Positions 1 through 64,000 of a stretch of DNA of 64,000 nt are shown in pieces. Under the pieces are notes generated by a model. It ran no database searches. It had not been told where the DNA came from and saw nothing but the letters and a program-made list of their open reading frames with translations. The translations under genes were made by a program, and so were the position numbers. The stretch spans positions 15,006,501-15,070,500 of the forward strand of contig OY987273.1 in assembly GCA_963920665.1 (NCBI GenBank), given 5' to 3'. This stretch comes from Straminergon stramineum (Eukaryota; Streptophyta; Bryopsida; Hypnales; Calliergonaceae). How positions within the stretch are numbered: the first letter of the stretch is position 1; each line of letters opens with the position of its first letter.

Positions 1-282
1 GAGAACCGAGCCTTGGACTCCTCCTGCATTTTCAATATTTTGGCATTTGTCTTTGCATTTTTTTCAACTTCATCTACTAGTTGTTTCTCCTTCACCTCTT
101 TCTCCGCCTTGTGCCAATTCTTCTCTCTCATTTCTCTTTGTCCTTCTACCACCAATCCTTCTCCATTTTCACGACGACATCAGAGGGTGCAATGACAAGT
201 TTCATCTCCATAACTGAAGCAATGCCATCCTCCTCCTCCTCATCGTCTAAGAAATGGAGATGATCAATATCATCATTGTTGT

Positions 283-432
283 CACTAGAAGAAACCTTCG
301 TTGGTTTCAACATAAACTAGTTGACGCACTTTCTATGTTCTACCAAAAAACGCATTTTTTGCATTTTTTGGTAGAATGCAGAAAATTGTGTCAGTTGGTT
401 TCTACTGAAACCAACGAAGGTTTCTTCTAGTG
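283..432. mobile_element. CACTA-type foldback MITE, 150 bp
   Basis: Near-perfect inverted repeat beginning CACTAGAAGAAAC and ending GTTTCTTCTAGTG, flanked on both sides by TGT, the 3-bp target duplication expected of CACTA elements. It interrupts the acidic tail of the methyltransferase-like pseudogene. Confidence 0.85.
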
Positions 433-653
433 TGTTGATGATAACAAGCCCAGCTTCCTCCAATGTCAAAAAATTATTTTCCTGAGAAGGTTGTGATTCT
501 TCACATACAATAACGTCATCTAACCCGAAAATGTCATTCATGATGTCATTCTTTATAGCTTCATGATGTGTGACTCTCGAAGTGTACACGGCTTGCTTCT
601 GTTGTTCTCTTTTAAAATCTGTGTCTATCTCCATATCCTCTTCATCATGCACA

Positions 654-825
654 CACTAGAAGAAAATAACCTCCATTTCAACGAAACCAACTGAACACAA
701 AATGTAGTTTTCTGCCCAAAACGTAGAAACTGCGTTTTTGCCAATGCAGTTTCTACATTTTGGGCAGAAAACTACATTTTGTGTTCAGTTGGTTTTGTTG
801 AAATGGAGGCTGTTTTCTTCTCGTG
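654..825. mobile_element. CACTA-type foldback MITE, 172 bp
   Basis: Long inverted repeat starting CACTAGAAGAAAAT and ending TTTTCTTCTCGTG, with one mismatch in the terminal motif. The arms share a block reading TTTCTACATTTTGGGCAGAA and its complement. Flanks ACA and ATA are an imperfect 3-bp duplication, so this copy may be older. It splits the same pseudogene reading frame. Confidence 0.8.
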
Positions 826-2494
826 ATAGTATGCAATGTAGGGGGCTCAATTGGAGTTGACATCTAAGTATGAATTTGGAATGTATTTGTTTCGAACTCA
901 TCGATGCCCTCTACTCCAAGATCAATACAAACATGAGGTCCAATAGACTCTCTTTGTTGATTTAGGGGAACATGTACTACAACTAGTGAGTCCAGCATCA
1001 TAGGTAGTTATGGAGGCAAGTTTGAATGAACCACCATAGGACTACAACTTGGTGGTTTTTCGTATAGCAACGAATATGGAGAATTTGAGAACATAAAATC
1101 ATTTTTATCCATCTTCTTTGCAAGGTATGAAATCCTTAGATAGGATTTTGCCTCAACTTTCTCGACAAAGCCATAAAAAAATGCTCCGAACATCGGAATT
1201 AAATGTAGAATAAGTTAAACAAATATAAAAATTGAATTAAATGATCATAAGTCCAAAATAGTTGGAGTTATCCTTGCCTTGAGGATATTCAAGACGATGT
1301 TGATAATAGAATATGAACAAAAAAATAATGAGACATGAAGCTTTGACTCTTATCATTGAGTCGACGATACCAAGGTTCTACATGAGAAACCATGACTTTG
1401 TCGCGAGCTTGAATTTTGCTCTTGAATATAGACCACAAACATTCTCTTCTTACACTACAAAGGAATGGAGGGTTTCTAGATAAAACTCCATTCTCAGTTC
1501 ACTAGGCTCCATTCTCCACTTTGCCTCCATGCTTTTTGATGAATCCAAGTAGTACACACAATTAGAGGGCATGTCATATCTTAACTTCAATAATTCACGA
1601 GCGACGTTTGTGGAACTGTTATCCTTCTTAAAAAGGAAGAGCAAAAGAACTTCAGGAGCAGTTCCGTGATTTGTAACGTTATTCAACAACTCTGCTCTAC
1701 TTAGAACATAAGTAGATTGAATATATTCATATTGATCCAATTTTGAAGCTGCAAAGCGAGTTGCAGCCTTAACATCCTCCTTGTCTCACAGAATGAAGAG
1801 CCATACATTTCGCTCAGTCATTTTGGGGATCAATTTGTCATGCAAAAAACTTCAAACTAGATCAATGGTAGCTATCACATCCATTGGTGTTGCTCTTTGG
1901 ACCTCCCTAAGATCCAGAACAACAAGGTTTACTTCTCGACAATGATAGTGGTAATTCATGCTTGTCACCAACGCCTTTGTAGACATGTCGATACCTCTCA
2001 CCTAGACTCCGCCAATAGGTGTCGAAAGTTGGTACTTCAATTTCATAAACCTTGTAAACATATGAAGAACCTATGGAAACTATTTCTTGAGATCCTTCAC
2101 ACATTTTAGCCATGCACCATTCCTAAGATGCCTCTTGAAGTAGCCCACTTTGGGGTGCAAAATTAAAAAACCCTAAGATGTTGAAGTAAATTTGTGTTGT
2201 ACCTTCCAAGATTTCCAAGTCTTGTCTATTACATCTCCACCATTGTTTGTCAACTTTAGAGCAAGCTTAATAGCCATCAAGTCTTATAGCACAATTTTCT
2301 TCCGTTTCCTCCTCTCAACCCAATCTACATAGGACAGATTGTCTAGGACAAGAATCTTCGTCTTTGAGACAAAGACTTTCGGATACTGCGCTTGTTATTT
2401 GGGGGTCTCACTGAGGCAATGTTGTGCAAAGATCCCAAAATCCTTGTCCATGAAATGGCTACAATGTATAAAAACTCTCTTTTTAAGGACATTG

Positions 2495-2512
2495 CACTAG
2501 AAGAAACTAGTG
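2495..2512. mobile_element. 18-bp remnant of a CACTA MITE: two ends joined
   Basis: The sequence CACTAGAAGAAACTAGTG consists of the left end of the local MITE family joined to the end of its right terminus, flanked by a TTG duplication on both sides. Everything between the ends is missing. Element plus duplication is 21 bp, so it adds exactly seven codons to the pseudogene frame around it. It is either an extreme internal deletion or an imperfect excision product. Confidence 0.7.
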
Positions 2513-2632
2513 TTGTCTTTATTTTGAAACCCTTTATATCCTTAAACTGAGTTAAGGTTACAGGGTGAACCAACTTGCCTACTACGTATTTCGTCAAGAA
2601 GCCTTCCCAATGCGACCAAAGTTTTTTTGGAA

Positions 2633-2837
2633 CACTAGAAGAAAATAGTGTTGAGTTCAACATAACTTAGCTGATGCGAAAATCTGAAAACTGCTAGAAA
2701 ACGTAGTTTCTACGTTAGATGCAATGCAATTTTCTGAAAACTGTGTTGCATCCAACACAAAAACTATGTTTCCTAGCAGTTTTCAGATTTTTGCGTCAAT
2801 TGAGTTATGTTGAACTCAACACTGTTTTCTTCTAGTG
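2633..2837. mobile_element. CACTA-type foldback MITE, 205 bp
   Basis: Inverted repeat starting CACTAGAAGAAAATAGTG and ending TTTTCTTCTAGTG, with a GAA duplication on both sides. It has the same length and similar internal sequence as the copy at 24804-25008, so the two belong to one 205-bp subfamily. It sits between two exon-like segments of the minus-strand pseudogene. Confidence 0.87.
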
Positions 2838-5382
2838 GAAGAGTAATGATTTCAATTTCATTTTTTAAATTTGTGGTTCTACTTATTGAAGTGTCATCCT
2901 TCTAAGGATTAATGTTTTGGTACCTCTCGATGACTGCATTTGTGAAACTCTGCAAAATCCGAAAATAATAGTTAATGTCCACTCCTATCAAATGTATCGT
3001 CGAGTCAAGGATAATCCTTGTGAAGCTATATCATTAAATCAAATTACAATGCATCAAATACTTTAAGAAATTGAAAAAGGTAGACCTTACAAAATACTTT
3101 AAGAAACTAAAAAAGGTTGACATTAAATTCATCACCTCAAATCAACAAAACAGAAATTGTCATGTGCTTTAAAAAAATCAACAATGAAAACTTTTTTGAA
3201 GAAAATTTCAATATCGTTGCTTCCTTGATAGTGTAAATGGATGAAAATATACCTGATAGTTATTCACATGGAACACTGATTTGTTCTTCCTCATTGCATC
3301 TTTCGTTCGATCGTCAATTAGACATTTATATGCTAGCCAGATATTGTGACAGCTAATTATTTGGTTCCCCCAAGTCGGTTGCGAGTGATCCAAATGATTA
3401 GTACAATTGTAGAACTTAGAGATGTTTCTCAACTTATTATGATCGAGAGTCCAAACAATGTAAGCATCCCAAGTCTAAAGGTCCACTTTTTGGTCCATCC
3501 CAAATCATGCTTCTTGAAGCTCCTTTGAGGTAGTAATACTATAATGTCCATTAATGATCATGAAGCAACCACTTTCAATATCCGACCATTTCTCTAGTTT
3601 TTTCTTCAGGAGTTGATCATTCCTATTGACATGTGTAAGGCAAACGTTTTGTCTCTGTTTCATGTCAATAAGTTGAATGAATTTGTTCTTTACAACCTCA
3701 ACAATGTTTCTTTGCAAAGTATGAATGATGTATTGATCCCTTGCAATGATGCACTGATTGATATCGACGGATACTGTCTCCATATCCAAAAGAAAGCATT
3801 GCTTATGATTAGCCTAGAAGTTTTTTTAAATCACAACAAATTTTTCGTAATTTGGTTGAGTTTTTTTAAAGGACAAGGGACCCACTGAAACTATCATTAA
3901 AGTAGAGCTAGAACTGTTAACGCCCAAAAGTCCACTAAGAAGACTCTTCTTTCTCTTTCGGCTTGATTCTCTTCCTTCAAAGAGTTTAACTCTTTCCATT
4001 TTGGATCCAATTTTGTTTGCCTTGCTCTTGTTCTTTTACTCCCCAATCCAATGGTTTTAGACGATTGTTTCAAACTAGAGTTTGACTCTTGTTTTCTACT
4101 CTGAGAAATGGCACCTCTGAGTATAGGTTGTTGTTCCACGTTCTCCAAGGCGATCAATCGAGCATTTGAAAGATCAAGTGCAATCTTGTTGCATTTGATT
4201 TGGTTGTACTATTCTTCCATGGAACATATCCGTTCTTTTCAAACTCTTGATTCAAGTACTCCATTTGAGACCCCTCAAGAAAAGTCATGAAGTTGTCAAG
4301 ATCAAACTTTCCGTGATAGGAGTTGACATTGATGACAATGGAGTGACACTGGTCACTATTATTTCCGTTCTTGTCTACTTCCCGAAGTACAATAACGACA
4401 TAATTTCCCTAATACTCCTCAATGAGAGTGATTTTATTTTTTAGGTTCCAAGGCATATAGTTTGTTCTTCCTTGGATTCGGTAATGAAGATAGATATAGT
4501 TCTTCCATCGATTTACGCCAAAACTCTAGGTTTGGATGTGCTCCTTAAACTCCCACAATATTCCATACATGTCCTTAATCTCACTGATAAAGGGTTTGTC
4601 ATTAAAGGGATTGACGAATGGTTGTAGATGATGCTAAGTGGCAGAGTAGTCATAATTGTCTATGATGTCCATTCTTAAGAACCTATCAGATATGAGGACA
4701 TGAAATCCTAGATTAGAAATTCTTTAATTTTGATGGAAGGCTATCTTTTTTAATTGAAGATAATATACCTTCGTAATAGTGAATCTAGTTGTGAGTTTTT
4801 GAGGATATCATCGAGTTGACGATGGCATTTGGTGGTCAGAATATATTTAATTCATTGTTTATTCTTATTTTTCTTTCTCCTACAACGTGGTTATTGTCGA
4901 TGCGAGGATACACCCTAAATCTCCCCTGAGTTTTTCTAGGTCTAGATATTGACTTTTCTACTCTATAGATATTGCTTTGTCTATTTATGATGAATTAAAT
5001 AGATCAATCAATAATATTATCTTGATTACTATATTTTACAAAATAGATTTGTATATGATGTTATCCTCGAGGTGAGGATAAATGTCTTGACCAAATCCTC
5101 AATCCAAATGTTAAGATTTTGATTTAATAGCATGGGCTATTTGGTATTTACCATATTCTTTTCTATTGATCAATACTTTCTTGAACAAATTATATGTTTT
5201 GCTATTTCATGGGGTAGTACTTATCATCAACTCCATGATAACTAGAGTTGGTCTTCCTTTTCTAGAATGTTTTATATTTTTGACAGAATTTGTTATTGTC
5301 TTTAGTCAGAAGTAGTCTTTAAGAATTTTGTGGTCCATGTTTAAGATTTTTTTGCTTTATCCTCGGGTTGACAGTAAATATC

Positions 5383-6789
5383 CTTTGCTCAAGAGTACTC
5401 AAAAATATTTTCAATCCCAAAGTTCAATTGTGAAAACCCTAATTTGAAAGCATAAACCCTACACCAAGTTCAGGAGAATTGTGTACCTAAGACTTCAAGT
5501 TCTTGTAGATTCCATTGACAGTCATCTCCAATGAAGTTGTGAAATTGTCACCAATGCCTCAAAAAACCTACAAACATAGTAAAAAAATTCAATGCGCCTC
5601 ACAGATGACAATAGAAGTATGCAAACCACACCTAGGTTGATGAATCACACAATTCACTCACTTTGAATTTTAAAACCCAACTCGTAAGTTGGTAATAGAA
5701 GTGGGTACTAAGAAATCTGGAAATCAGTAGTACATACTACAATAGTAGAACCCTAAACCAAAATTGTACAGAAGTGCAAAAGAATTCGGTGCAACAAGAG
5801 AAAGCATCACATTGTGCTAATACTAACAAATTCAAACCCAAACCACTCATATTTGCAAAGCATAAGCTACTTCATTCAAGATAGCAAGTATGCAAACTCT
5901 TACAACAATGAAATAAAACTAACCTAAACCCTACCAAACAAGAGAACTAGAAATGAATCATGCAAATAAGGAATACAAACTTGCAAGGAACATGAACCTG
6001 AGAATGTCTAACCTACAATGTAGTAGTATGCTACAGCTCCGGAAATTTTGAACCCACAGCTCCACAAACCCTGAACTCCATAATTTTGAGACCACAACTC
6101 CAATCGCATCCCACTAACACAATTTGCTCTAGATGAGGAGGCCAAACTCCGAAAATCTCCTCCTTGATCCGCAACATTGAAACCTCAACAGAATAGCTCG
6201 CACTCATAGTGATGTAGCAACCGAATTCAATCCCTCACACTCACAATTGTTCACTCCCTCATAGTCACAATCGCTTGCACACAAAGAATGGAAGAAACAA
6301 AACTTACACTCCTAACACACACAATTGCTCACTCCTTCACAGTCACCATCATCGGCACTCACAGTCACAATACAATTGCTCGCACTGAACTCACACACAA
6401 AGAATGGACATGGAGAAGCAAAGAAAAATTAAAAAATATGGACCCTAAAATCTGATGTGGCACGGGGAGAGAGATGACCTCCCCAGGCCTCATCGAACTA
6501 GCTTGCCAAGCTGGCAAGCTGCCATTCTCCATCGACCTTTAGATTTCCACCAAGCCGATAAATCAAAGTTGACCTATACCAAAGCAGTAGCTTGGGATCC
6601 AAAGCTAACATCTTGTTCTTCAATCTTGTACACTAAATAGCGATATTAAGTGGACCGAAAAATTAAAGGGATTGATTGTAGAAAACTGTAGATGTTTGAA
6701 ACATGATGTACATCCCCCAAACACTTCAACAACTATTGAGGTACAATAAAGCTAGATATTTATATAGTGTCAAATGTCAATTAATTAGT
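5383..6789. other. No gene recognised
   Basis: No frame gives a recognisable protein. From about 6200 to 6425 the DNA is rich in degenerate CACAATTGCTCAC-like units, and CACACAAAGAATGGA occurs twice (near 6278 and 6399). A short imperfect inverted repeat, AGCTTGCCAAGCTGGCAAGCT, lies near 6500. Confidence 0.5.
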
Positions 6790-6956
6790 CCTGGATCTTT
6801 TTACGGAATACCTGGATCATCCTCTCAGCCTTAATGCAATGTTTAAGCTAAGCAGATTCTAATTCCGTTTGCCTAGTGAAAATTTTGAAAAATTCTATAC
6901 TATAATAGATCTATTTTATACTAACCCAGTGGATTCCAAGTTTTAGTCTTGTGACA
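6790..6956 (-). mobile_element. LTR fragment of the gag-only LTR family (copy D)
   Basis: This segment aligns by eye with the ends of the LTRs at 50950-51125 and 54160-54329, sharing GGAATACCTGGATCATC, TTTAAGCTAAGCA and GGATTCCAAGTTT blocks. In minus orientation it begins TGTCACAAGACT, a usual plant LTR start, and carries a TATA-like TAAAATAG near 6913. It is truncated at 6790, where similarity stops abruptly, and no internal region is attached. Confidence 0.65.
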
Positions 6957-7760
6957 CATGATGAAATTTTGAATGGTGAAAATAATGAAAAGACTTTAAA
7001 CTTTTCATTGGGACCATTCTCAAAGCAGATATGTAAGTACAATTTCTTAGATTTCAAATCAAATGAAATTGCCAAGCTTTGCATAAAGTTGGGAAATGAA
7101 GTAAAATTAGCAAGCTTTACACTCCACTTTTAGTACACATATGGCTTTGAAGACCTCTCAAAAATTGAATGTGTACTTTTCTCAATGAAAAATGAAAGTT
7201 TTCCATAATTAACTCTCAAAATTGTCCGAAAAAAATTTTAAACTAGTCATAGGAATTTCATTGCCTACACAGAAATGGGCCTGAAATTTTAGATTGACTA
7301 TATATGGTTAATAGGGTAGTTAGGGGTTAAAGCCTTATAATTTAGAAAATAAATTGGATATTTCTATGGTATTGCCTCTACAATTATATTCTACAAAATT
7401 TCCATGTCCTTATCACATCATTCAATTACTTCATAAATTGACAAAGTTGTCGTTCTTCATGGACTTCTAGTAATGAAGTTAAGTGAAAAAGCTGAAAAGT
7501 TCATCTAATGACTTGCATTTAATCCATTTATCATGAATTTCTGAGATCCATTTGAGCATTCACCTTTGAATGAGAAAACTACATATGCATGCAAGATTTG
7601 TATTTGCAGACAGTGACATCATGGTCCTATGATTATCATTGTTTATACTTCAACAATATTAGAAAATCTGTAACCTACTTCTACATCAAAAAACATCTCA
7701 TATTGTTCAACCAAAATAATCAAACTACACTCTATTTTATTCTGAATTAGAACTACTATC
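6957..7760. other. AT-rich spacer, no gene recognised
   Basis: Only short random reading frames are present and I found no terminal repeats or RNA gene signals. Confidence 0.5.
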
Positions 7761-7765
7761 ATCAT

Positions 7766-8937
7766 TCAGATCGTGAGGCATGGAACTGGAGCCACCATAT
7801 GGCCAATATCTACTTCACCCTCCTCCTTGTCTATAATTTCCAAAGTATGGACCTCCAAATGTTGGAGGAGGAGGTGGTACATTCTCATGTGACCTTCCTC
7901 TTTGTCCATAATTTCCATAGTATGGACCTCCAAATGGTGGAGGAGGAGGTGGTGCATTCTCCTCTAACCCTTTGGTCCCCCGTTGACTTGAACCACTATA
8001 GTATGAGCTTTCAGGAGGCCCATATGAATCTTGCCCCCCCCGTCCATAGATAATACTGCGAGCCACCGTATTGAGAACCACCATAGTCCGTGTACCTTAT
8101 GCTTCCATGGCCTCCTACGTTGCAAAAGTCATCGCGGAGGTCATTGTTGAATCGTGAATTTCCTCCTCCATATTGTGGGCGACGTGCATCACGATCATGA
8201 CGGGGTGGTGACAATTGTTGACATGGTTAACCTTGATCCACCACACTATTTCTCATTGCCTCTCGCATTTGATTATGGAAGTTGATGTCTTCGCGTTCAT
8301 TTCAGCGTTCATGCCTCTCTAGAAGGGGATGTCGAGGTGGCAAGTCTTCTTCATCATCCTCCTCTCCATCTGGCATTGGTTCTAGTGGAAACCCAAATTG
8401 ACCACGATTAGACCAAGCCAATAGGCAATCACTTGGGCCAACCCAATTGGTGTCTATCACCCCCTCATCACAGGTCATTTTGGACTTTTTGTCCTTCCCT
8501 ATAACTGTACGCTAGTCAACATCTCTTTGGAGTACAATCTCTACCCAAACCATGGCCATGGCAGAATAGTTCATGATATTTGGTTTAGAAGCACCTAAAT
8601 TGCAAGCTGCCCAAATCTCCTCGTACCTTTGTACAAAATGTATACTCTTGCAGGTATTCATGGGGCCTTCCCAACGTCTCACTTATCACTCTAATGCCTC
8701 TATGTTATCCGTTGGCCACAATTTTGCAATGTGTGACATTTTCACATAATGCTTGCATGTTGTGCAAGACCATACTTTTTTGGGCTCATATTGCCAACCC
8801 TCTTTAGCTACCTTGAATTCGTCAAGAACAGTATTTGAATCTATGTCTTGTGATTTTTCCTTTGTACTCTTTTTGAGAGGATTGAGAATTCCTTTAGAAG
8901 GCAAGGTAACCCATCTTGTTGTCTCTTAATCCAAAGT
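7766..8937 (-). pseudogene. Decayed element gene with CKxYVKMxHIxKLWP motif and Gly/Pro/Tyr-rich tail
   Basis: On the minus strand the frame opens near 8937 (ETTRWVTLPSKGILNPLKK), contains WSCTTCKHYVKMSHIAKLWP around 8780-8720, then continues through in-frame stops and shifts with readable blocks such as MNTCKSIHFVQRYEEIWAAC and SDCLLAWSNRGQFGFPLEPM. It ends in a low-complexity tail rich in Gly, Tyr and Pro, in which the unit PPPPPFGGPYYGNYGQRG occurs twice (about 7960-7830). The Cys pair resembles half of a zinc-binding site. I do not recognise the family. The same CK.YVKM.HI.KLWP motif occurs in the plus-strand gene starting at 12834, so both probably belong to one transposon family in opposite orientations. 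At least four stops show it is inactive. Confidence 0.5.
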
Positions 8938-9099
8938 TTGAATGAGAAGTTTATAAATTTCAAAATTAAGAAGGTGATGAAAAAATTATGAGCAAATTAA
9001 GTTACTTCATTCACAATTGATCACACTCCAAGTCGGAAGGGGCGTGCAAATACCAATTGGCACTGGATCAACCCACTCCGGAACGCAAACAATTGTGCC

Positions 9100-9300
9100 G
9101 ACTGTGTTGTCCGTGCCTCCCTTTATATCTATCGCCTAGACTAACGTCGCTGTCTGAATCAGATGGGCGGACGACAAATGGGAAGATCTAGTGGCCAGAA
9201 TGTTTTGGACTATCACATTGAACGGTCTAGATGATTGGAGCGGACAAGCGGACAACGGACAGGCCGATGGGCAGACGGGGCTCCCACTTCTAATGCATAG
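9100..9300. repeat. GGAC/GTCC-rich tract next to the 7.8-8.9 kb element
   Basis: A GC-richer stretch holds many degenerate CGGAC/GGACAG units (for example GCGGACAAGCGGACAACGGA). It lies upstream of the minus-strand gene. Its reverse-complement composition reappears at 12355-12560 and 16715-16870 around the plus-strand copy, so it is probably part of the element's untranslated DNA. Confidence 0.5.
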
Positions 9301-12300
9301 TTAGGGAATCTTTAAAGTTCAAACAATCAAACTACGGAATGAAAGATGGAAAGCAAATTCAACAAAGACTTGACAGATCCAAATTAAACTTTACAAATCC
9401 CATTTCAAATTTTTTCATTGGAAATCTAAAGTGCATCTTCCTTGTAAATCATTTTTTTCCACAAACATAAAGGTCCGTAACACCAAAAACAAAGTACAAC
9501 TCTATTTGCAATACATAAACCCTTGAGTTCGCAACCCATTGTTTTATAAGAAACAATTCAAAATTGACAGTTAGATTAGTTACATAGCATTGATAAATAA
9601 TAATAGTGAAGAGCCAAAGAATTATTTTTTACATTTCGGGGTGAGGGAATGTTTAACTTTTTACATCTTATATTATAGTACCGTGACAAATTGAAAATGA
9701 CAATGTGTGGAAGAATCTTTAAAGCCTTCAACAATGTAGATTGCAACATTATGATATGCAAACTGAACGATACATGATTTTCCAATTCTGCATATTTCAC
9801 TATTATATTTATTAATTACGCAGACTTTGAGCCCCTTTCACTTCAATTTTTATTTAATATAATGGATGGCTTGAAATTTATTATTTTTTTAATGAAGGGC
9901 TAAGAATTCGTAACTCTACATGAATGCATGATCAAACATTGAGTTCAAAAAGTAAATTAAATATATCAACAAAGACACTCAAAGTTTCACTCTTACAAAA
10001 TTTGTTCACTATAGGATGGTTAAAGATTCTAGAACATTCTAACTAATTAACAAATGCTAATGTAAACTGTGAGATTGTTATGCCAATGAGTGTGCTCTCT
10101 TTTGGGAGCATGAGGATAGAAAATCATTCATCCTAAAATGGAGTTTACCCCTGAAGGACCATTGTCCCCTCAAGGGACAAAATGGATTTTGGGCAAGTTC
10201 CTAGGACCTCAATTTTTATTGAAACTTTTTAAAACTTTCGTATAAGATAGAAAAAATTATTAGGTTCATGTATTCGTGGGAATATAATTTTTCTTTCAAT
10301 CGGTGCCCAAGAGCAAAAGTTATGCCATCTTAAACATAATTTTCACATCACTAGGCAAGAAAATAAATTCACAAAAATTTGAAATTATATTTTTCAAATT
10401 TTTTGCTCTTAGAAATTATATTCTTGTCTACATGTCAATCTTTGATTCATTCCATGTACATTGGTAATGTGAAAGTTATGAACAATCTTGTTTTCCAGGC
10501 AATATGAGCATCTCATTGAAAAAATAACTTTGAATGCTAATATATTTCGATCTACACGGCCCTAAACCCTGAAATTTTTACCACTTAGTTTGAGACAAGT
10601 AAAGTATAAGATCCTACCATTAGATTCTAAAAAAAGTTTCTTTTAGTTCTCTAGCATGAATGCAACATAAATGACGGTTTTGAGTGTTTTTTCACCAAAA
10701 ATTGGCCTTGGTCCTTTAGGGGTTAAATAATGAATTCTACGAATTATTCAATCCAGAACATGCTCTAATCGCTTAGAAATTAAGGTTCTCTCTAAGTTTT
10801 ACAAAACAAATCTAAGAGGGAATGATTTAAAGCATTTTATTTACGTAAAATATGTCTTTTTTGAAATCTTTTGGTTTAAATCTAAGGTCCTTTGAGGATT
10901 TTTTTTGTGAATGCCAAACTAAAAGTTAAAAACCAAGTCTTCTTCAGGTGTTGTGTAGTTGGGTCAATGTGTTATAACTTTCTCTCCTGTGTAAGGATTG
11001 AAAGAACAATAACATTTTAGATTTTTAGATTTCTAGGAAAGGTGATGTGTTTATCGATCATTCTATCTTAACCCCTAAGTGTCCAAGGCTTGTGTGGAGC
11101 TTCTTAAAATTTGCTCTAAATTGAACACAAACTCAACATTTTAACAAATTATACCAATTTCATTTGAATTGTAACGATACAAATTCAAACTAGACATGTT
11201 AGAGATCGCATAAGAAAAAAAAACATAACAATATCACTTTCAGAATGAAAGATTTGAATGTTTGATCATGAGGGTGTAAAAAATATGAAATTTTTTCATT
11301 TCTCTATTTGCATGTAAATTCTCAAAAGTTTGTCACTAAATGACTAAAAGATTTATAGGGCTTAGCAAGTTAGCATGCACAAACACAATGAACTCATGTC
11401 TTTTCAAAAATATGAAAAATCAAAATCTCATCTTTGATTTTTTTAAATGAATTTCTTTTGTGATTTTTTCTAGAAGACCTTAGATCTAGTGTATTTGAAG
11501 CTCATTTCCAAGAGCCCTCAACACTACGGGAAGTGAAGATTGCAATGGGCATCCTTGCACAAAGTCTTCAATAGAAAAAATATAATCATTCATTTTTAAG
11601 ATAATAAGATCGGCTTGTTCACCTTGTTGATCCTAAAATGAGACTCCAAAAACAATTTTCCACAATTAATTAAAATATAAACTAATAATAATAGCAATTT
11701 AGTATTTTGGTTCGATTTTATTTAACTTCAAAGTTTTCGGAACACTTGAAGTTTGTCCTTCAAGCATTTTGGGTTGAAAAGGAACTTTATTCAAATCCTA
11801 TCAAACAATAATTCATTAAAACATGGTTGAAATCCATTTTGCTAAATGACGAAACAATGGAACTTTAAGAATTCAAAATACTTAAGTCAATCTCACCCTT
11901 CAACCTTATATTCTTTCACTTCATCATTCATCAATGATATTGTGGCTTTTCTGATTTTATATCCTTTGCAATCTCCATTGTCCAACATATCTAGTTTATT
12001 GAAAATAAATCAAATAATTTTCAATTTTGAATCCAAATTTGCAATCTTCTAATAATGATGTCATTTGCTTAAATGAAGTAGGTAAGGGTTCAAGGGTTAG
12101 TTGGGTTTAGGATTTAAGGTTTAGAATTTCACCCTAAACTAGTAAAATTTCAAGCTCTCTAAATGCATTCTTAAATTTTTGTCATAACTTCTCTATTTAT
12201 ATTTTTGATTTGCTTGATTAAAGGCAAAAACATTGGATACTAAAACTTTGTAATTGTAGGGTATTATGAGGAATCTGAGTGGCTGGAAAAATGTATTTGA

Positions 12301-12354
12301 GAGAATTTGATGCCTTATGGTCTCAAAAGTCCCCCAAATTTGAAAAACTTGGTG
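9301..12354. other. AT-rich DNA, no gene recognised
   Basis: About 3 kb with no convincing frame on either strand. A small perfect hairpin lies at 10162-10180 (TTGTCCC, 5-base loop, GGGACAA). The rest is probably old, decayed transposon sequence. Confidence 0.45.
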
Positions 12355-12560
12355 GGAAGGATCACTGGTCTGGCAGAAGCGGTTGGCTTGTCCGACCATC
12401 TTCATGTCCACTCTACGGATTTGGTTGGGTCGTCTACTTGGTTGTCCAGTCAACTGTCCACCTCAATCAGGCCATCCGTTGACTCGAGCCACATCCGCGT
12501 GGTCTGGGACAGGTCTGATCCCGGACTTGTTGTAGGTCTGGGAGCAGATGGGTACATTGG
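12355..12560. repeat. GTCC-rich tract upstream of the coiled-coil element gene
   Basis: Degenerate GTCCG/GTCCA/GGTC units (GGCTTGTCCGACC, GGTTGTCCAGTCAACTGTCC and similar) in a GC-richer island. It matches the character of tracts at 9100-9300 and 16715-16870 and precedes the plus-strand gene by about 270 bp. Confidence 0.5.
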
Positions 12561-12833
12561 TGGATAGCCAAGGTCTTTCTCCTCGCTTTCACTCTCCCAT
12601 TTGGTCATCATTGCCACATTGGATGTACTACTATTCCTTCAAGTGCTAGTTGCTCCTACGTGGTGGAGAGTAGGGGTCAAATATCTTTCATTACACATTG
12701 GATTTACTCCCTTGGTTACACATAGATACGCAAACATGATATTCATTTTTGTTTCTAAAGAATTGGTAAAGGGGTGTGAAGTTGGAAAACGGAAACTTCA
12801 AGTTCCAAGGGGACGTTCAACAATCAAGCAGTC

Positions 12834-15800
12834 ATGATAGATACGAATGGTGTTGTAGTTGAAAGCAACAAAAGATCTAAACCAAAGGAGGTGGGACAAC
12901 AATTGCGTTTTGACATTTCAGATGACATCAACATCAAGACGGAGACCGATTGGGAGACGGAGGATGTGGAGTATTAGACCTTCAAATTGTGCAAAAAATA
13001 TGTGAAAATGTATCACATTAGGAAGTTGTGGCCTCAAGATTACCACCTTCTTCACACTCATGAATATTGTTTTGAACCAACAAATTGTCTGAGTGATCAT
13101 TTTGTCCATTGCTGCATGGAGGTGTGGCAAATTCTTTTTCCAAATAAGGCTATGAGCAGGGTAGAATTAAGTACAACTTGGCAAGCATGGTTTATATTGA
13201 ACATATTTTGGCTTGCAAGGTGGATTGGACCACATACCCTACATTAGTGACAGTTCCACTTGCAATTGGTCAACATCAAAAAGACATTCTTGATACGTTC
13301 GATCCGAAGGCACAATTCCCTAGAGCATATGAAGCAAATGCCACTTCAAAGAATGTTGCAAACTCAATTCACATCCCTCTTCAATCCAAACTACATAGTG
13401 CAGAAGTTGTGCATGGAAAAAAGAAGGCGGTAGAGCCGAGTGCTACATGTAACACCAAAGTAGGGAATACTTCTTCTTCAGTAGGTGTGGAGGGAGAGGG
13501 GTTTAGGACTCCATCAAAAGATTTGAATCCTACACTGAAAATGATATAAGGGGTGTGGGTGGAGAACACTCCAAAATAGCCACCTTGTCCCACGGAACAT
13601 GGGTCAACGTTGAAGCCACGAAAGCAAAAGGAAGAAGTTTCTACAGAAGAAATTGCTATGGCACACATATTATTGATAGGTTTTTGAACAGCAGTGCCAA
13701 AGACATCATGTTCAATGTTCCTTCACCCATTCATTCAACGAGAAGACCAAGCCCAATTCAAAGCTCAGCAAATGAAGTGCCAATGTTACCAAAGAGGAAT
13801 GAAGAGCACCCTAGTGAATTGACAAGTGTAGGGATGGACTCAGAGAACGAGGTTGTTGTCCACAATGAAGAGATGCCACATTTGGAAGATCATCCATTGC
13901 TAGCGTTGTTGGGTCTGAAGGATTTAGAGTCATTGCAGAAGATTCCTCCATTGGAAGAGTTGGAGAACTGTTGCAATATCCCCTCTGATGGAATCAGTTT
14001 GAAATTGAGTGAGGTGCAACTGACAATGGAAATTAAGGTGGCACGAGTAATGAAGGTGACACTACAAATGAAGGGCACAATTCTACTTCAAGCAAGGCAA
14101 CAATGGGATTTGGCGAGATGTTTGGAATGGCATATTCTCTATCATGTATAGCTAGAGTTGTGGTTGTATTGACGCCTGCCCTTGTAGAAATAATGGATAC
14201 ATTTTCCAAAATGACGCCATCAATTTTACATGGTGCTTTCGCTTTCAAGAAGTTTGTCGAATTTGCGGACAAACTACAGCACGAGAAAGTGAAAGAGCTT
14301 CAGTATATTGTCTTTCTTGAACAAGAGAATCAAGAATTGAGGGAGGTGCATTATTCCAAGGAAGACCATGATGACCTGAAGGCAAAGTATGAGATATTGC
14401 AGAAGCAACATGAAATGGTGTTCGATTGTGTCTTTTGGTGGACCTTGAACAATGACAATAAAAGGTTCAAGAAAGAAAACGATACTTTGGAGCTCTTGAA
14501 TGAAGATCTAAAGGCCACGAATGAGAAATTGGCATTGGACTTGAAGATATCGGAGGAGATGTTAGAACGAAATCGCAAAACATTGTTGATATTGGAGAAC
14601 AAGAAGGCAGTTGAACAATGGAACTGCAGAGCAAGTTTATTGCAGGCAAGTCAATGAACTCAAGAGAGCAATGAACTCTCTTTTCCTCTTTACAAGGGCA
14701 AAGCTGTGAATGCAATAGTTGAACTTCCACGACCTATTGAGAGCCCTAAACTTTTAGGTTTTTCCTCTATCCAAGATGCTCCTACAGAAATAGAAGACCA
14801 TGAAGTTAAAGACTTAAAGCATCAATTGAATTTGACAATTTGAGCAAAGAATGAGGCTGAGTCCACAATGAAACAATTGGAACAAATAGGAGTACTAAGC
14901 AAAATCCTTCCAATGGAAAAGGCAAACTTCCGTTGGGTGGTGTAGGCAAGGCAACTATAGGAACAATCCTTTGTATCATCTCGACTCATAAAAGAGCTCT
15001 TGAGGTATGCACTCAAATCGGACACAACATACGAGAACGTGAGGAGCTCTCATTTGTGTCTTGCGAAGAAGTTAGAGGACGAAAGAAAGGACCCTAATTA
15101 ATAACTTATAGTTTGGGGGAACATGGATAGAATGTATGAGTGCTTAAACCATGGCAAGACCTATGATATGAATGATACAGAGAACCTCAATAAGGCCTTG
15201 GATCCGGAAGAAGAATGGGTCCCTTATAGTACATTGTTAGCTCACTTCCATTAACACGACAAACAACTTGTGCTAGGTAGTTTTCCGAATACTTCCATCT
15301 TGGGAGGTCATTGTTCTCTTTGCTAGGGTTGTTTTGGGCCTGAAGGAGCTATAGCATTGGGTCAGTGTTGCCACACTTTCTAGGTCTTTTGCATTCAAAG
15401 ATCAGAGAAATTTCAATGCCGTTGTCCGAAGTCTCGCATTCCTCGGAGTCCATGGTTGTATGAAATGCTCGGGATTTTGCATTATATGCCATCGGGACAC
15501 GAATACAACCAATGAAGTGGGATGTTGAAGAATAATTTCATGAGATGTCTGATAGCCCTACCGCCCCTAACGATAAGTTCTTCTGCATGACGCGACATAT
15601 GGAGGTGGAGTTGCATGCCTTTGGAATTCCTAATATGGAGTCTCGAGAATTGTTTTGTCAAAGCATGGGAGGGCATTAGAGCTCACAACACCAGAAATTC
15701 TTCCGAATTCCCGAAAAAGAATGGACAAAGTAGGGTCTAAATGAATTCTTGGTGGAGGTGGAGCAAAATCCTAAGGTCATTAAGCAATTGGAGGGATACA

Positions 15801-16312
15801 ATACGGAATTGATAAGGCGAGCCCTCATTTTATCAAAATTGGAAGAAGCAGCAAAAATTTGTTCCTTGGTGGACCTATATGGTAACTCAATGACAAAGAA
15901 TGAAATGGAAGACGTTGCCAAGGCATTTGACACAAGGATGAATGAGGTTATAATGAAGTGGATGTCTTATTTAGAGAAGGGAAATGACCCCTTTTGGCTC
16001 CATGTAAAATTTGAGGATGCAATGATAAACAAACTTATGGATGATGTGGATCGTGTTGTGATGGCTTTGAAGGCCCACGAAGTGGACATAACTCCAAAAA
16101 AGAAGAGTAAACAAAAGATTGAAGAGGTAGATGACCACTCTCCGGAAACAAAACGGCAATTTGAGAGGGTTGACATAGAGGTAGAAGCTAGCCTTGGAGG
16201 GACAAGTGGTAGATGTAGTCCTCACTCGCACCCTTGTCGAACAAGTGGAAGACTCATGGAGAAGGAGGGGACATCTCGTGACGCAGAGGAAAATAATGGT
16301 GGCCAAAACTAA
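12834..16312 (+). pseudogene. Decayed element gene: CKxYVKMxHIxKLWP motif, coiled coil, acidic C-terminus
   Basis: A candidate ATG at 12834 opens MIDTNGVVVESNKRSKPKEV. The frame then reads LCKKYVKMYHIRKLWPQD, matching the motif of the minus-strand copy at 7.8-8.9 kb. After a frameshift near 13150 it continues as ASMVYIEHILACKVDWTTYP and on to 13549. Open stretches at 13555-14151 and 14103-14657 follow. The latter (LQYIVFLEQENQELREVHYS ... ENDTLELLNEDLKATNEKLA) has the heptad pattern of a long coiled coil. After a decayed stretch, 15749-16312 is open for 187 codons and ends at TAA with an acidic, basic-patched tail (TPKKKSKQKIEEVDD). I do not recognise the family. Interspersed stops and at least three frame changes mark it as broken. 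Confidence 0.5.
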
Positions 16313-17127
16313 GAGGGAAATGTTGAATTTTATAGCATAGACTTATATAGTTATATTTGTGGCATTGAAAATATAATTATGCATTGTGTGGTTTAGAAGT
16401 TTTATGACTAGGACATCATCCACTATATACGTGGAGATGTACTTGTAATGCATATACATGTATGCAAGGAAAATATGTTTTCATTTCATTTTGTTATATA
16501 TATATGTTTGCTTCATTATTAAAATTTCACTTGACTATGTTGAATTCAAGGATACATGCTCTATCCAATTTCTAGTTTATTGTTCATTCAAAATTCAAAT
16601 GAATATTTTATTGTACCACTTTGTACTTGTTTTGTAATCCTTTGATACATGTTAATCGAATAATCCATATACCTTGGCCACCTTGAACTACAAGACTGAT
16701 TTGAATTTTTAAAGAAGACAACCCGTCCACCCTATGCCGTCTGTTGTGTCCGCCTCATCTGCCACGTCCACCTGTCCACACTGTTCGCCCATCCATGCTG
16801 TCCATCCATCTATGCCATCTGCCCATTTGCCCTTCCACTGCATCCGTCTGTCCATTGGCAATTGTCCAATGGTAACTTTCAAACTATAGGGCACTTAGCA
16901 CCTCAAAAGTATAAGAACAAGGAAAAAGACATTTGCAAGCACTCCTAAGAAACTAAACGTTATGATTTCTAAGGGCTAGGAGTTGCAATTTTTGTGTCCC
17001 TTGCTTGGTAATGCATAGTTCAGTGGATTCGAGGGCTTTGGTTTCCAAGGCTTCATACACTCATTATATTTTATATATGTGACTTGATTGATTGATTGAA
17101 ACTTGAACTTCAAGGAAGCTTTTCACA
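16313..17127. other. Spacer with GTCC-rich tract
   Basis: No gene. Positions 16715-16870 form a GC-richer island of degenerate GTCCACC/GTCCATC/CCGTCTG units like those at 9100-9300 and 12355-12560, probably the downstream counterpart for the 12.8-16.3 kb element. The remainder is AT-rich. Confidence 0.5.
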
Positions 17128-18923
17128 ATGAGTAAGGACTTCTCTAGTTGGTATAGTGTTCCATCAAGTGGTAAAGTGTAGTGCAAAGCATGTGACCTTG
17201 TATTTGCAAATCGGAAGTGTCGCATGTTGAGTCACCTGGGATATGAAGGCAAAGAATGTGTCTGAGACAAAAGAATAAGTCTATATCCAAAATCGACATT
17301 GTCAATTCGGAGTCTTTTTGGCCTTTGTAAAGGGATGTTCCCACCAAGATCGGCCTTTAGCAACGTGGATGGCCAGAACATAGTGAGAGTTGCTAGCAAC
17401 ATCTCAAATGGAAGGGACTCACCACATTCAACACAGGAAGATTCAAGCCCAATGCCCAAATAGATAGGTCATGCATCTTCAGGGATAAATCATAATGATG
17501 AAACATCAAGTGGACAATGTCTTACCCTATCGTCTTCCACGAGTAGGCCTGAAAGACAAAGTCGACTAATAGATGGTTTTGAAGAAGTAGATAGACGGAA
17601 TTTGGATGCAATGTGGGCTAATTTCTTCTATTCGGCAAACATATCATTTATAGTAGCTTGGTCTCAAGCATTCAAAGAAGCAGTAAAGAAGATAGTTGAG
17701 CTCAAAAAGCCATACAACCTACCATCATATCTTGCTCTATGAACAAAATTGTTGGACTAAGCGAAGGCAGATTTTAAGGTGAAGCTACATAAGAGGACCA
17801 TGGATAGTATAAAAAAATTTGGTGCAACCCTCTCTATTGATGGATGGAGCTTGGTTACAAATTAGCCATTGGTGAATGCCATGCTTGTGTCTTCCATGGG
17901 GGAGCAATTCTTGAGATCCGTGGATACAAGTGGGTTTGAAAAAAGTGCAAAGTATTTGGTGACTATTTTGGACGAATTCATACAAAAGGTGGGGCTAGAG
18001 AATGTGGTATAAATCACAACAGACAATGCTCTTTTGACCCCTGTAGCATGTAGAATTATAACAAAGAAGTATCCGCACATTTTTTTTCAAGGTTGTATGG
18101 TGCACGCCTTGAATTTGTTGCTTAAAGATTGGAAAAAGCAAGCCTAAGTGATGGACGTAGTAGAAAAAGCCCACATGGTTCTTACGTTTTTCAGGAAGTG
18201 ACACATGCCGCTTGTAATATTTCGAACTTACCAAAAGGACCTTAGCTTGTTGATGCCAAGGGAAACAAGATTTGCCTCGAATTTCATTGCTCTTCACCGT
18301 TTGTTATAGGTAAGGGGAGTACCCCAACAGAGCGTGACAGATTTGCGTTGGGAACAATACGTGAGGACATTGAAGGACAAGAAAACAAAAAGTCACACGA
18401 AGTCTCGAGAGACGAAGAAGATAATAAACAATGAGCATTTTTGGAGGCATTGCACCAATTTTGTTGACTTGATGGGCGTCATTGTGTATGGCCTACGTGA
18501 TTTAGATGCAAAGATGCCATGCATAGGCAAGGTTTTACATATTATGAGAAAAATACAGAAACATGTGGCAGATTTAGAAATGGAGCCATTTGCCATTTCC
18601 CCAAATAAGAAATTAAATGTAGAAAGACCCCACTTGATAAGCATATGCCTATTTTAGTACTTCCCTTCAGAAAATGAAAAGCAGCTCATTGCCTTCGAGA
18701 ATGTGTAGGGAAAACCTTATTGCAAGTGAAGAGGGAGCAGAAGATGGACAAGCGGAAGCGGAAAACTTTTGTAACTAGAAAAGTACAAGAAGAAAGAGGG
18801 GGAAATGAGTCACCTTCGTTAGATGATGAAGAGAATACATTAATGGATGATGACGATGGATTCCATTCTAGAGACTTCAATAGTGGGGCAGAGGTGAAAG
18901 GAGATAGTGATTACCACCCTTAG
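17128..18923 (+). pseudogene. hAT-type transposase (BED finger plus DUF659), decayed
   Basis: The ATG at 17128 opens MSKDFSSWYSVPSSG, followed by a BED-like zinc finger (CKACDLVFANRKCRMLSHLG, about 17180-17250). Around 17825-18120 the frame reads FGATLSIDGWSLVTN, VMDTSGFEKSAKYLV-like blocks, ITTDNALL and GCMVHALNLLLKDWKK. These are the conserved blocks of the DUF659/RNase-H-like core of plant hAT transposases, with the DGW and TDNA acidic residues in place. Further on, LLMPRETRFASNFIALHRLL and VTDLRWEQYVRTLKDK also fit the family. The last stretch (18720-18923) is basic then acidic. About ten in-frame stops, many in Trp or Gln positions (TGG to TAG/TGA, CAA to TAA), make it inactive. No terminal repeats were identified. 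Confidence 0.75.
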
Positions 18924-19589
18924 GAATTTAATCTTCGAAGAGGCTTGCATCTAGGCCATTTATAGGTGCTCAAATTCTTTTGATTCAGAGAAATTATGAG
19001 CTAAGAAATGGTAGTAGTGCAAGTTGTTCAATTTATCTTGAAGAAATATATGACACTATCTAGTTCCCTTACTTGAGTTACTTGTCTGGTTTTTGTTCCA
19101 AGTGACATTCAAGAAAATCTTTTGTTTTTTGAACAACATTCAAGAAATTTTCATTCAGTTCATTGTGTGATTTTTTGTTATGAATTAAAAATAAATTGAA
19201 CAAGATAATTTCTCAAGCAATAGAACTCTATAAAATTAGTAACTAACCTTGCAACAAAACTTAAATCTCCCAATGTTAGTATGTCACACTCACCCAATGT
19301 CTCCGTGGTTTTTTTTTGGACCAATGGTTATGTGGCCTTTCTTTCAATAAGGTTTTGAGTTTTTTAGCTCCTTCAATTTGGGGGCTTGGATACTTGTATC
19401 AAAGGAGGCCAACATTGAGTATGCAATTTCTAGTATGCAATTTTTGTATGTCCTAACTATAGTACTTCATGGCATTTTTTGACACATTTACTTCCTTTTT
19501 TTCTCTACACGCTTGAAGTTGCCCATTTTTTTTCCAAGTAATTGGGTATCACATTTGCCTAACCCCTCCAAAATGCACTAACTCCACAT
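18924..19589. other. AT-rich spacer, no gene recognised
   Basis: No supported frame or RNA gene. It may hold the 3' end of the hAT element on the left and the truncated end of LTR copy C on the right. Confidence 0.45.
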
Positions 19590-20677
19590 GCTCGTCCTCC
19601 CTATCGGCTTCTCCGCCCCCTGAACGGTGACTGGGCAGCATTCAATTGCATCGCCCGCGTCCTCTGAAACCGGGTGTTTAACTATCCAACTGTCCGATTT
19701 TCGGACACAATTTTGTCGCGAATGTACGTCCAAGACAACCCTATCTGACTTAACCTTGAGCTCTTTGTTGATTGCAATCAAGAGTTCTGCCATGTGGTCG
19801 TGGTGCTCCTGCGCTTGCAATATCCAATCAATCTTGATCTTGAAGAACACTGAAATACTTCTCGTTTGCTTCTTTGAAACATCCTCCGAAACAAGAAGCT
19901 TCCCTTGTGAAGCTGGATCGGTGGATTTTCTTCTCTTGCAATCCACCAAGGGCTCTTCCTCTTCCGGTTCTTCTTCTTCTTCTAATTTCGATTGTTTTGC
20001 CTCGACTTTGCTCGTGAGGCCATATTGTAAGATAGTGGATTCGATATTATACTCTATCACCTCTACACTACTCAAAAGTTGTGCCTAATGATAGAGGTAG
20101 AATAGGTAAGGACTGATAGGGTTGGTCTTGGCCCTTCGTACATGGGCAACGAGTTTGGACACCACTCTTGCGATAAACCTCCCCCTTTATACGAGTCTAC
20201 CCTCTATTGCCCCAAAGATGGTGTTGGCCACCATGATCATAACTTGGGTAGGCTTTTTTGGATACAAGATTAAGATGAGGAATTCTAACACTTGTTTCTG
20301 CCTCTTGTCTTTACAATCACTAATAGCATATCCCTCCTTTGCATGGGTCGGTTCTTAAACCTTCTAGTCATAAACTTATCAGCTTGGGAGGCTAATCCGG
20401 ATCCTTTCTTTTGGAATTCGTAGATGTTCATTCAAATCTCATTGGTCCAAGTTACTAGTTGACCCCCTACCATCAACTCATACTAATTCAAAGCTCCTAC
20501 GATGAATTCCTAAATCATCTGCTCATTTTTGAAGGTCCATGGCCTACATAATAATCCGCCACACCCTATGCACATTAGATTGTCTTCTAATTGTTTTTAG
20601 TTGCTCTGCTTAGTAGGAATGGCAGGGCAAACCATTCACGTAGTGATGGTAAGTTTACGGCTACTTCCCTTGGCCAT
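19590..20677 (-). pseudogene. gag-like ORF of LTR element copy C, decayed and truncated
   Basis: The minus-strand start at 20677 reads MAKGSSRKLTITT then MVCPAIPTKQS, matching the starts of copies A (50689) and B (53901). The block with PVHWGK-like and VTVANTIFGA-like sequence is shared with A and B, as is the acidic LEEEEEPEEEEPLVDCKRR followed by KSTDPASQGKLLV and WILQAQEHHDHMAELLIAIN. Similarity to A and B stops near 19730 at LKVK, so the 3' half is missing. The protein resembles the gag-like ORF1 of plant LTR elements (the putative plant transposon protein type) by pattern only. No protease, reverse transcriptase or integrase is attached. Confidence 0.6.
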
Positions 20678-20696
20678 CAAAACTGTAACTAAGTCT

Positions 20697-22858
20697 TGTA
20701 GTTAGGTTTTTGGAATCCCTATTCCAAACGCTACCAAGTTCGAACACTAGGGAATGATCTATGTAAAGTTAGTGTAGCGTGTTCAAATGTCACTATGTAC
20801 TTAAGTTTTGAAGATAGGATAAAAATTCATTCTTATTCCCACTAAATACCCCAAGAAACACTCAATAGTCCATTATAAGATAAAAGACTCAGCATACACA
20901 TCTCTGTCCTATCTAGTGTTCTAGGGCTTGTGACAATAGTTCTTGACAATATTTCAGGGTGGACTGACTTGTGTATGGATGCAATGCAGGACTTAGACTT
21001 TAATACAGCCCACTATAGTATTTTGAAACTAGTACAAATATACATCTGTAGTATTTCAAAAAAAATTAGAATTTAGGGTTTAGAAAGTCTTACAATGGGT
21101 TATCCCTCAGCAACTCTAGGGACAATATTGGCCAATACAGGGGTTAATCGATTCCTACAATTCCAAAATTCAAATTTACCACATACATATGCAATTTTCA
21201 AAACATCACTCTAATAACATTGATGCAAGACAAATAATAAATTCCTAACTCTAATTCTAACTTTCAAATAGATCAATTCCAAATCAAGAGTATAGCCGTA
21301 AGGCCGTTCAAAAAAAATTTTGACCTTTATTTTAATTTGTTTTTAATGAATGATTTTGAATTTTAATTAAAAGCCTTATAAGCCCCATTTTCGTACACCA
21401 GTTGATACCTTGCAATTCCCAATCTCCCGGTCGAGTAACAACACCACCAAATTTCAAGTATCAACTGAGGTTTTGTCACCTCGATTGAGACTACCCGAGA
21501 TCCCAACCCTAACTCGGGACCTCGTCGGGCACCTCACTCGATCCTGGGACCTGAATCCCAATTCCCCGCTCCAACGTCTTGCACTCTTTCTGGCCGAATT
21601 CCCGATTGATATTTTTATTTTTATTTTTATTTTTATTTGTACGTAATTCCTTCAAATCTTGGCTCGTGATGTCCAAGCAATCTACCCTAGATCAAAAATC
21701 GACCGAATTGTTGAAATTTCCAAAAGTTGATGAGGAAATTCAGAAGTACTGTGACTACGCAAATTTGATCGTAATTTGCCAAATTGTGCACAATTTCTCC
21801 CTCTTCTAGTTTCTCCCACAACCACACGACAATGAGGATCAGAGTTTCGGATCACGAATTCAATCCAAAGTCAACTTTTACCCCTCTTCGTCGCCTCAAT
21901 TGCCACTGCCGCTTGCGCCTTCCAAATCTCTAATTTCTTCCCTGGTTCCAATCCACCTTCCCTTGCAAATTACTCACTCAAGTTTTGGAACAGGTTCAAA
22001 TCAAACAGCACACTTGAAAGACATACACCCACTCTTTTCAGTTACAAATTGGAGCAATGATTTGAAAATTTGGAATTCGCTGAAACAGTCAGGCGTCGTT
22101 CTTACTCCTTTCGATCTATGCCCCAATTCTAGTTCTCAAATAAAATCCAGATTCTTCCAAGTTTTGCTTGTATTGGCTTCAGAGATTCGTACAACAGGTT
22201 TCCAAGCGGCGTTTGTTTTCCTCCCTGTCTAGCCGTGATGCTGGATGTGCAATTCCAACCTGTAGCCTCTTCCCAGAAGTGCTCCGACGCGCTCTCAGAT
22301 CAACAATCCGTCCCAATCGAAATTATACACAAATTTTAAACAACGCTCAAAAAAAATTGACCACACCGCACTCTCGACAATTCCAGCACAATTTTGAAAA
22401 AAACAACACTTTTTATTAATCAATAATGAAGATAGTACAATGTCAGTGCAAAATTGTTGCAATGAAGGTTATACAGCACAGGGAGACGAAGAAGAAAAAT
22501 GCGAGAGAGAGAGAAATTGAGGAAAACAGTAGGGATTAATGCTGAATTCCGGGGGTGATTGGAGGGGTCGCAGCTTCTGCAATCGGTGCGACGCGTGCCT
22601 CCTGAAACCCTGAGTCTTCTTCTTTTCTTTAACTTTTGACTTTTTCTTTTATCAACTTTTACTTTTACTTTGTCTTTATCTTTTTGCCCTCTTCTATTAG
22701 TTTGTAGCTACTCACTAAAATATCTTTTTACTTTTTGGACACTTTAATGCACTTAGAAGCTACTTTTACACTAAAATTCTAATACATATATAAATAATGT
22801 ATATAATGTCACAAAAAGCGAAAAAGTTCTATAAAAAGCGAAAGAGCTAGACTACAAA
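20697..22858. mobile_element. 2.16-kb insertion into LTR copy C, type uncertain
   Basis: Copies A and B run without a break from the LTR end into the gag-like start (AACTAA then TAGATCC), whereas copy C has about 2.16 kb between those points. The edges are TTGTAGTTAGG on the left and CTAGACTACAA on the right, a weak 7-11 bp inverted repeat. TCT occurs on both sides (20694-20696 and 22859-22861), a possible 3-bp duplication. Inside, 21400-22600 is GC-richer than its surroundings, with a TTTTTA microsatellite at 21603-21640, but no frame is recognisable. It may be a non-autonomous DNA transposon carrying host-derived sequence. Confidence 0.5.
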
Positions 22859-22860
22859 TC

Positions 22861-22985
22861 TAGATCCGGTGTGGAAAGCAACATCCTCACTTCCCTATTC
22901 CTAAAACGATTGCTAACTCACCACTCTTTCACTCAACTACACAAGTGCAAACATTTGCAGAAGAGAGAGGGAGGACAAAAGTGTT
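22861..22985 (-). mobile_element. LTR 3'-end fragment of copy C
   Basis: Matches the corresponding part of copies A and B: CTCACCACTCTTTCACTCAA, then GCAAACAT and GGAAGAAAG-like sequence (53975-54035 and 50755-50815). Similarity breaks near 22985, where GTTGATTTTTTTGTTAATTT repeats begin, so the rest of the LTR is lost. Confidence 0.6.
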
Positions 22986-23074
22986 GATTTTTTTTGTTAA
23001 TTTGGACGTGTTGATTTGGGTAGTTGTTAACAAAAAAATGTTGATTTTTTTGTTAATTTGGTTACTTGAAAAAT

Positions 23075-23318
23075 GAAGAAAAAAACTAAAATTTAAATAA
23101 AACCCAACCCTACACAAAATGATACGTGACAAGTGCCACCTCATCACTAAATTGTCACATGACAAAATGCCACATCACCACAGAAAGCCACCTCAACTAC
23201 TCTACAACCCTTCCACCTAGGCCGCATGTGACCAACTAGCCAAGGGGTGACAATAGGGTTTGAACCTAGCACCCCTTGCTTGTAGTGGTGAGGGCCTTTA
23301 CCAATACACCATGGTTAT
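23075..23318 (-). mobile_element. tRNA-derived SINE-like element
   Basis: On the minus strand a tRNA-like head begins near 23318. Box A is TGGTGTATTGGTAAAG and box B is GGTTCAAACC (23256-23266 on the plus strand), about 35 bases apart, as in an RNA polymerase III promoter. The body follows (GGTCACATGCGGCCTAGGTG, then GGTGGCTTTCTGTGGTGATG) and the element runs into a T-rich tail near 23080. The arrangement resembles plant Au-like SINEs. It does not look like a functional tRNA because no balanced acceptor stem is evident. Confidence 0.6.
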
Positions 23319-23377
23319 ATTTTCATGTCCATTCATACGTTCCAGTTGGATTTATTTAGTTTTTGCTAGTGTTTTCC

Positions 23378-23760
23378 ATTTGGCTGTAAATTCAGTAGAC
23401 TTCAGAGGTCATTTAGTCATAGTAAAAATACTTTTTAGAAAAAACATCCAACCAATAAAAGTAGGGAAATAAAGTTAAATTTCACCTCCAAAAATCTTTT
23501 TGCGATTTTGAGTTTTAAATCAAAAGTTATGGACAATAATCAGAGAGGATGTTTGAAAATGTCAAAGAAAATGTCAATTCCAACACCTCTCTGAATTTTG
23601 TACATAACTTTTGATTAAAAACTCATAATCGCAAACGGATTTTTGGAGGTGAAATTTAACTTGATTTCCCTACTTTTATTAGTTGAAAGTTTTTTTAAAG
23701 AAGTATTTTTACTATGCCTAAATGGACTCTAAAGTCTGCTGATTTCAAAAAACACCAAAT
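23378..23760. mobile_element. Foldback element of about 380 bp
   Basis: Two arms of about 160 bp pair with each other. The left arm carries CATAGTAAAAATACTTTTTA and AAGTTAAATTTCACCTCCAA; the right arm carries their complements, with scattered mismatches. The ends are ATTTGG and CCAAAT. No clear target duplication is visible, so the superfamily is unassigned. Confidence 0.7.
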
Positions 23761-23866
23761 TTTGAATGAATAAGTTAAAAAATAAAATTCCATTACATAT
23801 AGAATTGCAACCACAATGATTGAATTCTAATGCCTAAGCCTTATGAAGACTTATTTAACACTTTTG

Positions 23867-24060
23867 CACTAAAGTGAACAAAAAAGTGTTAATTTTTTTG
23901 TTGATTTTGACTTGCACTACTCAAATCAACAAAGTTTTGTGACCAATTTGTTAATTTGTGCCAAAATCAACAAAAAATTGTAAAAATGGACCATACAATA
24001 TCCACTTCAACAAAAATTTGTTGATGTTTTGTTGATTTGGTCATTGTTTTTCTACTAGTG
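23867..24060. repeat. Imperfect foldback with CACTA ends, CAACAAA-rich
   Basis: Begins CACTAAAGTGAAC and ends GTTTTTCTACTAGTG. The interior has many complementary GTTGATTTTTTTG and CAAAATCAACAAA stretches. Related GTTGATTTTTTTGTTAATTT repeats lie at 22981-23060. No matching 3-bp duplication flanks it, so assignment to a CACTA MITE is tentative. Confidence 0.4.
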
Positions 24061-24803
24061 CAATTGCAATGTCCTAGAGGTAAACTACCAATTACAAGTA
24101 TATTGTGGCCACTATCTACCAAGTTAAATTGTACAACAAATGTAAGGAATAGCTAACGAATGACATGCATGCAAAAAACTTTGTAGATGGAACAAAAATC
24201 AAACATAAAACTATGGAGAAAGACTCACATGCAATTCACAATGGGTGTAAAAGTGCAATTATTTCCAATCTCATTAACAGTCATATGCATATCATAGTTG
24301 ATGTAAAAGTACAATTATTTACAATCTCTTTAACAATATGTACTTAGGTCTATGTACAATGTCAATGTGATAAAAAACCATATCCAATAATGGGAGATCT
24401 CACGATGAAGCTTAAAGAAAATAGGAATCAACGCACTATTCTAGTTATGATTGCAAAGCCCTCATTGGATACGAGCTCCACGCCTTGCTATCCGTCAAAA
24501 AGTGGCTCACTCTTCAGACACATTGGCACCTTCTCATTTGACTTAAAAAGACCATCAAGCCAAGGGATCAACTACATATGGAGGTAGTTGTCATTGGAAT
24601 TACTATAGAAGGACTTAGGAAAAACATCATTATGCGGATCATTCATGAGGTTTTTTACTGGATTGTCATCAATTATCAGAATGTTCTCTAATGTAGATAA
24701 ACCAACAATTCCTACAAAAGTCTTGAGGTCCTTCAAAAAGATTGGCTTATGTGGTGTAGTTGGGACCCTATACTTCTTTTTAGTGCACACCTCTTGAGCT
24801 AGA

Positions 24804-25008
24804 TACTAGAAAAAAAACCAGTGCTAAGTTCAACAGAATTCAGGTGCTGAGAAATTTTAAAAACTACCAAAAACACAATTTCTGCGTTGGTTGCAACATA
24901 GTTTTTTGAAAACTGCGATGCAACCAATGCAAAAACTGCATTTTCGGCAATTTTCAGAATTTCATGTCACCTGAATTATGTTGAACTCAGTACTATTTTC
25001 TTCTAGTG
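24804..25008. mobile_element. CACTA-type foldback MITE, 205 bp
   Basis: Starts TACTAGAAAAAAAACCAG, with one mutated terminal base, and ends TTTTCTTCTAGTG. The target duplication AGA is present on both sides. Length and interior match the copy at 2633-2837 (shared TATGTTGAACTCA and TTTTCAGA blocks). It interrupts the FCP1-like coding sequence between WDVMCL and the KKKYRVPTTPH block. Confidence 0.85.
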
Positions 25009-25799
25009 AGACACATGACATCCCAACAATCGAAGGAAGCATCTACAAAGACAATGTCTAACAAGTCCTTCATGTTTATGGGCATTACATTGCTCTAGAA
25101 TGCAACTTCCGCTTTTCCATGCAGCCAATTAAAAAAGGTGGTGACCCTTGGCCAAAGCTCAACATGGAGTTTCTTATTGAAATAGGACTTGTAAAGAAGA
25201 ACTCCATTCAAGTCCAAAACCATTGTATAGTTTTGATGAGGTACCTTTTTGGTTGTCCTTGCTAACATCGTCAAAGGTCTAGTACAATCTGCAATACACA
25301 ATACCATAGCCTAGTTAGACTTAAGTCCATTGAGAACGGTATTCAATTGAAGTCGAATCCCTAAAGATATGCAAGGTGTCACCTCAGGCACCTTTATTGT
25401 TGTCCTCTCTAGTCTAATTCACTTCAACCTCGTAAACCTTCGAAGTCGAAGGAGCCCCATATTCGATGCTCTTGGCCTTTTTTGCCTATCGTATATGGTT
25501 AGAGGCAACATCAACAATGCTTTGATAAAGAAAATTGGTAGCCCCCATGTAGCCTAAATCTCACGAGACGATTTACTTCTAAAATCGCATGAATGACATG
25601 CATGATGACTTGGCAAATCAACAAGATCCTTAAACCTATTCTTGATGGAGAGTCTCTTTGCATAAGTCAGTCTAAGGTGTAGAATAGCTACCAATGGATT
25701 CACCTTCAATGTGCCAACCTTTGGACTCATTTGTCTGAGGTTCACCATAGTATCCTCGAGAATGCTAGCAACCATTTCGGCATTGGAAGTAACACCTTT

Positions 25800-28725
25800 G
25801 ACCTCACATTGGGAGATTTTCCAATGCACCCTGTTGCAACTCAAATTCCATGGTTATAGGAGGACCAAGAGTCAAATCCTAGACATTAGACATTGGGAGA
25901 TCTTCCGATGCATCACCTTGAGGCTTCTCCCTCTTTGTCTCTTTATGATTGAGGATAAAGTATCGCTTAGTAGGCAATGCAAGATCTCCCATTGCATTGC
26001 TACGCGGCTCCTCTCATAGTAGTTCATCAAGTAGAGAATCTACGTTAGTGGGTAGAGGTGCGTTACCTACCTCCTCCTCTCTCTCAATAGTAGGTTCTGT
26101 AGTTGGAACAACAACCCATTCTTTTGAACAGATAAGAAGAACAGCTACCGCATTGCTCACTTCCGGAGTCCCATTCATGCCAACCTTAAACTTAGACGAA
26201 TTGTAGGAAGAGACGTTGGAGCTCTACTTCCATCTATGATGCATTCCAGAAGAAGGCAAAGGGTTGGCATCATTGGAAACACTTAGCTACATATCTAACC
26301 TTAGCTTGGTCATGAACTCCGCTCGGCGACCTAACTTCTTTTCAAGTGGCATAGAGCTTGAATCCTTCCTCACCTTCACCGTATTCGACTTCTCTTACGC
26401 AGCTTGCTATCCAAACCTCTTTTGTAAGGTAGGTGCTAGAGATGAATGCATCAAGTCTTTGTTAGGTAGCAATGGCTCTAGGGACTTATCCTACAAGGAG
26501 TAGAATGAGTAAGATCTTCTTCACTAGGGCCGGTAAAAATACAAATTAACGAATTGCCATCAAGAGATCTCTTGATGGTTACCTATGGAAACTAACCTTT
26601 TTGACGACCAGTGGGTTTGAGGGTTTGCATTTAGACTCTATCTCCTGTAAAATGTGACAACTACTTCCGTCATTGTAATTAGATGCATCCACAACTTCTT
26701 TGTCTTTCTTTGAAGGTGGAAGTTCTTGAGATTCTTCCTCTACTTCTTCCTCATAGCTTGCAAGCCGCTATGTTGTGAGATCATCTTCATCCTCTTTGAT
26801 TTGTTGATATTGTTGCATATTTTGTTCGTCCCAAATTGGCCTCATGACTGTCACTACCTTCGATTGTGTCTTGGAGTCATCAACGACTTTGAGTACCTTA
26901 TTAGTGGTAGCCTGATAGATTTCAATAAGCATAGGTTAGTGCATTGTCAAGTGTTTGAAGAAGACAAAGTCATGCAAGAAAAATACAAATTAGGGCTAAC
27001 TAGTCCAAGAAACATGAACTCGGAACCACCATTCACATTTATGATCACCATATTCTTGGTGATGTGCCCAAAAACATTTTTGAGTGCTGCGGAGATCGAG
27101 AACTATGGCACAATGGGGCACCTATATAGAATACTGACTTCCTCCATGTCCCTAGATAAATACATGGCTGGAATCTCTTGCCTAGGAAGAAGTTGTTGAA
27201 GCTACTTATTGAGTTGTAGTCTTGGTCCTAGGCAAAGAGGAAGACCACGAAGATATTGTAATTTGTTTCGGCAATCGATTTGGGAAAGCCATCAGCCACA
27301 TTTGGAATGTAATTAATTAGAGGCCAGTCCCAAACCTTACATTCTTCCCATCGCCTCTTCAAATATGTGAGCATGTCATGATTTGTGAAATCCAACAACA
27401 TCCGTTATAAAAATGGCAAGCAACCGTACTCTCACAATCTATCGACTAGCATCCTTGTATTCGATTACATGGAATAGTCGCTTTAACTTGTGGTGCTCAG
27501 GGAATTACGCATAAGTTCTGCTAGATGTGACCTCAAAGAGAAACTAGAAGTACATGAAGGTCTTTCCTTCACCAAGCCATGTTTTGACGGAGGTGTCCAT
27601 GAGAATCTTCATAATGTCCCAGTTTTTTTCGTCCATGACTTTGGAGAGGTAATCATTCATGAAATCCTCGGAAACGGTGGCCTTGATCATTTCTTTGGCA
27701 TGACTGTTTATGAATGACCCCCACATCCTTTTTCCTAAGTTTGGACACTCGTTAGGGTCACATGTTTTGTTTAGAGCCCTCGTTCATTCTTCCAACCACA
27801 CCTTCCCTAGTTCCATAGCCATGCTCTTATCCACCCACCATTCAACTTGCTCTCAGGTGATTTTCTTCTAAGCTGCAAATTCATCCCATAGTGCTACGGT
27901 ATATGGAATGTATTCTGGCTTCTTGCTTGGAAGAGGGTGTTGCTTATAATGGCACATGTTCTCGTTTTTCATGGCCCTCACTTTCTTCTCTCAAGTTGTT
28001 GCGAAAATGAGAGGTATCAATGGTTGCTCTAGATCGTCCCCATTAAGCACTATTTTCTTCATGCATACAATTCCCTTCTCCACTTGGTCTGCCAAGTAGT
28101 CAATGTCCTCATTGCGGAGTCCATACAAGGACTTGTAGTTGGTGTAGTTTAGCGGTTTCCATCTACCCTTCAATTTAGGACCATTCCCATTTGGAAGCTT
28201 GAAGGTAAGGAAATCTCCATCAATCTAGATCTAGCATTACAAATCTTCATCATTTTCCATAAAGAGAAGTAGAATTCTTAAATGTGGGTTAGGATTCTTG
28301 AATCTAGTAAAAATTGTAGACATCCTTGGATAGAAATCTTACAAATGAACGATGCAACCATTAATTGTCAAGGTATTGGGCAAACTCATAAGTAAGTGAA
28401 TCCACAAATCATCGGGAGATGTCCCATTGGTTGTTAGTTTTATGGCCATCTATTAACCAATGCTATATCTCTTGTTATTGTCATTCTAAGCGACGCTCTT
28501 AAACTATCAGGAGATTTCTCGTTGATTGTCTAATTCAAACTGACTTTGAAACCATTAAGAGGGATCCCACTAAATAGAAGGTTTATGAAAACTTGGAGGC
28601 ATCGAGAGATATCCCATTGATCGTCCTATTCAAACTGACTATGAAACCATTGAGAGGGATCCCTCTAAAGAGAAGGGTTACTGAAAATCTGAAGGCATTA
28701 GGAGATCTCCCAATGGCTTAGCATA
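25800..28725. repeat. Dispersed palindrome family, consensus CATTGGGAGATCTCCCAATG
   Basis: Degenerate copies lie near 25808 (ATTGGGAGATTTTCCAATG), 25896, 25985, 26568, 28411, 28600 and 28708, within and between the coding parts of the FCP1-containing pseudogene. Some lie in the reading frame and translate as NAMGDLALP or SEDLPMSNV. The same palindrome forms a dense array at 60456-61075 and recurs at 62565-62640, but I did not notice it elsewhere. It is probably the subterminal binding repeat of one DNA transposon family. Confidence 0.6.
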
Positions 28726-29249
28726 GAGAATAAAAATAGGGAGTACAAACATTTCAACATTTCGTGAGTTAAACTTACATTGTACTCTACTAAGTGCGCT
28801 TGACCTCCGTACATTGGCATTTGGCTGCCTATGTCCTTCCACTTTATTTGAGTGTATACAAGTTGTTTGGAAAAACTCCACTCCTTCTGTTCACCAATAA
28901 TATTTTGGTTTAGTGCCTTGGAGAGATGCGTGATATCATTCTTTTTGGTAGAGTACAGTTCCCATATTAGAATTATGATGAACGTTGAGACCTCCTCCTT
29001 ATTAGCTTAAGAGATATTTCATGACTCAATCAACTTCTGCTGTGCTTACATTGTATATTGACCACCAATAATTTAGTAAGGGGATTTGGCGGTCATCCTT
29101 TCCTCCTTTAGACATGAATCCCAAAAGACACCTTATTCTCCACCCCGTATGGTCCTTGCTTCAGAGGTAGAATAGTAATGTATTAGTTTTCCAAATGATA
29201 GTCGGCATCAACGAGAATTCGATTTTTTATTCCCTTTAGTCGTTGGGGC

Positions 29250-30542
29250 TCAATTCCATGGTATGCTTGGAGGAGCCTTGAGAAGGAACTTGTAGTGCAC
29301 TCGTAGGAGATTACCTTTTGCATTCGCTAGTGGCTTCTTCTCCCATTTGTACATTGGCTTGAATACTTGGTTGTACAGCTTGTTTATTTCTTTAATCTCT
29401 TCAAGCTTGAGCTTACCGACCTCTACATCTATCATGTTTATAGTGCAATGCAGTGTTAGCTTTACAACCTTGGTCTTCTTTTTGCCCTTGCCCTTGCCCA
29501 CGGGATCCATGACCCATTCCGGAACAATATGCCCTAAGAGTTGGCGCATCTACTTCAGCATTGTTTCCATCGGGGCTGAGAAATCAACTAGGATCCTCAC
29601 TACCTTGGATTCGATTAAATGCCCTTCCTTGATTAACCAGTCGTAGACGAGGGAGGCTTCGACAATGATCTTCGATGGTCTATCCACCAAACTGGATAGA
29701 TTCTTGACGAGTTGTAGAGCTTCCTTCTCCCTCTGTTTTGATGTGGCTAGCTCCCCCTCTGCCCAATTCAACCAGTATTGGAGGTTATCCCTCTCTTTTT
29801 CTAGATCCCCGATCCGCTCCTCTTTTCATCTCAACTCCTACGGATTTGGCAATCGCTTCACTACATCTAGGATATCTTCCAGCTTGACCTTAAGCTCCTT
29901 GTTGATTGCCCTTAGGAGTTCTGCTAAGTTGTCATGGTACTCTTGTGCCTGCAACACCCAATTGAATCCGGTCTTAAAGAATTCGGAAACCCCTTCCGTC
30001 TGCTTCTTCGGAAATCGGAACTGGGAGCTTTCCTTGTGATGTTGGATCGGTGGATTTCCTCCTCTTGTCTTTGCGATCTATTAGCTGCTCCTCCTCTTTC
30101 CGCTCTTCTTCTTCAAAATTCGACTGCTCCACCTCCACTTCATCTATAAGGCCATACTATAAGATAGTGAATCCGGTGTTGTATTCTATTATTTCGGCAC
30201 TACTCAAAAGTTCTTCGTGGTGATAGAAGTGGAACAGGTAAGGACTGATAGGACTAATCTTGGTCTTTCCTACATGAGTAGTGAGTTTGGACACCACTAC
30301 TGTTATAATCTTTCCCAATGGACCGGTCTACCCTCTATTACGCCAAAGATGGTGTTGGCCACCGTGACCGTAATCTGGGTAGGCTTTTCTGGATATAAGA
30401 TCGGAATAAGGAATTCTAATACTTGTCTTTGCCTCTCATCTAGATAGTCACTAATGCCATACAACATACCCCTCCTTAACATGGGCTGAATTCTTAACTT
30501 TTACGGTTGTAAACTTATCAGCTCGAGAGGCTAATCCGGATC
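29250..30542 (-). pseudogene. gag-like ORF of LTR element copy A, 3' part (left of the CACTA insertion)
   Basis: Minus-strand frames continue from 50416 across the CACTA insertion: GSGLASRADKFTTVK, VLEFLIPILYPEKPTQITVT, VANTIFGVIEGRPVHW, KTKISPISPYLF, the acidic EEEERKEEEQLIDRK, then MNWAEGELATSKQREKEALQ and ILVDFSAPMETMLK. The blocks align with copies B and C. After VMDP (about 29490) it diverges from B into a lysine-rich stretch ending near 29250. Frameshifts and stops make it non-coding today. The LEFL..ILYP and VHWG blocks resemble ORF1 of Athila-like plant retroelements, which is a pattern match only. The left LTR of this copy is absent, so the element is truncated near 29150-29250. Confidence 0.6.
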
Positions 30543-31700
30543 CACTACAACAAAATGGATGTTTTATGACTACAAAAAATGACCGCAGTGAGTTAAAAAA
30601 TTTGAAAATATGACTAATGCAGGAATTACTGTAGATGACGCCCAACATGATTAGGTCTAGTCATTACCGACTAGTTGCTTTGGACATGAGTCATATTTGT
30701 AGTCATCGTATTTGGGGGGGTATAATTAGCCATATTTTGCCAATGTGGCGTATACGTTGACTATTCTTGGAGACTTGACTTTCTCTTGACCTGCCCGAGC
30801 AAGGAAAAAAAAGTCTACGTGGCATGTGATTGCATGTAGTTGTATTTTTTAATGATATGGAATATGAGTACTTGTAGTCATATTTTGGGATGATGTGGAA
30901 TGTGACTGCAATGAGTCATTTTTTCCTTGAAGTTGTATATCACTATGTTTAGTCATATTTTTTGATGACGTGGAATGTGATTGCAATGAGTCATTTTTTC
31001 CTTGAAGTGGTATATGACTATGTTTAGTCATATTTTTGGATGACATGGAATGTGACTATTATGAGTCATTTTTTTCTTGATGTGGAATACGACTATAAGG
31101 TGTCATGTATTTTGATGATGTTGAATGTGACTATAATGGGTCACTTTTTCTTCAACGTGGCATATGACTCCATGTAGTCATATTTTTTGAAGACATGAAA
31201 TGTGACTATATTGAGTTTTGTTTTTCTTCATGTGGCATATGACTATATGTAGTCATTGTTTAGTAGATGTGGAATATAACTTTTGTGAGTCATCTTTTCA
31301 GCTAGAGTGCAAAACAACTCTTCAAAGTCATATTCCTTGTTCCTATGAATAATGACTGCCATCAGTCATTCTTTTGGTTCTTGTGGAATGTGACTACTAA
31401 GAGTCATATATTTGGAATGATGAGACTATGCCCAATGAAAGTCATTTTAATTTTTTATGACAGAATGCACTTATATTCTTGAAAGTGGAGTTAACACACT
31501 ATCACATTCTTCATGTTCCTATAATCATCATGTTACTTCAAGTAGTCATATTCATGTTTATTTGTATTTTTCACTACAATTTAATCACATGATATTTCTT
31601 ATGACTATACCTAGTCACAGTACTTTGATTTTCTTGTGCCATTTGTGACTACCATGAGTGACATCTACAATATCTTCAATTAGAAATTCCTAATACCTTC
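30543..31700. repeat. Left subterminal TGACTA/TAGTCA array of the CACTA element
   Basis: About 20 copies of TATGACTAnnnnTAGTCATA-type palindromes and half-sites, spaced 30-70 bp apart, with intervening TTGATGTGGAATGTGACT-like sequence. Terminal arrays of this kind bind the TNPA-type protein in En/Spm elements; that function is inferred here. Confidence 0.8.
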
Positions 31701-33356
31701 TCCATGCATTTCAAACATACATGACAATTTCCTATCATACCGTACATATGATTGTGTAGCTCCAAAAATCACCCACATGTTCATGACTTCTAAGATGCAA
31801 TTTAATGGCATGTATTATTCAAATTCAAAACAAGATTGAAATTCACTAACTCAATTCATACATATATGCACACATCTGACCTTATAATGGATTTTGCACT
31901 TCACTACTTCATGTCTTCATTCATTACTTTGAGGGAGTTAAGGCCTCCATAGGCCATTTCGTCACAGACTTCAAAGCATCGCCCAAATGTACTACTAGAG
32001 GGTCATCATTGTTGTTGCCTTCATATAAAAGAACCCCTTCCGATCCTAGAACAATGGAGGTTATCGTGATGGACACGTTGCCCTCTTCAATGAGTTGCCC
32101 GTGAAATGTACCTCCTGCAAGATTCACTACCTCTCCATATGCAAATACATTTTCTTTAGCCTTCTTGTCATCATCCACGTTAAATACTTTCACCTTTGTC
32201 CCTATGGCCAAAGGTAGAGCACTTGCTTTTATTGAGGTGGAAGTACCCTCAACCATCTTCGTTCCACCTTTTGCAACCTACATGTACAATTGGAACATTG
32301 ATATTCAATGAACAAGTAATGAGGATTTGCCTTAAGAAATTCATAGCAATACAAACCATGGATTGAAATACATACCAACTGTAGTGCATTGAATGCTCGA
32401 TTGATCCCCTTGTCCACAAGTGTTACATAGTACTCGATATCAAAAGAGTTGTGGCCTAAAGCTTGAAAAGGTTCTATTATGCTTTTCAGAAAATTATCAT
32501 TCAACGCTATCGGATCCCATGGGGCAATGTTCAACACATTTATGATTGGTAAACAAGTTGTTGCAATAGAATCACAGTCCACTTGAAGAACATGGGTTGG
32601 GCCATGGCATGGATCTCGAATCATACTGAACAAATCATGGAGATCACAAGTGTCTCCACCAATCTCCTTCCCCCACAAAAAACACCACTTCATAGGCGTT
32701 CCAAGAGCAAGGAATTTAGCCACTACTTGGAGAAGGGCCTCTCCAAGTGTAGCCCATATCCCGACATCGAAACGAGCATTCAACATGGTTAAAAATGCCT
32801 CACAATTAGCCGTTTTCTTGATTTTTACCTTGAATTCTTTGTCGCGATGGATTGTGGCTTCTGGCCCCCACTCTCAATTGTCTTGCAATGGACGAATGTC
32901 ACAAAGAAGACCTAAAACATTTCATACAAGGATCTTCGTCCGTGAATCATCCAAACCCCTCACTGGTGGGAACTTCAAGCTCCTCAAAGGCTTCTTCTTC
33001 TTCGAAACACTACCTCCTTTGGTAATCCTATTCGCCCCCCTCCTTCTTATTAGTTTTTCTTTTGTGACTTTTGCATCTAATTGCAAATGTTGTTCTCCAA
33101 ATCTTGCAGATCCACTCTACAAGCACATTAACAATAGACCATTAATTACAACGGAATTTAACCTCTAATTAAGTCAGCAACTATAGAATAACTCAATCTG
33201 TGATGAAATGAAGATGTGCACATGCCTTAGGGTTTTTCTATGCTGGCTAGCTTCAACATATCTTTCTAGAGTATTTGTACATGCATATATATTAGAATAT
33301 GAGTTCTCCTATGTACATATTTTCAAATATGATATCCCATTGTCATACAAAATAAA

Positions 33357-33575
33357 AAATGACTAGTACTAGTTGCATACAGTTAAATGCAACTAAGTCC
33401 AATTATATACAATAACATATGACTACACCCAGTTATATACAATGAAATATGACTAGCCCTAGTTATTTATAATGAAATATGACTAGTCCTAGTAATATAC
33501 AATGAAATATGACTAGTCCTAGTAATTTACAATGAAATATGACTATCCTAAATGACATTCAGAGGAAAATGACTA
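33357..33575. repeat. 31-bp tandem repeat in an intron of the TNPA-like gene
   Basis: About six to seven head-to-tail units of roughly 31 bp, each containing AATGAAATATGACTAGTCCT or a variant. Each unit holds one TGACTA half-site, so the tandem array multiplies the element's presumed binding motif inside the intron before the 33122 exon. Confidence 0.75.
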
Positions 33576-34689
33576 GGTGCACTTGTCTTTTCAACACTTC
33601 CCATGGATAGTCAACATATATGTAAACAAACTATTGAATTACATTGTACAATGGTTTATAAAGCGTTCTTTGAAGTATTTCACTACCACACTACCATTCA
33701 CTTTTTCCTCATTCACAAGAACTCTTAGTTTTGCAAAATCATCCTATATGGATTTTAAGCACAATAATACAAGCACTAAGTACACTTATTCATGGCAAAC
33801 ACACCTTCTGACCAATCTTCCCGTTCTTCATCTTCTCATAGACCTTCCTTACTATCATTGTAGCATGTTTGGATTGAGGAATTTTGTCTACCAACAATTT
33901 CTCCGCCTCCCCCTTCCTCTTCTTGGCACATTCTTCGTCCTTCCTTCCTTCAACTACAATTACTTCTTCTGCATCCATTTGATCTAGTACTACTATTTTT
34001 TCACTATGTTGCACATTCCCCAACTTATTAGTGGCCCCTTCTTCCTATAAAGTCACAACAACATCCAAGGATTGCTTAGTGTGATAATGTGTCAAACTCT
34101 TTCAATGGACTTGTCATTCAAAAGAAATGTAATGGCAAGGACCAAACTAATATAGTAACAACAAATTTGTAAAAAAACATCACTAGGTACAAACCTTTGA
34201 CACTGCTTCCTCCATGATGACTTCTGATGCAATCACTAGATGTAGCTGTGGCAAAACTTCTTCCTGTGCTTGTTCCATGTCACAGGAGTTCAAGATCACC
34301 AATCCCTCCATCATTTCTTCACCAATTGCATCTTCTGCTCCTGTGGTGCCTACTTGAGAACTTGATGGGTGTCTCCCCCCTCCATTTCCCTTGCGTACCT
34401 CATACAAAAGCTCCTTCACTAGTGCACTCATGTTGCTTAATTGCCCCTTCAGAGAGTCTTGAAAAGTATACAATTCATTCCTCACCTCCAATAGGCCTCT
34501 GTCACTTGTCCTTGAATTCCTAACTACCCTTCTCGAGCTTGATAAACAATTGGGCCCAAACTTCTTCGATGTTGCAAGCTCTACTTCCACTTCTAATTGT
34601 ATTGGAGGTCTAGCCAACTATGTAGCCTGCAAAAAAAAGTTGCATCTCGTCATTTTCCTAGACTAAAAATTCTACCTTCACGATTACAC

Positions 34690-36330
34690 ATGACAAGAAC
34701 AAGTCATTGAATTGGTCATACACAAATGCAAGTATTTGATATGACTGCAAGTAGTCACATAAATAAGCACACATGACTGGTAGTAGTCGCACAATGATTT
34801 AGATATGACTACATTTAGTCATATGACTATCTTCCAGTCATCCTTATGACAACAAGTACTCATACACTTGTCCTCATTCTAATAGCATGTTATCATTTCT
34901 TAGTCTACATTATGACTATCAATTGTTGCATCATAAGAAACCTATACTTGATAATGTCACTTGTCTAGTCATACATGTAAACATTTCATGTCCTTGGAAA
35001 CTATCCTCATTCCACTTTCACTAAGAAGTGCCATCTATAATGGCATGAGTAAAAATTTCAAAAATGGATGAAGTGACACTTACAAGATGCAATCTCACTT
35101 CCCCCTCAAAGCACCCACTATGCGTCACATTCTGCACAATTTGTCGTGCAACCTTCATTCATTTGGACTTTGCTATCTTATTCGTCCTCTTGATCAAGTT
35201 CTTGAAGTTCTCCAGATAGTGTTTTTTTACATACATGGGGATGGATCTACCGGATTCTATCAATTTCTTCATGTTCGACCTCCTTGTGCGCATTTTTGAC
35301 CGCATTATTTGAAAGAAGACATCCTCTAGAACATCACCTAGCCCACCACGATATTCAAACTATGAAGCCAATTTCTCCTTGATTGCTATCAAGAGAGTTT
35401 GAAGATGAGTCTTGAAATCATCCACACTCCAATCCAAGTCACGAGAGTATCCACGGAGCTTTGTCAACTAGTTAGACCTATGCACTCCTATAGGAATACC
35501 TGCATGGTCCACTTCAATCCAATCTCTCTGGTCAATTTTTTGTAGATTCCTTTGCAAATGCTTGAGGTTTGACTACCTATGACGATTGGAATTGTTGTCA
35601 AGACTGTTGACCTCTTTCCCCATCGTTTCCCCAAGGTTGCGCATCTTCTCCCGTAATTGCAATGGGTCCGTGCAATTTTTTGCCATGCGCTTCAATATGA
35701 CCACCTCTCGTAACTCCAACTCATCCAAGACATCAGTGCAAGGTTGTACCCTTGGGTCATCTTTGTCCTCCTCTCCATTGAAGTGCATGTCGTTGTCCTC
35801 TTCCAATTCCTCCCCAACTATTGTATCCTTTGTTTCTTGGGAGAGAACATTATCCTCTTCGAAGTCTGTCGTGACCATTACATTCCTTCTTGAACTCATC
35901 TTCCTCTTCCCACTGGGATTTTGGGGCCACGGCCTCAGTTGATTACGTTGATGTTCAATCCTCTAAAAACACCAAGTTGAAAAACACCATATATTAATCA
36001 ATCTTGCAATTCAATCCCTTCTCTATCTACAAGTATTGCAAATGAATAGATTTTCCAACAAATGCATGTCTTATACTAAACCAAGTCACAGATTTCAGTT
36101 TTTGATCAAAACAACTAAAACAGGAACTTCTATGACTAGGCAAAGTCACCAAAGCTCATTTGTGACTACAATTAATCACAATTTACCATTACTACACAAG
36201 GTGGGTCATAAATGAGCATTTGCGACTACAAATAGTCATTAATAATTTTTTGTAACTACATGGAGTCAAAATTGTTCAATTGTGACTATTATTTGGTAGA
36301 AATCATCCTTTATGACTATAAGAAGTGAAG
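34690..36330. repeat. Internal TGACTA/TAGTCA clusters of the CACTA element (34690-34990 and 36070-36330)
   Basis: Introns of the TNPA-like gene carry clusters such as ATATGACTACATTTAGTCAT near 34800 and CTATGACTAGGCAAAGTCAC near 36130. They match the subterminal motif although they lie 4-6 kb from the left end. Confidence 0.65.
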
Positions 36331-37669
36331 AACTTCTAAGCATGAATTCATGAGGATTTATTTTCTTTCTCATCCATGACAATAAATTTGACAATTACAT
36401 CGTCCTCAACAAACATTGTCATTGACATTCATACATCATTTAGAAACCACTTTCATACTTGAAAACCAAGATGTTTGTCCTCTTTGTTTGCTGAGTCCTT
36501 TAGCACTATCACTTGCAACTATATGGGATGTGTACTCACCTTTAGCTTAGGGCAATCGTGTTTAGATGCCTCTTCTTCTACTTCTTCATCACTACCATTT
36601 GTGTCGTTGCCACTATCTATTGGAGATGCTATCCTTTTCTCTACTGCTTGTGTGCACCTTTCAATCGTTGGATTCATAGTGCCAGAGCTTTCTCCTCCTC
36701 CCGATTGTTTATTTGTACGTGGCTTCTGAAGTGGCACACTGCAGCTGCTTTCAAAAAACCCCGCAAGTGCATTAGAAGTCAATTCTAATATTGGAAATAT
36801 AATTGCACGAAATTTAACAATTGTGCAAAACAATTCTACTTGCACATCATCTCGCAAATTAGCAATCTCTCTAGTCATTTTCATCAATGAATTCTCCATA
36901 TTCTAATGACTAGTGTTCTTGCTAAAACAATGTTTGCCAAAGTTTTTGATGGAGAAGCCGCTAGAATTGAAGTGTGATGATGTTGACTGTATTGCATGCA
37001 TGTCCTTTCTCATGCACTGTCATTTCCTATTTTGCATTGCATGAATTGAAAAAAGCATATAACTATTAGCAAAACAAAAAATGGAAAATGAAAATCTATG
37101 GGAAAAAAAATTGGTTGCTTTAAGTCACAATGCCTTCCTATGATTGCATTATGTTAGAAAACAAGTATGTTAAGGTTGTAGAACATGACAACAAGTATTC
37201 CAATTGCTAAAATGTTGACTTCAATTAATAACACATCCACAATGGTACATGACATTAATTCTAACTACAATGCATCTTCCTAATATTTGATGACCAAAAT
37301 TAATGCTAGTATGTGTAGCTTAATTTCATGAATCAAAATCCAAGCACATCATACCATCATACTAATGTTTTAATTGCAAGATTCCATCACATTTTTATTA
37401 CATTCCAAAAAAACTAAGGAAAGAGGAGAAGTCATTGTCTTACCTCATTTGTCCTAGGCCTTTCAATTGTGTTGCAAGCTCCAACAAGCCTAGATCATTG
37501 AATTTCTGTGAGTTCATTTCAATGTTTTGATTTCTTAATCTCTCGTATTCATTGACCTCGGAAGCCATGCTACACCTTTCAAGGCAAGAAATCAAGTGGA
37601 ATAGGTGAGCTTGTAGCACTTGAGGATTATGTAACCACATCAATATGGCACACCACAATCACTTCACTT

Positions 37670-39090
37670 GGCCTAGAAATGTGACACTATTCACATGACT
37701 TCACTTGGTCCTCTGACTCGTACTACTTATTGTTACCAAATCATACTGGGAACATTCTAAGATGTTCAAGAACGGTTCTCATATTACAACAACTTCTCAT
37801 TTTTCACATTCAAATATAAAAGTAGAGAACTAGAAATCAAAAGCCTAGCACTGCAATTTTTGAAGAAATTCCCAGTAGATAACATGGAGATTTGTATGTG
37901 TTCAATTGTATTAATTTGTGGACGAACATATCCAATATAGTTTGCTATTGATGGTATTATCAAATGTGACACATCTAATTTATTTTTCATCATAGTACAT
38001 TGACTTTGGAATTGGAGACCCTTCAAGCTTTGTATAGGGGTTCAAGGAACATGTACAACATAAACTACGTTGGATTCCAAAGAATATCATGTGTTTCAAA
38101 GTTTTCTTCTTCAATTCATTCTTATTAGTTCAATATTGTTTTTCTATATACTATTAATATTACATGAAGAAGTAACAATTTCATAAATTAAATATCGATA
38201 AAGGCTCGAACTCCGCACAAGCATTTAGAATTGCCCCTATTTTAGCTCTGAGATGGATATGAGATGTTTCTTAAATGAACCTCTACAGTCATTTGAATAT
38301 ATTGAGAAAAAAAGTATAATTTATTGCAAGAGCCAATTATTGTCCTTGCTTTCCCCATTTTTCTTTATAACTTCAAGTGAATAATTTATGAAAGACTTAG
38401 TGTCATAAATAGAGGCCTATGACACAAAATTTTGAAAATTCATAACTAATTCAATAATGCTTCAAAAAATATGAAACAACTTGTGTTATATTCTACATCT
38501 GTATCTCTTTCTCTGAAAAATAAACTAAAAATATTCCCATGAAAAAGAAAACCAGTCCTTAGATGGGCGGTTTATGAGCCCACTACCTTATCCAACACAG
38601 ATGAAACACTTTTGTGTTGCATTCTATGAATGAGTCCTCCTTGACAAGTTCTTCAAATTCTCTATTGTAGTTTATATGCTTTAATTGACATATGACTCTA
38701 CGATGTTCAATTTATTTCCAAGACACTTCCAAGTTCTAAGAAGATTTTCCATAGAAGGGACTTTAAACTCAAATGTCTTCCACGGGATTAGTTTCAAAAC
38801 CCTAAAATTTGTATGAGATTGACAAGTTTCAACAATTTGGCATTGCTTCCTTTCATTCACTCTTACTGGAGTGCCACTTCCATTTCCAAAGAACTGTGAT
38901 ATAGAAGAAAAAGAAACAAAATGTCACTCTAAAACTTCTATCAATGTGGAGTGCATTCTCTAGAATACACTACGTGTGCAATTAAAATACACACTAATAT
39001 GCGATGTGCATACACATACCTGTAAGGATGAAGAATGCACCAAATTGCCCAAAGTCTGAATTGTCAACTTCCACTATCTGCAACACTTGA
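37670..39090. other. CACTA interior, no gene recognised
   Basis: AT-rich sequence without a supported frame, upstream of the TNPA-like start at 37568. It may hold that gene's promoter; no clear TATA box or terminator can be assigned. Confidence 0.4.
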
Positions 39091-39097
39091 TCTCTCG

Positions 39098-40060
39098 TCA
39101 GTTTTCGTCATTAGTAGAAAACTTAAACAACTTCAAATAACTACTAAAACATAAGCCAAGACAGTAACATATAAAAGAGAGAAATTGGAAACTTAAGTTT
39201 GTGGAGCACCATTTCAAACATGAATAGCAACTACGTCTTTCAAAACGGAATACAACTGCATTTGTAGCATTAAACACAACTACCAATACTGTAGAAATTA
39301 AAGTAGGAAGAAATAGACTCTTCACCTTACGCACATTGCCTCACAATTAGTCGATGCCGACTAATCCTTAGACAGGGTTGGGAAGTTTGTCATGTCCACA
39401 GAAGCATAAACAAGCACGTATACAAGTTTTGTTGATGTAGTTCTTCGTGATCAAAATAACTGGCTCAATATCTTGAACGCTGAGACGACAAAGAGAATTT
39501 AAAAATTGCCATACTTGCAATTGTGAAAGAGAAAGGACCAACGCAATAAGCGCGACTTCTGCAGCAAAATCTTGTGCGGGTAAGGGTTGTGTGCGCATGT
39601 GCTTATTCTAGGTACCTCCTGTTTGTCAACGCTGCCATGAATTGCGGTTTGTAATAAATTCCAATGGGACCCATTGAACTCCAGAAGTAGTTCTGGGAGT
39701 GGAGTTCACTAAAATTGAACACCCTGTTAATAGAAAGAACTAACACTAAGCTCATATAGTACTTACTAGAAGTTCAAACGAAGAACTAAAAATGGATAAT
39801 CTCCATTAATATTTTGCAGTCTACCACAGTCACGTGACTTTCCACCATTGGCTTCCGGAGTTTCATCAAGCCGCTGTCGATGAACCCGACACGCGAAGTG
39901 CTGACCTCCGTTGGTTTGAATTCTGCCTGCCTGAGAAAATGCGAGATCTCATCATTTATTTTGCGATAGAGTTTTTTTACTTCTTTTTGCTCGTTTTGCA
40001 AAGATTTTCGAAACTGCAAATGCTACAAGGTTGGTTCATTGAACCATCATAGACACATAT
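39098..40060 (-). other. Possible captured gene fragment inside the CACTA element
   Basis: Minus-strand segments look coding but match neither transposase. 40019-39834 reads FRKSLQNEQKEVKKLYRKIN, ISHFLRQAEFKPTEVSTSRV and GFIDSGLMKLRKPMVES, a helical, charged stretch after an ATTTGCAG acceptor. Near 39700-39620 one frame reads NYFWSSMGPIGIYYKPQFMA. 39598-39368 reads EVALIALVLSLSQLQVWQFL and VQDIEPVILITKNYINKT. Codon content is less AT-biased than the surroundings. I do not recognise the parent gene. CACTA elements are known to pick up host exons, so capture is a reasonable inference, but chance frames cannot be excluded. Confidence 0.35.
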
Positions 40061-43000
40061 CACAGATTTTGCATGTTCAGTAGATTAGATGTATTGAGTA
40101 GGTGGCCAAAATTCAAAAACATCTACATGAGATGGAACAAAAATTGGTGAGGAACATTTCCTTTCTATACTATTATGTTGTACCAATGGAAGTACATCTT
40201 CTCAGACAGATAAACTGGAATACGTTGCTGGAGTGTTATAGTGTTTAAGTTTGAGAAAGAGACATTTGCATTTACAAATTTTGTGGTACGTCCACAAGCA
40301 ATGACTTTACAGTGGTCTGATATTTTTTTTTTTCCACACAATTTGTTATAGCTCTAAGATGAAGTGCTTCGAGTGTGAAAAATACAAGGGTAGTTCAAGG
40401 AACAGTTCACAGGTTCATGTCAGAAAGTAACGGAACTAACAATGTTCATATTCTTGTAGCATCAAAGAATTTGCTTAATTGTGGGGAAAATTTTGCAACA
40501 AACGAACTTCATTTGAGTGTCTAGGTACTTACAACTACCTACTTCAAAGTGTCGTTGGTATGTATCATTTTTGACGTGCATATGATGGAAGCTAGAGAGA
40601 ACAATAACTCACAAGAAGTATTAATTACATGTTCAATATAATTGATATTGTTTCCAGGAAGTATTCATCAATATTGCTCGATGATCAATATAGAAATATT
40701 ATTGTCTAATCAAGAAGTTGTAGCAAATATCCATTGGCATTACTAAGCAGTACTAGAATTTGTTGAAGTTCTACATTGAGTAAGTCAATCTAAAACGTAG
40801 AAATTAGTGAACCCTTTCAAATTATAAAGTATTTTTAACTTCAGTTGAGGCAAATATATCATATTGCACTTGATCTAATTAAAATTCAACTAAATGCATT
40901 TTCTTTCAATAACCTATGCAATTTTGTTCAAATGTGAACCCGTAGAGCCTAAGCTAAACACAGAAAGTCCAGTTTGGAAGCTATGGTAGTAGTCCTGTAG
41001 TCAATTGTTGTAATGGAAGTTCCAAAACAAATTTTTGTCGTTCTGTCTATAGGCACAACTTGTTACCTTCATTGAAGCTTCTAAACGAATTTATTTCAAT
41101 TGCTCTATCACTTGGGCACTCAATAGTTAAGCACTCCATGTAAAGGGGAATGACATAGTACAATAGTGATCCCTATGTAGACATTGTTTTAGCTCAAGAA
41201 TCTTGAGAACTAATAGCTTCTTTTATTGAATTCTTCCATTAGTAGAAGCAACTTCTATGATTTTTAAGAAATTCTTTAAGAATTTAGCAAATTAGTTTTG
41301 ATATATTTTTTTTATCCAGGTCAAAGAATAACCCATCACCTTTGATTGCTTAAAGAGATCAAGAAGTATACGAGAGTCTTGTCCTACAATTTAGGCTCTT
41401 ATTGACGAAGAAACTATCTGAGACTATAAATGATTTGTCACTACCTCATCTCTTGTTCAAAAGAGACGCAACAAAACCAAAAATTTGAATTGAAATGAAT
41501 GTTTATGTGCTTTGTAATTCCTTTTGCAAACCAATTCTAGCTTTTTTCTAGTCTTTTTTAATTTTTTTAGATCATGATGATTCTTGGTTGCTGAAGCCTA
41601 TTTATAATAGTTTGTCAATTTCAGAGCACATAGGGCAAGGTCCAGAGAAAACAAAACATAGAGGAGTTGGAAGTTTTGAGCTATTAAGTAGATTAGGTTT
41701 ACACACCATTCAAAACTCCACTTTTTATTTTATATTGCAACCCCTTTAATATGATTATTGGAAGTTTCGAAACTCATATGTTGCCCTAGAAGCTCATTTT
41801 CTACTCTCATTTGTCTGAGGTTGTCAGTTAGCTCGTGATAACTGAACTATGAACTCTATTGGATGCCAAAGCTTTGTATGCATAAATATTCTCTCTGTCT
41901 AGACAGTTAGAGAGGCTATGCATCACGTAAGTATTGTACTTGAAAATGTTGATTGTTGCCCTTGTCCATGTCTAATTTAGATGTCTGAGTAGCTTAAGAC
42001 TAAAGATGCAACCAAAAAATGGGAAGTGAAGTTAATGACATATTTGAATAGGATCATGCACTTAGAGACGAGTTCAAGGAGAGGGTTTTGGTGCTATGTG
42101 TCGTTTATGAAGGAACAATGAGAATAAGAGAGGCAGTACGGAACTATAGAAGACACCAAATAAATTGCTACCCTCTATTTTCTCCAATCTAGCTTCACCA
42201 AACGGATATGTATTTGCAAATTAGAACCATGTAATGTAGACTATTTGTCTACAGTGAAGAATGAGGTTGAGCAACAACTTATGATTTAAAAGTGACACCT
42301 AATCTTTATAATAGAGAGAGGTCATAAAACAATGAAGTCCAACTTGCTTCTCTCGTGGACTCGTGGCACACGTTATGGAACTTTGTTGTTGACTGTTGAG
42401 AGCATTGCATGTGTAGGTCCTCAAGTGCAAAAGGTGGACGAAAAATATTGTGTGAAAACTATCTTGCGTCCTTCAAGAACGTTGTTAGGAGCTTCACTAT
42501 TGTTGTAAGTGAAGCACATTTAAATACTTGGTTTCTAATGTACTTCACATGTTAGCCTATCATGTTCAATATGAGAGATTGAATGAATAGACCTACCATA
42601 TTTTAAAGAACTTCTGGAATGTTGATTGGGAACATCATTTGAGATTTGCAAATGGACTTGAACTTGTAAATGTCTACACTTTTATGTAGAATTGATGACT
42701 ATGTACATTGTCATTTAATACTATATTGAAAATTATTTTTCAATTCATAAAGAAAAACAATTTTACATTGTCAATTGTGGATTTCATCAATACTCTTACA
42801 TTTGCAATTTTGCATACACTGTCACCGATGTGGAATGATATTGAAAAAAGAATTTTCAGAATGAATTGTAAATTCCATTACAAGTAGAACATTAAAAGAT
42901 TGTGCTTACAATTTGTTGGAATGGATTTGAGAACATGTTTCTGTCACCAATTTTTTTTTAAATTTGTCTTCTTCAAATTTAGGACCTAATGTTGCAAACC

Positions 43001-44185
43001 TATTTCCAAAATACTATAAATGCAATTTTGCCTTGCTCCAATAGGTGACAAAGATGCACATATGTAATTTGACAAGAATATCATTTGTAGGAACAACAAA
43101 TCGAACCATTACATGAAGAAAAAACTTGAGAAAGTGTTCATCTCCATAGACTAGGATGACTTCCATCTTTTATAGTAATTATGGGAAATGAATGGGAGTT
43201 CCAATATGATTGTTGTCCAAATTTTGGATGTCGAATAGATTTGGAGGAATGTATTATATTATGATGGTTGTTGAAAAGGGTTTTTTTTGGTTCCCTAGAC
43301 AAAATTGATACAATATATTCTTACTTTTATGGACAATGAATTTGTGGATGAAAATCCATTTGGACTATTACCTAGAGCATCTGATTACCCTTCATGGAAA
43401 GAGTATATAGAGGTCATAGGTCAATTGAATATATACAATTTTCATATTGCTTTACTATTAGGAAGAAGAGAAATTTGAATCATCTGACTATTTGTGACCC
43501 TAGGTTTGATGTATGTTATGTTTTGCATTGAAAGAAAATGTGCTTGTGTTCCCCCTTTCAGAAGCCTATTCACGGATAATAGAAATGTTAATTACTATGT
43601 GAACTACTACAATTTAATATTAGTAGCCTATCCATGTCTCTTGTGATGGACATCTTTTATTAGTACAAAATTTGCCTAGGAAGAAATCACTTAGGCAATC
43701 ACTTACTAGCTGAAGCAATTATACTACAAATATAGTATGATGAAGGCATAGACAATTTGCATGAACCGTAGGTCATTGAATTTGTTGAAGATCAAGAATG
43801 TTTTAATTTATTTATCCGATGCTATTTGATAGTGGGCAAGGCATGGTTTGTCGAGCATATCAATTGCATTTGTGAATTTACCCTAGGCATATGACTTCAT
43901 GTAGTCATGTAACCCAAATGAGATGACTTAGGATAGTCATAAGACTAGCAATAGTCATTTCAATGATAAAAGATGACTACCTTGAGGAAGTCTTTCAGGT
44001 TTTCAAGCATTGGAGTTCGATACACAATGGGTATATCTAGGGGAAGTGAATGATGTATTATAACTTTCAATGTTCATGCACAATAGATTGTAGTGAAGTA
44101 CAAAACATGATTGAAGAGGAGTTGCAAAGTCTATAGCATCTACGGTTATGGCAAGAGGAGGAGATTCAAGTGGACACCATACATC
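40061..44185. other. CACTA interior, mostly uninterpreted
   Basis: About 4 kb of AT-rich DNA between the two divergent genes. One short plus-strand stretch near 43329-43425 reads MDNEFVDENPFGLLPRASDY and could be an early exon of the TNPD-like gene. A further candidate near 42300-42500 reads GHKTMKSNLLLSWTRGTRYG. TGACTA motifs reappear at 43890-43985. Nothing else is supported. Confidence 0.4.
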
Positions 44186-44189
44186 TAAC

Positions 44190-47100
44190 AAAGTATCCAT
44201 ATCCATGCATGGAGTGTGCAGGAGGGAAAGTGCTCGATAGATGCACTATTTAAAAGCACCTTTGAAGCAAAAAGAGGGACCCAGTTTTTATAGCCTCTAT
44301 TCTGGTAAGAAATTGGAAAGAACCACTTCTTGATTATTGTAGTGTTGCGCATATGCATTCAGGTAGCCTCACACTTCATATGGATAATTGGATGATATGT
44401 GTAGGCTTTGTGGAGACCCTATGTAGAAGTTGCATGTATGGCATCGCTACATAAATTTTAAAGAGAGAAACCATCTTCAGCACATGACACATTGAATGGA
44501 GTATGCACAAGAGTTATAGCTTTGGAAAAGTGGAGGTCAAATGTGTTTGATGGAGAATGGTGTCATGGGCCTATCCCAAAGTTCTCACCTTTTTCCTATT
44601 AGAATAGAACGTGGGAAGTGAGGGTATCAAACTTTCCTTTCATGGATTGGAGTCTTTTTGCACTCTAGTCCGCAAGGAAGGAGGAGGAATTACTTCCCTT
44701 TGTAGGAGCGCAACACACCTTCGTAGAATACAAAATTTTGAAGAAGGCATGGCCTCATGTGAAGTCATATGTGATGCAAGTTGAGCTAGACTTATACATA
44801 GACGGAGATGTAGTGAAGGGAAATGTTGCTGGCTTCATAAATAGTTCCATAGGTCTTGAGGAAGTAGGAAACGTGTTGTGGGAGTTCCACATGTTGCCTA
44901 AACCATGGAACACTTTGGAATGGGGATATGTAATGATACTAGCATGAAGGGACATTTTGGTTGGAGAAGAATTGTATGCATGCTACAATGTCAATTGAAG
45001 AAGATGTTGTATGATGACTCCAGGAAGTCACTTTTTTGCATTACTTTATTAGTCATCTTTTGTCAAATATGATGATATGGTGTCATACAAGAAATTTTCA
45101 TCATGGTCATATTTTTTTTATAGAAGTTCAAAGTTTACACTGATGTTCCTTTATAAAACTCCAAACCATAATGTGAAATATGTTCACTAGGTCCTTAGTA
45201 AGGAATGACATATATGAAGTTGAGATTGGTGCCACTTTAGAAGTGGAGCTAGAAATTGTGTAGTACATGTGATGGAAATCATTGGGAGAAGTAGTCTCCA
45301 AATGAAGATGATGAACCACTAATATAGAGTGCCGTATAGTAGTATGTGAAGGCACAAGATATTGACAAGTTTGAATGATGCATGTTACACTTATTGTGTA
45401 CTTGTGTACACTAACAAATCGACCATTGCAGGATGACTATACTCCTCTTGACCTCCGTTCTCGTAGACAAAGAAGAGTTCAACAAGAGGCTCTACATCGA
45501 CAACCCTCTCCAAATCCTGGAGAAGTGGAGGTGCTTTGTATGGTGGCAGAGTGCTTCAATAGATATGACAACATAAATATTAGTGGGCAAGGAATAGAGA
45601 ATATTGAAACTGAACCAATTGAAGATGCACCAATTGAAGATCTTGGCATGGTGGATCTTTCACCAGAGCAAGGACATGGCAATAGTGATGCGGCAATGGA
45701 TGAAGGGCACAATCCAATGGAAAGAGAAGGGTCTTCTACAAACGTAGAGGACCCTACAAGTGTAGATGTGGAGCTCCTCTTGTGAGAAGCTCATACTCCA
45801 CTTTATGCAAGAAGCACTTCCAACCATGTGACCTCCACCCTCATGCTCCTTGTCAGTTGTACTATGTTTGGCGTTTCAAACAACTTTGTTGACGAGTTGT
45901 TGAAGTTGTTGAAGGAGACAATATTACCAAAGGACAACTCACTTCCCAAATCATTTTATAAAGCCAAAAGTATGTTGATGAAGTTGGGGTTGTCCTATAA
46001 TTCTTTACATGCATGTAGAGATGGATGTTGCTTGTTCTGAAAAGAACTGGAGGATGCAATTGAGTGTCCGGTTTGCCACAAATCTCAGTATGTACAAAAC
46101 TCCACCCCCGTAGTAGTGAAAGTATTGAGGCACTTTCCATTGATTCCCCGTTTGAGAAGAATGTATAGTTGCATGCAACTAGCGGAGCTCATGAAGTGGC
46201 ATGTAAGCGGGAAAAACAAAGACAAGGTCATGAGATCCGTAGTGGATTCAAGGGCGTGGGATCATGTTAATAACAAATGGCCATTGTTTGCGAAAGAGGA
46301 GCGCAATGTTAGGCTAGGCCTTGCATTGGATGGTGTGAATCCATTTCAGAACCAAAGTTTGAGCCATTCGACTTGGCCAGTGGTGATGCTGAACTATAAT
46401 CTCCCTCTGTGGTTGGTGACCAAATTTTTTTTATGATGCTCACACTAATCATACCAAGAAAAGAAAGTGTGACAGATAAGAACATTGATGTGTACCTTGC
46501 ACCATTAATTGAAGAGCTACAGATGCTATGGGAAGGGGTTGATTGCTTGGACAGTTTACGCAAAAACTGTGAAGATGAAGCATTCAAGCTTCATGGCATT
46601 CTAATGTGGATAGTGAACGATTTTCTTGCATATGGATTAATTTCTGGCCAAGTGACAAAAGGATATAGGGCATGCCCTATATGTGAACCCAATGTAGTGA
46701 CTCGTCGCTCAAAAGCATTGAAGAAAAATGTTTACCTTGATCATAGACATTACTTACCAATGACCCACCAATGGAGACAACGAAGGGGCACATTTGATGG
46801 TCAAGTGGATTTAAGACCTCCACCAAGAAGAATGAGTGGTCAAAAGCAACTTCATTATGCTGAAGACCAAGAAGAGTGGATGAAGAAGGCTTCTGTAAAT
46901 GAAGTAGAGCAAGCTACAGATCCAGTGCACGAGTATGGAGTGAAGAGGAGGATGTGTCTATATGACTTGCCTTACTGGAAAGTGAGTGTATATGTGGTTT
47001 GGATGTTGTAGGCATCTTAAAGGGTTTGGTGGTCATATACGGAAATGGAAGACACTATATGCACAAGTGTAGTCATGGAAACTAGAAAACAATGACTAGG

Positions 47101-49243
47101 CATAGTCATATTAGTTGCAATATAGTGATTGTGTTCAGTTGTATGCATAGAAAGACTCCATGTAGTCATAATTCCATGTGCATTACTTGATTTCTAACAA
47201 GCCAAAGTGATTGTGCAGGATCTTTTGATAAGACATACATTGGATGTTATGCATTGTAAAAAGAATATTGCTGACAATATTTTGAAAATGTTAAGTGGAG
47301 AGAAGGACACGCTTGAGGTCCGCTTGGACATGAAGGAGGTAGGCATATGTAAACATCTATGGCACGTACCTGGAAAAAAACCTGGCAGCGCCATACTACC
47401 TCGTTCATCATATGCTTTGACCAAAGAGGAGCAAAAAGTCTTTGCAGATGAAATCTGATCATTGCGAACCCCATCCAATATGTGGGTCAATTGAAGAAAC
47501 GTGTACATATGGATGGGAGTATGAAGGGCTTAAAATCCCATGACTTTCATGTCCTCGTGTAACAAGTGTTGACACTATGTGTTCGCACCGTGCTAGCGAA
47601 GGAGGTGCGCACTGCAATAATCATGTTGAGTCTTGTATTTAGGAGGATATGTGCTAAGACCATTGATCCCAATGGTATAGTAGAGCTAAGGTTGGACATG
47701 GCAATAGCATTGTGCATGCTAGAAAAAGAATTTCCACCATCATTTTTTGACATTATGAGCCATTTAGTTGTCCACCTCGTAGAAGAGGTAGAAATTTGTG
47801 GACCTATGCACACACGTTGGATGTATCCAATTGAAAGGTACTTGAAAACACTTATAGGATATGTTCGCAATCGTGCTCGATTGGAGGAGAGCATGGCTAA
47901 AGGCTACACTATAGTTGAAGCACTGGGATTTTGCAGTAAGTATATGCAAGAATACATAGTGACCACTCGAAGAGTGTGGGATGACAAAGAAGATCCTTCA
48001 GTGTATGATGAGATTTTAGAAGGTAGCGGACGCCAAAGGCATCTCTCAGTCGAGCTTAGACAATGGATCCATGAGTTCGTGGTGAACAACACAACACCGT
48101 TGGAGGATTGGAGGAGGTAAGGTCCTTTGATAAAGCAGAGTATTGTTTGTAGTACCTCGCCACCACAACAACCTAAGCCATATTGGATGAGTGTTGGTGT
48201 ATCCAATGATGATTGCATTTAGTAATGTCTTTGCATTCATGATTGTAATTGGTAGTGAAATTCCTTCTATGACTGCACCTATTGATATAGTTGCATGGAT
48301 GAGAGAAGGTAGTCATGGAGTTGCATCTTGGAAGGAACAAATGCATTCAAGTATTGTATGATGTAGGAGACATGAGGACGACATGTCCTCTTGAGAATGA
48401 GAGCGTGAACAATATAGACCTAAAAAACGAAAGAGTCGAATAGTGTATCCAACAAAGATGTGCTAGGAAGAGTTTCACGTTTGGTTTCCTGAAGCAGTGG
48501 TACATGCCATAGAAGTTGGGACTGAAGAAGTGGACGAAGACGTGAAGGCTCTAATGTTACCTCCATTAGATAGAGCCAAGTCATATCGTTCCATGTATGC
48601 CTTTGGAAACCACTTTCGTGTTCGAAGCTCTGAAAAACAATTGACGACAATGGACTCTAGAGTAGCTGCAACCTTTCAACAATTTTGTCGAGTAGGTGTC
48701 AAGGATAGGAACTTGAAGGCCTCGGAGTTGGAGTATGTAGGATGGGTGGAGGAAATCCTATTTGTAGACTAAGGGCACTTTGAGGTAGTGGTGCTCTATT
48801 GCAATTGGGTGGTTGCAAATATGAAGGGTGATGGGGCCACTATGAAGCGCGATGAATATGGATTCACTAGCATCAATTTTGACAGATTGATTCCATATTC
48901 ATCACAATTGTTTGCCTTCCATCTCCATGTTGAACAAGTCTTTTTTGCATCCGACAAGGCCAAGCATGGATGGGAAGTTGTATTCCCCAAAGAACCTAGG
49001 GGTGTTCGATCATTCTCCAAACAAGAAGCATCATTTGAAGTAGAGTGCGTATCCCTAGGTAAGACAATTGATTTTCATGGACTAGAAGCCACGGGCTTGC
49101 ATGGAGACCTCATACTGAAGGCAACCATCTTATATGATGATGTGGAAGTTGAGCCCAATGTGGTTGCAAATGCATTGCAACGTCTAAGACAAGAAGACAT
49201 AGAAGCAAATGACAGACAATACTCTAATGTAGATTATGATTGA
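44190..49243 (+). pseudogene. TNPD-like CACTA transposase with TNP2, DUF4218 and DUF4216 regions, decayed
   Basis: Order on the plus strand: a zinc-knuckle-like exon at 44190-44302 (YPYPCMECAGGKVLDR then KHL; donor CTG/GTAAGA); a SET-like exon about 44400-45000 (listed separately); an acidic exon from the acceptor at 45431 (DDYTPLDLRSRRQRRVQQEA); TNP2 proper from 45786 (LPKDNSLPKSFYKAKSMLMK, PLIPRLRRMYSCMQLAELMK, LALDGVNPFQNQSLSHSTWP, DKNIDVYLAPLIEELQMLW), with a frameshift near 46430. A donor follows LPYWK at 46981 and an acceptor lies at 47218 before RHTLDVMHCKKNIADNIL. The DUF4218 block (MCSHLVVHLVEE-like sequence, YPIERYLKTLIGYVRNRA) runs to 48116, donor GTAAGG. The final exon is 48380-49243 with the DUF4216 block (YCNWVVANMKG, QVFFASDKAKHGWEVVFPKE), crossing one TAA. 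Several stops and two or more frameshifts make it inactive. Confidence 0.85.
44400..45000 (+). pseudogene. SET-like domain exon inside the TNPD-like gene
   Basis: One frame reads, with two stops, VRVSNFPFMDWSLFAL, a TAG at 44666, SARKEEELLPFVGAQHTFVE, SYVMQVELDLYIDGDVVKGN, VAGFINSSIGLEEVGNVLWE, WNTLEWGYVMILA, a TGA at 44945, then RDILVGEELYACYNVN. This follows the SET fold in order: the first strand with a GxG-like turn (here DWS), a GEEL-type turn (EEELLPFVG), the YIDG strand, the RFINHSC-like block as GFINSS followed by GNV, and the C-terminal GEELxxxY block. The catalytic Asn-His pair is altered (NSS rather than NHS), as in PR/SET-type domains, so methyltransferase activity is doubtful even before decay. 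It lies between the zinc-knuckle-like exon and the acidic exon of the transposase gene, all on the same strand. Confidence 0.7.
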
Positions 49244-49945
49244 GTCCCCAATCATGGCTACAAGTATTGTAAATGAAATTGTCTTTCATATTTGAATTTG
49301 AATTTTGTATATAGCATTCTCTTCAATACATCACACAAAAATACACCCTGTAACTATGTTGGTCTTTTTAGGAAAAGTTCAATAAAATGGATAGCATTCA
49401 TCATACGACACATTAGGCACAAACGCTACCACTGCACTCTTTTGCAAGATTGACCATCTCTTCTTGACCTAATATATATGTGAAAGATTAAACCCTTTGT
49501 GTAATGAAAACAAAGTCTATGTTTGAAACACTACTTTGGAGGACTGTCTATATAACCAGAAGTGTATGTGATCCTCAAAACCAAAGCACCACAAGAAATC
49601 AAAATACATTTCACATTCATTTGGAGACCCTTCACTAATCCCTTCTTACAAGATGATCCCAATATGAACCCATGTATTGTCTCCTACCATTAATTGATTT
49701 TTCCTTTTTAATTCACTTGTTAACCCTATGAGTAATGTAAGTTGATGAATTGAAATATGAATATGTGACACCTGAATTTATTGGACACCAATTTTATTAT
49801 AGGCAAAACATTCAATAGAAAAAAATCCTTCTTTTGATAGAAAGAAAAAAAAGTGATGCATACACCCCAAGGGATGGTCCCTATGGCTAGAATACAAGAA
49901 GGCCATTATAGATTTCCCACCTTTTCCATGGTATGTCCCCAAAGA
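49244..49945. other. 3' flank of the TNPD-like gene, no gene
   Basis: AT-rich DNA between the transposase stop and the right subterminal array. Probable 3' untranslated region; no clear poly(A) signal can be assigned. Confidence 0.4.
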
Positions 49946-49949
49946 AAAG

Positions 49950-50415
49950 AGAGAACTAAAAAAATGTGACTACAAAATATGACTAAAGTATAAATATGAC
50001 TACAAAATTTGACTGAAGCATAAATATGACTAAAAAATATGACTGAAGCATAAATATGACTATAGAATATGATTGAAGCAAAAATATGACTAGGACCTCT
50101 CCATGCATGTTTCCCACCCAAATTAACCTTGGGCTGCCCTAAGAGAAAAAAAATCAGAACCATGTAGATATGACTGCAAAATATGACTAGGCGTTCTCCA
50201 AACATGTTCCCTATCGTTCCCTATGAAGTATTTCAATGTTCCCAATAGACATATACTATATGTCCTCAAAATACAATGCAAGAACATGACTGGCAGTCAT
50301 ATTTGTAGTCATATTTTTTTTCAAGGTCTTGGGCTCCAAGAATATGACTATGAGCAATTGCTAATCATCTCTAATCATATTTTCATAGTCATAAAGCACT
50401 CGTTTTCTTGTAGTG
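49950..50415. repeat. Right subterminal TGACTA array of the CACTA element
   Basis: From 49957 to 50095 a unit of about 36 bp (AAATATGACTACAAAAT, then TGACTGAAGCAT) is repeated roughly four times. Palindromic CATGACTGGCAGTCATATTT lies near 50286 and further half-sites run up to the terminus. It mirrors the left array at 30543-31700. Confidence 0.8.
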
Positions 50416-50689
50416 ATCCTTTCATCGAGAATCCATAGACATTCGCCCAAACCTCATCCGTCCAAGTTCCGGGTCAATTCTCAATGTCAACTTGAATTGA
50501 TTCGAAACTCCTACAATGAGCTCCTGAATCACCTGCTCATTTCTCAGGGTCCATGGCCTGAGTAATAGGCCCACACCCAATGCTGCTCAAGTCATCTTCT
50601 ATTTGTGACTGGTCACTCTGCCTTCCCAGCATGGTAGGACAGACCATCCGAGTAGTGGCTAAAAGTTTATGACTACCTCCTTCCGCCAT
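50416..50689 (-). pseudogene. gag-like ORF of LTR element copy A, N-terminal part (right of the CACTA insertion)
   Basis: The minus-strand ATG at 50689 opens MAEGGSHKLLATTRMVCPTM, matching the starts of copies B and C, and reads on to TWTDEVWANVYGFSMKGS at the CACTA insertion. The start lies about 30 bp after the LTR, so the leader is very short. One stop (EK*AGD) and frame changes are present. The reading continues at 30542. Confidence 0.65.
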
Positions 50690-50719
50690 TATGAACCGGA
50701 ACTAATAGTAGATCCAAAA

Positions 50720-51125
50720 TGCACAGTCTTGTCCTCCCTTTCCTCTTACAATTGATAACTCACCACTCTTTTACCCTACTATATGAGTGCAAGCATCTGC
50801 GGAAGAAAGAAGGAGGAGAAATGGAAGTGGAGGGGTTTAAATATTGGTCAACCTATTGACTGTTCTCGATCGAAGATTGTTTGCCGTAACAGCTCATTAG
50901 ATTTCTAGGCCGGAACTCTAAGGTGTAGGCTGTCTTTTATCGAGTTTCCGGACCTGTCCTGGACCTTAATTACAGAATACCTGGATCATCTTCTCAGCCT
51001 AAGTGTAATGTTTAAGCTAAGCAAATTCTTATTCCAGCTGCTTAGTTAAAATTTTGAAAAATTCCATACTATAATAGTTCTATTTGATACAAACTTAGTG
51101 GATTCCAAGTTTCTGTCTTGCAACA
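50720..51125 (-). mobile_element. LTR between gag-only elements A and B
   Basis: About 405 bp. On the minus strand it begins TGTTGCAAGACAGAAACTTG at 51125, directly after a purine tract (AAGGAGGG) that fits the polypurine primer site of element B. It ends shortly before the ATG of copy A, where TGGATCTACTATTAG could be a primer-binding site. It therefore serves as the 3' LTR of B and the 5' LTR of A. It aligns with 53935-54329 and 6790-6956. Both ends are estimates to within about 20 bp. Confidence 0.6.
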
Positions 51126-51710
51126 ACCCTCCTTGGTATTTTGGACTCACATCCACAACACTCCTTGCCGGATTTCCGTTCCAATATTTTAAAGGCACCA
51201 TGCGCAAGACAATATTCATAAGCCTAAACTACGTCACAAACGTTCCCTTTGAATTAGATCCAGTCACCCAAGATCCAAATTCTTCTTTTCCTCTCTCCCT
51301 CTTACACTTCAACGCTCTCACAAGTAGAAATTGCAAAGCTGGATGTACATAGTTCAATTTCTAAATATCCACTTGGTGGCTTAGATTAAAGAAAGAGAAC
51401 AAAATAAAGAACTTGAAAGCACTAGGATAGAATAAGAGGGCAAAAGACCTACCCACCCTTTAAAAAAGCCACCTCGAAATTCGAGTGACCAACCATAGAC
51501 TTCTCGAGAAACTCGGAAAGTGCAACTAAAACCTCGAAATCCGGACCCCTGACCCATGCTTGGAAATTTGGTTCAAATCTAAAATTCAACTCCTAACTAA
51601 CTAAAACCTAACTACTTTGCCTTCCTCGTCTTCTTCGAGCTGCTTCCGCCTTGAGTTGTTGGGGCTTGTATGGGTGCCCTAGCTAGAGTCGTCTTGAGAG
51701 CTACTCAGGT
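51126..51710. other. 3' untranslated region of LTR element B
   Basis: No coding signal on either strand. Lies between the gag-like stop and the purine tract before the shared LTR, so it is read as the non-coding 3' part of element B. Confidence 0.5.
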
Positions 51711-53901
51711 CTAGATCTTTCGTGTCATTGGAGGTAAATCTCTCTCTTCCTCTCCCTCTTCCTCCTTGTCCATTGCAGTTCCGGTCTGGTACTCCTCTTC
51801 GTCGGACTTCCCAATGAGTTGGACCTCCTCCTCTTCTATTGAGGACGTCTCATCCAACACTATGGTCGTTCTCTCCTTCCTAGGTTGGGGCTGATGCATA
51901 TGTTTAAAGCTTTCCAGATGGGTTTGGGCCAGATTTGTCATGTCTCCCATCCGGTCACTTAAATCGCTTTGGACCAATAAGTTGGGTGTCTGGAAAGCGT
52001 CCTTCATAGTGAGCCAAATGGTCGGGGCAGTTGGTGAGGCAGAAACTTCCGGTGGTACAACATCTCTTGATATGTTTGGCTACCTCGCCGGCTTAGGTAT
52101 TGTCTCTCCACTCCCCCTTATGGCCTTCTATAATTGACTCAAGAAGGGTTCCATAGATTGGCGAAGAACATCCCTCAATCCTTCCAATCGTGGCTAGGGT
52201 GGAATCATTGGAGTCTACTTAATCGGAGTTCCTGTAGGGAAAGGAAGTTTCGAAAACTACGTGAAGTCCATGACTCAATTTGAATCAAAGCGCCCCAATA
52301 GTTGTTGCATCTCCTTCAATATGGATTTCATCTAAGCTGTAAAATCAACCAAGATCGTCACTATTTTTTATCCGGTTAAATGCCTCTCTATGATTAACCG
52401 GTTCTAGAAGAGGGCAGCTTCGTTAATGACTTCTGTTGGTCTCGCTACCTAGCTGGACAAGTTCTTGACGAGTTGTAGAGCCTCCCTCTTTCTTTTACTA
52501 TAACAAAACATGTTAAAAAAATCGTAGTCAAAATCAACTATAGTTCTTTTTGCCACGTTTTTGTGCATGCATAGGTACTGGGTTGTTTGCTTCTTTTGCA
52601 ATTTTCTACCGCAATTTTTGGAGTTCTGGGGCGTGTAATATACCATTGGAAAGGTATTTTCAATACCTTTCTAATGGTATATTTTATGCCCCAGAATTCC
52701 TAAAATTATAGTGGGAAATTGCAAAAACTATTAGTTGCACTCATAGTAGGCCTACGCAAAAACATGGCAAAAAGAACCGTAGTTGATTTTGACTATGGTT
52801 TTCTTCAACATGTTTTGTTATAGTGTTTGCTTTGATGCAACAAGTTCTCCATTCGCCTAGTTCACTTGGGATTGGAGGTCATCTCGTTCCTTTTCTAGGT
52901 TTCGGATCTACTCCTCCTTCCATCTTAGCTCATCCAAATTCGGTAGTCGCTTCACTTCATCCAAGACATTATTTGGTTTGACATTAATCTCTTTGAAGAT
53001 TTCGATCAAGAGCTGTGCCAAGTTGTCGTAGTACTCTTGCACTTGCAATACCCAATCGATTCCGGTCTTGTAGAGTGCCAAAACACTTTTCGTCTGCTTC
53101 TCTAGAACTAGGAGCTTTCCTTGTGAAGTCAGATCGGTGGACTTCCTCCTCCTTTCCCAACGATTCACTAGTTGCTCCTCCTCTTCCGGTTCCTCTTCTT
53201 TGAATTTCGGCTGCTCCACCTTAACTTCTTCCGTGAGGCCATCCTACAAGATAGTAGATCCGATGTTGTACTCTATCATCTCTATGCTACTTAGAAGTTC
53301 CACTTGGTGATAGAGATGGAACAAGTAGGGACTGATGGGGTTGATCTTGGTTTTTCCTACATGGTCAACTAGCTTAGATACTACGCTTCTAATCAATCAC
53401 CTTCCCCCAATGTACCAACCCACCTTCCATTGCCCCAAAGATGCTGTTGGCCACTGTGACCGTAACTCAAGTAGGCTTTTTAGGATACAAGATTGGAATT
53501 AGAAATTCTAACACTCGTCAGTACCTCTCGTCCTTATAGTCACTAATAGCATACCCCTCCTTTGCATGGGCTTTACTCTTAAACTTTCTAGTTGTAAACT
53601 TATCCGTTTGGGAGGCTAGTCTAGATCCTTTTTTCTGGAATCTGTAGACTTCTGCCCAAACCTCATCCGTCCAAGTTTCAAGTCAACCCCTCATTGTCAA
53701 TTCATATTGATTCAAAGCTCCTACGATGAGCTCTTGAATCAACCTCTCATTCTTGGGGGTCTAAAGCCTATGTAGTAATCTAACACACCATATGCACATC
53801 AGGTTATCTTTAAACTATTTCCAAATGATCTACTTAGTAGGGATGGCAGAACAGACCATCCATGTTGTGACTATAGGCTTCCGGATACTTTTCTCTACCA
53901 T
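51711..53901 (-). pseudogene. gag-like ORF of LTR element copy B, near full length but decayed
   Basis: The start at 53901 reads MVEKSIRKPIVTTWMVC, followed by TWTDEVWAEVYRFQKKGSRL, VTVANSIFGAMEGGLVHWGK, the acidic EEEPEEEEQLVNRWERRRKS and WVLQVQEYYDNLAQLLIEIF. A 330-bp MITE interrupts it at 52496-52825. It resumes as VINEAALF and ILVDFTA, then PRLEGLRDVLRQSMEPFLSQ and DAFQTPNLLVQSDLSDRMGD, and ends in a Glu-rich tail at 51711. Without the MITE it would be about 620 codons, with more than ten stops. There is no pol region before the next LTR, so the element is a gag-only (TR-GAG/LARD-like) LTR retrotransposon. The gag assignment rests on position and resemblance to plant ORF1 proteins. Confidence 0.6.
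52496..52825. mobile_element. Foldback MITE, 330 bp, CACTATAACAAAA ends
   Basis: Terminal inverted repeats TACTATAACAAAACATGTT and AACATGTTTTGTTATAGTG with long complementary arms (AATACCTTT and TGGTATAT blocks meet in the middle near 52655). TTT flanks both sides, consistent with a 3-bp duplication. It splits the gag-like ORF of copy B. The ends resemble those of the big CACTA element (CACTACAACAAAA), differing at one base. Confidence 0.82.
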
Positions 53902-53934
53902 CAAAACCCGTAACTAAGTAATGTCCGGTGTGGA

Positions 53935-54329
53935 CAGCATTGTCCTCACTTCCTTCTTCTTGAAACAATCGCTAACTCACCACTCTTTCACTCAACTATA
54001 CAAGCGCAAACATCAATGGAAGAAAGAGGAAGGAGAAATGGAGGTGAAGGGATTCAAGTACCCATCATTCTACTAACCATTTTCCATAACAATTCCTTAG
54101 ATTTCTAGACTAGAACTCTAGGATATAGGCTGTCCTTGTCCGTATTTCCAGATTCTGGATTAGTCTTGGATCTGGTTACGGAATACTAGATTTGTCTCGA
54201 GCCTAAGTATAATATTTAAGCTAAGCAGATTCTTATTTCCTGTGCCTAACCAAAAAAATTGAAAATGTAACTCTATCTTACTTCTATTTTATACTAACTC
54301 TACTTGTTCCAAGTTTCCATCCCGTGACA
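53935..54329 (-). mobile_element. 5' LTR of gag-only element B
   Basis: On the minus strand it begins TGTCACGGGATGGAAACTTG at 54329, carries a TATA-like TATAAAATAG at 54284-54293, and ends near 53935, about 35 bp before the gag-like ATG at 53901. It aligns with the LTR at 50720-51125 with many substitutions, so the element is old. TGTCAC is a common plant LTR start. The inner end is approximate. Confidence 0.65.
54284..54293 (-). promoter_or_regulatory. TATA-like box in the LTR of element B
   Basis: The sequence TATAAAATAG on the minus strand is conserved in the copy D fragment (TAAAATAG near 6913) and degenerate in the shared LTR (ATTTGATAC). It lies about 36-46 bp inside the LTR start, so transcription would begin early in the LTR. 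The promoter role is inferred. Confidence 0.35.
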
Positions 54330-57300
54330 CATGTCTTCTTCACCTATTACAAGTACAAATATTGTGAGGAAGACAAAAACTTACGGGTTGGTCCAATCAT
54401 CTAGGCTTTCAGCTGGTTACGAGGATGTTGACATGATTATGCATACTTCATGTTCGTGCTTGAAATTTGGTGTGGATGGCCGACACCCTCCTTTCCTAGA
54501 ATCAAACTTCAGAATGAAACAATGAATCTTGTAAAGTACAAGTCGTTTTAATAGTAGAGTTAAAAAGAACCTAAGGAATTATAGTTAACCAACATAATGT
54601 GCATATTCACTCCCAAGAAAACAATTGAACTTTTTTGTTCAAACTTCCTATATACTCAATGATGGCACCCCTTGAATGGAATGAAACTCGAGGGAGATCT
54701 CTAGCACAAAGCTTCACATCGACCTTGCATCCTCTACTAGTGCGAATGACAAGTTTTCTTTTGCAATGCTAGTGCAAAATACAATTGCTCAATCTACAAT
54801 GAACAAGACTATCATACCACTTTTGTTGTTGTGGACAGTGCGATTGAACACACTGTAGCCTAGTATTCATGAATATTCTACAACAATTAAGTAGGTCTAG
54901 AGAGCAAACACAACTTCTAATTTCCTAGTGTGATTGAATCCATTTCACAACTACGCCTTAGTTACTCCTTGCATAACTTGTTACTAGCCTAGAGGACCTC
55001 GCACTACATAGAACTCTTTGAATGCAAACAAAAAATACATTGAAACTACAACTTACGCTAGAAAGATTGAAAATGACTTCAACGAAGTTTGGCTAGGTCT
55101 CTCCACAATTTGACAAGAGTGGCATGAGTATTAAACCAACAAACCTCTCTCACAACAAAGAAGGAGAAATCCTCCCTATCCCAAGCTCTGCACCATGCTG
55201 TTCAAAATGTGAGTACCATCGTGTTGCTCTCCCAAAGTAGACACTACAAGACTCCCTATCCGTGATAAGACTCCAACTCTCAAACATGTTGTGGAACTAG
55301 CTCTTGTAGGCCAAATAATCGTGGGCGCAAAAAAGAACGGGAGGAATACGGAGACCCCTAAACTTCTAGAGGAAAACAAAAGTGGAGATTACAACTGCCA
55401 ACACTAGTGGGAGAAAGATGGATCCCCACTAGAGTGCAAAATTGACATGGACTCGGGTGCTCATGGCACCACCACCTAGGAGGGCAATCTGATAGTCCAT
55501 TAGAATGACTAGACTCCCTATTCAACAGGGCATTATGAGTTAACCCATGGTAAGAATGAGTGGGGGGGGGGGGGATTAATGAATTACCCCTTCTTTACAA
55601 TTAGTAAGGGGGTCATTAGTGAGTTATCCCATCCTTACAATTAGGAAGGAGATTTACTTCACTTTGAATTTAGTGCTCATTGATCATTTCCTTAGTTATT
55701 GAGGAATTGGTCATGGTTTTGAAATTAGTAGACACTACCACATAATATGATCAAAAGAATTTGGATACTTATAAGATAAACTACTCACTTGTGGGACAAG
55801 TGGGAGCAAGGTTAGCCCATTGTGACCCAAATTATGATGATTGTGTGCATTCAAGTTCAAAAATGTACACAAGCATTATAATTTTGTGCATGAAGGCCTT
55901 GCTCCCATTTTGTCGATAATGGTGTACTTCATTTTTGTTCATTTTCAAAGCTAAACTCTTGGTAATTCACCCTCGCATTGACTTCATACACAAGTCATTA
56001 CATAATCAAGTGACTCTCACGAATTTCAAAATTACAATGATCTAAATATAATTGATTTAGGGTGATTGAATTCTTAGACAATGACCTATAAACAAATCCA
56101 TATACATACAACAATCTTCTACATCAAATGCTATGAAACTCTAGGACCTAGAAGAATGATACAGTATATCATTACAAAAGTATATGTGGGTCGTAAATCA
56201 AATATTAATTATTCTAAATCAAGAAGATATGTGTATATATTTGAAATTAATTTGTGACGCAAGTTTAACATTATACTCTATGATGTAGGCCCAAAATGAT
56301 GGAAGTGACCCTAAACCCTGAAATTCATCATCACCAAATATGTTGTACTTATTACCACAAATTTGATACTATAAGAAAATTAAAATTGTTACGATGAATT
56401 AAGGTCATACCTAATCCTCTTTACTCCAATTGTAAATGACACAATACAATCGCTTATACAAAAATACCATAACTATGTTTAATCAATTTCAAAATCACTT
56501 CTTTTATAGGGAAGGCATATGAACACAGAAAATATACTTTTAGGAAATGTACCAACTTGATATGACCCTAAAACCTTAGGAAACAAACAAGAGAAGTACT
56601 ACCCAATATGTAGAATTGAAGAAAACCAAGAAGCCCTAAAACTTCCTAGAATCTCGAACTAGTGTCTTCAAATAAAGTAGGTTTGATAAGAAATACAAAG
56701 CTTGAGGGGGGGGGGGAATATAGATCATGAAAAAATAAATTGAAGGGTAAAAAATAGAAACTAGGATTTAGGATGATGTAGGAGGTGAGATAAAAATCGA
56801 GCATGAAGAAAAAAAGGTGAAAAAAATAGAGAAGGTTCAAAAGGTATACAAAGTTAGAGTGGAAAAAAAAGGGGGGGAATTACAAGGGGGTAAAACTAAT
56901 ATAGGTTATTGGAAAAAAAATGGGGAAAACAACAAATATAGAGGGTTCAACATAAAATAGTAGGTGGGAAATTATGTAGTGGGTGGGAAAAAAAAGAAAC
57001 ACTGGAAAAAAATGTAGATGGTGGAATATAGAAATATAGAACTTGGGAAGAAATTAGAACTTAGTTACTTACATGAGCTATACCTCCTATGCCAAAATAA
57101 GAAGACCCCTTGAAGTATGAAATTTGGAAAATTGGTGTATATTTTGGCTTCTACATGAAGGCCTATAATTTGTCCCTATAGATTTTTCTTACCTATATTC
57201 TATATAAGAAAAAAATGGTAATGACAACTTCATTCATGCACCAAGTTATAGCTTCAATGAATTGAAGCTTCTTCTAGTTTAGGTAGGAATCATTACAATT

Positions 57301-60300
57301 TTAGAATAGGCATGAATATATTTATCTATGTATTTCACTCGTATTGCCTTCATTCACATATATTACGACTGAAATGATTTGAAGCTTATGGACTTGAAAT
57401 TGTTAATGCATTCATGAAATAGGGAAGCATGTCCCATTAGTCAACAATTTTGCAGTTAATTCATATAAATGATTGAAATATACCACCCTAATCCTTCTTT
57501 TAGTAAGGCATATATGAATATGTAATTTTTTTTCTCTCCTTTGTTTCCCTAGAGTTTTCTCATTTTTTAAGAACTTCTTCATACTCTTTTTAATTCCATT
57601 GTTTTCCCCTTCATTTTTGCATTTGCTTGCAAGTTCTTTTCAATGTACTTTCTTTTTGGTTTCCCTTTCTCCCTTTTTTTTTCTTTCGCCATTTTTTTTC
57701 CTTCTTCTACTTTAATGACATCTATGTAGCCTACTTGCATCGTTTGGCATATTTTTTGTTTTAGTTATTGAGCTAAGTATTGAAACTTTTCAATAAAGTT
57801 TCAAGACCTTATCTTGTAGCAATTAACAATTTCACAACATTTAAAAAAACTAGAACAATCCACGGTTATAGGGGACATGGTCATGGGTCACAATATATAC
57901 TATAAATAGGAAGTTTTTGTCTATGTTTGGAAAAAAAATGAAGAAAAAAAATTGGGGGGCAAAAAAATTCCCACCAAAAGTTTGGGGGCTCTAGACTCAC
58001 AAGCTCCATACTCACAACTCATAAGCTCATGGCTCTAAGCTCGCATGCTAGCATTGTTGTAGTAGGAGAAAGTAAAATGAATCAACCAAAGCCCAAAATG
58101 TAGGACTTAAGGTAAAGAGTGTAAAGGCTAAAATGGTAGTAGGGTCAATTCAAAACACAAACATTGTTGGGGAGTGACTGAGTTTTGTATTTTGCATACA
58201 CTTGTAAGAATGAACTATTTGAAGGGTAGTTGTTTACCTTATAAAATTCCTTAAAGGACACGGCATTTCTTTAAAATCAAGGAAATTGTTGGTGATTAAT
58301 AACATTGTATTCGTACTTATAATATTTGTGGGGGCACGTTTTCAAAAGGGGTATATCACCTAGTTCACACTAGAAAAGCTCCATTCTATATCTTTGGAAT
58401 TTCTTGCGGCTAATTCTTCCTAAATACTTATCCCATTCATAAAGACTACTTGCTTGTTGGAATGTACTAGGATACAATTCATATGCTTTGGTTTTAAATA
58501 TCTCATGGACAAATTCTTGAAGTATATTGGGCTTCTATAATTGAGTATTACACATTCAATGCCCATGTTTCTAAATAAGCATAATGGGGAAAGTCATCTC
58601 CTTCAAAAAACCTAAACATATATCATATGAAATAGAAATTATGTGATCGGTCATTTATTTACATACAATTTTGGGGTCTATAGATTTAAAAAAACAAGAG
58701 AATGTGATAAACATGAAAAAGAAAACCCAAGAGGTTTCCCAAAGCACTCACATTGTATAATTGGTCATGAAATACCATTATTTGGTCTATAAATATATGT
58801 TAATTAAAAACCAAGAAAATGTGATAAAAGAAAATATGAAACGATTATGATACATTCCCAAACAACTTGCTTTATACTCTAAGAAAGATTTGAGAAAGTG
58901 AAATCCATCCTTCCATTCTATAAAATTACACGAGAACTTTCCAAATATACTAGTCCAAAAAGAAAATACATCTTCGAAAAGCTTCTAGACCATAGAGAGA
59001 TCTTCAACCCTAAACTTTGAAGAAAATATCCCTAGAGAAATTAACTCATGACCCTAAATTCAAAACCATAGGTGTACACAATGTTCTACAAAATGAATGT
59101 AGTGCCTTAAGCCCTAAGCCCTAAACCCTTGATCATAGTCCTTTTTTGTTTTTTGATTTTTGTTTTTACTTGAACCCTAATTCCTTAATCTTGGGCCATG
59201 GACCCTCAAGTAACTCTAAAAACGTGTCACAAAGTAATTGAAAACATTTAGTACAAGGTACTCTACCCTTTAGGAATATGAATGTATCATAAGATGGCAA
59301 TACATGCATGTGGATGTCATTTAAACATCATGAATACCTCTCCTAGATCACATGCACTAACAATTGGATGAACTTAATGTAGTTTAAAAGCTAGATCCAA
59401 AACCCAAGAGTTGTTGGATAGGGAGACTTCACGGAGTGAAAATAACATACTAAAAGCTTTCAGTTTGAAAAATTAGCAAAAGATTCGACTTCAAAGCCCA
59501 CTCATACACCATCGGACTTTGGATATTCAAGCCCCTCTTCCAAGTCTACACCTGCAACAAAGTAACTCACCCACAACATTTATGCAACTAGGTTTGTATG
59601 CCCTCTAAGATTGCAGTCAACATTCTAAAAGAAGACTGCATCTTCAGATTCGGCCTAGAGACAATTGTGCATGATCTTTAAGAGTGCACCTGGAATTTAA
59701 AATGCAAGAACATAGCACCCTTAACAAATTGAGGCGGAAAACACAAATTTTAGAATTGAGATATTGTCATGACCCTCACCAATTGCACTCTTTCTCTTTC
59801 ACAGACATGAACGAGCAATGGAGGGTGAGGAGAGTGCAAATGGTAATTTTGGGTGGGGTTGGCAAATAAGGTTTCAATTGCACGAATTTCCCAACCCTTG
59901 GACAACTAGTTTTCTAGGTATGATATTTTTTTCCACTAGTTCAGTGAGGTGCAAAATTCCAAAAGTAGGTCAATGTTCCCAGTAGATGATAGTAATGGAT
60001 TGTGGATGTGGGTAGTGACAATGAAGTGGAGTCTCAAAGTAAGTAGATTATAATAAGTGACAAGTTATTATTTATCGTGATCAAGAATTTGTGCATGTCC
60101 ATGCGACGATGATGATTTTTTGGTCAATTTACGTAAGAGTTGGTGTTGACAAAGTAAGATGATTGCACACATTTGAGAATGATTACGAAGTGAACCGATT
60201 CCAATTTGCTTATGTTTGGCCTACTACAGAAAATGGATCATACATCTCAAACTCAGTGTCTGTAAAGCAGATTATTTCCCTCAAGTAGAACCCTGATCCA

Positions 60301-60455
60301 ATTGTCTAAATCATATAATAGAGAAGCAAAGTCGTAGGCTATAAGTGGTATAGCCTTTGTCCACCAAAAGTTACGTACAATTGTACATTACGTATATGGA
60401 AATTCCTACAAATCTTTGTTAGTATTATATGAGATAGAGTTCTAGATCCACGCCA
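54330..60455. other. About 6 kb of AT-rich DNA, no gene recognised
   Basis: No frame longer than about 65 codons resembles a protein. It contains homopolymer G runs (13 G at 55562-55574, 11 G at 56706-56716), purine-rich DNA at 56700-57060 and pyrimidine-rich DNA at 57530-57720. A short repeat of GCTCATA/AAGCTC units lies near 57985-58045. Telomere-like CCCTAAGCCCTAAACCCT near 59110 is only two to three units. This is probably ancient transposon debris. Confidence 0.45.
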
Positions 60456-61075
60456 TTGGGAGATCTCTTGTTGATTCATTTGAGGACTTCTTTAGTTTAT
60501 TTCTTCATCGGGAGATCTCCCAATGACTATGTCCAACAATCATCCAATAACTTTAAGTCAAAGGTGGCCTATGGAGTTATTGGGAGAACTCCCAATGACT
60601 TCATTGTACAATTTGTTTGTAGAAAATCAAGAGATCTCCTAATAACTTCAATAAACCCAAATTCTGCATTATCATCAAGAAATCTCCCGATGACCTTAGT
60701 CAAGAAACGATCTGATAGGCTATTGGGAGATCTCTTGATAATTTTAGTCAATAACCCATCCGTTTTGGCATTGGGAGATCTTCGGATATCTATATCTAGA
60801 GATCTTCTGATGAATTGTTTCCTAGTCTAGAGACTAGGTCCATTGGGAGATCTCTCGATGTTTGTATTTTTTGAAGAGATGAGAGATCCATTGAGAGATT
60901 TGTCAATATGTATTTTATATGAGATTTTGATTGTTCCATCAACTGATTCCTCGATTGCTTTATTCAAGATTGCGAGGGAGATTCTCCTAATATCTTCAAT
61001 TAATGATCTTATTACCTTGTTTTAGTGCAAGTTAATTCTAATCCATAGTTATTCCATCTAGAGATCTTCTAATGG
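60456..61075. repeat. Dense array of CATTGGGAGATCTCCCAATG-type palindromes
   Basis: About eleven copies in 620 bp, spaced roughly 45-70 bp apart, for example CATCGGGAGATCTCCCAATG near 60507, TTATTGGGAGAACTCCCAAT near 60577 and ATTGGGAGATCTCTTGATA near 60721. Two further copies lie at 62565-62640 in the downstream gene. Spacers are unrelated to one another, so the palindrome is the conserved unit. The position upstream of a transposase-like gene suggests a subterminal or regulatory array. Confidence 0.8.
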
Positions 61076-61163
61076 ATTTGTAGAGGCTAACCTTGACATA
61101 TTTGGACAATGTTATTTGTTATACAACTTTATTGACTTACTGTTTGCTTCCTTTATTTTACAG

Positions 61164-63190
61164 ATACACAAATTATTAACTTACTCCAAGATATGGTTTC
61201 TAGAGACAATGGGGTAGATTTGATGGATTTGTACTCAGATTCCATGGATGATTCAATTATCCCATATGTAGGCAAAGGCAACGATGAGGTTGAGTCACAA
61301 GAGTCTTGTGCACGAACCATATCGTTGAATGTCAGTGACATGGTCAAGCTTCATCATCGTGGATTTAGTCATGTTGAAGTAGGGTCTATTGTGGAGGCTT
61401 GACTTAAGGGTTCGTGGCTTGGAGTGCCCATCCTGTTTCAGCCATGGGTATTTGTTCTCATACGGCCATCATCCTTTGTCATTAAAGCTCAACATTTTAG
61501 GGTCACACCTTATCAAAGGGGTTTTAGAACGCTCATGGATGTCTTGAACTGGACGATATTGTAGAGGGTCACAAACGTTGTCAAATGTACTAAAGATCCC
61601 CATGTGGATACGAGTCCATTTATTTGACAAGAAGAATGGACTAGGCTGGAGTTTCATCAAAAAGATGCGGTGGGTAGATTATTGTTGTTCAAACAAATAA
61701 ATTGCTGGAGGCCAAATGATTTTTTCCAAAATACTACCCTTGGTGAGGGGCATGTTGGTGTGACCGCCCTTGATGTTTTCTTGGGTGATCATGATGTGAT
61801 CATGACCCACACTTGCTAGCCCATTTTAGACTGTTGGTTCTCTCATGGTCGATGTTTGAAGGAAACAATGGAGCACTTTGATGCCTTTCTTGATGTATAG
61901 GATCCCCTAGCCTATATGGGTGGAAGAGAAGGTCCCCTATTGATTTATTGTCCATTGACCCTCCTTTTGTCATACAAAGACATAGTTCATATGCAAAACT
62001 AGCAATGATGAAATTGGAAAGGTCAATTCAAAGAAATGTTGTGGTAGTCATTGCTGCTAATTCCCCCCTAGGAGAAATCGCTGAAGGTTAGACAAAGATA
62101 TTTTTCGAAGTCTTTTGAAGAGCGTCGAGAGTATGGAATCACTGTTGGTGGGCAATTATACAATGTGGATTGGATGCGGAAGCAGAAATGCATTACTTTG
62201 GAAAGGGCGGAAGTTTGTGCCATAGCATGGTACATTATTCATGGAGTCCCCAAATCCACCTACCACAATTTCATGGACATGTACAAGCAAGGCATGGTTT
62301 CATCGACACACGGAAACAAAGGGATCAAGCATCCTCAACTTCAAATTATGTAAGTTACTAGTACATTGAAAGCAATCATTGACAACACTATTGACTAAAT
62401 GCAACACCAAATGCGATGCACTAGAAATGGAAGAGTAGACACATTGAAGTTTCTCCTGGTTGGGAACAACTAGAAGTGTGTTCATGCTAACACCAATGAG
62501 GTATTTTGTTGAACCTGTAATCTTATTGGTTAGAATTATTTTTGTTTTTTTTGGAGTGTAATGCATCGAGAGATCTCCCAATACATTTTTCTATATAAAC
62601 TAGACTTCCTACCTTATTGGGAGATCTCCCGATGATCGTTTTTGAAATCATTTGTCACCACTATTGCTGTTCTGATTGCTCTTTGTGATGTTGTCAATTC
62701 CATACTTTCACTACATCTGATGCTTAGTCTTTGTTTTTTAATTTCAGTTGAATGTGGAGTATGGCCTTCATCCCGTCACCCAATCCACTATTAGTAGAAT
62801 AAAGAAAGAACACTTCAATAACATTTTGATTAAGCTTGTAGGTAGTTCATTCGGAAAGTGTATGAAGTGAAATGAATTGTAGCAATTCATTCTAAATAAC
62901 CAAAATGAAGCTTGGACTTTACGGAGTTCATGAAGCAACGAACTAAACATCTTAATCATCAAGCATCCTACTGTCAATTGTATACCTCATGGAGTGAGGA
63001 ATCTAAGAAGAATCCTAAGGAGATATTGTGCATCATTCACGACAAGAGGGATATGAGGAAGACGGCTCTCCCAAGAATGTAGATGATGACAAAGGCCACA
63101 CAAGGTTTGGGTTAGCTTCCCATGAGTGTAACTGGTATAGTGGCTTATGGTCATGCTGATGGTGCATATGCCCATTATGGACTAGGTAAA
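61164..63190 (+). pseudogene. DUF7869-like transposase gene, spliced, decayed
   Basis: Plus-strand frames after a TTTTACAG acceptor near 61163 read MVSRDNGVDLMDLYSDSMDD, then SWLGVPILFQPWVFVLIRPS and VTALDVFLGDHDVIMTHTC. 62100-62353 reads YGITVGGQLYNVDWMRKQKC and CAIAWYIIHGVPKSTYHNFM. After an intron holding two palindromes, 62748-62880 reads LHPVTQSTISRIKKEHFN and SFGKCMK*NEL (a CxxC site with one Cys lost). 62930-63190 reads LCIIHDKRDMRKTALPRM and VTGIVAYGHADGAYAHYGLG, followed by a GTAAAAG donor. The IIHDKxDxxKxxLPR block is the acidic core motif of DUF7869-type proteins found in plant DNA transposons. The C-terminus lies beyond the recognised part. Numerous stops and at least two frameshifts show decay. 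Confidence 0.5.
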
Positions 63191-64000
63191 AGCACACTAA
63201 GGTTGTCCAAAATCATAGTCACGGGAAATTTTTTGCATAGAATGAATGTTTAGAGTCTATTTTACCATAGTTTTTGGCAATTTAAAAAATAATAAAAAAT
63301 GAATTGGAGTCTGACATCTCAAATACATTGAAAATTGCGGAACTAAAAGTGACTATCATCTATTAATTTAATGTATGGAGTACAAACATCAAATGTTTGT
63401 ATTGTCACAAATTCAGGTTTAGCATTGTTGTACTTATTGTGTCAAGTTTAGGGTTTCACTCTTGGTATTTAAAGGAATAAATCCAATGCTTTAATGGTTA
63501 GCTACTATTACAAAATACTCAATTAGGGTTGAGGAACCTTTACAAGAAAGTATCCTTGCAAATGTGTGATTTTAATACAAGGCCCAAATTTTGACTTTAA
63601 AGTGCATATTTTTAATTTGAAAATCTACAGAAAGACCTTTTGATTTAGATCATCCAACATTGAATTTTGATATAAATTATATTTAGGTTCCATTTTGTTC
63701 TATCGAAGACTTATGCTCCATTTTCTAACTGAATCCAGTAGAAGCCTCTAGGGTTCGTTGATCGTACTTGGAATGTACAGTGCGTACTTGTTGTACATCA
63801 GGGATGAATAGCCATTTGGCACGTACTATCTAAATTAGGATTCCGCAAGTTATGAGGTGTGCTTTTGCATTGACAATCTGTCCTTGTAAGTTGAAAAAAA
63901 TTGTGGTAGCATTCCAATCTTGTCTTTTCTCTATTGTTTGAATTTCAAGCTCACGGAGGTTGACATTGTAGTTTGCGGTTTAGTCCAAGAGGTTGTTGCG
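63191..64000. other. Downstream DNA, no gene recognised, cut by right window edge
   Basis: AT-rich, probably intron or flank of the DUF7869-like pseudogene. No palindromes of the GGGAGATCTCCC family were seen here. Confidence 0.4.

Follow-up and report, generated by a model that had tools for sequence, protein, structure and literature searches.

A CACTA element of the autonomous type, structurally complete but decayed, occupies positions 30543-50415 of the window (the whole stretch of 64,000 nucleotides analyzed) and harbors a genuine SET domain. The SET coding segment (44405-44998, plus strand) lies in an intron of the TNPD gene, and in the window copy it is dead, since it contains four in-frame stop codons. 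Our leading explanation, which we consider somewhat probable, is that a small SET protein was encoded by an accessory gene of the element, within the TNPD intron, and that this protein probably acted against silencing.

Structure of the CACTA Element

The element is 19,873 bp long (plus strand), and its terminal inverted repeats can be read directly. It starts with CACTACAACAAAA and finishes with TTTTCTTGTAGTG; the right end, read as reverse complement from position 50415, is CACTACAAGAAAA, so that CACTA termini are present at both ends. A 3-bp target-site duplication, ATC, flanks the element on both sides, as is typical for the superfamily (left: 30540-30542, flank ...CCGGATC; right: 50416-50418, flank ATCCTTTC...). 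The boundary is fixed independently of the termini, because the element interrupts a repeat at 30543/50415 that is unsplit in its sister copies at 19729-20694 and 52828-54317. In these sister copies the empty site reads CCGGATCCTTTC (near 20370) and AGATCCTTTT (near 53590). Altogether this repeat is present in three diverged copies (68-74% alike), the split one consisting of 29734-30543 together with 50415-51113.

Subterminal repeats, which are likewise a trait of the CACTA superfamily, are found near both ends. Tandem Repeats Finder detected a left array of ATGACTA/TAGTCAT units (30817-31299) and a right array with a 30-bp unit that includes ATGACTA (49962-50092, 90% matches), the latter also being found by a repeat search. 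The same TAGTCAT/ATGACTA motifs also occur at 47070-47170, within the TNPD gene, and at 43902-43980, upstream of exon 1. Taken together, the termini, the ATC duplication, the subterminal arrays and the TNP2, DUF4218 and DUF4216 domains described below place the SET frame within a structurally complete CACTA element, which bears out the location given in the first-pass annotation, between a zinc exon and the TNP2 exons of such an element. Judged by this type of element, the host is probably a plant.

The TNPD Gene

Exon 1 of the TNPD gene (44107-44304, plus strand) encodes a zinc module (KYPYPCMECAGGK...KHL...RDPVFIASIL); it contains three in-frame stops and its start ATG is a predicted one. 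That this zinc-knuckle-like exon is real was seen with a profile for which 15 TNP2 relatives supplied the zinc modules. Scanned against the six stop-masked frames of the window with a threshold of E ≤ 1, it found exon 1 alone, in three overlapping tiles (best 2e-7), and the last residues matched are SIL, whose end coincides with the donor CTG|GTAAGA. With blastp, exon 1 matched P0131 (1e-5) and P0105 (2e-5) within the fetched set; against Pfam Transpos_assoc (PF13963) it reached 12.4 bits (cut-off 27.7). A U-box hint for this exon (E 0.001, 19.5 bits, cut-off 21.4) was dropped and the zinc-module profile preferred.

The intron enclosing the SET frame is 1,127 bp long (44305-45431, plus strand). 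Its donor at 44305 and the acceptor at 45432 score 9.2 and 9.4 bits, respectively, on the rough table from which all splice-site scores were taken, and both are in phase 0. A branch-like CTAAC can be read directly in the intron. Without the SET segment, exon 1 joins in phase 0 to the TNP2 exon, which begins at 45432 after CAG. The near relatives P0040-P0043 and P0048 have a Q immediately before DEYSP, as would be expected from read-through of an intron with a presumptive CAG at its end.

The TNP2 exon or exons form the body of TNPD (45432-46986, plus strand, with a predicted exon end) and contain two in-frame stops and one frameshift. The transposase is of the TNP2 type, with PF02992 matching at 46041-46436 (83.4 bits) and 46400-47011 (132.2 bits); DUF4218 (PF13960, 117.9 bits; 47563-48120) and DUF4216 (PF13952, 31.3 bits with a cut-off of 30.6; 48773-49243) follow on the same strand, and the Pfam matches of all three domains exceed the cut-off. 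Among the 120 TNP2 relatives listed from 473 matches, the nine nearest are 74-78% identical.

With a strict motif, zinc module and TNP2 are seen within a single open frame in 15 of the 120 listed TNP2 relatives, and blastp adds further ones, for instance P0131 and P0151. TNP2 is the sole domain listed for these one-frame relatives in the database, and SET is not among their domains. As the two parts adjoin in these proteins, the transposase is whole without SET. Identity to the window sequence is 42-47% for the one-frame relatives; the nearer relatives (74-78%) appear to keep the intron.

The SET Segment in the Window Copy

The first-pass annotation had described SET motifs in the proper order in one frame, and all four were located on the plus strand: LLPFVG at 44690-44707, YIDGDVVKGN at 44795-44824, GFINSS at 44831-44848 and GEELYACY at 44963-44986. 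Its extent of 44400-45000 has been corrected to 44405, a possible exon start, or 44438, an ATG, through 44998, with the final stop TGA at 44996-44998. The check named there, a Pfam SET search (PF00856) of the stop-masked frame, gave 26.5 bits (cut-off 22.4; E 8.9e-6) over profile positions 2-105 of 105. The four stops inside the segment are TAA 44459, TAG 44600, TAG 44666 and TGA 44945. On its own, the stop-free piece 44669-44944 has no Pfam SET match at E ≤ 1, thus the match depends on the part past the stop at 44945. No frameshift was seen in the segment, since its single-frame translation aligns with relatives along the whole length.

The start of the SET segment is overlapped on the plus strand by a stretch in another frame, that of 44001, with one stop inside (MCRLCGDPM*KLHVWH, 44394-44493). 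It resembles a C-x2-C...H-x2-H arrangement, which may be due to chance.

A Family of Short SET Proteins

A protein search that admitted targets of 0.55-1.75 times the query length identified 39 SET relatives among 52 candidates at E ≤ 1e-3, the best with 2.8e-84 and 74% identity over the whole query, values that exceed chance by a wide margin. Most of them (36 of 39) themselves match Pfam SET at E ≤ 0.1. All are short (105-212 amino acids, the full-length ones about 180-212 residues). Among 803 candidates of 495-1575 amino acids, a set in which spliced products may be missing, no protein with the SET region was found at E ≤ 1e-3. Judged by sequence, the SET product appears to be nearest to the Set1/MLL and ASH1/NSD/SETD2 enzymes.

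The histidine of the NHS motif is usual in active SET enzymes. The replacement of NHS by NSS reported in the first-pass annotation was confirmed and is a trait of the family: in the 38 rows that have a residue there, the three positions are N in 37, S in 37 and S in 35, with H in none, so the family does not have the NHS(C) motif. PRDM proteins are not known to have this histidine either; its loss therefore lowers the probability of SET activity but does not exclude it. GxG, the cofactor motif of SET methyltransferases, is present in the family as GWG (G 33, W 36 and G 35 of 39 rows) and reads DWS in the decayed window copy. The C-terminal tyrosine, an active-site residue of SET domains, is present as Y175 of the query and is conserved to at least 90% in an alignment of 24 rows. 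The SET fold was likewise found; of five structure models, three are of poor quality (mean pLDDT 45.6-47.3). Against PDB sequences, the window SET alone gave one match at chance level (E 0.35), and the profile of 39 rows did better.

For P0001 and P0003, a bacterial effector model from NCBIfam matched the SET part only, with 21-27 bits against a cut-off of 550, which reflects a shared domain and not membership. When DNA of relatives was sought, viral contigs gave 7 pattern matches and genome contigs of bacteria and archaea gave 98; none of them could be confirmed.

A Possible Role and the Start of the SET Frame

In the explanation that we favor, the SET gene, which has the sense orientation and occupies the TNPD intron that separates the zinc exon from the TNP2 exon, would encode a putative histone-lysine methyltransferase. 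This enzyme might keep the chromatin of the element unsilenced, so that TNPD is expressed. The missing NHS histidine (38 of 38 rows) and the DWS in place of GxG in the window copy argue against this explanation, as do the three poor structure models.

The protein could have been made in two ways, which differ in where the SET frame starts. The first, to which we assign an appreciable though minority chance, is an independent gene: SET would be translated from its own ATG at 44438, expressed from its own promoter or by intron retention, and would not contain the zinc module. Four relatives (P0001, P0003, P0004 and P0025) have their start methionine at the column of this ATG, which favors an independent start over a splice from zinc to SET, and four more (P0009, P0011, P0012 and P0014) begin 1-3 residues after it. 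Against an independent start, homology continues 11 residues upstream of the ATG up to a potential acceptor at 44405, which favors an exon that is spliced from upstream. The 11 window residues are ALWRPYVEVAC; in three relatives the counterparts, aligned in a fixed register, are VLQRHHIQALA, VMQRPHIQVLA and VLQRPHILALA. The score of this match was reached in 51 of 200,000 shuffles and in 22 of 127,936 stretches from the six frames, figures that apply to a match noticed before testing and to three targets that are close kin. In addition, P0013 begins at the position of the 44405 acceptor, with V and not with M.

The second way, which we propose tentatively and hold to be rather doubtful, is alternative splicing. 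The acceptor at 44405 is in phase and scores 7.4 bits, and exon 1 ends in the fitting phase. Splicing at this acceptor would give the zinc exon an alternative last exon, SET, and yield a zinc-SET protein in which the DNA-binding end of the transposase could carry the enzyme to the element's own ends. One zinc exon would in this way serve two proteins, TNPD and a self-addressing zinc-SET histone methyltransferase, and the element would write its own chromatin mark. At 44363 there is another in-phase acceptor (7.6 bits); with two in-frame stops between it and 44405, it was not considered further.

Passive Capture as the Main Rival

Rather than serving the element, the SET segment could be a host gene or gene fragment taken up by transduplication in the style of Pack-CACTA or Tgm-Express elements, with no role in transposition. 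We consider this unlikely, yet it is the main rival of an accessory gene. Soybean and Arabidopsis CACTA elements are described as taking up pieces of host genes in two publications (PMC4158355, PMC13317346), and the position of SET in a TNPD intron, and with it the link of SET to TNP2, is known from the window copy alone. Against capture speak the sense orientation, the in-phase acceptor and the whole coding frame, as well as the shortness of all SET matches (105-212 amino acids, with none found at 495-1575 amino acids at E ≤ 1e-3).

The decay of the two genes also bears on this rival. We compared columns that are 90% conserved in 17 of the 39 SET relatives and in 26 of the 120 listed TNP2 relatives. 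The window SET keeps 53 of 59 such columns, the second G of GxG being one of those lost, and the window TNP2 keeps 158 of 170. SET and TNP2 have thus decayed alike, as is expected if both were useful until the window copy died; a recent capture would retain conserved residues as well and would look similar.

Equal contig sizes were rejected as evidence of linkage between SET and TNP2 elsewhere. The SET match P0023 and the TNP2 match P0066 are found on longest contigs of equal size (2846 bp, ena/ena), and a second equal pair has 3705 bp (ena/lgn). In this comparison of the 39 SET matches with the 120 listed of 473 TNP2 matches, shifted controls gave a mean of 0.36 equal-size matches from any source and at least one match from the same source in 45 of 400 cases, so that the first pair is near chance; the second was likewise set aside.

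Separate SET and TNPD Frames

The first-pass annotation had proposed a SET domain fused to a TNPD-type protein. This part of it found no support: the exons ending at 44304 and starting at 45432 join in phase 0, no fewer than 15 of the 120 relatives listed have zinc and TNP2 in one frame, and SET and TNP2 were not found in one translated product. A serial fusion, with zinc, SET and TNP2 in one protein, would agree with their order on the same strand, with the phase 0 of both exon 1 and the TNP2 exon, and with a weak in-phase GT at 44990 (2.0 bits) just ahead of the final SET stop. However, the best in-phase GT within the SET segment scores 4.7 bits versus 9.2 for the exon 1 donor, and 11 of the 23 aligned relatives end at the place of the window SET stop (after VN or LN), the other 12 ending 1-13 residues beyond it, where an end is either a stop or the end of a contig. 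The shared end, the weak in-phase GT and the lack of a longer homologue among the 803 candidates of 495-1575 amino acids argue against such a fusion, as does the contiguity of zinc and TNP2 in the one-frame relatives, and we regard it as very improbable.

Least probable, and hardly to be expected, is that the SET segment represents a separate mobile element or a retrocopy that landed in the CACTA intron. In its favor, the SET segment is intronless. The region 44150-45500 also contains 16 pairs of inverted repeats; in two of them (17 nt, 82%; 10 nt, 90%) the arms are in the exons and enclose the complete intron, and in a third (18 nt, 78%) one arm spans the SET stop while its partner falls within the SET frame. 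However, all 16 pairs are imperfect and short, at 10-28 nt, no pair marks both boundaries of SET, and by eye no poly-A tract follows the SET stop. The chance nested insertion of a host SET gene, named in the first-pass annotation as an outcome that would speak against it, was accordingly not seen at the SET boundaries in this region.

Relation to Known Systems

Both transposon-borne SET genes and the capture of host genes by CACTA elements are already known. Phytophthora has HarbingerS and MuDR families in which a gene for a SET histone methyltransferase has been incorporated (Kojima and Jurka, 2014, cited in PMC12730594). Like the window element, these are described as DNA transposons with a SET gene beside the transposase; they belong to other transposase superfamilies and hosts, whereas the window element is a CACTA element whose transposase is TNP2 and not Harbinger.

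In maize En/Spm, the alternatively spliced tnpD transcript contains a large frame from the intron-1 region, as described in PMC2613891. There too, a CACTA intron houses the frame of another product on the same strand; in the window the intron frame encodes a SET protein and the intron belongs to TNPD.

The VANC and KIU proteins of Arabidopsis VANDAL (MULE) elements are presented as anti-silencing proteins in PMC10398659 and PMC13317346. By analogy with these element-borne accessory proteins, the window SET protein may have countered silencing. VANC is not known to be a SET protein.

PMC12730594 also reports that DNA transposons of fungi, EnSpm among them, carry genes for TET/JBP dioxygenases. 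These are also epigenetic enzymes on EnSpm-type and other elements, but they act in DNA modification in fungi and are not SET proteins. Among soybean CACTA elements, Tgmt* (20.5 kb) is similar in size to the window element, and Tgm-Express1 carries gene fragments (PMC2613891 and, for Tgm-Express1, also PMC1947982). Giant EnSpm elements with several accessory genes have been reported in red algae (PMC12477816). PMC2613891, on Tgmt*, does not contain the word methyltransferase, and PMC13317346 contains neither "SET domain" nor "methyltransferase". A search of the literature by title and start of abstract found no SET gene in a CACTA element among the papers listed, a weak result because most subscription journals and Repbase Reports lay outside its range.

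Few cases of transposon-borne enzymes for chromatin or DNA modification have been described, namely SET in oomycete elements and TET/JBP in fungal ones. A SET gene built into a CACTA transposase gene would add a large plant transposon superfamily to them, and the arrangement with an alternative exon, if true, would make a single protein of the element responsible for both DNA binding and histone modification. With an element of this kind one could test directly whether DNA transposons escape silencing by setting active marks on themselves; 39 related short SET proteins are at hand for testing such self-marking.

Other Features of the Window

The minus strand of the same CACTA element contains a frame of 214 amino acids (32232-32873) with a weak match to a NIF-type (CTD) phosphatase (15.3 bits versus a cut-off of 21.8; E 0.017). 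With this frame, a PDB sequence search gave no match at E ≤ 10. If the NIF match is real, the element would hold a second domain of the gene-regulation type, on the opposite strand. The window also contains long imperfect palindromes that are 77-90% self-complementary and resemble foldback elements or MITEs (283-432, 654-825, 2633-2837, 23389-23745 and 52497-52824).
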